In this document: piece by piece, positions 1-64,000 of the stretch
How the letters are laid out: every line of letters begins with the position of its first letter
Numbering within the stretch: the stretch's first letter is position 1
NCBI GenBank assembly: GCA_037042915.1
Contig: CM073202.1
Span: 1,054,001-1,118,000 of the forward strand
Direction: 5' to 3'
Length of the DNA: 64,000 nucleotides
Source of the DNA: Auricularia sp. M13
Lineage: Eukaryota > Basidiomycota > Agaricomycetes > Auriculariales > Auriculariaceae
Notes under the pieces: model-generated
Told to the model about the DNA's origin: nothing
Databases searched by the model: none
The model's input: only the letters and a program-made list of their open reading frames with translations
Position numbers and translations under genes: made by a program

Positions 1-1007
1 GCCACGGAGAGATACACATCTGGGATGCAGGCCTCGAATGAGTAAACAGGCGGACAATATGACAAGAAAAACGACGACGACAACGGGCAGAGGAGGTTCT
101 TGGCGTTGGCCGGGGAACGCTTCTCGAGGGTGAGGTTCGAGTTGCAAGACGTGAAAGACCGGATGTATGCAAGCGAGGTAGTCGGGTAGGCTGAGAGTGA
201 ACGATTGCGAGCTAGGTTGATCAACGATCGGGAACGGGCCTAGGTATCGATCGGCAAGCTTGCGAGTGGGCTGTGTCGTCTTGATGTGCTCCGAGAGGAC
301 GTAGGCCATGTCGCCGACCTTGAAGTTGGGCGGGGGAGTGCATCGAGCATTCGCAGAGGCAGTGTAACGTTTCTGAGCGGCAGCGATCTGCTCCTTCAGG
401 ACGTCCTGCAGTTCGTGGATGTCGACAGCGAAGTCGCGGGCGCGAGCAGAGGCAACGTCGCGCTCGGGGTAGACGGAGATGTTCGGATGAAAACCCTTGT
501 TGGCGAAGAAGGGCGAGACACCAGTCGAGTCGTTCGGGGTGTTGTTGTACGTGAACTTGGCGAGAGGGAGTAGCTCGGACCAGTTGTCCTGCTCGTAGTT
601 GCAGTAGAGACGGAGGTACTGCTCGAGCGTCTGGTTCGTGCGTTCGACTTGACCGTTCGCCTCCAGGTGGTGACCCGAGGTGAAGTGCATGGTCATGTTA
701 AGGAGCGAGCCGAGTGCGCGAAAGAAGCGGGAGACGAATTCAGAGCCGCGGTCGGTGCAGACGTGCGAGGGAGCGCCATGCTTGGCAAAGACGTTGATGA
801 GGAAGAGACGCGCAAGTTCTTCTGAGGTGATCTTGCCCTTGGTCGGGACGAAGATACCCTGCTTCGAAAGGCGATCAATAATGACGAGGATCGCAGTGTA
901 ACCGTTGGACTCAGGGAGTTGTTCGATGAAATCCATCAAGATCGAGTCCCAGTTGCAAAGCGGAATCGGGAGCGGTTGAAGTCGACCGTACGGCTTGTGT
1001 CATCGAG
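1..1007 (-). mobile_element. Ty3/gypsy fragment D (integrase to chromodomain)
   Basis: Near-identical by eye to the integrase and C-terminal region of element C at 45760-46690, on the same strand. It covers the end of the integrase core and the region leading to the chromodomain, and it continues beyond the left edge of the window. Similarity stops abruptly after TCGAG at 1003-1007, where the next segment begins with TGTTACGG. It is a fossil fragment with no LTR inside the window. Confidence 0.85.
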
Positions 1008-4000
1008 TGTTACGGTGCACGGCGATCTTGCCTATACGCCGCTTCCGTTGGATCTCTTTCGCCGCTTCACCTGCTCCGTAGGACCGATATACCCGTTCCG
1101 CATGCCTCTCCGGACCGCTGGCACATTGGCTACCTTCTCTCAGCGTCACCGGACTCTTGTCAACCTCAGTCTTTGGATGCGATGCGCCATTGCCATTGTC
1201 GTCGACCACCGCTGCGCTGGTTTCCACCCGGTGTGTATCCATTTGTTGGTCCGTCTCCTCGGTGTCACATTATGGCCTACACCTTCGGAGATGCAGCACA
1301 CCACACCTCGGGTATTACCCTGCATGGCCGGTGCGCACTGGGAGTACAGGTGAAGCTGCAACGATCTTGCCGATGTACATCCTTCACCCTCGGACCCATG
1401 GACGCTCGACCGCACCAATATCTCGGACCTCGGCCACCACACTCTCCTCGGTCCGCGCGCGGCATAGTCCATGGTCCGGAGGCTGTCCGGATGGAGTGGG
1501 AGTGTTGATTGTTGGGTGGTGCGCTCGTACCTCGCTCGCCGACGCGTTGCGCTCGCCATTGCGTCAGCGCCTTTCGCCCCAGGTGTCGGTGCGTGCATAC
1601 ATGCAAGGACGCCTCGGTCTGTCTCGGATACCCGCCCGATACCCTCCATAGGCACGGACATCCTTTATCCCCTTTGTCCGGAGTCGTTCTGCGCCTTCGG
1701 CACGACGCTTCACTCTTTCTTGACCCTCCCTTGACTCCCTTTACCCCCCATTGCTTCCACTGGCTCCCGATTACCCTCGGTGACTTCTCCGATGCCTTTC
1801 CCATTGCTTCCGGACCTCTCTTTGGTGTTGGTTGGCTTCCTTTGTTGTCCTGAGTGTTCGGATCCGGTTTGCCTCCGATCAGACTATATGTACCGGCAAT
1901 TGCCCTCGGATGTACCCTAGGTTGGATCTGGTCTATTATGTGTTCGACCTTCCCCTCCTGAGCACCCTTCCTGGTCGGCTACGCCTCCTGGTCGGTGGTG
2001 TATGCAGCACACCGTGACATATAACCCCCCTTCCAGCCGCGAGCCCGCAAAAAGCGACCAAGCATGGTGAAGGCCATTGGGGGTGGCCGAGGTCGTTAAA
2101 TTCATGACGAATCGAAATAGAAGTGTACCCTCGCATCTGGCGAGACCCAAAGCACGGAGGTCGTCTCCCCCGCTCGGACCGAACTGGTCCACGGCGAAAG
2201 CGAGGCCCATTGGGGGTGAGGACTGACGGGCTATTACGGCACGGCGATCAATCCTTACTGATCCAAGGTGTAACACCAGCGTCGGAAACGTTGCAGGTCC
2301 AAGGGAAAGAGTCGGTCCGAGCTCCAAGCGAGAAGGACACCTACTCGGGATGTCTCCACACCACATCTCAATATGCGGAGGCCACCGGGAGTCCTACCGT
2401 CCAGGAGGGAACACGGGAAAGGTCGTTACTGCCGAGCGAAACGCGGGAGCGGTCGAGGTCGTAATGGAAAAGAGAGCGGGACGCGCTGCGCCCAAGAACG
2501 GACTCCTACCATCTCCGGCTGGGGTACCAGGGTGGGGGAAGGCCCGAGTACACCGAGATAGCGCCCGAGGCACAGGACCGAAGGTATAGGAGGTGTCGGA
2601 GTGCTGAGCACTGCACATCCCGGTAGATTGCAACCTCAACCCTGGTGAAGGGCACGACGAGAGTTTGAAGCGAAGTCATGACGGTTGTAAGCATAAGCCA
2701 GTGTGGTCGGCAGCGGGGTGGCAGCCTGGGAGGAGGGGTGGAGTGTAGGGGGGGGGGGATGTCCGATGCGGTGGCGAGTCTGAGGGCAAACAGCAGCTAT
2801 CCCGAATTGAGCTCGTGCAGTGCGCAAGCAGAGCCGGACTTCATCAGTGACATCGCCGGTGGGTCCGAAATGCGGGTTCGTCCTGGGAGGGGGTTTCAGA
2901 TGTGCCAGAGAAGTCCACAGGTCCAACAGGATGCGATGGCAGGGCGGCCGACGTACGCGACCGATGCACTGAACATCGGATGCACATATCTTGCCGAGGA
3001 CCTCTTCGTTTGGCAAGGTCCGACCGCGGATAGAAGTCCCGGAATTGGGAGAGGACACGGGCACCTCGCGCGGGACTCGGAAAGAGGCCCGTCGGCGAAA
3101 TAAACGGCGGAGCGGACAAGGGGGTTGGCAGTCAGCAGCATCGCCGAGGGTGCGTTGTATCGGACGAGCGGCAGGTCATGCGGCCGCGGAGACCTCGCCA
3201 AAACACCTGTGCAATGGAAGGAAAGCCTGTGAGACCATTGGGTCCGTGTCCGATTCGTGTACTCCATCCTGTAACGCCAAAGAGGGGGTGTGCGCATGAG
3301 CACCGATAGTCCGAGCAAACCAATGCGATCCAGCGGGGCTCCGGCCTCGGTCCATGTCAGGGAGCACCTCCAAGGTCCAGCGGCGAGGTAGGTCAGCGTT
3401 GGCTCACGCGTCCGACACCGGAAGATCCAGGTCGGCAGAGGGTGCAAAACACCAGATGTCCAGCAGCTCGGCCGAGCGCACGGCGACCTGTACCGTTGCC
3501 AGCATTGCAGACCTGACAGCGGCCGACATCGGTAGGTGTGAATAGTCCGAGGTGCACTTGGAGCACAAGGACCGAGGGTAGATGGGTGCCGGGGGTTGCG
3601 CTGCGAAGGACCGAGGTGTGCGAGTGCATGGGACGCCTAAACACTCGATTGGCAGCCAGGACAGCGTGCGTGGGGTATCGGTCAAGCACGCATGGGTGGG
3701 GGACGTTGATATGCGTTGACCGAGCCTTGGGGCAGGCGGAACGCACCAGGGGCTGGCGAGGAGGAGCAGAAATGGTCCGGCCAAGGCGGTGCATGGCAAC
3801 GGCGGCATCGGCGAGCGTAGCGCCTCGTAACTTCGCATGGGACTCCGGAGGGGTGGTGCAAGGGTGTCGGCGAAGTTTGGAAGCCATCGGCCTATAGGGT
3901 GTTCGTCGGCGAAGCGATTCGTGCGGACTGCAAGCGGGATTTGCCGGTCGTCGTTGCGAGGGGCGACCAAAGGGAAAACTACAACTCCAGAAGGGTCCGA

Positions 4001-4106
4001 AACTTGAGGGTAAGGTTTGGGAAGCCTGCCAAAGGGCGGTATGGGGTTAAAGCAAGGCCGAGAGGCGGCCAGGGGGTCCGGGAGGGTTCGGGTCCAAGGG
4101 GGCGGC
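1008..4106. other. GC-rich segment without recognisable gene; possible remnant of another LTR element
   Basis: No open frame here has a domain I recognise, and the many short frames on both strands look like by-products of high GC. The first kilobase is pyrimidine-rich and the last two kilobases purine-rich on the plus strand. Words such as GGTCCG and CCGAG recur throughout, and there is a G-run near 2749-2759. It starts with TGTTACG, the same terminal word as the LTRs of A and C, right where D is interrupted. That suggests the edge of an LTR element, but I find no second LTR and no coding remains. Confidence 0.4.
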
Positions 4107-4830
4107 TGTTACGCCCGTGCCCCGGTCCGCGGACCCCACGTGCTCTCGGCATCACTCGGCGTCATTCTACGTCACTCGGCCAACTCGGTCAACTCCGTCA
4201 AGCTCCCGAATACCCGGCTTATCTCCCCTCGTGTTCATATGCTCGGGATATGTTCTCCGTCATCGTCCTCTACCTCTAGACCTCTCCCTCTCATCTCTAG
4301 CTTCTCTCCTCACTCGCATACATCCAACTAACTCGCCTTGTCCCTACTGTATCAATAGTGTTCATATCCGGTTCGCTCCACTCGTCTTAGTCATTCGCCT
4401 CTCGTCATTCGTCCGATCCCCCGATACCTTACCCACTCGCTCTTACTCATCCTATCGGCCGATGACAAAGATCTCTATTGATCTGAGGCCCCTCTCCTTC
4501 GTCTCTAGGATACACTCCGATTACATCGGATCACCTCCCCAGGTATAAAAGACCCTCGACTTTGTATCTAGCTCCCCAGTTACGAAATCGACATAGTCGT
4601 GCCCCTCGCACACTCTATCTCTCTCTCTCGACTTCGCCTCTGGGTTCTTCCCTCGCCCGACTTACTCGTCTGAGTCCTCTGTTGCTCGTGGTCCCTTCGG
4701 TCGTGCTACTCGACGTAGCCGGTGTGCTCAATAACGCACCGAAGGCTCTAGTTGTTCGTTCGAGTGTTCTCTGCGCCCGGACGTTCGACTATCCTTGCAA
4801 CCAAACCCCCAAGGCACAGCAGGCTTAACA
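4107..4830 (+). repeat. 5' LTR of element A
   Basis: Runs from TGTTACGCCC to GGCTTAACA. It matches 41531-42253 in direct orientation and both LTRs of element C in inverted orientation. It is CT-rich and contains a TATA box. Confidence 0.93.
4544..4550 (+). promoter_or_regulatory. TATA box in the A LTR
   Basis: TATAAAA within AGGTATAAAAGACC. It is conserved at the same LTR position in the 3' LTR of A (41967-41973) and, inverted, in the LTRs of C. Probable promoter of the element's sense transcript. Confidence 0.6.
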
Positions 4831-4862
4831 GAATTTCGTAACTCGAGCTCTGCTCGAGTTGT

Positions 4863-6296
4863 ATGGCCTTTGGGACTCGACAGAATCTCAGAAGAAACCA
4901 GGAAGAACCTCATCCTCTACTCGACTCCCCCGACGCTATCCTTCGCGAAGCTCGTCGTCAGGCTCGTCTTCGCGACCAACAACCTCCTCAGCCGGCTACG
5001 CCTTCGCCATCAGTCTCGATGTCAGGCACTAGCCGCTTCGGATCATCTCGGCACTCGCAACCGCCGAACGATGATGACGAAATCCTCTCGCAACACACTC
5101 TCTCCGGCTCGCTTCACACCTCGCGTTTCTCGCCGGCCCAGTCCACACTACGCGCGGACCCGAGCGGTTCCTACCCTCCCTCAAGTCACACGACGCGATC
5201 GCCTTCGCATCCCTCGACTCACTCGCTCGGCTCTCGACACCCTCTCGCGCTCGTCCCGTACACCGGCTCTCGCTCGCCTCCTCGTCTTTCGCAGCACTCC
5301 TCGTCGCTCCGCGGCTTCTTCCCATCTGGCACCCCTAACACGCCTCGGCGTGGCGGCGGTGGAGGCGGAGGCGGCGGAGGCGGTGGTGGTCATCGAGGTG
5401 CTCCCTCGCCCTCGTCGCACCACTCACACCACTCGCACCACTCACACGGCTCGCACCCTCCGAACCCTCCTCCCGGAGGTGGGGGGCAGTGGGGGCGGTG
5501 GTGGCGGTAACGATCCTCCTGGTCCCCCGGGACCTCCCTCTGACCCTCCGTCGGACGGCTATGACTCGGACGTCGATCGCGAACGACAATTCCACGATCA
5601 ACACGACAACGTCCCTCGTGTCTACTTTGTCGACCACGACAGCGGCTCTCGCATCGACGCCGCCAAACCCGACAAATTCGACGGCGAAAACGCCAACAAA
5701 CTTCGCGGATTCCTCATCGATTGCGAAACCTACTTCCTCGCCAACCCTCGGAAGTACCAGACGTCCCGCGAGAAGATTCTCTTCACCGCGACCTATCTCT
5801 CGGGTCGGGCGAAGGAATGGTGGGGCGGCTACGTTCCACTCGTCCCGAATCCGCTTCCCGGCTACGAGTTCCTCGAAGATTGGAACGAATTCAAGAACGA
5901 ACTCACGATCACCTTCGGCGTCACGAACGAACGCGAACGCGCCGAAGTCAAGATTCGACGACTGCAAATGGCCGACAACGGCAAGGTCGCCCGCTACAAG
6001 CTCCAGTTCGACGAATACGCCAAACTGCTCGGCTGGGACGACGCTGCACTCGCCTCGCAATTCTATCGCGGACTCCCTCGCCGCATCAAATCTGTCTTCG
6101 CTGCTCAGGTAGCTCAACGCCCGGCTTCTCTGACGCCACTCGCTGCGCTCGCCCTTAGCATCGGCGCCAACTACTGGATCGATAAGGACGAGCAAGCTCT
6201 CGAGCACGCGAACGAACCCCGCAAAGCGCAGAAGACCACCTCGACCGCGACACCTCAATCGGGCTCCCGATCGAACACCAAGTCCCACGTGCGCTC

Positions 6297-6327
<31 letters not shown>

Positions 6328-6651
6328 TCGAACAACCACTCGAACTCGAGGGGTCAGTCCTCGACCTCGGCCCGCTCGTCTTCGAAGACCACGACCAAGT
6401 CGAAGGACGACGTCGCGAAGAACCTCAACTCGAACGGCAAGCTCAACGACGCCAAACGACGCCGTCGCCTCGACAACAACCTCTGCCTCTACTGTGGCCA
6501 TGCCGGCCACACCGCGTCCGAGTGCCGCAAGGCCGCTCACAATCGCGAGTCGAAGGGTCGCGCCGCTAAGGCTCAACCCGCGACTTCCTCGACGCCGGCT
6601 CCCGCTCCCTCGGGCGCCGCCGCTTCTGCCCCGGCGGAAGCGAAAAACTAA
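4863..6651 (+). pseudogene. gag region of element A
   Basis: Fossil capsid region. It has a low-complexity Pro/Ser/Gly-rich N-terminal part with a glycine run, then a Ty3-type Gag core (AKEWWGGYVPLVPN, FGVTNERERAE). A Ser/Asn-rich stretch follows, and a CX2CX4HX4C zinc knuckle (CLYCGHAGHTASEC) near the end. The matching region of element C (49729-51540) reads as one frame of 603 residues; this copy is broken. Confidence 0.85.
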
Positions 6652-6698
6652 CGGGCAGTTCCCCACGGGCATCTAGGGCCAACTGCGTCAAGCCCAAG

Positions 6699-8741
6699 AT
6701 GCCTTACACTCGGTTGAACGCTGCCGCGCTCACCGATCAAGACGCTCTCATTGTCGTCCTCTCCTCCGACGCTGTCCCATCCTTTCGCACACTCGTCGAC
6801 TCCGGCTCCGAAGATCAGTTCCTCGATACTCAGTTCGCCGAGAGTCTTCGACTCCCTCAAAAGTCTCTCGATCAACCGCTACGCCTTCGGCTCTTCGACG
6901 GCTCCTACCGCGGTGTTATCTCCAAATACGTGTCGCTTCCCGTCCGCTTTCCTTGCGGAACTTCGATGATCATCAACTTCCTCCTCACCACTCTAGATCC
7001 GACTTGCTCTGCAGTGTTGGGATACCGCTGGTTGGCCCGCTACAATCCTAGGATTGACTGGTTCCATCACCGCATCTCTTTCCCCACTCGTGTCTCGCCC
7101 TCGGATCCCTCGGGTTTCGTCCCTGGGTTCTCGCTCGACTTGGATCCTCCGACTCCGCCGTCACCTCCTCCCGCGCCACGTACTCTGCCTCCCGAACCGC
7201 CGATGGACGAAACCGCCCTTCGCGCGGCCGCTGCTCGCGTCTACATCAAGATCATCGGCGCCGCAGCCTTCGACACCTCTCGTCGACTTCGCGGCTCGAT
7301 GGTCTCGGCCATCTACATTCGAGATCCATCGGTGCCCGCTCGCTCTGCGTCTGCCAACCCGGCCTCGGAAACCGGCGAAGGCATCCCCGAGTGTTATCAC
7401 GAGTTCCTCGACGTCTTCTCAAAGGAGGCCTCGAATCGACTCCCTGAACATCGGCCGTATGATCTCAAGATCGACATGGAAGAAGGCAAGCCTCTCCCAT
7501 CCGGTCCGATCTACTCGCTCTCCGAGCCCGAGCAACTCGCGCTTCGGGAGTACATTCAGGATAACCTCAGCAAAGGATACATTCGCTCTTCATCGTCCCC
7601 AGGTGGCGCCCCGGTTCTCTTCGTCAAGAAGGCCGACGCTTCTCTTCACCTATGCGTCGATTATCGTGGGCTCAACAAGATCACTCGGAAGGACAAGTAC
7701 CCGCTCCCGCTCATCTCGTCCACGCTCGACCGCCTTCGCACCGCCAAGAAGTTCACCAAGCTCGATCTTCGTGTCGGATACAGCAACGTTCGTATCGCGG
7801 CCGGCGACGAGTGGAAGACTGCCTTTCGAACGCGCTACGGCACCTACGAGTATCTCGTCATGCCTTTCGGTCTCACGAACGCTCCAGCCGCTTTCCAGCG
7901 CTTCATGAACGACATCTTCTCCGACCTCCTCGACGTCACGGTCACCGTCTACCTCGACGACATCCTCATCTACTCGGACGATCCCTCGAAGCATGAGGAA
8001 CACGTTCGAGAGGTCTTCGACGGCTGCGGGAGAATGACCTCTTCTGTAAGCCCGAGAAGTGCGAGTTCCATGCTGACACCATCGAGTACCTCGGGTACAT
8101 CATCAGCCCCGAGGGCATCAGCATGGACCCGAAGAAGATTGCCACCCTCCTCGAGTGGCCCGTTCCTCGCAACGTTCGTGACATCCAGTCGTTCCTCGGC
8201 TTCGCGAACTTCTATCGACGATTCATCTACGATTACTCCGATATCGTCGTCCCGCTCACTCGTCTCACTCGAAAGACCGCAACGTGGAACTTCACTCCGC
8301 AATGCCTCGCTGCGTTCAACGAGCTCAAGAAGGCGTTCACTTGCGCTCCCGTCCTTCACCACTTCGATCCCGCTCTCCCTCGCGTCGTTGAGACTGACGC
8401 TTCCGACTACGCGATCGCGGCGATCTTCTCGCACATCCTCCCGGACGGCTCTGTTCACCCCGTCGCTTTCCATTCGCGCACGCTCACTCCCACCGAGCTC
8501 AACTACGACACGCACGACAAGGAGCTACTCGCGATATTCGAGGCGTTCGAACTATGGCGACATTACCTCGAAGGGGCCGAGACCCCAATAGACGTCGTCA
8601 CGGACCACAAGAACCTCGAGTATTTCTCTACCACGAAGATGCTCACTCGTCGGCAAGCTCGCTGGTCCGAGTACCTTTCTACTTTCAAGCTCCTCATTCG
8701 CTTTTGACCCGGTCGACTCGGCGGCAAGCCCGATGCTCTCA
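6699..8741 (+). pseudogene. pol region of element A, first part (protease, reverse transcriptase, RNase H)
   Basis: Contains a retropepsin motif ([13 protein letters not shown]), reverse transcriptase blocks ([41 protein letters not shown]) and RNase H motifs ([21 protein letters not shown]). The second half of pol lies 29.5 kb away, beyond element B. This is a fossil and I describe only its parts. Confidence 0.88.
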
Positions 8742-8746
8742 CTTGC
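8742..8746. other. target-site duplication of element B, left copy (CTTGC)
   Basis: CTTGC directly precedes the left LTR of B and is repeated directly after the right LTR at 38302-38306. Element C shows the uninterrupted form of the site (ctcacttgccgccacgac, read on its own strand), which confirms a 5-bp duplication. Confidence 0.95.
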
Positions 8747-9044
8747 TGTGAGAGCCAACTTCTGCGAGCAGGATCACTGAGGGCTGTGTGGGGTTGGCTA
8801 TCAAGGGCCGTATGACGTCAGGAAGGACGAGCGCCCGTCAGGGGTGTTAGGACCCCGTCAGGTGTCAGCTGTCAACGACGGTCCCTATTCCCTGAAGGAA
8901 TGGAACGAGTTCTCGCGGTTTTGCGATGCGCGAGCTGCCGGGTAGCGAGCGCAAGAGTGCGAAGAAAAGTGCGAGTAATAGATTGTTGCAAAACAGAAGC
9001 AAACAAAAGGGGCGGCTTGTCTAAGTTAACTAGTACTCCTTACA
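8747..9044 (-). repeat. 3' LTR of element B
   Basis: TGTGAGAGCC to CTCCTTACA on the plus strand. It matches 38004-38301 in direct orientation and 47337-47634 (in element C) in inverted orientation. Confidence 0.95.
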
Positions 9045-9143
9045 CAGCTCCCCAGCATAGACTCAGCCGTTCCTTCCGCGACGCCGACCTCCATTGTTCT
9101 CGTGGTCCTTGTTTCGAAAGTAAGTGCGCCATTCGTGTCGCGC

Positions 9144-11345
9144 TCAAGTAGGACCTTCATTGCGACGCCTGAGCAACTCCCGAAGATGATCCTGAAACCA
9201 GCGCTCGTGCTCGTCCGTCCATGATCCTTGCCACCAGTTATTGTAGAACGTGGACGGGGCCGGCCACAGCGACCCGCCCCCGGTGGGTGTACCATCCTGC
9301 ACTAGTCCGATCAACGTAGCGACTTCCTCCTCTGACAGCCAGTCGTCCACGTGTGGTTCTTGCGGACCTTCAGCAGTCGGTGGCGCATACGTGCGCGGCC
9401 CTCCTAGCGTACGAGCGGCTCGGGTAGGTCCCACGAGCGCGTGCCGCACGTCCAGCCCAGCCCATTCAGCGAGCCTCGCCAAGAGGCCACCGTTCAAGAT
9501 AGCGGCGCGCGCGTGCAGGCGACTAAGCACTTCCCGCACCCCACGTGCCCATCGATCCACTCTCTGCGATGGTAGAGTATCCGTGCGAATCTGAAATTGA
9601 GTGGGCACTTCGTGAAGGATCTGGGGCCCTCCCCGCGGTGGCTCGAGGTCGGGATCCCAAATGCGGGCGGCGACCGTGAGGAACGCCATGCGATGCCGAG
9701 CAGCGAAGCGAACAAGAGCTTCGTTGTCGTTCAAGGCACCGGAATCGACCAGCTCCTGCAGCCGCTCTCTAACTCGAGGGTTGGTTTCTTCCAGATGGAA
9801 GTGCCAGTCACTACGCCTGATAACGGGCACGGGGGCAAAAGGTCGTCGGTGGCGAGGTTGGTTGGCTAGGAAGTCGAACACAACTGGAGCGCGAGTCTCG
9901 TCGGCTTCGGACGGCGCGCGAATACGGTCAGCCAACGGCATCTGCAGACGCATGAGGAGGGATGGAGGTTCGCTAGCAGGTGGGGGACTCGAGTCGGATA
10001 GCGTGGATAAGTCAAGCGAAGTCCGCGGCGAAGAGTCGCGCGTTGGAGAATCCGAGTCGCTGTCCATGAATCCGTAGATGCCAGGGCTCATGGGGCGCGC
10101 TGGATCGTTGGGCTCTCGGTCCGGGTCCAGGTTCTTGATCTGATGCAAGGTTGTGTCGTCCATATACTTGTCTTCCTCTTCGCTGACAATCATTGAAGCG
10201 GGAGGCGAGCGTAGCGTATTCCAGTGACGGTTCACGGGCACGGGTGTTCCACCCCGAGCGCGCTTCGGAGTGAGCGGCGGCGCGCGGAACGTGACTTCGC
10301 TGGGACCAAGCGGACGGTGAGGGGCGAGGTCCGCTAGAAACGGAAGAGAATTGAAGTCGTCGTCCCATCGGTAATACACTGGGATGCCCCACAGTATATA
10401 CTGACGGATGACTCCAGCCTGGCCGATGGTATCGTCGAACCAGGCTCCCAGAGGGCTAGCGCCGAAGTACTGGTGAGCGTGCATCCGCGCGAGCATGCCC
10501 AGGAAGCGCAGAGCGAGCGCGCGGTGCGCGAGCCGGGACACGACTTCGTAGATGACGTGCGCCCTTCGTGCAAGCAGAGAGTAGACCCACGAGGCCCATC
10601 GTGCGTGCAGCAAGCTGAGCGTGGCGGCTCCTGTGTAAATGCGACGCTCGACGGAGGGCAGCCGATCGCGATAGGCGCCAGGGAATAGCGCGGCCAGTAT
10701 GCTTTCGTCCAACGACTCTTGAGCCTGCATTTCGCGCCTGGCGTCGTCCACTAGACGGTGCCACCCTTCATCCGCTTCATCCACGGTGTAGGTGGGGAGA
10801 CGGTGCAGCACTGAGGACATCCCGACGCGAGGACAGGGCCCTAGCCCGTTCCAAATACTCGGTGCGAACGGATTAGCTGGTAGCTGCGGGTCGTACCAGT
10901 CGGCGAGCCATGTCCATTGTCGGCAGTGCTCCATTTCTGCGTAGATCGCCTCGGGTTGCTGGTTACGATTCAGGCATCCGCAAGCGCGTGGTCCGTGCGT
11001 GCGTGAAGGAGGGTACGGGATGGTGCTCGTGATTGAGTTCGGGGAGACCCAGGAAGTCGTATCAGAGGTCCATCGGCGGACGAAGTAGCGAGTTTGCGCG
11101 GGGAGCCAGTCCGGTAGAGTTGGCGCGTCCACCTCCCAGGACTCCATAAGACGGAGGTCAGGATTGACCGTGATCGTGTCGACCTGTACATAGTCGCCGA
11201 TATACCAGTAGTCGTCGGGCAGCTCCTGCGATGACTGTGAATCCCCCGGGGGATGGTTCCCGCCCGGAGGGTCGGCGGCTCTTGCCCCCCACAGGGAGAA
11301 CACGAGCGCGAGTACGATACTGAGCCACGAGGCGACGGGCTGCAT
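9144..11345 (-). CDS. extra ORF of element B between integrase and 3' LTR (env position), 733 residues
   Basis: Single open frame on B's sense strand. The first 23 or so residues (MQPVASWLSIVLALVFSLWGARA) look like a secretory signal peptide with an AxA-type cleavage site before ADPPGG. I see no clear second membrane span. A segment reading GVIRQYILWGIPVYYRWDD is hydrophobic and aromatic-rich. The middle, residues about 420-480, is Ser/Pro/Asp-rich, and the last third is Arg/Leu/Trp-rich. I do not recognise a family and the product is unknown. The position is that of env in some Ty3/gypsy elements, but there is no envelope motif I can name. Confidence 0.7.
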   Translation of the reverse strand: MQPVASWLSIVLALVFSLWGARAADPPGGNHPPGDSQSSQELPDDYWYIGDYVQVDTITVNPDLRLMESWEVDAPTLPDWLPAQTRYFVRRWTSDTTSWVSPNSITSTIPYPPSRTHGPRACGCLNRNQQPEAIYAEMEHCRQWTWLADWYDPQLPANPFAPSIWNGLGPCPRVGMSSVLHRLPTYTVDEADEGWHRLVDDARREMQAQESLDESILAALFPGAYRDRLPSVERRIYTGAATLSLLHARWASWVYSLLARRAHVIYEVVSRLAHRALALRFLGMLARMHAHQYFGASPLGAWFDDTIGQAGVIRQYILWGIPVYYRWDDDFNSLPFLADLAPHRPLGPSEVTFRAPPLTPKRARGGTPVPVNRHWNTLRSPPASMIVSEEEDKYMDDTTLHQIKNLDPDREPNDPARPMSPGIYGFMDSDSDSPTRDSSPRTSLDLSTLSDSSPPPASEPPSLLMRLQMPLADRIRAPSEADETRAPVVFDFLANQPRHRRPFAPVPVIRRSDWHFHLEETNPRVRERLQELVDSGALNDNEALVRFAARHRMAFLTVAARIWDPDLEPPRGGPQILHEVPTQFQIRTDTLPSQRVDRWARGVREVLSRLHARAAILNGGLLARLAEWAGLDVRHALVGPTRAARTLGGPRTYAPPTAEGPQEPHVDDWLSEEEVATLIGLVQDGTPTGGGSLWPAPSTFYNNWWQGSWTDEHERWFQDHLRELLRRRNEGPT

Positions 11346-11583
11346 GATGGACGAGTCGAAGGAAGACGGCTCGGAGTTGGAAAAAAAAACGTGCAGTACT
11401 AGTCCAACCCGCTCTGTTCCGACGCCGCCTCGCTACCAAGAAGCTAAGCTCAGCTCGAGATTGAGAGGAGAGGTATTGGAAGGGAAACGGGGAGGAGGAG
11501 GGGAAATAACGAAAATTAGGAACTAAGAATAATAAAAATGGATTTATGGTAGGGTATGTGCAAGTCGTGACCGCGCGACTCGA
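11346..11583. other. spacer inside element B
   Basis: A/G-rich non-coding stretch between the extra ORF and the end of the integrase region. No feature seen. Confidence 0.4.
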
Positions 11584-13390
11584 CTAGATGCCATGCGCGC
11601 GGCGATAGTCGATGAGCACTGCGGGAGCGCTGCGGAGTTCGGCGGCCGTAAGCCAGCTGTCGTGCTCGGGGCCGTAGCCCTTCCAGCGCGTTAGGTACTC
11701 CACCAGTTTGCGAGAGCGATTCCTGCGATGGGCAACAAGGCGCTCAACTTCGTACCATTCAGCTGCGTTGTCCTCCCAGCGCGGATTAGCTATTGTAGCC
11801 CTCTTCCCCAAGTGTTCTGGCGAGGGATAGTACCTCTTGAGGTGTCGCGCGTGAATGACGTTCGACATCGGGAAGCTCGAGGGGAGATTCACCTGGTACG
11901 TGGCGTCACTTACGCTCTCCTGCACTTCGAACGGACCAAAAGCGCGCTGTACTAACTTCGCGCCTTCGCCCCGAGTTTCGACGAGCTCCAGGGAATGAGG
12001 CTTGATTGGCACTAGCTGGCCAGGGAGCAACTCGAACGGATGCCGTCCCACGTTGTAAGCCTGCGCCTGTTGGTGCTGCGCCATCGCTATAGCGTCTCGA
12101 GCAGCCTGCCGATGGTTATGCATAGCTAGCAGAAAATCGTCCGCTCCTTTGTGCGCCGTGAAGCGGGATGCTCCCACGCGAGCCTGGCGAGAACAAAGCG
12201 ATCGGGCTACGGGGTTGGAAACCGTACAAAGCCTGGTACGGCGACAAGCTCGTCGACTTGTGCTGTGACGAGTTATAGGCGAATTCCATGGAAGGGAGCC
12301 ATTCGTCCCAGTGGCTAGGATCGTTCGCTACGTAGTGCCAGAGCATGGTTTCCAGAGTCCGGTTCGTGCGCTCAGTTTGACCGTCGTGTTGAGGGTGATG
12401 CAAAGAAGATAGCAACATGTGCACGCCCATTTGCCTAGTCATGGCCTCGAAGAATTTGGACAGCCAACGTCCATCTCGATCTGCTATGAATTCCAGAGGG
12501 ACGCCGAATCGACTAACCACTTCTTTTACGAAGAGCCTTGCAAAGCCCTCCGTGTCTAGGCCAGTGTCTGTCGGGATGAACTGGGCGTGCTTTGTAAGGA
12601 GATCCACGACGACCAAGATAGCGTTGTAGAGGCCAGACCACGGCAAGCCAGTAACCAAGTCGAAGGAGATGCGCTCGTACGGCGAAGCAGGTATGTTATG
12701 CGATTGCAGCAACCCATGCTTCGCGTTAGCTTCGGCTTTGCTCTTCTGACAGACATCGCAGGTCTTGCAGTACTGCAGCGCGTCGACACGCATTCGGGGC
12801 CAGTAGAACTGCGAGGCTAACCGCTTGTACAGCTTCTCGGGGCCCGCGTGCGCTGTCTCGAACGCCGACTCGTGCAGCTGTCGCAGCAACGCGGCTTGTT
12901 CGGTTCTGGGTACGCATAAGCGAGGCATGAAATCGGCATCCCTGAAGAATAGCAGGCCGTCGTCGCCTCTGTAGAATCGGTTCCCGGAATACCAAGATCG
13001 CTCATCGGAGTTGAAACCCTTCCCTTTGAACGCAGGGTCTTTATCATACCCTTTCGAGTAGCGGGCCTTCATCTCCGCGCTCATCGAGACAAGCAAGGTT
13101 GGCGGTTCGTGTTCCGCTTTCCACTGCAGCTGATCCTCGTATCGTAGTTTGGCGGCTTCAGCGTCGGCGCGAACGCCTGAACGCTTGGGTTCGGCTGACG
13201 ACGACGTTATTCGAGGAAGCTCCTGTATCGCTGGCTTCACCGCGGCCTCTCTTTCCTCGGCGAGCTTCTTCTGTCGTCTGGTGACCGCGAAGACAGGAGC
13301 TATTACGGGTTCGCATAGATCGTCTCGATGCGCCGCTATCAGAGTCGACTGCATCTTCGCGGCTGGCATGTTGCCGGCTACTCTTTCCAA
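11584..13390 (-). CDS. integrase region of element B with C-terminal chromodomain
   Basis: The zinc-binding part (CKTCDVCQKSK) is followed by the integrase core (VTGLPWSGLYNAILVVVD, ADRDGRWLSKFFEAM, QHDGQTERTNRTLE), which gives the D, D, E set. The C-terminal part ends in a clear chromodomain (WYEVERLVAHR, LTRWKGYGPEHDSWL), placing B among chromoviruses. The family uses this domain to tether integration to modified histones. Fossil; parts only. Confidence 0.9.
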
Positions 13391-13415
13391 GATTGCGGCC
13401 GCGTGAGAACCTTAC

Positions 13416-13865
13416 TCTCCCCCACCTTTCCAGGTGGAATTCCAGGTGGAGTGACCTTCAAATTAAGAAAATTTGACCTAACCTAAATTAACCTAACCTA
13501 ACCCCTAACCCATCCCCACACTAACCTAACCTAACCTAACCCCAATGCCTGTGTTAAAACTCAATCAGTCCGCATTCCATGTGGAATTTGGGAAGAAAAC
13601 GTTCCCCAACCTAACCTAACTTAACCTAACCTAACCTAACCTAACCTAACACCTAACCTAACCCCTAACCTAACCTAACCTAACCTCAATGTGCATTTTA
13701 TTCCATGTGGAATAGGTGGAACTAGGTGGAATAAAGTGCCGGAATCTCCACGTGGAATTCCACCTATTCCACCTGAGAAACTTTTCAAATTTAGGTGTTA
13801 CACTTTATTTCTGACAACTTTTATTTTTGAGGTGGAATTACACGTGGAATAGTGGGGGACAGTCA
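13416..13865. mobile_element. 450-bp MITE-like insert in element B, with TTAGG-type tracts
   Basis: Separates the RNase H and integrase regions of B. Both ends are flanked by CTTAC (13411-13415 and 13866-13870). The outer bases are imperfect inverted repeats (TCTCCCCCACC left; GTCCCCCAC in the reverse of the right end). The interior holds many copies of a TTCCACNTGGAA-like palindrome near both ends and AACCTAACCT tracts, i.e. (TTAGG)n on the other strand, at about 13472-13545 and 13607-13690. It is AT-richer than its surroundings and has no ORF. Superfamily not assignable. Confidence 0.65.
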
Positions 13866-13870
13866 CTTAC

Positions 13871-14505
13871 AGGGCCGCGTCTACGTCCGTGCGGATGGCG
13901 GGGGTACTGTCCTTGGCCGGCACGATGAATTCGGGAGGCCCTCGAATTCGCTCGCCATCTCTTGGAAGTCGCGACAAAGGATCTACGTTCGAGTGTAGTC
14001 TGCCCGCTCTGTGCACGACCTCCAGCTTCGAGAACGCCGAGAATACTGCCCCCCAGGCCGCGAGACGCCGGTTCGTGTTTTCCCAGGTTTTTGCCCATTG
14101 CAGCGCTGCGTGGTCCGTGATCAGGATGATATGCTTGCCTTCGATGAAAGGTTGGAATTTGATTAACGCTTCTTTCACAGCTAATCCTTCTCGCTCGGTC
14201 GCCGAATAATTCCTTTCCGCGTCCTTGAAGGTCCTGCTCCAGTAGCATATGACGCGTTCAACGTGGACTTCAGTGTCCTCGAAGGATTCTGCCCAAGCTC
14301 CAGGAGCCGGTACGTTGTTCACCTTAGACGACATTTTCGTGCAGAGCTGAGGAACGTCCTCACCAGCAGCGTGTGCTTTTCGCAGCCTCTCGTACACCGG
14401 CGTACCCGTCAGGTCGCGAACTTGGATCGGCTGGATTTGCTGCAAACAGGCCCCCAGCGCTTCGTCCGACGCGTCGGTGTACAGGCGATACGAGCGGTGT
14501 CGAAT
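13871..14505 (-). pseudogene. RNase H region of element B
   Basis: Contains RLYTDASDEALGACLQQ, CYWSRTFKDAERNYSATERE and ILITDHAALQWA, the RNase H blocks that follow reverse transcriptase in Ty3/gypsy pol. It is cut from its upstream partner at 32411 by element K. Part of a fossil element. Confidence 0.88.
14498..14505. other. target-site duplication of element K, left copy (TGTCGAAT)
   Basis: TGTCGAAT abuts the left end of K and is repeated at 32411-32418. The flanking protein-level context of B agrees with a simple 8-bp duplication. Eight base pairs is, to my knowledge, the size reported for Zisupton-type transposons. Confidence 0.93.
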
Positions 14506-15221
14506 CACCTCATACAGATGCACGGGTCTGACGCTAACCCTATTTTTCCCCTCGAAAAAAAAGCCTAGCGTCAGACCCGCAGGCGCATGCGCGGTGGTTG
14601 CTGGCCTGTTTATGGCCGTGCGGTTGGTACTGCGGTCCGGTGTGCGTGTCTGTTGGATATGGTGCACTTCGCATTGCGGGTGCTTGTATGGTACTGCGGC
14701 TTTGTTTGCGGGTGCATGAATGGAATTGCGGTTGGGTTTGCGGGTGCCTAGATGGCCGCGCGGTCTGGCCTGCGGGTGCTCGAATGCACCTGCCGTCGTG
14801 CCTGCGGGTGCTCGAATGCACCTGCGGTCCGGGCTGCGGGTGCTCGAATGCACCTGCGGTCGTGCCTGCGGGTGCGCGAATGCACCTGCGGTCCGGGCTG
14901 CGGGTCCTCCGGCGCCATCGTTCGGCACATCCTGGTACCGTCCGGAATGGTGCCGCCGCCGCCATTGCCGTCGGCAATCGCCGCTGCCGCCACCCGGAAC
15001 CCGCCGCCGCTGCCGCCGCCGGCGGTCGTCACCGGCGCTTAAAATTCAAAAGTTTTTATTTCGTCAAAATCAACAATAATTAATGATAGATGCATATCGC
15101 GAAGGAGTATTGGTCAATGCAGTACACCGCAAATGTACACTAGAAAATGAGTTTAGATGAAGCGCACACGCAGCGCGCCGCAGTCGCAGTCGCAGCCGCA
15201 ACCGCAGTCGCACCATCAGAC
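14506..15221 (+). repeat. left terminal inverted repeat of K with subterminal repeats
   Basis: Pairs with 31672-32410 in inverted orientation. From the outside inward it shows: an end of CACCTCATACAGATGCAC; a hairpin made of GGGTCTGACGCTA (about 14523) and its inverse TAGCGTCAGACCC (about 14567); about 0.35 kb of roughly 32-bp units, each with a near-palindrome GGTGCTCGAATGCACC and a TGCGGTCCGGGCTGCGG spacer; a GC-rich CCGCCG block; then an AT-rich stretch (15040-15150). The repeated near-palindromes are likely transposase binding sites (inference). Confidence 0.9.
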
Positions 15222-16426
15222 GTCGAATTGTTCGTGGAGACTACGACTGCGCCTACGGCTGCGACTGCGACAGCGGCTATATGTCAAATATTGCACCGCG
15301 TTGCTAAGCAGAAGGAACATCGCAACTCGCCTCGACAAAGACCTTTTTTTTTTTTTGCTTTCTGTGACACACACAACACACTGCTTGCTTGTTCTGCTTT
15401 ATTTTGTCCACACAACGCGCCCACCATGCAAGCTATATGACAGCTGAATAGCTTTCAACACCATCACCAATCGAAACAACCCTGCGCCAGACGTGTATTG
15501 TTTCGATTGGTGAAGACAGTCGTGCGGCCGCGGCTGCGATTGCGTCTGCGCCTGCGTCAAACGTCGTGCGGCTGCGACTGCGACCGCGCTTGCGCCTGCA
15601 CCTGCGGTGTGCTGGCTTGTTAATTCTACTCCCAATCGCGCCGACCGTGCATGCTGTCTGACTGTACATGCTGTCTGACTACTGAATAGTTTTTCACATC
15701 ATCACCAATCGAAACAACACTGAGCCAGACGTGAATTGATTCGATTGGTGATGAAGACCGGCGTGCGGCTGCGGCTGCGACGTTTCTTAATTCAACACAC
15801 AATCGCGCCGACCGTGCATGCTGTCGGACTACTGAATTGTTTTCAACACCATCACCAATCGAAACAACCCTGAGGCAGACGTGAATTGTTTTGATTGGTG
15901 ATGAAGACAGTCGTACGGCCGCGGCTGCGATTGCGTCTGCGCCTGCGTCAAACGTCGTGCGGCTGCGGCTGCGGCTGTGACCGCGCCTGCACCTGCGTCT
16001 GCTTTGTGTTGGCTTGTTAATTCTACTCCCAATCGCGCCGACCGTGCATGCTGTCTGACTGTGCATGCTGTCTGACTACTGAATAGTTTTTCACATCATC
16101 ACCAATCGAAACAGCACTGAGCCAGACGTGAATTGTTTCGATTGGTGATGAAGACCGGCGTGCGGCTGCGGCTGCGACATTTCTTAATTCAACACACAAT
16201 CGTGCATTCTGTCTGACTGCTGAATAGTATTCCAATTAAATGACGCACTCTCATGATCACCAAACGAAACATCAGAACTCGCGCGGTTGCGGTTGCGGTT
16301 GCGCCTGTGCCCGCGGCTGCACCTGCGACTGCAGATGCATTCCAAGTTACTTGTCGGATCACACTTTGTGGTTGCAGCAAACAACATTTAGCATTTACGA
16401 GGCAGAGAGTGACAAAATGCGATCTG
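15222..16426. repeat. subterminal tandem-repeat block of K with hairpins
   Basis: Non-coding. Between about 15430 and 16210 a unit of 150-250 bp recurs. Each unit holds an inverted pair CACCAATCGAAAC / GTTTCGATTGGTG separated by about 20-25 bases (starts near 15465, 15703, 15853 and 16100), a CTGCGN hexamer run, and the phrase CAATCGCGCCGACCGTGCATGCTGTCTGACT. Open frames across it are artefacts of the hexamers. The companion gene's stop lies at its right edge. Confidence 0.75.
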
Positions 16427-19400
16427 CTACATGAGGGAAGCAAGGAACATGTTGAGCATCTCAGGAGTCTTCTCGACGTTCTTCGGCCAGACCCTGCAGC
16501 AGTGCTTGAGGAGGACCTTGTCGACGTCGGTCAGCGCGGAGCCCTCGAGCGCGCTGCGGATGGCCGCCGTGTACGCATTGACATCCGGCAAGCCGGCTGG
16601 CACCTGCATGCCAGTCGGCCATCCCTTCTCGGGCTTGATGAGGCCTGCACTCAGCACGGCGACGTCCCTGCCCCACCGCCGCGCGTCCTTGATGGTCGGC
16701 GGCTTGAACGAGACCGTCGTGTTGCCGCGCGTAGACTTGCGCTGTGGCGCATCGTCGTCGCCAGTGTCCTCAGCACTGCGCTTGCGCTTGCGAGAGGGGT
16801 CAGCGGCGGCCGGTGACGAGGACACAGGGCTCGACGCTTTGCCGCCGCGCGTGCTGGACTCGGCGACGTCCGGCTCTGCCGCACGCTTCTTCGCGGCTGC
16901 AGTTGCGGTTGCGGGCGCGGGCGCGGGTGCGGGTGCGGACTCGCGCTCGGGCGTGGCTGCAGGCGCAGGCGCAGGCGCGGCCGCAGGCGCAGGCGCAGCA
17001 TCCTTGGTCTTGCGCTTCTTGGGCTGTGGCCGCAGTTAGGGACGCGCAATGTAACAAATGAGAATGCGTACCTTTTCTGCCTGCCCGTCGCCAGACGCAG
17101 CGGCGAACAAAACCGCCTTGCGTTTCGTCTTCCTCATCGGGGCCTCCGAGCGCGCCGTGTTGGGGGGTGGGTCGACTTCCTCCTCCTCGTACTCGATCTC
17201 CTCCTCCTCTTCCTGCTGCTCCTCCGCTTTGCGCTTCTTGGCCTTGGCCGCGGACGCGCGACGCTCCTTGAGAGCCTTTGACGCTGCAGCGACGCTCTTG
17301 CGCGGCGAGCTGCGCGTCGTAGGCGTAGCCTCCGTTTCAGCTGTGGGATCGTCAATTTCGACGTACCGATCCACCATTGCCTTCCTGCGCAGCTCACGTT
17401 GCTTGTTCGCCTCGCTCGCAGCCGCAAGCTCCTCCTTCGACTTTCCAGTCGTGGTCGCGACCTTGCCGGACTTGGTGGCCTTCTTGGTCGTGCTGCCAAC
17501 CTCGGTGATTGGCGCCAGCGTTGACTCGTCGCCCGAGTTGACCGTCTCGCGCGTCTTGCGTTTACCCTTGTTTGGCGCGGGCGCGGTGTGAGCAGCCCGG
17601 GAGCATTAGTCGGGCCGCTCCCACCGTAGGATACACAAGGCATGTATTGGTCCCGTTGTCATACATTGGTTGCCTCCCGCCGTCGTGCACCTCCCGCCGC
17701 GAGTCCCGCCGACTCCTCTCGTTGGGCTAGCCGCCCTCACGTGGTGATCACCGTGTGATTTGAGTGCTCATAGCCTCGAGTCCCCGTCTCCAAGGCCGTC
17801 GACGTGCTGCCTGCCTGTTCCGGTGCATCACCGGAACCCATTGCCCACTACCAGCCGCCGGAGGACTTCCGCACGCAGCTACACTTCCCGGCACCTTCCC
17901 AACACCCAAAAGCATCCCCAGCCTCGCCCTGTGACTGCAGATTGCAGTCCTCATCGTTTTTAGGCCGTGCCAACCTCGGTCCGAACCAGATTGCATCCCG
18001 ACGCCATTCACTCCCCCACTCCTCCTACCCTCCTCTTATTTCTTCAGTGGTACTTTCATATACTATTTCGTCCTGTGGAGCACTTGCCCACATTTATTCG
18101 ATTTATTCTGCCCTTTCCGTAGTGCATTCCCATGGTTCCATTCACCGCTTCTACGTCGCCGTCGTCTGCACCGCAAAGCGCTTCCAGGGCTCAGACTTTC
18201 TTTCCGGTGCACCCAGCGGCTTTGGCAGTGCGCGCAGAGGCCACTGGGCATCCTTCCTGGGCGGACGAGGTTGCGCTTGCGCTTCCTGACTCTCTTGCAC
18301 GCAACGTCAGCTGCCTGCATGTCAAAGGTGCTTACGCCTGGCGGAGTATTGGCCGCCGCAAGCGCCGAGCCGTTCCTCGACATGGCAGGCAGTCAGCACC
18401 AGGGCAACATCAATTCGACCTTGCGGCGCAGTACAGTGCAGCTCAGCAGCAGGATTCGGAGCTTCGGGAGGCAGTCTGGGACGCCCTCGGCGCACTTTAC
18501 ATCAACATCGTCACCCACTCTGGCACTCCGTGCGCCACGCCTCGTGCCGCTGCCAGTGCCCCTACAGTCTACCTGCCAGCGCTGCGCACCGACTCTGCTG
18601 CCACCATCCGGGAGATCGTCACATGTGTTCACCTTGCCGACCTCCTTACTACTCCGAGGGAGTTCAGCGCGCAGGAGCAGAAGGCAGAGCGCGTTGCCAT
18701 CCGCGACCACTTCCTGCACCTTTCTTATGCGGACCGCCGCATGATGCAGCTCATGCACTCGTTACTCGTGCCAGACAGCAGCGCGTGGGATCAAGGCCGG
18801 GTTGATTTCTTTTTTGACCAGTACTTGTATGGTCTGGTGTCATGGGTGCGTGGTCTGGGATGAGACGGCGGCCATTGACACGCCCGGAGGGGTGTCCTCT
18901 TTTGGGGGGGAACCTGTGAGCGGCCCGGGAGCATTAGTCGGGCCGCTCCCACCGTAGGATACACAAGGCATGTATTGGTCCCGTTGTCATACATTGGTTG
19001 CCTCCCGCCGTCGTGCACCTCCCGCCGCGAGTCCCGCCGACTCCTCTCGTTGGGCTAGCCGCCCTCAGCGGGTGCGGGCGCGGGTGCGGGTGCGGGCGCG
19101 GGCGCAGGCGCAGGCGCGGGTGGGGTCGGATTTGCAGGTTCTGCCGCTGCATCGGATGCGCGCGCAGTGGCGCGCGCAGCTGTTGGCTCAGGGCCGACGC
19201 GGAGGACCTGCGGCGTCGGCTCCTTTGGTCCCTTGTAAGGGTTGTTGGGCGGCGGGGTCTTGACTGCAGCCGGCACATAGTCCATGAGCTCGTGATGAGG
19301 GATGCCGAGCACCATCTTGTCGTTGAGCATGACGCGGTAGGTGCCAGCCCAGGACGGTTTGCCGACACCGGCGGGGTATGCCTCACTGAGGTAGATGACA

Positions 19401-22400
19401 TACAGGTTGCTCAACAGGGGCTGGCCCCGAGCAACACGGACCTTGTCGAGCGCGTCGCCTTCGACCTCAATCGCAGGCCGGGTCCAGAGCTTGCCGCAGA
19501 GCACCGCAAAGAGGAGAAGCCTCTGCATGCCGATGCCCAGCGACTTGAAGTTGCTGCGCTTCTTCATGTCGCCGACGAAATAGCAATACGGTGGCCAGCC
19601 ACCCAGCATCATGCGGTGCTGGACGAGCGCGCCCGTCATCGCAGCGAGTGGGACGGCTTCCTTTGATTGCTCGGTGAAAGTGAAAACTGAAAACTACGTC
19701 AGCATGTCTGAGCGCAGGCGCAGGCGCAGGCGCAGGCGCAGGCGGCGCGATCGCAGTCGCAGACGCAAGAGTACTCACAGTCGAACAGGTCCAGAAGCTT
19801 CTTGCGCGCCAGTGACGTTTCCTCCGCAGTGAGGTTGATCGCGAAGCCGAGGTAGTCGCTATACAGCGGCGTATAGTCGAAGACGATCTTTGTCATCTGC
19901 GAGGTGTTGGTCCTCCGAGTCCACACCACCACCTTGTCGGCCGGCACAGACTGATCAGCCTCGACGTATTCGACGATGGGCGGCGTGTAGTTGGTGATCA
20001 CCACCTCGTCGTCCTCTTGACCCACCGGCGCTGTACCATCCCGTGCAGGGGTGGGGGCAGGCACAGGCGTAGGAGGCGCACCCGCAGGCGCAGACGCACC
20101 CGCAGCCGCAGACGCACCCGCATGCGCAGACGCACCCGCAGCCGCAGACGAGCCTGAGCCGGATGCCTGGCCTGGCTTGTGCCCATATCCAACCGCACCA
20201 GGTCGGGGCCGCACTGCAATATAAAATTGGTCGGGCGTGGGCTGAGGAGGCGGGACTGTGCCAGTCTCGCTGTTGCGCTGCGCAGGGGGCTGAATGCCGC
20301 GTGCAATGGCATTCATGTCCGTTACCATGTTGAGATGGCTATTCCTACAAATCGTGTTTCTCGTTAGCACGCGGAATCTTACAGATATCGTGAGACTTAC
20401 TGGACATGACCCTGGAACTTGACCAAGGCTGCGGCGGGCTCCTCAAGCAGCTTGTGCTGGAGGAAGTCCCGCGCGTTGTGGGTTGCGTGGAACCTCGACA
20501 TCGATGGGTCGCGGTCGAAGTCGATGCGCGAGCCCGAGAGAAAGATTGCCGAGTCGAAGTGGTAGAACGCGGCGATGTATTCGAGCTGTAGCGCAAAAAA
20601 GTCAGCAGTGTACGAGAACCTCAAGCGCAGCCGCGGGCGCAGGCGCAGGCGCAACCGCAGGCGCAGGCGCATCGTGCACTCACGAGCCGGATGACGTTGT
20701 CCGCCTGGACTTGGAAGAGATTGTGGCGGTCGGTGGGCGTACCATTCTCGGGGCCGTATGGGTACACAATCTCGTGACGGATGAGTAGGTCGTCGACCTG
20801 CTCATCCGTCAACTTAGCGGACCAAGTGTCGTACAGCGCCTTGTAATCTTCGGCGCTGTACTTGCTGCGATTCCTGAGGATATCGTCGAACTTCCGCCGC
20901 TCGATGCATTCTGCAAGAACGTCAGTGTGCAACACTAGGGAAAGAACTGAACAAAGGGGAAAAAAAACGAACCCTTGTGCGTGTTGCGGCAGAACCTCTT
21001 GAACAGCTCGAGCCTGCTGATTTGGCGCGGCTTTTGCAGAATGCCAATGAGGGCGCGGAGGCGCTCCGAGGCGATGCCGAGGCTGGCAGAGGCCAGCGTG
21101 ATAATTTGGCCAAAGAACGAGGCCATCATGTTCATGGCGCGGCCCTGGTGCGCTGTTGGACGCCCTCGCCCGAGCTCGTGCTGCTTCTGGGCCTCGCGGC
21201 GCAGAGTAGCCATGAGGGCCTTGTAGTTCTTGTGCACCTCTTCCTGGGTCATACCTCGGGGTGCAGCGGAGAACATCTCCGCCATCTCCTGCTCCTCGAG
21301 CTCGCGGAGAGCGTCCTCGTCAATGGGATCGGGGTCGAGGTCGAGGTCGTCGGGGATGTCGAAAGGCTCGGCGGCGCAAGCAGCAGGAGAAGGGCTCGCG
21401 CCAAAGAAGATCGCTGCGCCCGCGGCTGCCGCCGCGGCTACGTCTGCGGTTGCGGCTTGCTGCGCTCCGGCCTCTGTGCTGCGCCGGCGCTGCGCCCTCT
21501 GCGCTGCGGCGACCGCAAGACGGCCGCCGAGTGCTCCTGTAGCAGCCTCGTGGGCGACGCGAACGTCCGCCATTGCGGACTGCTGGGAGGCCTTGTCCAT
21601 GTTCATCGCGTCGTTAAACTCGGCCTCCAGCTCCGCCCGTATTGCGTCGGCCTCCGCAGCATCGTCGGTGGTGTCCGCGTGGTCGACTTGGGTGGCCTTG
21701 AGGGTGTTGTCGTCGTCGGCGATGTCCTCCACTGTCGCCTTGAACTTGTTGGCGGCGCTTCCTTCTGCCACCAACGCGTCCGAGACCCGGCCTTCGTCTT
21801 CACTCTCGGTGCCATCGTCGTCGTCAGCTTCGCCGAGCGCGGCTGCGAGGGAGCGCTTTGGCCACGGGCGTGCGCCCTGGGTCTCGGTGAAGGGTGCCGG
21901 TGCTGTGACGGGCCCACCCAACGATACGGGCGCGCGCGCAGGCGCAGCCGTGAGCGATGCGGCCCGCTCAGGCGCGGACACACGTCGGCTGCTGCTTGCT
22001 GCTGCCTTGGGCTTGGACACCTTGGCCGCCGCGGCCTTGGGAAGCGCCGGCTTGGGCTTCATGGGCTTGCTGACCTTTGGCTTGGGCGTCGGCGAGCCTG
22101 GTGATGTCGGCGCGGTGGGCGCAGTGGGAGTGGCGGGCGTGGTGGGCATGGCAGACTTGGGCGCGGGCGCGGGCGCGGGCGCGGCTGCGGCTGCGGCTGC
22201 GGGCGGGCTGCTGTTATCGAAGCCTGGCACTCCCGCCGTCCTCAGAGCGACGAATGTCGGTGGGTAGGGCGGCGCGGGATCCTCTGAGAGCTCCTGCGCA
22301 TAGAGCTGGTGCAGCTTGAGATGCAGCAGCAGTGCGGGACCCTCCAAGTTGCGGACGGCCTTCGGAATCTTCGGCTCCAAGGTATTTTTTATGAAGGTCA

Positions 22401-23545
22401 TGTCCTTCACATCGTCCTCGTCGTTATCGGGATGCGGGACCCTGCTGGCCGCATACATCAAGCGCCTGGCGGCGTAGGTGTCGATTTTGTGGATCTTGGC
22501 CACCAGGTCCCGGTACCCATTCCAGGGCAATAGAGTCTATACATCCTGTCAGTAATGATCTTGAATGAACACAGGCTGTACTTACCACATCGGCGAGCTG
22601 AGATTCCTCGTCGGTCGTGACGGCGTCATCGGGATCCGCCTGAGCAACAAGTCAGCCACAAAAGCAAATGAAACGGTCAGATTTAACTGACCTGCTCAGA
22701 AGGCGGCGAGGTTGGGGGCGGTGTCTCGAACCTGTAGCTCTCGTCGCGCGAGTGCTGCCCAAACCAGAGCGCCGTGCTCGCGGCCGTGAACTGGGCCTCG
22801 TATTCGTCACCCGGGGCCTCGCTGTCGCTCGTGAGCCCGTAGTAGCTCTCGAGCTCGTCCTCGTCGTCGGCCTCTTTGTCGGCCTCCTCGTCGGCCTCCT
22901 CGGGGGCGTTGGGCGACGGCTGGTAGTCATCGCCCGAGTCGTCGGCCTTGCTGGTGGCGCTCTCCTCGTTGTTGTCGCCCGCGGCGCCCACCTCGTCTGC
23001 CTTGCTGATGACGCTGCTAGCGTCCTCCTCCCCCGCGCTGCTTGCGTCGTCGTCGTTTGCGTTGCCCGCGTTGTCCGCGACTTCGCCCGCGACTTCGCCC
23101 GCGTCGTCGCCCGCGACAACGACGCTGGCCTCTTCGTCGTCCGCGCTATCAGGGGCGGCCACGTTGCCCGTGTCGCCCGCCTTGCTCGCCTCGTCGTCGC
23201 CGTCCGCATTGCTGGCCTCATCCGCCTTGCTGGCCTCTTCGTCGTCGTCCGCCTTGCTGGCCTCTTCGTCGTCGTCCGCCTTGCTGGCCTCTTCGTCGTC
23301 GTCCACCTTGCTGGCCTCGTCGTCGTCATCCGCCTTGCTGGCGGCATTCTCGTTGTCGCTGCTGCCGTCCGCTGTGTACGCTCCGCGCTGCGAGACATTG
23401 TCAGTCAGCGCCCTTGCACACTGCTGGCCTAGCGTACCTTTTCTGCCTGCACGTCAGGCGCTGCTATGGGCGCGGCTGTGGGCGCTGCGGCGGGTGCTGC
23501 GATTGCTGCTGCGGCTGCCCCTTGTCGCGTACGACGTGGTGGCAT
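16427..23545 (-). CDS. large companion gene of K, function unknown (about 1,708 codons, split by element T)
   Basis: Exon segments that keep phase: 23545-23438, 23387-22692, 22639-22586, 22536-20973, 20910-20684, 20585-20401, 20344-19779, 19686-19068, 17582-17072, 17023-16427. Introns are GT-AG. The start is the ATG of MPPRRTRQG, right after a possible 5'UTR intron. The product has an Ala/Pro-rich start, a long acidic repeat region (DDDEEASKA units), a segment starting LLPWNGYRDLVAKI, then Ala/Pro and acidic linkers. A folded-looking region follows (DRHNLFQVQADNVIRL, FLSGSRIDFDRD, GALVQHRMMLGGWPPYCYF), and a basic C-terminal third with nuclear-localisation-like clusters (KKRKTK, RKRKRS). I do not recognise a family. 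A nuclear protein travelling with the transposase is the best inference. Element T interrupts the eighth exon; with one copy of its 4-bp flank removed the frame is continuous, so T appears to be the only lesion. Confidence 0.75.
17587..17739 (+). repeat. left LTR of element T
   Basis: 153 bp, identical to 18915-19067 except for about one base (GAGCAGCC versus GAGCGGCC). Confidence 0.9.
18132..18863 (+). CDS. gag-like ORF of element T, 243 residues
   Basis: The only sizeable frame of T on its sense strand. It has a Ser/Ala/Pro-rich N-terminus and then an alpha-helical-looking body (EQKAERVAIRDHFLHLSYADRR). There is no zinc knuckle, protease or polymerase motif. It is called gag-like from its place between LTRs, not from a domain match. 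Confidence 0.5.
   Translation: MVPFTASTSPSSAPQSASRAQTFFPVHPAALAVRAEATGHPSWADEVALALPDSLARNVSCLHVKGAYAWRSIGRRKRRAVPRHGRQSAPGQHQFDLAAQYSAAQQQDSELREAVWDALGALYINIVTHSGTPCATPRAAASAPTVYLPALRTDSAATIREIVTCVHLADLLTTPREFSAQEQKAERVAIRDHFLHLSYADRRMMQLMHSLLVPDSSAWDQGRVDFFFDQYLYGLVSWVRGLG
18915..19067 (+). repeat. right LTR of element T
   Basis: Second copy of the 153-bp terminal repeat. It follows the polypurine tract and is followed by GCGG. Confidence 0.9.
19687..19778 (-). repeat. intron of the companion gene carrying a CTGCGN hexamer array
   Basis: Intron GTGAGTAC...TTTTCAG of 92 nt. Right after the donor it holds about ten tandem hexamers of the type TGCGCC or TGCGAC. Plain introns of the same gene are about 50 nt, so the array accounts for the extra length. 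Confidence 0.8.
20586..20683 (-). repeat. intron of the companion gene carrying a CTGCGN hexamer array
   Basis: Intron GTGAGTGC...GCTACAG of 98 nt with about eight hexamers (CTGCGC, TTGCGC) starting a few bases after the donor. Confidence 0.8.
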
Positions 23546-25789
23546 CCTGCAGACCTTGTCAGCGTCTCGGCGACCGAGCACACGGCCAGGCGTACCTGGC
23601 TGGACGGGCGTGGGGTCGGGGGTGCGCGTGTAGGATTTTGGGAAAGCGGATCAAGAGCCGGGAGCGGACTTTGATTTCGCGCGGCTCCGTGTACTTCCTC
23701 GTCGACAAACGCCTCCAAAGGCTGAAATTGAGTTCTCACACGCTTTGAGCACGTGTCTAATACATCTGAGTCACTTCACATTCCGTAATTAGAATTTATA
23801 TTGGATGGATTTATCCCTACGAGCTTTGTTATAGCGGTTCGGGACCGCGACTGACTCCTTCCGTCGCAATAAGGCTGTACCAACGCCATTACATGGCTGG
23901 ATATGTGTGAATCAAAGTTCACGAGCTATTTCCAGAGTCTCATAGCCGTTGCGACTGCGCCTGCTGCTGCGTATGCGACTGCGTCTCCTACTCACTGTGC
24001 TGCCGTCGTATACATGTGCACTGTGAAGCATCCAGAGCACTGAGACTTGCCTCAAAATGTCTCAAAAGCCTTTACTGGGATTACCTGGACCTGAAATGCG
24101 TGGCTTAATGGTTAAATCATGCTGTGCTCCGTGTGTTCATGCGATGAACTCGAAGAATGTTGAACCACTTCTCCTCCACACACCAGGCAACCTTGTGCCT
24201 CTCGTCCCTTACATTCACCGTGACTAAGCTTTTCCAGCACAGAAGGGTCAGTGTGAGACGTCACTGGGAGTTTGCTCTTCGCAGAAACGCAGTGGTTGAG
24301 CGAGTTCCGGTCTGGAACTCCTTTGACCAGGGTAGATCAGTTATTGCACACGCAATGGCGAAGCCTCTTGATAGTATTTACGCAGGATCGTGGGATCCAC
24401 ACTGCTATAATGATAGGAATGAGCTGAGTTGACGAAGGCTTCACTGCACAGAGCTATGGCGAGTGATTTCCTTGGGGGAACTGGTTTGACTGTGGCAAAC
24501 AACATCTGCTGCAACACACAACACAGTCTCCTTTTCTCGTCTCAATTGCAGTCTATCTTTGCGTTGGATATCTAACCTATGCTGAGACACAGCTGAATGG
24601 TCAAAGGCGGCACTGGCTGCTCGAGAACTCGAGTTGCATTGCTGTAATCCGGGCGTCCTTCACCCGAGTGACTGAAACCAATGTGAACTATCAAACACAC
24701 GCGTCTCGAAGTGCCCCACCGCCTGTAGAGATTAACAAAACCCTTTTAATGAATCTCACCACGCGAGTCAAGAATTGCACATGACATTGGGGCAGTAATC
24801 ACATTTGTGCTGGCGGACAGTAAAGAACGGTCAGATTAACAAGAAATGTACATGGACTAATAGGACTACATTTGACTCTAATCGCTGTGAACTAATTGGA
24901 TTACCTTCAGACTCTAATCCACTGCTAGTTCACTAGGCTCAACTGTTGATCTATCTGCGCGTGCAGGCGCACAACTGCGTCAGGATTAGACTTATTAGAC
25001 TTGCAACTGCGACTGAGATTACATTTACGAATAGCACTATTACTGTTTGCTAATGAGACTACATTTGCGAATGCGAGTGCGAATGCGAATGCGTCTGTGT
25101 AGTGATTTGAATTGCGAATACTATTAGTTTGCTAATGAGACTACATTTGCGAATGCGAGTGCGAATGCGTTGTGATTAGACTTGCGAATGCTACTGAGTT
25201 TGCGTTCTGATTAGACCGAATGCTAATGCGGTTGTGTTGTGAGTAGTCCTGCAAATGCTAATAGGTCTGTGTTGAGATTAGTCCTGCGAATGCTAATGCG
25301 TTGGCCAAGATCAGATTTGTAAGTGCTAATCCTATTTCATTGCATTCTTCTGTGCGATTCTAACGCGGTTTTCGCCGGTTAACTCTTCTCTTTTCTTAGG
25401 GCCGTGCTCTGCGTTCCTCTCTCGCTTTTTGCCGCGGTTTGCGCCGCGCTGCATTTCGACTTGTCGGACGGCTCTGGCCGAATGATTTGTTCGTCTCTGA
25501 ATGCGGTTTCTTCCGCAAATGTCCATTCGGCCTCCTGTGTCCCCTCAACAGCCCTTGCAACCATTTATCCAGCCTAGCGTTGATCTAAATAGGTCCCTGA
25601 AGGATTTTAAAATTTTACTTAAATTTCAAAATGGCACATGTGGCAGCGATCACGTCGAATGTGTTTTTTAAAAAAAGTCAGGTGACGGATCAAGTGATGT
25701 TGCGGGTGCATCTGCGGCTGCGGGTGCGGCCGCGGCCGCGAAGGCGCTCTTGCTACAACTGGAGTTTCCCTCTGAGGCCGGTGTCCGAA
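23546..25789. other. intergenic block of K between the companion gene and the transposase gene
   Basis: AT-richer than the genes and without a supported coding region. It presumably includes the promoter of the companion gene (upstream of 23545). A GTACGCC...CTGCAG stretch at about 23547-23600 looks like a 5'UTR intron. From about 24960 to 25330 there is an irregular array of GCGAATGCGAGT-like words alternating with TTAGACTTGCGAATGCTA-type words. Another CTGCGN/TGCGGG tract lies at 25695-25745. Confidence 0.5.
24960..25330. repeat. degenerate CGAATG-type tandem array
   Basis: Words GCGAATGC, GCGAGTGC and GATTAGACTTGCGAATGCTAAT recur about a dozen times in direct orientation with varying spacing. 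No coding potential. Confidence 0.55.
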
Positions 25790-26600
25790 TTACATGTGGT
25801 TAACATTGAAATCTACTACAGGAGGAATATGTTTACAAACAAGTTCATACAGGAAAATGCGATACAGTGGAATATTAATTTCAGTCAGGCCGGTTGTCCG
25901 CCACTGCCGGACTATAGCTGCAACGGTTGCCAGCACCCAGAGACCGCTATCAACAAGTCCATTGACCTGATGCGGCTCTGTTGGAGACACGAGGCTTCGC
26001 ACCACCCAGCGTGCGGGAGGCGTGCACACATTTCGCGATGGCATGGATTTTGCGCATCCAAGCAGGCCAGTGATAAATTGACCCACGCACTGGAATTCTC
26101 GTAAGTTTATGCACATGTAGGACAGTGCTGCGCACCTCGCCATGGATCTTCCAGCGATCGTTGTTGCCCAGGCTATCGTAGAAGTCGATCTTGCAGGCTC
26201 GAGGGTAAACAGCGGCCAGCATCCAGTCATAGTTCTTGAATATGGGTACCAGTATGACCTCCTTCCGCCAAAATGCAGTGCATTCAACTTGCTTGAACGC
26301 CGAGTACGCTCGCTCGTTTCCAACCAGAGCGTGTAGTCGCGTGGTTGAAATACTGCAACGCGGTCGGAAGCCCCGCCACCGAACTCAGTGAAGAGGGCCT
26401 TTGTAGCTGCATAGATTGCCTCAGCGGAGAGGACACCTGGCACTCGAAGCGAGGTGAGCGATGCACAGCTGATATCGACACGCGCAAAACCGGACTCAGG
26501 CGCGTGCGACCGCGGTTGCGGCTGCGGCTGCGGCTGCGCCGGTACGAAGTCTCGAAGCTTTTGCCCGAGGCTTGAGTCGATGTGTGTCGCCTTTATCTAT
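25790..26600 (-). CDS. Ulp1-like (C48 peptidase) C-terminal region, probably catalytically dead, likely joined to the KDZ transposase
   Basis: Two blocks match Ulp1/SUMO-protease cores: FWRKEVILVPIFKNYDW followed by KIDFYDSLGNNDRW, and HQVNGLVDSGLWVLATVAAI followed by TGLTEINIPLYR. In active Ulp1 proteases the first block ends in HW (catalytic His) and the second reads NxxDCGxWV (catalytic Cys). Here they read DW and DSG, so both catalytic residues are replaced while the Asp in FYDSL is kept. The blocks lie in different frames, consistent with at least one short intron. Just upstream, the last transposase exon ends in a GTAAGT donor (about 26656) instead of a stop. This suggests one transcript encoding a transposase-Ulp1 fusion, with a hexamer-bearing intron near 26486-26545. 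A separate pseudogene is the alternative. Confidence 0.65.
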
Positions 26601-26640
26601 TTACCGCCATTAGTATTAGAGATATTCCGCATTAGGCCGT

Positions 26641-29600
26641 CTAGATACCACTTACAGCCTTATAAGCCGAAAATTCCACCGAAGGAGCGATGCCAAGCTC
26701 GTAGTCGGCCACACCAGCAGAATGGTCGAGAAACGGATCATCGTCATCGCTTAATATGCCGTCGTCTTCGTTGTCGTCGTCGTCAACCTCCCGTTCAGAC
26801 TCGACGTCCTCATCGTCCGCATTCTCGGCACCGTGGTGACGTCTGTGATGTGGCGTTGTCGGCGGTGTTGAGAGCCCAAGATCCTGCGGGCGCGTATTGT
26901 GTCTCAGTGGAAGTTCCAGTCGCATTGGACCAAAGGACAACGTTCCAACATTTTGGCGAGGTGCTTGACCAACGGAGAAGCCGTCGACGGGCTGGAGTTT
27001 GGTGGTGTGCCTGCGGGTGTGCGGGTGCGGGTGCGTCTGCGCCCGCGGGTGCTACTGCGGGTGCGGCCGCCATTGCCTCCACTGCGGCGATTGGTGTCCA
27101 TGTGACTTCCACCCACCGCGCGAACGGAATGTTCAGCTTCTTGCAACCCTGGGCAAGATCTTCCAGACGAGCGTACTCCCGCCTTAATAGGGTCACGTAA
27201 AGAGCGTCTTGCGGTGTGTCAGTAAAGTCTGAGATAGAATGAAAACCCGACGCACTGCTGGGGTTCATAATAGCCGAGGCAATAGCCTTGGCCTCAAGTG
27301 TCAGCCAGTTGAAAAGCTGATTCTCCTCGCGAAGTAGGCGCTCCCTCTCCGCAGTGCAACGATCAAGAGCAAGCTGTGCCCGGATCGCAACACGGACAGT
27401 CGAGTCTGTCAACCACAGACCGCTTCCAGAGGGCAGCGTAGACACCCAGACATCCTCAAGCAGCATTGAGTTGTCGCTCTTGAGCTTCGAAATGTCGGTC
27501 GGCAGCTCCTGGGGAAGGGGGGAACGTGCGGCCTGCAGGTAGGAGCTGTCGCACGCGAGCGCAGAGATCGTTGTAACGGACAATCGCATTGTGAACTGCG
27601 GGAGTACGGCGATTAATCGAAGACCGGACCTTCTGATGCTGCTTGGTGCCTGCAAAGACAGCAGGACGTTAGAACATATGATCTAAGCAAGCCAGGGGCT
27701 CACCGAGTGGCTCGCCAGCACCACCAGCAGCCTGATCCAGGGTCTCGTACTCGAAGAAACGTCCGGTAATCTTGCGGCGCGCAATGCACTTGGCATCGTA
27801 GCACATGATCAAGGCACGCACAAAGTCCACACCCAGTTCCTGAATATCGGGGAACTCCTGCTCCACGTTGAGCGAAGCATACAGCGCCTCTGCCTGCCGC
27901 GTGAGGTCTGCCAATGTTGTCCGAAGCTCGTCCAAGTGTGCGTTGGGAGATGCCGAGGGCACAGCGGTGCTGCGGTCAACAGCAGCCTGCGCAACAGCAA
28001 TGGCCTCCTCTACTGAATCAATCTGGTCTTGAAGTGCCATGACCGCCTCCAGCTCCTTGCGCAACCGGGGTGTTCGAGCTGGAACAGTTTCAGCTCAGTT
28101 GAGAAAGAAAAGTCAAACGCAGGCGCGTTCGCAGGCGCACCCGCAGGCGCAACCAAACTTACTGCGTCGCACAGCCAATTGTGCTTCGCGTTGCTCTCGC
28201 CACTGCGCACGCAGAAATTCTGCAGAGCGGCCGGACGCCTTAATGTCCTCCGTCGCCTCTCCTTCGCGAGTCTTGACTGCTTTCCACTTGCGTTGCAGCC
28301 ACAGGCCTGAGTCGTCACGGATGGCCCTGCTGACCCATTGAATTTGACGATCGAGAGTGATTATGCGTCCTTGGCGCTATAGCGTGTTATTATAGTGCAG
28401 AAAGAAGAATTGCAAGACTTACCCAAGCACTACGCAAGTTGTTGATTAGCCCCCGGAGCCGTGACCACAGTCGTTCAACACCTTCGCCATCGGAAAGGCC
28501 GAAGCCTGGATTCATTCGCGGACTGTACACTATCTGACACTCCCATTGGTGAGCATACGAGTGCATCGAGCTTGTGGCAAAAACGACCAGAGACTCCATC
28601 AGGGGAGTCAAGACGGCATACTGGGGCGCAATCAGCCCAAGTCGCAATTGCAGGCGCAGTCGCAGCCGCAGCCGCATTTGCAGCTGCAGCCGCAGCCGCA
28701 GCCTCAACAGTACTCACCGCCAGAACCGTCTTGTGCTGCACACAGCCGATGTCGTACAGGTTCAGAATGGTTGCCAGCGAGGGCAGATGAAGCTTGGTCC
28801 AGATAAACAGTGCAAGTGCGTACTTCATCTGCTCTCCCGGTGTGTCGATGTTGCAGAGGTAGAGTGGAACGTCATGTCGACAGACCATGGCCATCAGGCC
28901 GCGATCGTCGTGCTTCTCCCCGCCAGCCTTGATTCTCGAGCCATCCGCAGCGGTATGAGAGCTTTCGCATTGCTTTACAGCGCTTGCAGGCACCTCAGTT
29001 TTGTACTTGCGAGCTGGGCGCTTCCTGGCTTCGTCGTGAGCGGCACCAACGGCATCAACAAAGGCCTTCGGTATAAACGCCTCGGGCATGAACTGAACGT
29101 CTGGGCAGTCGCCTGCTGTCACGTTACGCCGGTAGGAGAAGTTGCCATCGACAGCCAGGTGGAAATCACATCTGTTGAGCGTATGTCACACCGCATGAGC
29201 ATCATCGCAACTCAGGGTGGAGAATCACATACGTAGACAGCGGAAGTCCGATCATGGCCACAGTAAAGCACTTGGCGCAGCGAGACACAAGATAGGGATC
29301 GATGTCGATGCAACCGTCAGGAAACAGGCCGTACTTCGCAGCTTCCGCAATCCAGTAGCGTGCTGGACCCGTCGTAGTGCTGGTAGCCTGTGCTGGACGC
29401 GAGCGAGCCGCGGGATGCGGTGGATGCCATGGCTCGGCGCGCGGAAAGGCGTCCATGTCGAACGCACCGTCCGGGCCATCAGGGAGACGATCCTGGTCCA
29501 TGGCATCTTCATCCGGTACCTCCTCAACGGTCGGAAATGGCACACGGCGTCGCGGATTCCCCGTTGTAGGAGTTGGAGGAGGAGTCACATCGGCCGCACC

Positions 29601-30775
29601 GCAGCCGCACCGCAGCCGCAGCCGCAGCCGCGCCGCAGGTGCTATTGCGGGGTACAGGACGTCCTGCCGACCTCGCACAATGCAGCGTGCTGTTCCAGCA
29701 TCCTGCCTTGCCTGAACAAGCTCGTACCACATAATGGCGTCTGCCAGGGCTTGCCGGAAGCCAGTTCGAATCGGATTTCCCTTCAATTGTGTCAGCGATC
29801 TTAATGTTCACAGACGTAGCCAATACCGCACCTTCTTTGTCCTCAAAATGTATCCATTAGCCCGATGCTGATCGCGCAGAGACGCGCACAACGACTGCAC
29901 GGAGTTGGTGGCATTCCGCATGAGGTCTGAAAATAGACTCAGCAAATCAATACTAAATGCGTATCGAGGATTGCATGGGGCTGATGGAAAAAGGCCCCGC
30001 TCAGCTAGATATATAGCGTAGCACATGTATGTGGCTACATGTCCTAACATCCCGAGTCTCGCAGTCTAACAGAGTGTGTCAAAAAAGACCAAGGTCGGGG
30101 GAAAGAAAGAACATACGCTTCAAGTACACAACATTAACGCGGTGAAGGCGCACGCCGCTCGTGCATGTATCTCCGGGACATCCTGGTAATGTACATTCAT
30201 AAAACGTCTTCCTGCCGAATGATATGCAACATACCTTCGGTGCGCGAGTAAGGTGTGCAGTTACCATTGCGGTTGCAGTTGCGATCGCCGCTGCCACTGC
30301 CGCCCATCGCATCTCCGTAGCTGGAGGTGAGATAGTAGAGGATTGGGTCCCCCAGTTTCGGTAGCAGCTCGTTCCAGTGAAAGAACTTGCGCTCCATGTC
30401 GACGGACGGTGGACCTGCGACGCGCTTGCGCTTCATGGGTGGTGCATAGTCGTAGTCGTCTGCCGGTCCAAATGGAATAAAATCGTCCTGCATCTCCTGA
30501 GGAGCTGCTGGAGCCTGTGGAATGGGAACGGGTGACTCGTGATGAACAGCGGTACGTGCGCGAACGACACCTGGCGCAGGAACTGTCGGTGTAACAAAAA
30601 GCGGTGTCATGTGCTGCTCGCCGCTTTTGCGTCGCTTTGTGAGCTTTTTGAAGGCCTGGGGGAGCCCAAGACCAAGGGACGTCACGGCGCCCACTCTGAC
30701 AGCGGAAATGCGCCGTAGGGCGCCGGACTTTTGGGTTCGCTTTGGAGCGAGCGATGATCCAGGTCTGTTAGACAT
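26641..30775 (-). CDS. KDZ (Kyakuja-Dileera-Zisupton) transposase
   Basis: Start ATG at 30775 (MSNRPGSSLAPKRT). Exons I can place in phase are 30775-30235, 30182-30117, 30043-29832, then from 29780. Later exons end at 29233 and run 29171-28718, 28620-28423, 28376-28163 and 28078-27706. The N-terminal part has a Cys-containing segment (GCPGDTCTSG), perhaps the CxC cluster common in this family, then ERGLFPSAPCNPRYAFSIDLL, FRQALADAIMWYELV and VSRCAKCF. Catalytic blocks follow: LAVDGNF, LMAMVCRHDVPL, YDIGC and LSDGEGVERLWSRLR (acidic triad of the family). The C-terminal part has LLEDVWV and LALDRC and an Asp/Glu-rich tail. Near 27520 a C-run separates two frames: either a one-base slip or a 49-nt intron. 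It acts in the nucleus, cutting and joining K ends. Confidence 0.88.
28079..28162 (-). repeat. transposase intron carrying a hexamer array
   Basis: Intron GTAAGTTT...TGTTCCAG of 84 nt. It has about six CTGCGN-type units (GCGCCTGCGGGTGCGCC) within the first half. Confidence 0.8.
28621..28717 (-). repeat. transposase intron carrying a hexamer array
   Basis: Intron GTGAGTAC...GCGCCCCAG of 97 nt, lying between YDIGC-containing and DGEG-containing exons. About nine CTGCGG/CTGCAG units start ten bases after the donor. Confidence 0.8.
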
Positions 30776-31671
30776 CGTGCGGCGTGGTGGCGGCAGGGTG
30801 GATGAAAAAAATTAACCGGCACTTGCCGCATACTTCCGAGGGTCCGCTGAGCCCCGTCACGTGACACGCACCCTCGGGCGCAATGGACCTAACCGCTGAC
30901 AGCTTACAGGTCCCGTGTGCGGAGGCAGTCGGGTGCAATGAGCAGCAAGTGTAACAAAGACCTTGTATAACAAGACAAGCATTTGTTCCATACTTTCTGC
31001 GTCCAAAAGAGTTCGCATCAATGTATTTATCGTGGATATGTTCATCAGGGTTGCATCGTCGGGAGCATGAAGCCGCGGGTGCGGCTGCGGGCGCGGGTGC
31101 GGCTGCGGGCGTGCCCGCGGATGCGGATCAGCGGCGCGGGCGCGGGTGCGAATGTAGGCACGGACGCTGGTGCTGATGCTGATGCTGATTGGCGTCGCCT
31201 ATATCACTGCAAGCGCGTACATACCGTGAGATGACATAATATGCATGTGGCTCCCTGGACATATTTTTTGAATGTACAACAACGGGCACATCGGCCATTA
31301 CATTACATAATGCAGATATTTGCCCAGAACACAAAGAATCAAGTTTCCGACAGTTCTTGCATACTTTTAATTCGCGTCGACAGTTCTTGCATAGCGCCCG
31401 CCAGAAAACAAAGAATCAAGTTTCCGACAGTTCTTGCATACTTTTAATTCGCGTCGACAGTTCTTGCATAGCGCCCGCCAGAAAACAAAGAATCAAGTTT
31501 CCGACAGTTCTTGCATACTTTTAATTCGCGTCGACAGTTCTTGCATAGCGCCCGCGCCTGTGTGTCCAGTTACCGGAAGTGGTGATCTTACGTGTAGATA
31601 TAGCAAAGGTAATAGAGCAGAAATACTTGCGCGAGAACATGGCAAGAAAGCTTAACATGCAGGATTTGACA
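30776..31671. other. right non-coding flank of K
   Basis: Upstream region of the transposase gene. It holds the presumed promoter, a GCGGGTGCGGCTGCGG tract (31075-31150), a GATGCT trinucleotide-like run near 31170, and three 77-bp tandem repeats. No supported gene. Confidence 0.5.
31332..31559. repeat. three 77-bp direct tandem repeats
   Basis: CAAAGAATCAAGTTTCCGAC recurs at 31332, 31409 and 31486 with near-identical 77-bp periods. Each unit contains CAGTTCTTGCATA twice. Not a gene and not CRISPR. Confidence 0.85.
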
Positions 31672-32410
31672 GTCTGATGGTGCGACTGCGGTTGCGGCTG
31701 CGACTGCGACTGCGACTGCGGACGCTGCGTGTGCGCTTCATCAAAACTGTCATTTTCCAGTGTACATTTGCGGTGTACTGCATTGACCAATACTCCTTCG
31801 CGATATGCATCTATCATTAATTATTGTTGATTTTGACGAAATAAAAACTTTTGAATTTTAAGCGCCTGGTGCCGACCGCCGGCGGCGGGGAAAGCCGGCG
31901 GCGGCAGCGGCGGCGTGGTTCGGTGGCGGCAGCGGCGATTGCCGACGGCAATGGCAGCGGCGGCACCATTCCGGACGGTACCGGGATGTGCCGAACGATG
32001 GCGCCGGAGGACCCGCAGCCCGGACCGCAGGTGCATTCGAGCACCCGCAGCCCGGACCGCAGGTGTATTCGCGCACCCGCAGGCATGACCGCAGGTGCAT
32101 TCGAGTACCCGCAGCCCGGACCGCAATAGGATTCACGTACCCGCAGGCACGACCGCAGGTGCATTCGAGCACCCGCAGGCCAGACCGCAATAGGATTCAC
32201 GTACCCGCAAACCAAACCGCAATAGCATTGCAACACCCGCAAACCAAACCGCAGTACCATACAGCCATCCGCAGACAAGGCCGCAGCACCAACCGCACGG
32301 CCATAAACAGGCCAGCAACCACCGCGCATGCGCCTGCGGGTCTGACGCTAGCCTTTTTTTTCGGGGGGAAAAATAGGGTTAGCGTCAGACCCGTGCATCT
32401 GTATGAGGTG
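31672..32410 (-). repeat. right terminal inverted repeat of K
   Basis: Inverse of 14506-15221: the same AT-rich block, CCGCCG block, 32-bp units with the GTGCATTCGAGCACC near-palindrome, the terminal GGGTCTGACGCTA hairpin and the outer end CTGTATGAGGTG. It is slightly longer than the left copy because the number of 32-bp units differs. Confidence 0.9.
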
Positions 32411-35400
32411 TGTCGAATTGGGTGGCCGAGAACTGGCGCGCTCTGCAGAGCTGTTTTCACCTGCTCGAACGCGTACTGCTCATCTTCTCCCCAGTGCCAG
32501 GCGACGTCCTTGCGTAGAAGTTTGAACAGCGGCGCGACGAGGAACGAGTAGTATGGTATGAACGCTTGAAAGTATACGACCATGCCTAAGAACGTCTGCA
32601 GGGTCGATAATTTCGACGGTGCGTCCAGGGCTGCGATGGCGGCCACTTTCTCGTCGTGCGTCGAGAGTCCCAAACGCGAAACTTTGTGGCCGAGAGGCAG
32701 GATGGATGAGTAGAAGAAGTGACACTTCTTCGGTGATAGGGTGAGTCCTGCTTTCTCCACCGCGGAGAGGACCTTGTCCAGATGCTCAAAATGCTCTCCG
32801 TAGGTGGCCGAGTAGACCACAATGTCGTCAATGTAGACCAGCGTGAATAGCCAGAGGAAAGGAGCGAGTATCCCTTGCATAACTCTTTGGAAGATAGCAG
32901 GCCCGTTGCGCAGTCCAAATGGCATTCGTTTGAACTGGAATAATCCCTTGTGAGTGCGGAAGGCTGTTTTCTCGACGTCCTGCGGCGCTATTTCCATCTG
33001 GTTGAACCCAGCAAGTGCGTCCAAGGACGACAGAACTTGCGAACCAGATAGCGCGGACAGGATATCAGATTGGCGAGGAATAGGGAATTCATCTGCTACC
33101 GTGACCGCGTTCAGCTTCCTGTAGTCCACGCAGAACCGAGGTTTGCCATTGCGGTACACGATGACCACGGGAGCGGCCCAAGGACTGATCGACTCTTCTA
33201 TGACTCCAAGGTGGAACCATTTACGCAACTGGTCCTCGATGACTTCGCGCTTCTCCGGGGAGGCTCCGTGCATGGGTACGGCAATAGGGTCCACTCCTTC
33301 CTTGGTCCTGATTTTCGCGTTTACTTCTAGGTGACCCAGACGATCGTCGAACCCGAACGCTAGGACGTGTTTCCTCAACAACTCCAAGGCTTGATCGCGT
33401 ATATGCGTAGGCAAATCCGGCGACAAGTCCAGAATATTTTCCAAGTCCTTAGAGTCGTACATGATTGGGTCTGGCGCGTCCGCGAGAGCGGGTGGTTCTA
33501 GTTCAGCCAGTTCTTCGGCGCAGGGCGCGCTTCGTCGGGGCGGCAGAGGCTGGCTGGCACCTTCTGCGCCTGCACGGCAGGCGAAAGCCTGAATCTCGAT
33601 TTCCTCCGCCGTTCGCGTGTCCAATTCCGCAATTAAAGCCGCGGTCTTGCTAGCAGAGCTCAAGCAAGCAGCGAGCTCCTTCTCGTTGGCTGGACAGAAA
33701 AGGGATTTCGCGGGGTCCAGAGCGTAGCCCAGTACGGTTCCGGCTCGTAACGTCCACGGGCGAGAAGTAGGATTCGTAACCGGGAGCGCGGATTTGCGCG
33801 CGATCGTGGGCTGTCCCTCGGCGTCCGGTATAGGGTCTGTGCGAGTAGAGAGCAGCGTGTTGGGCACCGACAGGAACGAGTCGTGCCTGATGCTGACCAG
33901 ATTTCGCTCCACATACCACTCCCTGTCCTGCTGGAGGTCACCCGCAACATTGACTAGGGTCGTGGTATTTGGCTGCAGCACGGTATCCTCGAACACGCGC
34001 AGTTCGCCTCGCCCTATCGCCAGCTTGCGGCGCTGTCGGGCGGCACGCGCTCGTCGGTGACTCTTCGCCTTGACGAAGCTGGCAGCGTTCGCTTGTACTA
34101 CTCGGAAAGCTCTTGCTGAAAACGATTGGACTTCGGCAGCCGCGGTGTCTTTGGCTAGCGAGGTGGCCCGAAAAGCGAATCCCGTCTTGCCGACTTCCAC
34201 GCGGGTGCCCAACGTAGCGCTACGCAGCACATTCAACTCGTAGTTCACGTGCCAATCCTCTCCCAGCAGGACCTCCACCGTCATGTCGGGTACGACGTAA
34301 GCTTCAAGTTCGAAGGATAGGGTCGATCCGTCTTCGGCTCGAATGAATACTGGTAGCTTAACGTAGCCCTCGAGATGCGGAGTCTTGCTAGTGAGCTGCG
34401 CGATTTGAACTTTCATTCCCGTTCTTATTTTCGGCGGGTTCTTGAGCGAGTTCAGATAGCTCTTCTGTATAAGCGATAAACTGGCTCCCGAGTCGAGCCT
34501 GAGCGTAACGGGCTTATCTTCTGTAGTACCGATGCGCCCCCGACAAGATAAGACGGATACGCCAGCCGAGGAGAACCCACTCGGCGTGGAACGTCTGATG
34601 GGCATACGCAGTACGCATTCTGATGCTGGGAGCGAAGGGTTGCACACTGGAACGTCGTGTGGAGGAGGACCTGCTTCTAGCGCTATACGCGCTGCTGCAG
34701 CTAACGCTTGTTCGAAGATAGCAGCTTCCAACGACGGGCCGCTAGCGAAGGCTTGGGCGTCCTCGTCGCCTTCGTCATCTGAATCCTCTACTAGCAGGAG
34801 GTCTGGCAGGTCTCCATGCTCCGGACGCTCACGAGGCTCCCGTACTAGAGGCTCCTCCTCCTCTTCGCTGTCGGTATCATCCCCAGGGAGTAACGCGGGC
34901 AGATCTTCCTTGGGTTCTGCCTTAGTCGGAAACGCCGCAGCCCGAATCGGTTCATCGACACGACTGGAATCGAGTTCGACTACCTCCTGTAGTATGCCCG
35001 GGCCAACGAGCTTCGGAGAGTCTCTTTGTGCAATAAAGTCCTCATCTTCCACTTCCTCGACTGACGGAGCGCTAGTAAGGATAGTCGACACGTATGCCCG
35101 AAGCTCCACGGTCGCATCATACGAGGAGAACGCAGATTCATTGGCGTGAACCAGGTAGACAGCATCATACATTTTAGCTTCTTCGGGACCGCGTTCAGAG
35201 GCGTACATGGCGCCTTGATTCTTCCTCATCGCGTAAGAGTGGTAGTGCCCACACTCTTTGTCCCAATGCCAGGCGCTGCCGCAGACCTTGCACGGCGATG
35301 GCGGCTTTCTTTTGCTACGGACATCGCTCAGCGGGAAGGGGTAGCCGTCTTTCGGTGGAGGGCGCTGCTTGCTGCCGGCGAGAAAGGCGTAGACGCAGTT

Positions 35401-37935
35401 GACGAGAGCCGTGTTGGCACCCACGAGCTCGGCGGTATAGACAGGATGGCTGTCTGTAATCAGCCCGGCTCTCGGAAGGTCGGCAGTTCTAGCGACAGGC
35501 TCCTCCGTCGGGGGCTCCTCCTCGACGTCGGCGAGGCGCGCGTGCGCATACGGTTTCGCTGGCGGGGCTGCGCGATGGAATGGGTTGTTGTCCACAGGCG
35601 CGCGTATAGCTCCTTGCCGCGAGAGAGCTTTGGTGACGAGCAGCTCCACCTTCTTCATGATTTCTGCATCGTCGAACGAGGAGGTACCCGCCAGGTACGC
35701 GGAAGTGAGCGACGGGCCGAGCTGCTTGATGCGTGTCATTAGCTCGTCCGTGTTGACAAGGTTGTGTTCGCCTATAACGTAAGCCCACTGAGGCGGCGTA
35801 TTGGCCAGAACTTCGTGGACAAGCTGGACGGCGTCGAGGTCGAAGAGTACGCGTGCTAGAAAAATCCGACGGTTAATGTACTCGAAGGGCGTTTCGTGTT
35901 CGTGTCCCCTTTGGCGAAACTTCATGTTCTGAAACTCCATGCGTCGGTCTTCCGCCCATCGATGCGAGAGGAAATGGATGCGGATGCCCGGGATGAACGT
36001 GTGAAAGCTTTGCTGTATCCTCGCGCGCAGCTTGCCCGAAGCGTTGCTCCACCAGAACGCGACATCGCCCGTAAAGCGCATGGGCGCCGCCCTTGGAATC
36101 TGGTGAAAGAGCTCGCTGTTCACGCTGAGGCGAGCCCACTCGTTCAGCTGGCTGAAGTAGGTCAACGCCGTACTCTCGTTGCCGTCCCAAGAAGGCAGTG
36201 ACTCGATCTTAACGCGAGTATCGAGCACGAAGCCTCCCGTACGTGGCACGTTTTGAGCATTTGGTCCTCCGGGGTCGCCGCCTCCACCCCAGTCGGGAGG
36301 CTGGGGGGGAAATCCACCACTTCCTCCTCCGCCTCCGCCCCCTCCTCCGCCACCTCCGCCGCCTCCTCCGCGACCTGGCCCCCCAGTCCCATGGCTGCGA
36401 TCGTCCCCGTCGTCGGGGTCGCCAGGGTCACGGTGAGGAGGGTCTTGTACCAGGCCTTGGAGTATAGGAGAATGGCCGGTGGGAAAGGCTGGCGCTTTCT
36501 GTCCACCCGCAGGCGATCCCACGCGAGTAGACGCGTTCGGTTTGAACGATGAGCCCAGGTGCACTTGCGCCAGTCGCGCCGGTTGCGAACGTACTTGCGC
36601 GAGAGCGTCTACCAGCGCGGTGGCACTGTAATCCGCCGCCAACCCGCGCGACGGGAACTGAGCCGAAGCCATGCCAGCCAACGCGTCCAGGTCGAGGAAG
36701 TCGAGCGGCTGGTGCGCGTGTGTCTTCCGACGTGAATCCTTCTTGAAGGGAGCGCCATAGAACGATTGGACCGGTTCTTGCGTTGTCAACATTTTTGTCA
36801 TGGCTACCGTATCCTTAGCAGTCCAAGCGCCGGACGGAGACACGGGTCGAGTTGGAGCTGGGGAAGGCGCGTTCGAGTTAAGCTGTGAGGTGTTCATAGA
36901 GCGGCTGGCTAGGACCGTGGCCTGCGCGAAGCTGTTATAGTGTCCTTTCAACTCGAGATCGAGCGACTCCGGCGGCGCTGGCGGAAGAGGGACGTGCGGC
37001 GAGAACTCCAGAAGAATATGTAGGTGGGCAGCGGCAAAGTTGATCCAGGAGACGACGTGTTTAAACGCGCGTATAGCTTCTCCATAGCGCGCGAACTCCT
37101 CGTTGACTAGGATAGCGAGAGGCTCATGCCAATGCTCCTTCAAGAGGCGATGCGTTTCTGGCACCGCTAGTAACACGTACGCCCGTTCGATGAACTCCTG
37201 GAGGTATTGAAGCGCAGCTTCGAACTGGCCCACGATGCCTACGATGAAGACGTAGCGAGTACCGAGTCGGGTGATGTACGAAGCGGCGACCTTGAGAGAG
37301 CGCGCGCGGTTGACGATACCGTATGGGCAGTCGTATAGTTCGCGATTGGCACGCGTACCGTCAGCCGCAACGACGTCCCCGCCGACTGGCTCGTCGCCCA
37401 AGTCGAGCTTGACTGGACGCTGGGTGTACTCGTCGGTGATGTTCTCGTGCGCGATCTGCCCGGGCGTCTTCTCAGCAGCCTGTCGTTTGGGCGTGACTGT
37501 TTCTGTGCTGTCATTACCCGAGCTCTCAGAAGGAGCTGGGACAGCGGGCGGAGTCGAGGCGTTCATCGAACGCGCGACCGGAGAGGGTGAAGGCGGCACC
37601 GGCGGCCTATGTTTCGGTCGAAGATGCGCTCTGGGTCCCGCGCCTGTGGTAGCGGCAGTACGGTAGGCGTCGGGTCTGCGCGGCGCGAGAGATGATAGAT
37701 GCGGCGCGACGTCGCGAACAAACGGGTTCGACGCGCGCGCGGGCGTATGAGGGTTGCCGGAAGAGGTGAGAGCAGAACTGGCCGTCTCTGACGGCTCGGG
37801 AGTGCCTGACTGGGCTTCCGGCGGTCTGAAGGGCGAATTCGAGTTTGACTCTAGGAAGAGTGGGTCGATATATGTGTCGAACGAGCTGGGACGAGGAGGC
37901 GAGTCGGTCGGAAACGAGCCGGCGGCCGGTTGCAT
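32411..37935 (-). CDS. gag-pol region of element B, first part (Gag, protease, reverse transcriptase)
   Basis: One long frame that K cuts at its 3' end. Gag core (VKIESLPSWDGNESTALTYF, GDVAFWWSNASGKLR) with a glycine run before it, zinc knuckle (CKVCGSAWHWDKEC), and an acidic linker. Then a protease motif (RLDSGASLSLI) and reverse transcriptase (FCVDYRKLNAVT, RMPFGLRNGPAIFQRVM, VYIDDIVVYS). Gag and pol appear in one frame with no stop between. Fossil; parts only. Confidence 0.9.
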
Positions 37936-38003
37936 CCACAGCAGATAAAATTTTCACTATAAGGTCGTTGGCCTTGACAACCAAATCCGGATTCGTCCAC
38001 CTC

Positions 38004-38301
38004 TGTGAGAGCTAACTTCTGCGAGCAGGATCACTGAGGGCTGTGTGGGGTTGGCTATCAAGGGCCGTACGACGTCAGGAAGGACGAGCGCCCGTCAGGG
38101 GTGCTAGGACCCCGTCAGGAGTCAGCTGTCAACGACGGTCCCTATTCCCTGAAGGAATGGAACAAGTTCTCGCGGTTTCGCGATGCGCGAGCTGCCGGGT
38201 AGCGAGCGCAAGAGTGCGAAGAAAAGTGCGAGTAATAGATTGTTGCAAAACAGAAGCAAACAAAAGGGGCGGCTAGTCTAAGCTAACTAGTACTCCTTAC
38301 A
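38004..38301 (-). repeat. 5' LTR of element B
   Basis: 298 bp, about 8 differences from 8747-9044, followed by the CTTGC target duplication at 38302-38306. Confidence 0.95.
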
Positions 38302-38306
38302 CTTGC

Positions 38307-39966
38307 CGCCACGACGTCTATCTCAAAAGGGGGGATGGTGGCTATGCCAGCGCAAACCCGCAGAACGTCCGACCCGTTTTCACTTCGGAACAGTTCGCTG
38401 CTTCCCTTCGCGCGACGTATGCTGAAGAGACTTTCCTTCGCGCAGCCACGATCATGGACACTCAGTCCATTCGGGATGACATTCGCGCCTCGTACGACTC
38501 GGACGAACTCGCTCTCAACATTCGCTCGAAACTCGGCACCGATGACACGATCAACTGGTCGGCCTCGGACGATGGATTCTTGCTGTTCAAGGGCAGGATC
38601 TACGTACCGAACGCTCTCGATTGTCGCCTTTGTATCCTTCGCGAAAAGCACGATCACCTGCTCGCTGGCCATCCGGGTCAGAACAAGACACTCAAGATGG
38701 TCGCCCGCGAGTACTACTGGCCTGACCTGCGCGACTCGATTCGTACCTACGTCCAGGCCTGCGTCACCTGTGGGCGCAGCAAACCTCGACGACACAAGCC
38801 GTACGGTCGACTTCAACCGCTCCCGATTCCGCTTCGCAACTGGGACTCGATCTCGATGGATTTCATCGAACAACTCCCTGAGTCCAACGGTTACACTGCG
38901 ATCCTCGTCATTATTGATCGCCTCTCGCAGCAGGGTATCTTCGTCCCGACCAAGGGCAAGATCACCTCCGAAGAACTCGCGCGTCTCTTCCTCATCCACG
39001 TCTTCGCCAAACATGGCGCTCCCTCGCACGTCTCTACCGACCGCAGCTCCGAATTCGTCTCCGCTTCTTTCGCGCACTCGGCTCGCTCCTCAACATGACC
39101 ATGCACTTCACCTCGGGTCACCACCCGGAGGCGAACGGTCAAGTCGAACGCACGAACCAGACGCTCGAGCAGTACCTCCGTCTCTACTGCAACTACGAGC
39201 AGGACAGGTCCGAGCTACTCCCTCTCGCCAAGTTCACGTACAACAACACCCCGAACGACTCGACTGGTGTCTCGCCCTTCTTCGCCAACAAGGGTTTTCA
39301 TCCGAACATCTCCGTCTACCCCGAGCGCGACGTTGCCTCTGCTCGCGCCCGCGACTTCGCTGTCGACATCCACGAACTGCAGGACGTCCTGAAGGAGCAG
39401 ATCGCTGCCGCTCAGAAACGTTACACTGCATCTGCGAATGCTCGACGCACTCCCCGCCTGACTTCAAGGTCGGCGACATGGCCTACGTCCTCTCGGAGCA
39501 CATCAAGACGACACAGCCCACTCGCAAGCTCGCCGATCGATACCTAGGCCCGTTCCCGATCGTTGATCAACCTAGCTCGCAATCGTTCACTCTCAGCCTA
39601 CCCGACTACCTCGCTTGCGTACATCCGGTCTTTCATGTCTTGCAACTCGAACCTCACCCTCGAGAAGCGTTCCCCGGTCAACGTCAAGAACCTCCCCCGC
39701 CCGTCGTCGTCGACAGCAAGCAAGAGTACGAGCTCGAAGTACTCAGCGTACGCATCGACAATCGCCATCGTCACTCGCGCCTTCGTTTTCGCATTCGCTG
39801 GATCGGTCACATCGGCACTCCCGACGACCCCGAGACCACTGAGATGGGCTCAGAAAATCTCGAACACGCGCAAGAAGCAGTTCAAGACTTCTATGCTGCA
39901 AATCCCAGCGCTCCCGGTAGTTATCAAGAGTTCCAGCAAATCCTCGAGAAATTCGAGAACATCTAA
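38307..39966 (+). pseudogene. integrase region of element A with chromodomain-like end
   Basis: Continuation of A's pol after the B insertion. Zinc-binding part (HDHLLAGHPGQNKT, CVTCGRSK), integrase core (ISMDFIEQLPESNGY, STDRSSEFVS, HHPEANGQVERTNQTLE), then a C-terminal module (YELEVLSVRIDNRHRHSRLR, IRWIGH) like a diverged chromodomain. The equivalent in C reads through in one frame; this copy is broken. Fossil; parts only. Confidence 0.88.
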
Positions 39967-40078
39967 GCACTCGCTTTCTCCTCGCTTTCTCCTCGCTCAC
40001 TCGCTTTTCACTCGGTTCCAAGAAACAGTCATTTATTACATTCTGGCGACTTTGGTCGCACCCGCTACTATTCTACTC

Positions 40079-41387
40079 TATCGCCTACTCGTCCGCGTCC
40101 TCGGTCGCTTCCTCGACCGCTTCCTCGTCCTCCTCCTCGGTCTCCTCCTCGACCTCCTCCTCGACCTCCTCTTCCTCCTCGCTCGTGAACAGATCGTCGA
40201 TCGACTCGTCGATCGACTGGCCGAACTGCTGCGCTTGCCACTGCAGCATCCGGTACAACATCCGCTCGATGTTGTGCACGGAGTTGTTCGTCCACAGGGC
40301 GTGGTTCTCCACGACCCGGCGGTGCTCGGCCGTCTTCGCGCGATCCTCGGCCGCCCTCGTCCCCAGTGTCGTCCCCTCGACGATGCGCACCTTCTTGGGG
40401 CGCTCAGGCGACGCACTCGGCGACGCCGCCCTCTTCTCGCCGCGCGGCACGAACGGCTTGCCCGAGTGCGTACACTTGCCCCGGGTCTGATGACACGCGG
40501 TGCAAGTGTTCGACCGGTGCTGCCGAACGCACTGGCCGCCGCGCTTGGCGCAAGCCTCGCACTGCTCGTTGTCAGCCCCAGCGAGCAAAACGCGAACGAC
40601 AAAAAACTCACCTTACTCGGGAACCGCGTCCCGTACGGCACCTCCGGCCACCGGTCCGTGAACTTGCCGCCGGCGCGCGGCTTGGGCTTCGCGGCCGGCG
40701 CCACCGGGCTCGCGATCTCCGCGACCTCGTCGTCGTCCTCGAGCGTCTCGCCCGCCCCGAGCGACGGCAAGCGAGCGACCGCGACCGGCGCGGGTTTCGG
40801 CGCGACCTTGCGCGGCGCCTGAGTCGTCTTCGGGCTCTCGACCTGCAAAATAAGCGCACCTTAGCGACGTCCCGCAACCGCGGAAGCTCGACCCATACCT
40901 CCAACGCCCGCTTCTTCTTCGGCGGCGACTCGGTCTCCCTCGGGTCCTTCGCCGGAGCCTTCGTACTCGTTGTCGGCGCCTTCGTGCCCGTCGTCGGCGC
41001 TTTCGCCGGCGACGCCTGGCTCTTCGCCGCCTTAGCGCCCGCGTCCGCCGCGACCTTGGCCACGCGCTCGGCCAGCATCCCGAAGCGTCGCTGCGCCGCC
41101 AGGCGCAGCTCGGCCTTCGCCTGGCGCCTGCGCGCGCTGAACGCCTCGATCGCGTCGAGGTCCTCCTCGTCGACGGCCTCTTGCTGCAGGCCGCCGAACG
41201 TCCGCTTCGCGTCCTCGTGCGCCGCGATCAGCGCCTCCATTGTCTGGTCATCCTCGAGCGACCTCATGACGGCGCCGACGGTCTTGCGGTCGTACGCGGC
41301 AGCGACGTCCTCGAGCGATTCGTATCGGGGCATGGGGGGCGGCGGGCAGAAGACAAGAGTGGTTCGACGATTCAACTCCCGACCCAA
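40079..41387 (-). CDS. antisense gene of element A: Zn(II)2Cys6-like protein with acidic tail
   Basis: Lies between integrase and 3' LTR, on the strand opposite to pol. It has several coding blocks whose gaps may be short introns. The first block starts MPRYESLEDVAAAYDRKTVG and is helical, Lys/Ala-rich, with a KKKRALE basic patch. A later block (about 40474-40563) has the spacing CX2CX6CX8CX2CX6C, the pattern of fungal binuclear zinc-cluster DNA-binding domains. The last block ends in a long Glu/Asp run. Element C keeps the same gene. Role unknown; a DNA-binding regulator of the element or host is an inference. Confidence 0.7.
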
Positions 41388-41530
41388 CCACTTTTAATCT
41401 GCGTCCGACCCGTTCCGACCCGACCCGATCTTTTGGCCCCATTCGGACTCGAGTGCGTGCTATCTCATTTTTCGTATTCACCTTGCGTTGCTGCAGTCCT
41501 TCGTGGGCTCAGGACATAAAGGGGGGATAC

Positions 41531-42253
41531 TGTTACGCCCGTGCCCCGGTCCGCGGACCCCACGTGCTCTCGGCATCACTCGGCGTCATTCTACGTCACT
41601 CGGCCAACTCGGTCAACTCGGTCAAGCTCTCGAATACCCGGCTTATCTCCCCTCGTGTTCATATGCTCGGGATATGTTCTCCTCATCGTCCTCTACCTCT
41701 AGATCTCTCTCCCTCATCTCTAGCCTCTTTCCTTACTCGCATACATCCACCTAACTCGCCTTGTCCCTACTGTATCGATAGTGTTCATATCCGGTTCGCT
41801 CCACTCGTCTTAGTCATTCGCCTCTCGTCATTCGTCCGATCCCCTGATACCTTACCCACTCGCTCTTACTCATCCTATCGGCCGATGACAAAGATCTCTA
41901 TTGATCTGAGGCCCCTCTCCTTCGTCTCTAGGATACACTCCGATTACATCGGATCACCTCCCCAGGTATAAAAGACCCTCGACTTTGTATCTAGCTCCCC
42001 AGTTACGAAATCGACATAGTCGTGCCCCTCGCACACTCTATCTCTCTCTCTCGACTTCGCCTCTGGGTTCTTCCCTCGCCCGACTTACTCGTCTGAGTCC
42101 TCTGTTGCTCGTGGTCCCTTCGGTCGTGCTACTTGACGTAGCCGGTGTGCTCAATAACACACCGAAGGCTCTAGTTGTTCGTTCGAGTGTTCTCTGCGCC
42201 CGGACGTTCGACTATCCTTGCAACCAAACCCCCAAGGCACAGCAGGCTTAACA
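41531..42253 (+). repeat. 3' LTR of element A
   Basis: 723 bp, preceded by the polypurine tract AAAGGGGGGATAC. About 14 differences from 4107-4830. Confidence 0.93.
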
Positions 42254-43226
42254 CACATTCAAAGTCAGCGGTATACTAAAGCTTATTTTATATTCAGCAT
42301 ACACATTAGAAGCCGCAAGCGTAATGAAATAGAAACCATGTTACTGTCGAGGGCTAACACGTATAAGTCATCAGCAGTGTGGACTACAGAGCTTGCAATG
42401 CATGTTAAAGTGATCGGTTGGAGATTACATTAGGCCCAAAGATTAATGCGCACTAGATATCACAAGTGTAATAGAAATTGTGTTACACTCGAAGGTTAAT
42501 GCACACTTGAAGTTGCAAATGTATTTGATTGCCAATTAACTTTCATCCAAAGGCAATGCACTTTTGACAGCACTGGAGTAAAGTGTAAGATACCTTCTAA
42601 GACATAGTAATGAAGGATTGGTGAGTGCATTACATCTGAGTTTAATACACATTTGAAGTCGAAAGTGTAATGCATTACAAACTGCATTACACTCGAGTGT
42701 TAATGCGTATTTGAGGCTGCCTACAGTCTTTGGTAAAGTCTGTCTTGACATCCTACTCATAATATAGTGTCAAGGAACATTGAATGTGCGCTCTTTTGTG
42801 AGGAATAACAAAACTGAGCATCTCTCAGGTCTTTGTGTAGGAAATGATGGAGAATTTGCACTTTTTGGTCAATCTAAGCCTTCTACTGTGGGAAGGACAG
42901 CTCTCCGTGTTGCCCAAAGTATTGAGAAATCTGATTATACATAGGCACAAATACTTAAGGGCTGGTCAATCAAATATGACTTTGGTAAACCAGACCTGTC
43001 TGTCAGAATGTAATGTTCTTGATAACGAACAAGACATGAACTCAGAACATGTGATCCTTGTCCAGTAATTGCAAACTCATTTATAGAGGGTGCATGTAGG
43101 CTTAAGAAGTGCTTTTGTACATTTCTTCAACAGCGTACGCAAAGTCCAAGTGAGCGTGCGCAACAATTACGACTGCGTGCGCCTAGCGTGCGCATCTTGC
43201 AAACTTGCGTGCGCATACTTGCAACA
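42254..43226. other. AT-rich spacer between elements A and C
   Basis: Non-coding, clearly AT-richer than its neighbours. It contains loose repeats of AATGCATTACA, GTAATGCA and GTGTTAATGCG-like words (42250-42720) and GTGCGCA/GCGTGCGC words near 43140-43220. No gene or complete element seen. Confidence 0.5.
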
Positions 43227-43949
43227 TGTTAAGCATGCTGTGCCTTGGGGGTTTGGTTGCAAGGATAGTCGAACGTTCGGGCGCAGAGAACACTCGAACG
43301 AACAACTAGAGCCTTCGGTGCGTTATTGAGCACACCGGCTACGTCGAGTAGCACGACTGAAGGGACCACGAGCAACAGAGGACTCAGACGAGTAAGTCGG
43401 GCGAGGGAAGAACCCAGAGGCGAAGTCGAGAGAGGGAGATAGAGTGTGCGAGGGGCACGACTATGTCGATTTCGTAACTGGGGAGCTAGATACAAAGTCG
43501 AGGGTCTTTTATACCTGGGGAGGTGATCCGATGTAATCGGAGTGTGTCCTAGAGACGAAGGAGAGGGGCCTCAGATCAATAGAGATCTTTGTCATCGGCC
43601 GATAGGATGAGTAAGAGCGAGTGGGTAAGGTATCGGGGGATCGGACGAATGACGAGAGGCGAATGACTAAGACGAGTGGAGCGAACCGGATATGAACACT
43701 ATCGATACAGTAGAGACAAGGCGAGTTAGGAGGATGTATGCGAGTAAGGAAAGAGGCTAGAGATGAGGGAGAGAGATCTAGAGGTAGAGGACGATGAGGA
43801 GAACATATCCCGAGCATATGAACACGAGGGGAGATAAGCCGGGTATTCGGGAGCTTGACCGAGTTGACCGAGTTGGCCGAGTGACGTAGAATGACGCCGA
43901 GTGATGCCGAGCGCACGTGGGGTCCGCGGACCGGGGCACGGGCGTAACA
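43227..43949 (-). repeat. 3' LTR of element C
   Basis: Inverse of the A LTR (starts TGTTAAGC and ends GGGCGTAACA on the plus strand). Preceded in element orientation by the polypurine tract at 43950-43963. Confidence 0.93.
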
Positions 43950-44147
43950 GTATCCCCCCTTTACGTCCTGAGCCCACGAAGGACTGCAGCAACGCAAGGT
44001 GAATACGAAAAATGAGATAGCACGCACTCGAGTCCGAATGGGGCCAAAAGATCGGGTCGGGTCGGAACGGGTCGGACGCAGATTAAAAGTGGTTGGGTCG
44101 GGAGTCGAAATCGTCGAACCACTCTTGTCTTCGCCCGTCGCCCCCAG

Positions 44148-45382
44148 ATGCCCAAGTTCGAATCGCTCAAAGACGTTGCCACCGCGTACGACCGCAAGAC
44201 CGTCGGGGTCGTCATGAGGTCGCTCGAGGACGACCCGACGATGGATGTGCTTATCGCGACGCACGAGGCTGCAAAACGCGCATTCGGCGGCCTACAGCAA
44301 GAGGCCGTCGACGAGGAGGACCTGGACGCGATCGACGCGCTCAGCAAGCGCAAGCGCCAGGCCAAGGCCGAGATGCGCCTGGCGGCGCAGCAGTGCTTTG
44401 GCATGCTAGCTGAGCGTGTGGCCAAGGTCGCGGCAAGCGCAGGCGTCAAGGCGGCGAAGAGCCAGGCGTCGCTGGCGAAGGCGCCGACCACGAGCACGGG
44501 CGCGCCATCGAAAGACGCGAAGGAGACCGAGTCGCCGCCGAAGAAGCGGAAGGCAATGGAGGTATGGGTCGAGCTGCCTCGACTGCGCGACTTGACTAAG
44601 GTGCGCTTTTTTCTGTTATAGGTCGAGGTCGCGGAAACGGCTCAGGCGCCGCGCAAGGTCGCGCCGAAACCCACGCCGGTCGCGGTCGTTCGTTCGCTGT
44701 CGCTCGGGGCGGGTGAGATGCTCGAGGACGACGACAAGGTCGAGGAAGTCGCAAGCCCAGTGGCGCCGGTCGCGAAGCCCAAGCCGCGCGCTGGCGGCAA
44801 GTTCACCGATAAGTGGCCGGCAGTGCCGTTCAGGACGCGTTTCCCGAGCAAGGTGCGTCTTTTTTGATCGTTCGTGATTTGTTCGCCGGAGCTGACGTCG
44901 AGTAGTGCGAGGCTTGCGCCCGGCGCGGCGATCAGTGCGTCCGGCAGCACCGGTCGTTCACGTGCACCGTGTGTCATCAGACCCGGGGCAAGTGCTTGCA
45001 CTCAGGCAAGCCGTTTGTGCCGCGCGGCGAGAAGAGGGCAGCGTCGCCAAGTGCGTCGCCCGAGCGCCCTAAGAAGGTGCGCATCGTCGAGGGGATGACG
45101 TTGGGGACCAGGGCGGCCGAGGAGCGTGCGAAGACGGCCGAGCACCGCCGAGTTATGGAGAACCACGTCTGGTGGACCCACAACTCGGTGAACAACATCG
45201 AGAGGATGATGTACCGGATGCTGCAGTGGCAAGCGCAGCACTTTGGTCAGCCGATCGAGGGGTCGATCGACGACCCATTCACGAGCAAGGAGGAGGAGGA
45301 GGACGAAGAGGAGGCTGAGGAGGAGGCCGAGGAGGAGGCCGAGGAAGCAGTCGAAGAAGCGACCGAGGAAGCGGACGAGTAG
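44148..45382 (+). CDS. antisense gene of element C: Zn(II)2Cys6-like protein with acidic tail
   Basis: Counterpart of 40079-41387 in A. First block MPKFESLKDVATAYDRKTVG. The zinc-cluster block at about 44906-44995 keeps all six Cys with the same CX2CX6CX8CX2CX6C spacing. The last block has MYRMLQWQAQHFGQPIE and then the Glu-rich tail. Between blocks there are GTGCGC donor-like and TTATAG acceptor-like borders, so splicing is likely. Differences from the A copy are mostly conservative, which suggests the gene has been kept under selection. Confidence 0.72.
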
Positions 45383-45500
45383 GCGATAGAGTAGAATAGT
45401 AGCGGGTGCGACCAAAGTCGCCAGAATGTAATAAATGACTGTTTCTTGGAACCGAGTGAAAAGCGAGTGAGCGAGGAGAAAGCGAGGAGAAAGCGAGTGC

Positions 45501-47160
45501 TTAGATGTTCTCGAATTTCTCGAGGATTTGCTGGAACTCTTGATAACTACCGGGAGCGCTGGGATTTGCAGCATAGAAGTCTTGAACTGCTTCTTGCGCG
45601 TGTTCGAGATTTTCTGAGCCCATCTCAGTGGTCTCGGGGTCGTCGGGAGTGCCGATGTGACCGATCCAGCGAATGCGAAAACGAAGGCGCGAGTGACGAT
45701 GGCGATTGTCGATGCGTACGCTGAGTACTTCGAGCTCGTACTCTTGCTCGCTGTCGACGACGACGGGCGGGGGAGGTTCTTGACGTTGACCGGGGAACGC
45801 TTCTCGAGGGTGAGGTTCGAGTTGCAAGACATGAAAGACCGGATGTACGCAAGCGAGGTAGTCGGGTAGGCTGAGAGTGAACGATTGCGAGCTAGGTTGA
45901 TCAACGATCGGGAACGGGCCTAGGTATCGATCGGCGAGCTTGCGAGTGGGCTGTGTCGTCTTGATGTGCTCCGAGAGGACGTAGGCCATGTCGCCGACCT
46001 TGAAGTCAGGCGGGGGAGTGCGTCGAGCATTCGCAGATGCAGTGTAACGTTTCTGAGCGGCAGCGATCTGCTCCTTCAGGACGTCCTGCAGTTCGTGGAT
46101 GTCGACAGCGAAGTCGCGGGCGCGAGCAGAGGCAACGTCGCGCTCGGGGTAGACGGAGATGTTCGGATGAAAACCCTTGTTGGCGAAGAAGGGCGAGACA
46201 CCAGTCGAGTCGTTCGGGGTGTTGTTGTACGTGAACTTGGCGAGAGGGAGTAGCTCGGACCTGTCCTGCTCGTAGTTGCAGTAGAGACGGAGGTACTGCT
46301 CGAGCGTCTGGTTCGTGCGTTCGACTTGACCGTTCGCCTCCGGGTGGTGACCCGAGGTGAAGTGCATGGTCATGTTGAGGAGCGAGCCGAGTGCGCGAAA
46401 GAAGCGGGAGACGAATTCGGAGCTGCGGTCGGTAGAGACGTGCGAGGGAGCGCCATGTTTGGCGAAGACGTGGATGAGGAAGAGACGCGCGAGTTCTTCG
46501 GAGGTGATCTTGCCCTTGGTCGGGACGAAGATACCCTGCTGCGAGAGGCGATCAATAATGACGAGGATCGCAGTGTAACCGTTGGACTCAGGGAGTTGTT
46601 CGATGAAGTCCATCGAGATCGAGTCCCAGTTGCGAAGCGGAATCGGGAGCGGTTGAAGTCGACCGTACGGCTTGTGTCGTCGAGGTTTGCTGCGCCCACA
46701 GGTGACGCAGGCCTGAACGTAGGTACGAATCGAGTCGTGAAGGTCAGGCCAGTAGTACTCGCGGGCGACCATCTTGAGTGTCTTGTTCTGACCCGGATGG
46801 CCAGCGAGCAGGTGATCGTGCTTTTCGCGAAGGATACAAAGGCGACAATCGAGAGCGTTCGGTACGTAGATCCTGCCCTTGAACAGCAAGAATCCATCGT
46901 CCGAGGCCGACCAGTTGATCATGTCATCGGTGCCGAGTTTCGAGCGAATGTCGAGAGCGAGTTCGTCCGAGTCGTACGAGGCGCGAATGTCATCCCGAAT
47001 GGACTGAGTGTCCATGATCGTGGCTGCGCGAAGGAAAGTCTCTTCAGCATACGTCGCGCGAAGGGAAGCAGCGAACTGTTCCGAAGTGAAAACGGGTCGG
47101 ACGTTCTGCGGGTTTGCGCTGGCATAGCCACCATCCCCCCTTTTGAGATAGACGTCGTGG
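45501..47160 (-). CDS. integrase region of element C with chromodomain-like end
   Basis: Contains the full set HDHLLAGHPGQNKT, CVTCGRSK, ISMDFIEQLPES, STDRSSEFVS, HHPEANGQVERTNQ and a C-terminal YELEVLSVRID / IRWIGH module. The last 504 residues read as one frame. Part of a fossil element. Confidence 0.9.
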
Positions 47161-47162
47161 CG

Positions 47163-47740
47163 GCAAGTGAGAGCATCGGGCTTGCCGCCGAGTCGACCGG
47201 GTCAAAAGCGAATGAGGAGCTTGAAAGTAGAAAGGTACTCGGACCAGCGAGCTTGCCGACGAGTCGAAACAAGGACCACGAGAACAATGGAGGTCGGCGT
47301 CGCGGAAGGAACGGCTGAGTCTATGCTGGGGAGCTGTGTAAGGAGTACTAGTTAACTTAGACAAGCCGCCCCTTTTGTTTGCTTCTGTTTTGCAACAATC
47401 TATTACTCGCACTTTTCTTCGCACTCTTGCGCTCGCTACCCGGCAGCTCGCGCATCGCAAAACCGCGAGAACTCGTTCCATTCCTTCAGGGAATAGGGAC
47501 CGTCGTTGACAGCTGACACCTGACGGGGTCCTAACACCCCTGACGGGCGCTCGTCCTTCCTGACGTCATACGGCCCTTGATAGCCAACCCCACACAGCCC
47601 TCAGTGATCCTGCTCGCAGAAGTTGGCTCTCACAGCAAGTGAGAGCATCGGGCTTGCCGCCGAGTCGACCGGGTCAAAAGCGAATGAGGAGCTTGAAAGT
47701 AGAAAGGTACTCGGACCAGCGAGCTTGCCGACGAGTGAGC
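47163..47740 (-). repeat. B-derived insert in C flanked by a 106-bp direct duplication
   Basis: A 106-bp piece of C's own pol sequence occurs twice (about 47163-47268 and 47635-47740). Between the copies lie about 68 bp of B's internal 3' end (matching 9045-9111) and a complete B LTR (47337-47634). The LTR meets C at exactly the CTTGC site where B sits in A. Confidence 0.88.
47337..47634 (+). repeat. LTR of element B inside element C
   Basis: 298 bp, inverse of 8747-9044 and closer to that copy than to 38004-38301 at the diagnostic positions I checked. Confidence 0.9.
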
Positions 47741-49681
47741 ATCTTCGTGGTAGAGAAATACTCGAGGTTCTTGTGGTCCGTGACGACGTCTATTGGGGTC
47801 TCGGCCCCTTCGAGGTAATGTCGCCATAGTTCGAACGCCTCGAATATCGCGAGTAGCTCCTTGTCGTGCGTGTCGTAGTTGAGCTCGGTGGGAGTGAGCG
47901 TGCGCGAATGGAAAGCGACGGGGTGAACAGAGCCGTCCGGGAGGATGTGCGAGAAGATCGCCGCGATCGCGTAGTCGGAAGCGTCAGTCTCAACGACGCG
48001 AGGGAGAGCGGGATCGAAGTGGTGAAGGACGGGAGCGCAAGTGAACGCCTTCTTGAGCTCGTTGAACGCAGCGAGGCATTGCGGAGTGAAGTTCCACGTT
48101 GCGGTCTTTCGAGTGAGACGAGTGAGCGGGACGACGATATCGGAGTAATCGTAGATGAATCGTCGATAGAAGTTCGCGAAGCCGAGGAACGACTGGATGT
48201 CACGAACGTTGCGAGGAACGGGCCACTCGAGGAGGGTGGCAATCTTCTTCGGGTCCATGCTGATGCCCTCGGGGCTGATGATGTACCCGAGGTACTCGAT
48301 GGTGTCAGCATGGAACTCGCACTTCTCGGGCTTACAGAAGAGGTCATTCTCCCGCAGCCGTCGAAGGACCTCTCGAACGTGTTCCTCATGCTTCGAGGGA
48401 TCGTCCGAGTAGATGAGGATGTCGTCGAGGTAGACGGTGACCGTGACGTCGAGGAGGTCGGAGAAGATGTCGTTCATGAAGCGCTGGAAAGCGGCTGGAG
48501 CGTTCGTGAGACCGAAAGGCATGACGAGATACTCGTAGGTGCCGTAGCGCGTTCGAAAGGCAGTCTTCCACTCGTCGCCGGCCGCGATACGAACGTTGCT
48601 GTATCCGACACGAAGATCGAGCTTGGTGAACTTCTTGGCGGTGCGAAGGCGGTCGAGCGTGGACGAGATGAGCGGGAGCGGGTACTTGTCCTTCCGAGTG
48701 ATCTTGTTGAGCCCACGATAATCGACGCATAGGTGAAGAGAAGCGTCGGCCTTCTTGACGAAGAGAACCGGGGCGCCACCTGGGGACGATGAAGAGCGAA
48801 TGTGTCCTTTGCTGAGGTTATCCTGAATGTACTCCCGAAGCGCGAGTTGCTCGGGCTCGGAGAGCGAGTAGATCGGACCGGATGGGAGAGGCTTGCCTTC
48901 TTCCATGTCGATCTTGAGATCGTACGGCCGATGTTCAGGGAGTCGATTCGAGGCCTCCTTTGAGAAGACGTCGAGGAACTCGTGATAACACTCGGGGATG
49001 CCTTCGCCGGTTTCCGAGGCCGGGTTGGCAGACGCAGAGCGAGCGGGCCGATGGATCTCGAATGTAGATGGCCGAGACCATCGAGCCGCGAAGTCGACGA
49101 GAGGTGTCGAAGGCTGCGGCGCCGATGATCTTGATGTAGACGCGAGCAGCGGCCACGCGAAGGGCGGTTTCGTCCATCGGCGGTTCGGGAGGCAGAGTAC
49201 GTGGCGCGGGAGGAGGTGACGGCGGAGTCGGAGGATCCGAGTCGAGCGAGAACCCAGGGACGAAACCCGAGGGATCCGAGGGCGAGACACGAGTGGGGAA
49301 AGAGATGCGGTGATGGAACCAGTCAATCCTAGGATTGTAGCGGGCCAACCAGCGGTATCCCAACACTGCAGAGCAAGTCGGATCTAGAGTGGTGAGGAGG
49401 AAGTTGATGATCATCGAAGTTCCGCAAGGAAAGCGGACGGGAAGCGACACGTATTTGGAGATAACACCGCGGTAGGAGCCGTCGAAGAGCCGAAGGCGTA
49501 GCGGTTGATCGAGAGACTTTTGAGGGAGTCGAAGACTCTCGGCGAACTGAGTATCGAGGAACTGATCTTCGGAGCCGGAGTCGACGAGTGTGCGAAAGGA
49601 TGGGACAGCGTCGGAGGAGAGGACGACAATGAGAGCGTCTTGATCGGTGAGCGCGGCAGCGTTCAACCGAGTGTAAGGCAT
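47674..49681 (-). CDS. pol region of element C, first part (protease, reverse transcriptase, RNase H)
   Basis: Same blocks as in [62 protein letters not shown] and [11 protein letters not shown] 550-residue frame covers reverse transcriptase and RNase H. Fossil; parts only. Confidence 0.9.
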
Positions 49682-49728
49682 CTTGGGCTTGACGCAGTTG
49701 GCCCTAGATGCCCGTGGGGAACTGCCCG

Positions 49729-50052
49729 TTAGTTTTTCGCTTCCGCCGGGGCAGAAGCGGCGGCGCCCGAGGGAGCGGGAGCCGGCGTCGAGGAAGTCGC
49801 GGGTTGAGCCTTAGCGGCGCGACCCTTCGACTCGCGATTGTGAGCGGCCTTGCGGCACTCGGACGCGGTGTGGCCGGCATGGCCACAGTAGAGGCAGAGG
49901 TTGTTGTCGAGGCGACGGCGTCGTTTGGCGTCGTTGAGCTTGCCGTTCGAGTTGAGGTTCTTCGCGACGTCGTCCTTCGACTTGGTCGTGGTCTTCGAAG
50001 ACGAGCGGGCCGAGGTCGAGGACTGACCCCTCGAGTTCGAGTGGTTGTTCGA

Positions 50053-50083
<31 letters not shown>

Positions 50084-51540
50084 GAGCGCACGTGGGACTT
50101 GGTGTTCGATCGGGAGCCCGATTGAGGTGTCGCGGTCGAGGTGGTCTTCTGCGCTTTGCGGGGTTCGTTCGCGTGCTCGAGAGCTTGCTCGTCCTTATCG
50201 ATCCAGTAGTTGGCGCCGATGCTAAGGGCGAGCGCAGCGAGTGGCGTCAGAGAAGCCGGGTGTTGAGCTACCTGAGCAGCGAAGACAGATTTGATGTGGC
50301 GAGGGAGTCCGCGATAGAATTGCGAGGCGAGTGCAGCGTCGTCCCAGCCGAGCAGTTTGGCGTATTCGTCGAACTGGAGCTTGTAGCGGGCGACCTTGCC
50401 GTTGTTGGCCATTTGCAGTCGTCGAATCTTGACTTCGGCGCGTTCGCGTTCGTTCGTGACGCCGAAGGTGATCGTGAGTTCGTTCTTGAATTCGTTCCAA
50501 TCTTCGAGGAACTCGTAGCCGGGAGGCGGATTCGGGACGAGAGGAACGTAGCCGCCCCACCATTCCTTCGCCCGACCCGAGAGATAGGTTGCGGTGAAGA
50601 GAATCTTCTCGCGGGACGTCTGGTACTTCCGAGGGTTGGCGAGGAAGTAGGTTTCGCAATCGATGAGGAATCCGCGAAGTTTGTTGGCGTTTTCGCCGTC
50701 GAATTTGTCGGGTTTGGCGGCGTCGATGCGAGAGCCGCTGTCGCGGTCGACGAAGTAGACACGAGGGATGTTGTCGTGTTGATCGTGGAATTGTCGTTCG
50801 CGATCGACGTCCGAGTCATAGCCGTCCGACGGAGGGTCAAAGGGAGGTCCCGGGGGACCAGGAGGATCGTTACCGCCACCACCACCCCCACCGCCCCCAC
50901 CTCCTGGAGGAGGGTTCGGAGGGTGCGAGCCGTGCGAGTGGTGCGACGAGGGCGAGGGAGCACCTCGATGACCACCACTGCCGCCGCCGCCTCCGCCGCC
51001 TCCGCCTCCACCGCCGCCACCTCCGCCACCTCCTCCGCCACCCCCGCTGCCACGCCGAGGCGTGTTAGGGGTGCCGGATGGGAAGAAGCCGCGGAACGAC
51101 GAGGAGTGCTGCGAAAGACGAGGAGTCGAGCGAGAGCCGGTGTACGGGACGAGCGCGAGAGGGTGTCGAGAGCCGAGCGAGTGAGTCGAGGGATGCGAAG
51201 GCGATCGCGTCGTGTGACTTGAGGGAGGGTAGGAACCGCTCGGGTCCGCGCGTAGTGTGGACTGGGCCGGCGAGAAACGCGAGGTGTGAAGCGAGCCGGA
51301 GAGAGTGTGTTGCGAGAGGATTTCGTCATCATCGTTCGGCGGTTGTGAGTGCCGAGATGATCCGAAGCGGCTAGTGCCCGACATCGAGACTGATGGCGAA
51401 GGCGTAGCCGGCTGAGGAGGTTGTTGGTCGCGAAGACGAGCCTGACGACGAGCTTCGCGAAGGATAGCGTCGGGGGAGTCGAGTAGAGGATGAGGTTCTT
51501 CCTGGTTTCTTCTGAGATTCTGTCGAGTCCCAAAGGCCAT
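49729..51540 (-). CDS. gag of element C, 603 residues
   Basis: Starts MAFGTRQNLRRNQEEPHPLL. Pro/Ser-rich first 170 residues, a long glycine run, Gag core with AKEWWGGYVPLVPN, an Asn/Gly/Ser-rich linker (NGNNGNNGN), zinc knuckle CLYCGHAGHTASEC, and an Ala/Pro-rich end. The glycine run is longer than in A. Open from end to end. Confidence 0.9.
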
Positions 51541-51572
51541 ACAACTCGAGCGGAGCTCGAGTTACGAAATAC

Positions 51573-52295
51573 TGTTAAGCCTGCTGTGCCTTGGGGGTTT
51601 GGTTGCAAGGATAGTCGAACGTCCGGGCGCAGAGAACACTCGAACGAACAACTAGAGCCTTCGGTGCGTCATTGAGCACACCGGCTACGTCAAGTAGCAC
51701 GACCGAAGGGACCACGAGCAACAGAGGACTCAGACGAGTAAGTCGGGCGAGGGAAGAACCCAGAGGCGAAGTCGAGAGAGAGAGATAGAGTGTGCGAGGG
51801 GCAAGACTATGTCGATTTCGTAACTGGGGAGCTAGATACAAAGTCGAGGGTCTTTTATACCTGGGGAGGTGATCCGATGAAATCGGAGTGTATCCTAGAG
51901 ACGAAGGAGAGGGGCCTCAGATCAATAGAGATCTTTGTCATCAGCTGATAGGATGAGTAAGAGCGAGTGGGTAAGGTATCGGGGGATCGGACAAATGACA
52001 GGAGGCGAATGACTAAGACGAGTGGAGCGAGCCGGATATGAACACTATCGATACAGTAGAGACAAGGCGAGTTAAGTGGATGTATGCGAGTAAGGAGAGA
52101 AGCTAGAGATGAGAGGGAGAGGTCTAGAGGTAGAGGACGATGAGGAGAACATATCCTGAGCATATGAACACGAGAGGAGATAAGCCGGGTATTCGGGAGC
52201 TTGACCGCGTTGACCGAGTTGGCCGAGTGACGTAGAATGATGCCGAGTGATGCCGAGCGCACGTGGGGTCCGCGGACCGGGGCACGGGCGTAACA
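51573..52295 (-). repeat. 5' LTR of element C
   Basis: 723 bp, inverse orientation to the A LTRs. Contains the conserved TATA box (TTTTATA on the plus strand at 51853-51859). Confidence 0.93.
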
Positions 52296-52679
52296 CTCGA
52301 ACTTGTTTCTGAAGTGAAGACAATCCAAGAGCTTGACAGGGTTTCCGTGACGCCCGAGAGTAGAAATCTCGTATTCTAGTCGTTAGTACAGCTGTGCGAG
52401 TTGTTTTTACATGCTCAAGATCTTCAGATATGAGGACACGATAAGTGAAATCACTCTCACCCTCGAGGATCTGGCGCATCGGAGCTGTGATGTACCTTGA
52501 CTCCAATTAGAAAGAGTAGAGCGGAAACATGGAAATGGCGTCTTTGTGCGCTGTAAGCGTGTGGATAAATTTCACAGCAAGGACAGGCGACAAAAGCAGA
52601 CAAGTAGAGCGAAAGCAGACAAGTAGAGCGGGATAAAGCTGCATGGATGAGCGTATGGAAAGCCCAGCGCTGGGAATGC
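52296..52679. other. host-like spacer
   Basis: Mixed-composition DNA without a supported gene. A short AGACAAGTAGAGCG repeat occurs at about 52598-52630. Confidence 0.4.
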
Positions 52680-52687
52680 TTGCTTTG

Positions 52688-53876
52688 TAGCGCTCAGTTA
52701 GTTATCCCCCACAGGGTAACCAACACGTTACTAACAATGTGTGTTAGTAACACGGTGTTAGTGGATGCCTTCCCGTACGCTATTCCGCTAAATCTGGGTG
52801 CCCTAAACCGACGGAAGAAGTCCTCAGGCAAGGGCATCACGCTTCTTTGATGCAAGTCGACGTGCGTAAATCTCTGGCCAGAGGAAAGTCTGCGTGAGGG
52901 GGGGTACCCCCCCACGCAGATTTAGCGTGCTCCTGCAGACTCAGATTGATGCAGACCGTGCTGATTACGGCCGTAACACCCGACAACGTCTCAAGAGCAA
53001 GTCAAATGTTCCAGTTATGCTGCTAGCTCGAGATCCGAGAGCACTCTTATGGGCACTTGTACAAGGTCTGAGAATGCTGGCGGAGGTTCTGCCGCGCATT
53101 TCTCACTCCAAGTAAACCACCGGTCTCTCAGAGCCATCCTGGTATGCTAAGAGGTCATCTTCTGAGGCTCTGTGCTCTTGCGGTAGCATCGGGATCGGGT
53201 AGGGTTGGAAATGAAGCTCCATTCACATGCGGGCACTTGGGTATCACACGGACATAACGGGAAATTGGGAGTTTGACGCAGCTGCACCGATCTACGGTGT
53301 CCGTTGATGCAAGGGGTGTTGCGGGTTTGCGTACCCTCTGCTATTTCTCGGATGCATCCTTTTGATGGGATTTGGAGCACACCGATTTAGCGGAATAGCG
53401 TACGGGAAGGCATCCAGTAACATTGTTAATAACAAGTGAGTATATAGTAAGTATATATTCTGAAGACTTGCCGCTGTACCCCCTGGAGGGGTTGCTGAAC
53501 AACACCTTGAGGGTATTATGTGTGTTCCCATTCGGTCCTGCATGCGCAGAGCTTCCGGTGAAACCACTGGTCGCAGTCTCACCCCCTGGTTGGCCAGGGA
53601 CACCTCAAGAACCTTCAATTCACTTTGAGCACACGCTACAGGGATTTTGTAGCATCCAGTGGACCTGAGATCACCCAATGCATGTGGTTTTATCAAGTGA
53701 AGTATCTCACAGCTTCGATGATTTGATACCTCTCCAGTTAGTAACGACACTCAAGCTCAGAGTGGTCGTTACTAACGTGTTAGTAACTAACAAGTTAGTA
53801 ACATTGTTACTAACCGTGTTAGTAACTAACAAGTTAGTAACATTGTTACTAACTTTTAGTAACTAACTGAGCGCTA
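52688..53876. mobile_element. hAT-like non-autonomous DNA transposon (1.19 kb)
   Basis: Ends in 17-bp perfect inverted repeats (TAGCGCTCAGTTAGTTA). An 8-bp direct duplication TTGCTTTG flanks it on both sides (52680-52687 and 53877-53884). Eight-bp duplications and TA-starting ends fit hAT. There is no transposase ORF. The interior is rich in GTTAGTAAC words in both orientations, and holds a second, inner inverted pair. Confidence 0.82.
52764..53415. repeat. inner inverted repeat within the hAT-like element
   Basis: GGATGCCTTCCCGTACGCTA at about 52764 and its inverse at about 53396-53415. The match continues inwards over about 35 bases (GCTATTCCGCTAAAT). Either the ends of a second, older insert or part of a foldback structure. 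Confidence 0.6.
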
Positions 53877-53968
53877 TTGCTTTGAGGTTTGATATGCCCT
53901 GCCCTAGGGGCTGTGACCACGCTGGTACGACGTTTGGTGGTGCCGACGATGGACAATTGGCCTGGGCA

Positions 53969-54730
53969 TTAGTCCCAACTTGCATATTGCCTTAAAATTA
54001 TGCGCACAACCTCCTGCTTGCCGCACCGGGAATGGTGTATCGCATGCGTGAGTGGCACCATCCTCTGCATGCCTTCCTGCGCCGAGGCTTGAGAGATAAA
54101 CCGCATGCGCCAGTCATGCGTCAAATTAAGGAGCAGGCCAAAACCGCCTTTGCCAGAGATGAAACCAAGCACATAACACGCGTAAGATCGGCAGAGCGAG
54201 AAATTAGCCCACACTTGTGCACTAGCCCCAGCAAGATTGCAGCACGAAAACGAGCTTGAAGAAGAGAACATCTTTTCACTGCCCGAGCAGTCTCGGAGGG
54301 TAGCACACGCCTCCAGCTCGGACGCACGTCGCAGCAGCATCATTACAGGCCATCCAAATAGAACTCTGGGCGTAGTCCAGATGCCTTGGCTGTCATGCGG
54401 AGCTGGATAATCGGGAATTTCGTGGAAGAGCGCGCAAGACGGGTGCGGTGATGAGCGCGCCAGACGAGAGCAAGCTGAATCCTGATCATGATGAAGCTCA
54501 AGCACAACAAGCGCACCAAGGGTGTTTGCAACAGTGAATTCGACGGGATCTTCGTCTGAATCAGGGGCGGGAGTAACTGCTAAGCCATGAACAACGGCCA
54601 AGCGACGGCCGCAATTGTGCTGGTCGATGTCCAAGTGCGATTGCATCCGTTGCGCTCTGTCGGACCGAAGAACCGTGCGTTTCCGCGGATTATGCCCATA
54701 AATGGCCAACTTTCCGCGGAAAATGCCCAT
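53969..54730 (-). CDS. doubtful ORF of 253 residues
   Basis: A single open frame (MGIFRGKLAIYGHNPRKRTV) with no domain I recognise, although DSDEDPVEFTVANTLGALVVLE looks protein-like. It could be a genuine host gene fragment, an exon of a longer gene or a chance frame. No splice model convinced me. Confidence 0.25.
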   Translation of the reverse strand: MGIFRGKLAIYGHNPRKRTVLRSDRAQRMQSHLDIDQHNCGRRLAVVHGLAVTPAPDSDEDPVEFTVANTLGALVVLELHHDQDSACSRLARSSPHPSCALFHEIPDYPAPHDSQGIWTTPRVLFGWPVMMLLRRASELEACATLRDCSGSEKMFSSSSSFSCCNLAGASAQVWANFSLCRSYACYVLGFISGKGGFGLLLNLTHDWRMRFISQASAQEGMQRMVPLTHAIHHSRCGKQEVVRIILRQYASWD

Positions 54731-55075
54731 AGAAGGAAGGTGCAGCAGGAGGAACGTTTCGTATCAAATAGTTTTCTATTGCGGATTCCGGCATCGAACG
54801 CTAAGACCTACTACCAAGGTAGCAGGAATTCCCGTCTCTCCTCTATTCTCCGAGAACGACTCTTGCATTTGCAGGGCCAGCGTGAGCACACAAGTTGCCG
54901 CTGGGCAGGAGCTTGTGATATTTTCATCATTCCAGCCGTTTCGCAAAACAATTTCTATTGCGGACTTCGGGAGGACACGCCAGGACCCATGGCCACTACA
55001 AAGAGAGCGGGAATTTGCTCAGAGAATCATCCTATCAGAGCCGTTATGTGGTCAATAGGTATCGCTCGATGGGTA
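54731..55075. other. intergenic stretch
   Basis: Contains a short inexact repeat CTATTGCGGACTTCGG / CTATTGCGGATTCCGG (about 54778 and 54956). No gene supported. Confidence 0.35.
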
Positions 55076-56518
55076 TTACAGCGTAGAAGATTGATACACA
55101 AAATTGAGAAGCTTTTGCACGGCCCATGTTTCGCCCTTCGCCGCTGACCAGAGCGCGTCAACGAGCTCCGCATCTCCGGCAATGATGACACTAAGCAGTT
55201 CCGGTTTCACAGCAGAGAAGGCCGGGTGGACAAATGCAGAATGTTCCATCGCCACGTCTACGATATCGGAAAATACTCCGGTTAGGAAAGCACTGTCGGT
55301 TTCGGGCCGGTTTCGTTGTCGAGACAGCGTACGGGATAGGATGCGCTGTGCGAGCACATCTTGAAGATCGTAGGATATCCTAAGCGGATACTTGAAGTTG
55401 AACGTCGAGGGCATAGGTATCTGAGGCGACGTACGGGTCAGACAGCCCATATGGAGCGAGCACGTTCAGCCTTACCTTTGGCAGAGGAAGGTATTGCCGA
55501 TATTCCGGCTAAAATCGTGTCTTAGATTCGCTCAGCAGTGACCGGGAGATGGCACGGACTGGTATAAGGGCCGGAGGCATTAGCGCCGCGGGGGGCTATG
55601 GCAAATGATTAGTATATCATTACCGATGAAGAGATAAACTCACCGGATGCCGCTTATTTGCAATGGCGACCGACTGCACGTGTCGATTGTAAGCAAAATT
55701 CAACCGATCCAGCTGCGAAGGATCGTCAATTATTATCAAATGATAGGGTGAGTAGGAGGGGAAAGCAGAGGGAAAGCCACATACATCCCCTGGAGAATGT
55801 GCAACGCTGAGATTGAGGACTCTAGCATGTAATTCGTCATGAGTCTGTGGTGCCGCTGAGCCAGAGTCGATACAGTAGTGCTGCGAGCACGCACCTCGCA
55901 TGTCTGCTGCAGATCCAACGTCGAATAATCCCGGAGTTCTTGCACCATCTCGCAGTGATGTTGCAGGCGCTTGAGATCCGAGAGAGGCATATAGTAATGC
56001 TTTCCCTCGTCCTCCTGCGTCTCATCGGCATGTCCATGCAGCCCATAATGGTAGGAAGGAGCGGGGACCAACTTAGCCACAACGTAACTATGTTGGCTCT
56101 TTGGCCAATCGTTCACGATCGGAAACCGTGGTGATTCGTCGGTCGGCCAGGCCGGAGTGTCGTTGACTGCGACGAGAAAGTGCTGCGTCCTCGCGCACGT
56201 ACATGTCGGGTCAAACTTACTCAGGGTGGTCAGGGCCAAGATCTTTTTTTCAAGCAAAACGATGCACGGTCGAGGACGGATCGAGGAGCCGTTGGCGGTT
56301 GGAGTCGCGCTACTCTTGCCGACCCCCCGACGGCGCGTCATGACTTTTTCGGGCCGACCGTCGTGAACGATCTGGTGTATTGATATGTCGAAGTCATAGA
56401 CATAACCATACACTGGCTCGGACCAGCGTCGGACGTCGCGGCGTCTAGTGCCACTCGCCAAGGAGGACATTGGCAGGGAGGACGTTAAGCGCGAGATACG
56501 AGATCGCCTATGCTGCAT
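55076..56518 (-). CDS. hypothetical host gene, four exons, about 394 residues
   Basis: Exons 56518-55781, 55712-55644, 55508-55476 and 55420-55076 join in one phase. Introns run GTGGCT...CGCAG, GTGAGT...TTTTAG and GTAAGG...CTCAG; the first donor is weaker than a neighbouring GTATGT that would break the frame. The first 150 residues are basic and variable. Then come SQHSYVVAKLVPAPSYHYGL, a helical region (SDLKRLQHHCEMVQELRDY) and a C-terminal exon with VLAQRILSRTLSRQRNRPET. I recognise no family. It is divergent from the gene starting at 56992, with about 470 bp between the two start codons. The start codon is the most upstream ATG of the frame and is not certain. Confidence 0.6.
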
Positions 56519-56991
56519 GCCGAAGAGTACCGGGTTGAGTACAAGTTGTGTGACAATGTGTGGGTGTGGAGGTTTCGTTCGATGCGTTGTAATTATACCT
56601 ACCTGCCATTGTGTCGCGGTCTATTGTATTTGCACGCGGCTTGTTGGGAGAAGCACCGTGCAGGAACGATAGCCGAAGCGCGAAAAGAACAACAAATAGT
56701 GATCCTTCCGAATACGTTGGCAGCCAGTCTCAGGCCAGTCTTGTGGACGCGCATCACAGTGCAGCAGAAGCGGCAGCAGCAGCAGCAGCGCAGACGGTGT
56801 AGGTAGCAACTGGCAAACTACGTCTGTATTCGGCCGGTCGGCGGCCGGCATAATTTCAAAATTGCATGATGTTTGGATCACCGCCGATCGGTTCTTCACC
56901 GAAGATCGTTTGTTGTCCAGAGCAGCATTTCAGAGCACCCTCGACCGCCGCTCAACCGCTTGCTCTTTGCTCCAAGCTCCAAGTCGTTCGA

Positions 56992-58671
56992 ATGTCAGTC
57001 ATCGAATCCCCTGCCTGGCACGACTGGCCTATTCCGCCGCTCGGACCAAAACGATTTGGTCACTTTATTCTTTTTCGCCTTGACACAAAGGCTTCCGTTG
57101 CCGCACTCGAAGACGATGCGGCCTCTCGCGCAGCGGCGCTCCTACCTCAGGACTGGTTCCTCGGCATCATCATGGCAGTACGTGTGCACCAAAGACATGA
57201 GAGCCGTTGGATTCACGACACTCGCCAGAATGGCCTAGAGAATGCGTACAATCCAGACGGCAGAGCCAGGCTCAATTTTCGATTCTCCTTTGTAGGCGTG
57301 GGTCTGCCCGATCCTGCGCACGCGTCCGTTCCCATAGCTCCCGCCGCTCAGGTCTTAGAATCCCGTCCGCCTATTGCTCTTTCTTGGCCGCCTCCCTGGT
57401 CAAATCTTTATGTCCACACCCACTCTCCCCCTTCAGGTGTCATTTCTCGCATCCAATACGGGTCGACTCCTCTGGCCGGCAGTCTCGATCAGGGGCAGCT
57501 TGATGGTCTCGATGACTGCGTCTTGACAGACAACTACAATCTTAGTCGACTGCGAGCCAAGCAGCAGAGAGCTGCAATGGAAGCCAAGCAGCAGATGGCT
57601 GCAATGGCCAACGATGAATCTGAGAACTCCTCTCCGAACGGTCGAACCAGAAACTCTTTCGAGTCTGGGCATGGATCGGAGTTTAGCTCTATCGATGAAG
57701 TCTCGCTCGACGACGACATGCAGGCCAAGTTCGATCAGTTGCGCTTGTACATTGAACTGTCGTTAGATTCAACAGTCTGCCCCGGGATGCCTGCGGACCC
57801 TGCCTTGTACAAACAGCGGGCAGCGGAGGTGGAAGAGTGCGTTATATCACGGTATATCATGGTGAAATTTGACAATTTTTATAGCATCTGGTTCGAGTGG
57901 CAGGAGCGTATGCTTCGGGAAATTTTGGCGAAGCGGCCGTTACAGACGTCTGATTGGATTCAAGGCGTAGAAAACGCTCGCAACGGACCTTTGGAAGACG
58001 AGTGAGTGTTAGCTCCAACTTCCCACCTTTCTTGACGCCTGGGCTAGGGCTCCACTGATCCCGAATGAGGGACCATTGGACGATTTTGCTGTCCTGCCCG
58101 AGCACGCAATTGATAGCTTTGTCGAGCAAGGTACGATTGGTCCATGACTGTGCGGCTGAATGTCGCCCACCGTGCTCGCAGCTCGAATATCTCGTGGAAG
58201 TTTTGACTCTAGCGTGGACTTGCATGCACCTGCAGTTACGATCGCTCCCGGACGAACAAGTCCCGCGACGAACAACTACGATCATGACATGGTCTCAGGT
58301 TCCCACCCGCAACTTGGCTTGGTCAATGCTGGAGCAGAAAATGCTGCTGCCTCACTCGTGCCTCTTACCGACCCTCCTGTCGACGCCCCTTTCGCTCCTC
58401 TTGCAGACCGTCCTACCGGTTCCCCCGCCGACGCACGGGCCGGTGAAGACCATCCTCATGTCGCTCGGGACACGACCGCAAATAATAGCCCACCCCCGCA
58501 GCGATCTGGAGGCCGTAAGTGTTTCATATTTCCTTACGAACTGGGCCTCATTCATCTGCACGCAAAGCTGCAGTCACGACTTATCGGAAGATTGTTTTTA
58601 ATTTGCGATCTACTTATCGACGCGTCAAGACCCACTTGATTCGTGGCTTTGGCAAAAAGGCATCGAAGTAG
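56992..58671 (+). CDS. hypothetical host gene, four exons, about 507 residues
   Basis: Exons 56992-58001, 58048-58130, 58182-58514 and 58574-58671 sum to 1,524 nt, a whole number of codons. Introns are GTGAGT...GCTAG, GTACGA...CGCAG and GTAAGT...CTGCAG. I chose the ATG of MSVIESPAWHDWP; an in-frame ATG at 56866 is possible. The N-terminal third has WPIPPLGPKRFGHFILFRLD and DWFLGIIMAVRVHQRHESRW, then a Gln/Ala heptad-like stretch (RAKQQRAAMEAKQQMAAM) that may form a coiled coil. A Ser/Asp-rich linker follows, a helical block (FDNFYSIWFEWQERMLREIL), a Pro/Ala-rich linker and a basic end (GFGKKASK). Family unknown. Confidence 0.65.
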
Positions 58672-59036
58672 AGCCCGGCCTGCGTATGTCGTGGACCTTT
58701 ATGTTATCGCTGTTGCCATTGTGATCTCTTTCGACTTCTTTATTTATCTGGCTGCAATACCATCTGTCCTTACCAGTATATTTATGGAGGCTTCGCTTCA
58801 TCCTGGGTTGACATGTGGCCATGGCGAGATGTCTACTGCAGTCGGAAGCCTTCAATGGGCTTCGGCAATCTAAATTATTAGTGAATTATTTTAACTGAGA
58901 CCACGGAAGGAGACCAACACATGCACTCGAGAGTTCGCCATATCCTCCGTCTAGCAGAGTCGCTCGGGTGTAAGGTCGCTCTACGTGCAGCGTAGGCGAC
59001 GCACGGTGCAGAGTCTCCATCTTTGCGTCGATGCAA
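58672..59036. other. spacer downstream of the hypothetical gene
   Basis: Presumed 3' UTR and intergenic DNA. Short frames only; nothing assignable. Confidence 0.4.
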
Positions 59037-59051
59037 GCTACCATAGGTTAC
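59037..59051. other. target-site duplication of the SINE, left copy
   Basis: GCTACCATAGGTTAC, repeated at 59417-59431. The length fits target-primed reverse transcription. Confidence 0.92.
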
Positions 59052-59416
59052 TTTTTTTTTTTTGTGGAAGCATCAGACCGGCAAGCATCCAACATAGTTG
59101 TCCTACACCGAATCCTGCCCAACCAACCGGAGCTGGTGGGCGCTTAGTTGTGGCTTGCCTTTCGGCTGCCAAACCCGTACCGGATCATGTCCGGCGGAAG
59201 AATGCAGTTATGCAGACTGGGAATGACGTATTTGTCAACAACCAGTACTGTGGGACTCGGCCCGAAGGCCCCTACCCACTAAACTTCCGAAGTGGCTGAA
59301 CCACGGGCACAGAGCCCGTGTTGGGGGACGGGCGAGATTCGAACCCACGACCTGCTATATTGTCAGACCGCGGGTTCACGCTTGGAGTGGCTGCCACTAA
59401 GCCACCGCGTCCCCCT
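59052..59416 (-). mobile_element. tRNA-derived SINE
   Basis: Read on the minus strand. It starts GGGGGACGCGGTGGCTTAGT, with an A box (TGGCTTAGTGG) and, about 60 bases on, a B box (GGTTCGAATC), the internal Pol III promoter of tRNAs. The body is unrelated to tRNA and the element ends in a run of A (T-run at 59052-59063). A perfect 15-bp duplication surrounds it. The head can fold an acceptor-like stem (GGGGACG/CGTCCCC) but has an over-long anticodon-variable region, so it is not a working tRNA gene. About 365 bp. Confidence 0.85.
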
Positions 59417-59431
59417 GCTACCATAGGTTAC

Positions 59432-60170
59432 AACTGCACCGGGACGCAGGGCACTGCGCTGAGTACGGGTGGGTGTCACTGAGAGGGGTAGGTAGGTAGG
59501 TAGGTAGGTGGATGGGGATGCATACACCAGTGTCCGTCGGGGTAGGGCTCATCACCCGCACAGCTCGTGGTCGCAGGGTAAGGCCCCAGGGAGGGGTTGC
59601 GGCGGCGGCGCGCCGCGGCTTCTCGTAGTGGTCCTGTACATCCAGAGTAGCGGCCTGCTCGAACGCGCCACTCCGGTGTACTAACCTGGCTGTCGCCGCG
59701 ATGCCATTGCACGTCCCCAGCAAATCCGAGACAACAAACTGGGGGTAGACACCTAGGACACCGCGATACCGCTGGACCTCGGGGCAGTTGACCAGAATGT
59801 GGTTGCGGGTCTGCAGAGGCACCCCGCAGAAGCACCCGCGCATAAAGGCCCATGTCGAGCGTGCGCAGATGATGGGTGGGGCGAGTTGAGGGAGGAATTC
59901 GGTTTGCGGGCGTATAAAGATTACACCGCGTGATCGACACCCAGTCGTCCTGCCATGTTTAGAGTAGCCTGTCGCCGACGTTGCGATTCGCACGCGTCGT
60001 CGTGAGCGAGAATGGGGGGAGAGAGGACGTCGCGCTCGTCCCCGCCTTCGCCAGCCGGTTCAACGCCTCCTGCCCTGAAAGGTCCTCGTGCCCCGGGCCC
60101 CACGATACCGTGACTTGGTAGCGGTCGTCACATAGCAGAAACTGTTCAATAAGACCAGAAAACATAACAG
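59432..60170 (-). mobile_element. 3' fragment of a LINE (non-LTR retrotransposon)
   Basis: The minus strand encodes an RNase H-like end (VSWGPGHEDLSGQEALNRLAK) followed by the C-terminal zinc motif typical of LINE reverse transcriptases (CFCGVPLQTRNHILVNCP, i.e. CXC...H...C). After it comes a tail with a (TACC)n microsatellite (59490-59513 on the plus strand as GGTA repeats). The two parts are in different frames and the reverse transcriptase itself is missing, so this is a 5'-truncated, decayed copy. The family looks Tad-like but could be another RNase H-bearing clade. Confidence 0.75.
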
Positions 60171-60516
60171 AAAAGATATGCCCAGAATGGGGGCCACGCT
60201 CGAAGGATCGGCCGATTGCAAAAATGATAAAGTGCGAATGGAGCAGAAGGGTACGGGTTGGAGAAGAGATATGTGTACGGGGACGCAGCTAGGAACACTG
60301 ACAAGGAAACAGTGAGACCTATGCACTTATATTGCCGACCACGCTCCCAAACATACGCGACACACCTAGGATGCTTGAATGCCTCGAGCAGGGCTGAATT
60401 CGCTCGGGATTTACGCATGCCGGTTGAATGCGGGGCAGAAAACCGACCCGACGTAACTGGATGTGATCAGCCTTAGCCACGAGCAAATGGCATACCTTGA
60501 TAGCATTGCCCCAATT
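60171..60516. other. intergenic stretch
   Basis: No supported gene or repeat. Confidence 0.35.
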
Positions 60517-61438
60517 GATCTTTATGAGTCATCAAGTGCACATTTATTGCCGCGCACACAAACAGACTTTCTGCGCACAACAAGTGCAGATTTGAAATAA
60601 AACATTTTGTCCAAAGTGTGAATTTCGTCATTTTTGGGCCACTATGCAACGGAGAGTAGCCGAGAAGGGCTGTGTGTGGGACAGCTAGCCAGGTGCTACT
60701 GTAGATGCGGCAGGAGGGCTTGAGCTCGTCGTCCCGGCCCGCATGTCGGAGATCGCCGAATAGGCGCCGGTGAGCAACACCAGCCCATCTCCAGCTTTGT
60801 TTGCCTTCTCATATAGCATTTAGGTGCTGAGACAGTGTATGAGCCTTTCAGATCTCCCTGTATTAGTCTTGACAGGATGCAGGAGTCATTACTGACAGCA
60901 AACAGCCTACTTACTACAGTAGCCGGAGTGGCTGGACCTTAGGCAGCTTTAGGCTTTGATGCTCAACTGTTGAGAAGTCAATGGCTCTCTTAGATTTGTT
61001 TAAAGCTCATGATTAACACATCCATGCGTGCATGCTGTCCTGGGCTTGGGATGTGAGCACTGAACCTCAAACTCACTGCTGATACCATTGGTAACGGACA
61101 TTTTCTGTGGGGAAGCATTTGAGACACTGTCTCAGCACATAATTGGTATATGAGAAGGCAAACGAAGCTGGAGATGGGCTGGTGTTGCTCACCGGCGCCT
61201 ATTCGGCGATCTCCGACATGCGGGACGACGAGCTCAAGCCCTCCTGCCGCATCTACAGTAGCACCTGGCTAGCTGTCCCACAGACAGCCCTTCTCGGCTA
61301 CTCTCCGTTGCATAGTGGCCCAAAAATGACGAAATTCACACTTTGGACAAAATGTTTTATTTCAAATCTGCACTTGTTGTGCGCGGAAAGTCTGTTTGTG
61401 TGCGCGGCAATAAATGTGCACTTGATGATTCATAGATC
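60517..61438. repeat. large inverted repeat (arms about 320 bp, loop about 285 bp)
   Basis: Left arm 60517-60839 and right arm 61125-61438 are inverse copies with a few differences. Outer ends read GATC..ATGA.TCATCAAGTGCAC. Both arms contain GCGATCTCCGACATGCGGG (one of them inverted). The loop holds no gene. It could be a foldback transposon or an inverted duplication; no clear target duplication is visible. Confidence 0.8.
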
Positions 61439-61791
61439 TTGGCTTCCCTCACAACATAATGGTACGCTAACTTCACGTTTGTGCTGACGATGCTGAAGAG
61501 GGATACAGGGGACCAGCTTGCAAACCAATTACGCCTACATGTTCACTGCCCATGTCGACAAAATACCCGCGCCGGAAGTCATTCGCCCCGCCAGGAAATG
61601 AACGGGAATCCAAGGGGAACGTGCGTTCTTTCTTCCCGGTGGATTGTTGTCAGTCTGTATGCAGGTAAATCGCCAATAAGAGTGCTCGTACTGAAGGACG
61701 TGAAAGCTGCTGGAGTCGTTGAATATTTAGTATCACTCGTAAATTTTCGCCTGGGAAGACCAAGTGGGTCTTCTGGTCAAGGAGAAGTGTA
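61439..61791. other. 3' flank of the SGD1-like gene
   Basis: Presumed 3' UTR and intergenic DNA; no other gene seen. Confidence 0.4.
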
Positions 61792-64000
61792 TTAGTCAAA
61801 TGTGTCGAGCGCCGCAACATCCACCCCGGCAGTGAGAGTCTCCTTCGCAACACCCACGGCCCACTGTACGAGCTGTCCCTCCGGACCTTCTAAAGGCTTC
61901 TTGAACGCGGTGTTCAGGAAGTACAACAACCCTTGTTGTAATGCCGGCACACGTGCTGCAAACAGCATAACTCGCTCCACTTCTTCCCTCTTGCGTGTAG
62001 CCTTCGCAATGGACGCTGCAGGAGATGTTACCTGAGTGGAGACGAACAAGTGGACGAGAAGGCGCGTGATGAAACGTCGTGTTTGCGGCTGGAGTAGCTC
62101 GAATTCAAGCGGCTGCAAAGTTCAGGATTGTCAGTGCTGATGCCCAATTCGCAGCGAATGCCATACCTTTAGAGCGGTGATAGCACAAGCACCTTTGGCG
62201 ATCCACCACCCGTAAGCCCGCGCAACATTCTCCAGCTTGGTCTCACTGATCCTACTAGAGTCGTTCCCAAACGCGTCGGCGTCGGCGTTCTTGACGACCT
62301 CGGCACCACCGACCCTAGCCTCGCCCATCCCGCGCAGAAAATCCCAGAGCGCAAACTGCAGCGTGATCTTCTGAGCGGGTGTCGTCGTCTTGAGGATGAC
62401 GAGCGCCCAGAAGGGGTTGTAGGCGCGCTCCGCGCCGAGGCAGTGCAGCGCAACGCGCGCGACCTCGCGCTGCTGGACGTCGTTGAGGCCCAGCGCGGCG
62501 ATCCGCGCCGCGGCATCCACGCAGTCCTCCGACGACATAAGCACGACGAAGATGCTGCGCCGTACGTCCGTGTTCATCCCATGCTTGCGCGCGAGCGCAA
62601 GCAGCGCCTCCTGCTCCGTGTTGACTTCGACCTTTGACGCTGATTGTGGTTGGTGCTCCACCAATGGGTCGCCTGCCCAGGCGGCGCCGACGAGCCACCA
62701 ACGCCCACGCTTGTCTGCCTCGCGGAGATCGACCAGGCCGACGCGGAGGGGCTCGTGAGCTATCACTGCGCATCGTCAGAAATGCGTTACATGGAATATA
62801 CGTCCAAAATGGGCACCTTGTCGTTTTTTAGACAGACCGGACAGGAACTTCTTCATACGCTCCACCACCTCACGCGCACCCGCGGACCCGTCTGCATCGG
62901 GGCCGTGTTTCGCTTTGCCATTCTTGAGGTTCACCAGCGTCTCGATCATGAACTTGGAGCGAGATCTGATACCTAAGGTCAACATGCAAAATGGCAGACA
63001 TAACCAAAAAGGACCATCACGCACCCAACGGCAGCTTTGTTGTTCTCGACTTTGTCTTGAACGAGTTGCACAATATCCTTGAGCGCAGATGGGTCGTCCG
63101 CACGCATCTGCTGGCCGGATGCGCGCACGAGCTTCAAGAGCAGCTCGACGTCGAGTTCATCAAGCGGGCCGGCAAGCAGCTCGCGCACGATGTCGTATGG
63201 CAAGACGCATGCGACGACCTGCAGCGCGTAGAGTGCCGCAAGCAGCGCAAGCAGGTTCGCGCACTGCTTGCTACTGTCGTCCACCGCACCGTCCGCCGCC
63301 TTTGCCTTGGTGTAGGCTGCATCGTAGCGCTCTACGCTCGCCTGCACAAAGTGCGCGGCAAATTCTATGCCGACAAGACGGTGGAGCGCGCCGACCAGCG
63401 CAGCATGAACGACTACAAATGCGTCGAGATGAGCACCGTGGGACGCTATGCCTTCGATTATGAGGTTCGTCAATGTGCTTGTCACATCTGCATGCGGTTC
63501 AGCTTTGCACCCCGTCGAAGGGAAGTATGAGAACTGACCATGTCGACGATGCTTGCGATATGCCTCCTCAAAGTCGGCAAGGACGCTTGCGATGTTTTGC
63601 TCGCTCATTCTGAGGGACGCAGAGTTCCGGCCGATGAGCATGGCGACCTATCATGTAGCTAAATGCTAACCGATTGAGCAAGCCCTTCAGCTGGCGCTGG
63701 AGTTTCAGAGCTTCTTCAGATGGTTCGCTATTGGCAAGCTGCTGCTTGCGCAGAGCGGGAGGAACGTAACGGCCTTGCACCTGGGAAGGTGCAGTTGAAG
63801 GATCCAGCAATTCCTTGGCGGGTATGAGCTCTGGGGGCTCGTCGTCGTCGTCAGAGTGTGGTGACACTGCATCTTGGTGCGAGGCATCCTCGACGCCTTG
63901 CCAGTCTTCTTCTCCGTCCATCTGGACATCAGAATCCGATGCGTCGTCGCTGTCCTCAGCAGAAGAGACGTCAGTGCCTGCAGCTGATGTGTTTTGCTGC
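61792..64000 (-). CDS. SGD1: SGD1/NOM1-like nucleolar MIF4G-MA3 protein, 3' part
   Basis: Exons seen: 61792-62112, 62167-62759, 62817-62972, about 63032-63487, 63539-63606 and 63671 to beyond the window end, so the N-terminus is missing. The visible product starts in an acidic linker and YVPPALRKQQLA, then a MIF4G domain (KGLLNR, SEQNIASVLADFEEAYR, VVACVLPYDIVRELLAG, DELDVELLLKLVRASGQQMR, RSKFMIETLVNLKN). The segment GRWWLVGAAWAGDPLV follows, then an MA3-like domain (KHGMNTDVRRSIFVVLMSSEDCVDAA, AYNPFWALVILK, YGWWIAKG) and a helical C-terminus ending LDTFD. In yeast, Sgd1 is a nucleolar factor for 18S rRNA processing and 40S assembly. Residue order and domain spacing are as in the family. Introns are short GT-AG; the exact border near 63032 is uncertain. 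Confidence 0.9.

Follow-up and report, generated by a model that had tools for sequence, protein, structure and literature searches.

The window, a 64,000-nucleotide stretch of the Auricularia sp. M13 genome, contains a KDZ transposon of 17,905 bp (positions 14506–32410 of the window; C10:1068506-1086410), delimited by its borders and by comparison with empty sites. The element lies between two copies of the 8-bp sequence TGTCGAAT, at 14498–14505 on the left and 32411–32418 on the right, which a border comparison across a set of nine elements identifies as a target duplication; the resolution of both borders is exact to the base. It begins on the left with CACCTCATACAGATGCACGGGTCTGACGCTA and ends on the right with the reverse complement of that sequence (46 of the 46 bp compared are identical), and the termini read CACCTCA...TGAGGTG. 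The left end (14506–15228, plus strand) and the right end (31664–32410, minus strand) form a long terminal inverted repeat with 86.3% identity over 751 alignment columns, in which identity ranges from 35 to 60 of 60 positions among full tiles. Repeat searches further revealed a 57-bp terminal palindrome at each end (14523–14579, with 14-bp arms CGGGTCTGACGCTA, and 32337–32393), with a folding z of -6.0 for the left end region 14506–14600 that includes it, and an inner inverted-repeat segment at 15034–15150 (plus strand) that pairs at 99% identity with 31750–31866 (minus strand). Period analysis located subterminal arrays with a 32-bp period at 14674–14909 (plus strand) and 32007–32285 (minus strand). 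Borders fixed to the base, long inverted ends and subterminal arrays had all been claimed in a preliminary description of this DNA, and all are borne out.

The target of the insertion was the pol gene of a Gypsy element on the minus strand. The reverse transcriptase part of this host element (32419–37953) was recognized by an RVT_1 match, and its RNase H part (13867–14497) by an RT_RNaseH match and the junction alignment. The Gypsy reading frame is intact over the junction when one 8-mer is retained, and broken when two are retained, as the preliminary description had proposed. Of 16 further Gypsy matches found, ten (L051–L060) were examined, and all ten are uninterrupted at this site. Alignment of the Gypsy flanks plus one 8-mer with these ten loci gave identities of 67–78%, with no gaps in the two best loci and 4–12 gap openings in the remaining eight. 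The element thus came into the Gypsy pol gene as a single unit, duplicating 8 bp.

The transposase gene (25790–30775, minus strand) was modeled with 11 exons and GT-AG introns, and its predicted product comprises a CxC1-like cysteine cluster, a KDZ domain and an Ulp1-like C-terminus. Exons 5 and 6 (28423–29171, minus strand) encode the core of the KDZ (RNase-H-like) domain, in which Pfam and alignment indicate that the D, D and E motifs are kept. In the read-through protein this domain matches PF18758 with an E value of 2.5e-43 (148.7 bits against a cut-off of 26.6), and one open reading frame (ORF) of the window by itself reaches 78 bits, so the KDZ transposase previously noted inside the element is indeed present. 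The motifs AVDGNF, YDIGCV and GEGVERLW fall on near-invariant columns of 12 homologues, and their D, D and E residues are presumably the catalytic residues of the KDZ transposase. The CxC1 cluster scores just below threshold (E 7.6e-6, 26.5 bits against a cut-off of 26.9), with one frame break inside the stretch. The best homologue, from Auricularia, has 60% identity, and Agaricomycete KDZ-Ulp1 proteins are among the matches.

A second, conserved gene is found on the minus strand as two pieces in spliced models: an upstream piece of five exons with 1,058 open codons (19055–22536), and a downstream piece of two exons (16427–17572) that ends in a conserved stop. It is split by a nested LTR-type insertion of 1,481 bp (17587–19067), delimited by repeat search and by comparison with copy C1, from which it is absent, and flanked by direct repeats of about 153 bp (TGTGAGC...CCCTCA). 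One protein search found no relatives of the second gene among the 8,000 candidates scored, those with the highest numbers of words in common, a set in which low-complexity words were possibly dominant, and another with the non-repetitive core passed none of 1,810 word-sharing candidates. Its protein is likely to be accessory to transposition. None of the 19 genome matches listed for TET/JBP dioxygenase genes falls within C10:1068506-1086410.

Searching the genome with a 28-bp end (up to three mismatches) gave six places, which correspond to three complete elements. With the sister subfamily included, nine elements could be delimited, namely the window copy and eight others, and an exact 8-bp duplication flanks every one of the nine, compared with none of 72 mispaired flank controls. 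As to the search for further paired ends suggested in the preliminary description, such ends with an 8-bp duplication are found at eight further places in the genome. The nine 8-mers all differ from one another, and inspection by eye revealed no evident shared motif among them. A tenth related locus, C2 (at about 3.03 Mb), has a single end within the 9.5 kb examined. Five of the elements are large copies, designated W (the window copy), C1, C11, C7a and C7b. Three relatives of 6.2–6.5 kb are large palindromes whose ends match those of the KDZ elements subfamily by subfamily; when their outer 900 bp are excluded the longest ORF is 206 aa, and the two ORFs scanned (111 and 206 aa) matched no Pfam families. 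Having matching ends and no recognized gene, these palindromic elements would be mobilized in trans. Arrays of 32-bp period occur at element ends, where two subfamilies are distinguished, and this period ranked top at 15 of the 18 ends and at none of 139 internal tiles. Because 32 bp is about three helical turns, proteins bound along an array would share one face of the DNA. The GGTGC-N6-GCACC dyads of the 32-bp repeats were considered as binding sites and rejected, since they occur in W and C1 and in none of the seven other elements.

The window copy is recent, as had been thought: its transposase region differs from that of the nearest copy at 24 of 5,469 aligned sites, and long alignments over the element show 96.7–98.3% identity with indels counted. 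Eleven of these substitutions were assigned to W and ten to C1, and three were unassignable. CpG transitions, as expected from decay of 5mC, account for four of the 11 and two of the ten, respectively, too few to name such decay as the main source of the differences. The same region in the two closest copies differs by 16 indels compared with the 24 substitutions. The window transposase has four frame breaks and, in the present assembly, none of the five large copies is free of them. Either misassembly of repeats or real decay could account for these breaks, and with at least one in every large copy the present activity of the element is unproven. It turns out that the descriptions "complete-looking" and "all its genes" do not apply to this copy, in view of its split second gene and broken transposase frame. 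The window copy is thus young but damaged, and would need the proteins of another copy to move.

We interpret the unit as a DNA transposon of the KDZ superfamily, belonging to the type that has inverted repeats and duplicates 8 bp of its target, and assign this reading, its mechanism included, a probability of roughly 0.87. The encoded KDZ transposase would recognize the terminal palindrome and the subterminal array phased at 32 bp, would make 8-bp staggered cuts, and would carry out a cut-and-paste reaction. The 8-bp duplication alone is not specific to a superfamily, hAT duplications being usually 8 bp as well (PMC12730594), and the mobile unit could on that ground belong to another superfamily such as hAT, with the KDZ gene as cargo. 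However, in the parts scanned with Pfam (18 of the stop-to-stop ORFs, together with three spliced pieces) no other transposase was detected, and of the stretches conserved between the subfamilies the KDZ gene is the longest and one of the best preserved; we regard such an origin as very improbable. Still harder to credit, to the point of being negligible, is a segmental or recombination event that produced the repeats and the duplication with no transposition. Nested repeats are abundant in the window, which also has a 5-kb inverted copy at 97.8% identity, but an origin of this kind must contend with nine loci having like ends and nine different exact 8-mers, and with Gypsy relatives that are uninterrupted at the site.

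The C-terminal tail of the transposase, encoded by exons 10 and 11 (25790–26596, minus strand), is Ulp1/SENP-like according to Pfam and alignments. The corresponding exons of C1 match PF02902 (C48) with 26.4 bits against a cut-off of 20.7, and among solved structures those nearest in sequence are SENP2 (E 0.0011) and SENP1; the chains in the two best of these sequence alignments themselves read DSG at the place of the catalytic Cys. The catalytic His is replaced by Asp and the catalytic Cys by Ser in all five large copies, and the catalytic Asp and Gln are kept (at D41 and Q95 of the query the residue does not vary in an alignment with 12 homologues). Since both subfamilies share it, the loss of His and Cys predates their split. 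Exon 9 as drawn contains a 48-nt GT...AG stretch, around an in-frame stop in C11, C7a and C7b that lies upstream of the Ulp1-like part. This stretch is probably one more intron; if it is not, these three copies lack the Ulp1-like tail in the same protein.

The tail is most likely a maintained binding module whose protease function is gone, and its partner is plausibly SUMO or SUMO-conjugates. Cys-to-Ser changes are a laboratory means of trapping SUMO substrates. We suggest, tentatively and as a possibility rather than an expectation, that in this KDZ clade the tail, through the loss of its catalytic His and Cys, may act as a SUMO reader, so that the transposition complex would stay with SUMOylated proteins of the host, for example at repair or silencing foci, and SUMO would not be cleaved. 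A decaying relic, whose catalytic residues were lost for want of selection, would accord with the loss of both His and Cys, with the frame breaks in the window and other copies, and with the upstream stop in sister copies unless the 48-nt intron is assumed. That the loss is older than the subfamily split, that dN is 0.17 against a dS of 1.23 between the subfamilies for this domain (dN/dS around 0.14), and that exons 10 and 11 are open in C1, C11 and C7a nevertheless make decay unlikely. The retained active-site Asp and Gln, and a similarity to SENP2 that spans the active-site region, might instead point to a tail that is still enzymatic, with a Ser nucleophile or another substrate. This appears less probable again than decay, because every large copy has Asp in place of the nucleophile-activating His, Ser is found in none of the 21 homologues with a recognizable Q...D-C-G/R stretch, and His is present in 22 of the 24 with a recognizable xW stretch. 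A tail whose sequence is conserved although its catalytic residues are gone separates binding from cleavage and makes the role of Ulp1 domains in transposition testable. Likewise, the KDZ family of this single genome, whose ends are resolved and which comprises two subfamilies, a deletion derivative and the palindromic partners, supplies defined substrates with which end recognition and movement in trans become testable.

The present element is of a known kind; its new points are the 32-bp arrays in two subfamilies, the palindromic relatives, the second gene and the non-catalytic Ulp1-like tail. The transposases of Ginger1 and Mutator are unrelated to that of KDZ. Ulp1 domains nevertheless occur on proteins of Ginger1, where they are C-terminal, and of Ulp1-bearing Mutator elements, and are described there as protease domains with a proposed active role in transposition (PMC2836005). 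The literature searched contained no paper that names both KDZ and Ulp1, and the text of PMC12810828 on Cryptococcus KDZ1, KDZ2 and KDZ3 makes no mention of Ulp1. In Auricularia subglabra AURDEDRAFT_67410 (60% identity over the aligned part) a KDZ domain is likewise followed by an Ulp1 domain, but the two aligned A. subglabra homologues have the catalytic His and Cys, unlike the tail of the present element. The earlier remark on how few KDZ elements are easily delimited holds only in part, since delimited Cryptococcus elements and reported duplications exist (PMC12810828, PMC12730594). The Cryptococcus elements, basidiomycete KDZ with inverted ends like ours, are 9–11 kb long, with terminal repeats of 139–241 bp and duplications of 4–8 bp, and for KDZ1, with 8-bp duplications, movement was observed (PMC12810828). 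Kyakuja-1_LB and -2_LB of Laccaria bicolor are likewise Agaricomycete KDZ with CA..TG termini, but are described as having duplications of 7 bp, as lacking terminal inverted repeats and as carrying a TET/JBP gene (PMC12730594). Duplications are reported as 7 bp in Kyakuja and 8 bp in Zisupton and Dileera, and Zisupton also has terminal inverted repeats (PMC12730594). The 8-bp duplications of our nine elements, and the terminal inverted repeats of the window copy, which exceed 700 bp, therefore resemble Zisupton and, in the duplications, Dileera rather than Kyakuja. In common with fungal KDZ (Kyakuja-Dileera-Zisupton) elements, the present one has the KDZ domain and a candidate CxC-type cluster, of borderline score; it differs from them in its terminal repeats of about 720–750 bp with 32-bp arrays, in that none of the listed TET/JBP genome matches lies within it, in a second gene for which no relatives were detected, and in an Ulp1-like tail without the catalytic His and Cys.

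A real, exactly bounded element of the known KDZ superfamily, here called W, occupies positions 14506–32410 (17,905 bp) of the window, which corresponds to C10:1054001–1118000 in a genome of 52.1 Mb and 14 contigs. Its left border reads TGTCGAAT, then CACCTCATACAG, and its right border the inverse of the left-end sequence, then TGTCGAAT; both flanks were read to the base, and the exact borders and 8-bp duplication claimed in the preliminary description are confirmed. W is inserted in a Gypsy pol gene, with the reverse transcriptase on one side and RNase H on the other. The left flank has at least 16 further matches in the genome, and ten of these loci (L051–L060), which are diverged relatives and not alleles, were compared with the two flanks joined through a single 8-mer. 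All ten span the junction with 67–78% identity, the two best without a gap and the remaining loci with 4–12 gap openings over ~800 bp. A single 8-mer leaves the Gypsy reading frame intact across the junction, two 8-mers break it; the earlier statement that removing one 8-mer restores the host coding context holds.

The outermost 46 bp of the two ends of W are identical, and the terminal repeat as a whole shows 86.3% identity across 751 aligned columns. It is a composite of a 57-bp palindrome, an array of 32-bp repeats and an inner segment. At the left end, the outermost 95 nt, including the palindrome, have a folding z of −6.0 (none of 200 shuffles was equally stable). The array is the most divergent part between the ends (35–51 of 60 columns identical in four tiles, 121–360), and the inner segment has 99% identity.

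The 28-bp end of W has six matches in the genome, three on each strand (reversed control, zero), which pair into three elements: W, a 17,300-bp element at C1:8642124–8659423 (C1) and a 6,197-bp palindromic element at C10:155678–161874, all with ends of the W subfamily. Elements of a sister subfamily, starting with CACCTCAGG(T/C)AGCTGCAACC, were found on contig C11 (15,819 bp; C11), twice on contig C7 (16,976 bp and 18,329 bp; the copies C7a and C7b), and on C10 (6,403 bp), C2 (6,473 bp) and C8 (3,875 bp, with the transposase gene reduced to its first part). These nine elements with paired ends all have exact 8-bp duplications, every 8-mer being different, compared with 0 of 72 mispaired flank comparisons. 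A tenth related locus, on C2, has a single end in the stretch fetched. These copy counts are lower bounds, since only top-ranking candidates are scored in the search. The genome carries a strong KDZ expansion. A search of all contigs gave at least 149 KDZ-domain matches, with exon pieces counted apart; 19 TET/JBP matches were also listed, four above the cut-off, and none of these 19 lies inside W.

Among periods of 7–139 bp, 32 bp was the best at 15 of 18 element ends and in none of 139 tiles taken from the interior of the five large elements (W, C1, C11, C7a and C7b). The exceptions are both C1 ends (64) and one end of the 6,403-bp element (44, with 32 next). The repeat-unit sequence differs between the subfamilies and the 32-bp spacing is retained, which would fit the phasing of a putatively bound protein. 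All three 6.2–6.5 kb elements are built as large palindromes. Self-complementarity extends through the entire 6,197-bp element (91.6%); in the remaining two, arms of 1,870 bp (97.8%) and 1,899 bp (99.2%) enclose a further self-complementary middle at ~75%. The 6,403- and 6,473-bp elements are 96.6% identical to each other and 77% identical to the 6,197-bp element in the middle. Palindrome ends track the large subfamilies, at 81% to W over 387 bp for the 6,197-bp element and 78–79% to C7a over 336 bp for the other two. Eight loci of ~0.4 kb with inverted arms of 70–75 bp resemble the central part of the 6.2-kb palindromic element (C2:3556218, C4:101038, C5:80189, C6:3680777, C7:3280077, C9:743419, C10:2439407 and C11:1102942).

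The transposase gene (30775–25790, minus strand) has 11 exons with GT-AG introns, placed by aligning the two subfamilies. Its product of ~1,450 residues carries a CxC1-like cysteine cluster (scoring just under the cut-off) and a KDZ domain (E 2.5e-43); the C-terminus is Ulp1-like, and an acidic stretch lies in between. The 44 homologues obtained at E 1e-3 among the 8,000 candidates scored are mainly Agaricomycete proteins, the best being from Auricularia subglabra (60% identity). A second gene, in two pieces (22536–19055 and 17572–16427), is conserved between both subfamilies; the pieces scanned matched no Pfam family, and protein searches returned no homologue. Its core occurs in all five large elements and as a fragment (C11:291647–292718, 93–99% identity) outside every delimited element found. 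GC-rich 6/12/18-bp tandem tracts (TGCGGC-like) are dispersed through W (16893–16998, 19068–19126, 20077–20150, 22159–22211, 27020–27070, 28640–28703, 31074–31150 and others), and none was seen among the tandem repeats listed for the window outside W. They sit in exons, flanks and four of 15 placed introns; those four are 84–98 nt long, the other 11 46–62 nt.

In the Ulp1-like tail, Asp precedes Trp in the H-W motif and D-S-G replaces D-C-G in all five large copies. Among the 44 homologues, Cys is present in all 21 with a recognisable Q...D-C-G/R stretch, and the xW stretch, recognisable in 24, has His in 22, Tyr in one and Gln in one. Seven proteins that gave pattern strings but have no recognisable xW stretch (P0022, P0032, P0033, P0035, P0036, P0038 and P0041) were excluded from the 21; two of their strings read N-S-G, and an Ulp1 domain is listed for none. 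Since the change is common to both subfamilies, loss of the catalytic His and Cys predates their split. Between subfamilies (C1 versus C11 and C7a) the domain has dN 0.17, dS 1.23 and a ratio of 0.14. The two ratios are 0.05 and 0.13 for exons 5–6 and 0.16 and 0.28 for exon 1 (the C7a values include frame-broken sequence), 0.20 and 0.21 for exon 4, and 0.88 and 1.12 for exon 8 (both including frame-broken sequence). The solved structures nearest by sequence are SENP2 and SENP1 (best E 0.0011), and in the two best alignments the solved chain likewise reads DSG; we take these chains to be Cys-to-Ser mutants made to hold substrate. We interpret the tail as a pseudo-protease retained for putative binding. 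In C11, C7a and C7b, though not in W and C1, a 48-nt GT...AG stretch of exon 9 contains an in-frame stop, which counts against this explanation. We take the stretch as a probable further intron; otherwise the tail would be missing from the same protein in C11, C7a and C7b.

W and C1 differ in the transposase region by 24 substitutions in 5,469 aligned sites plus 16 indels, and long BLAST alignments over the element have 96.7–98.3% identity. W is young, yet its genes are not all in working order: its second gene is split by a 1,481-bp insertion that C1 lacks and that has ~153-bp direct repeats, and its transposase frame is broken four times (once each in exons 3 and 10, twice in exon 9). The description of W as complete, with all its genes, must therefore be withdrawn. 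Judged by alignment and exon lengths, every other large copy (C1, C11, C7a and C7b) carries one or more frame breaks of its own, and C7b has an additional insertion of ~1.7 kb in exon 1. The large proportion of 1-bp indels could reflect assembly error in repeats, but the Gypsy ORF is open over 1,918 codons and the second gene of W over 1,058 codons, up to the insertion, which counts against this reading.

Repeats lie nested in this region, with a 5-kb inverted duplication (4107–9117 and 47264–52295, 97.8% identity) and further repeats of 0.1–4 kb. Inside the Gypsy element the pentamer CCTAA (read as TTAGG from the opposite strand) is repeated at 13476–13686 (21 copies in 13441–13860), within a ~450-bp stretch that looks like a small nested insertion. 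The repeat resembles an arthropod-type telomere unit.

The KDZ-Ulp1 fusion is visible in public Pfam annotations, and no description of it was found in the literature searched; other transposon proteins with Ulp1 domains are already known (PMC2836005). With its palindromic partners, phased ends and pseudo-protease tail, W is a variant worth following. Its 8-bp duplications and inverted repeats fit the Zisupton/Dileera type and do not fit Kyakuja as described. The KDZ elements of Cryptococcus have shorter repeats and reach only about half the length of W.
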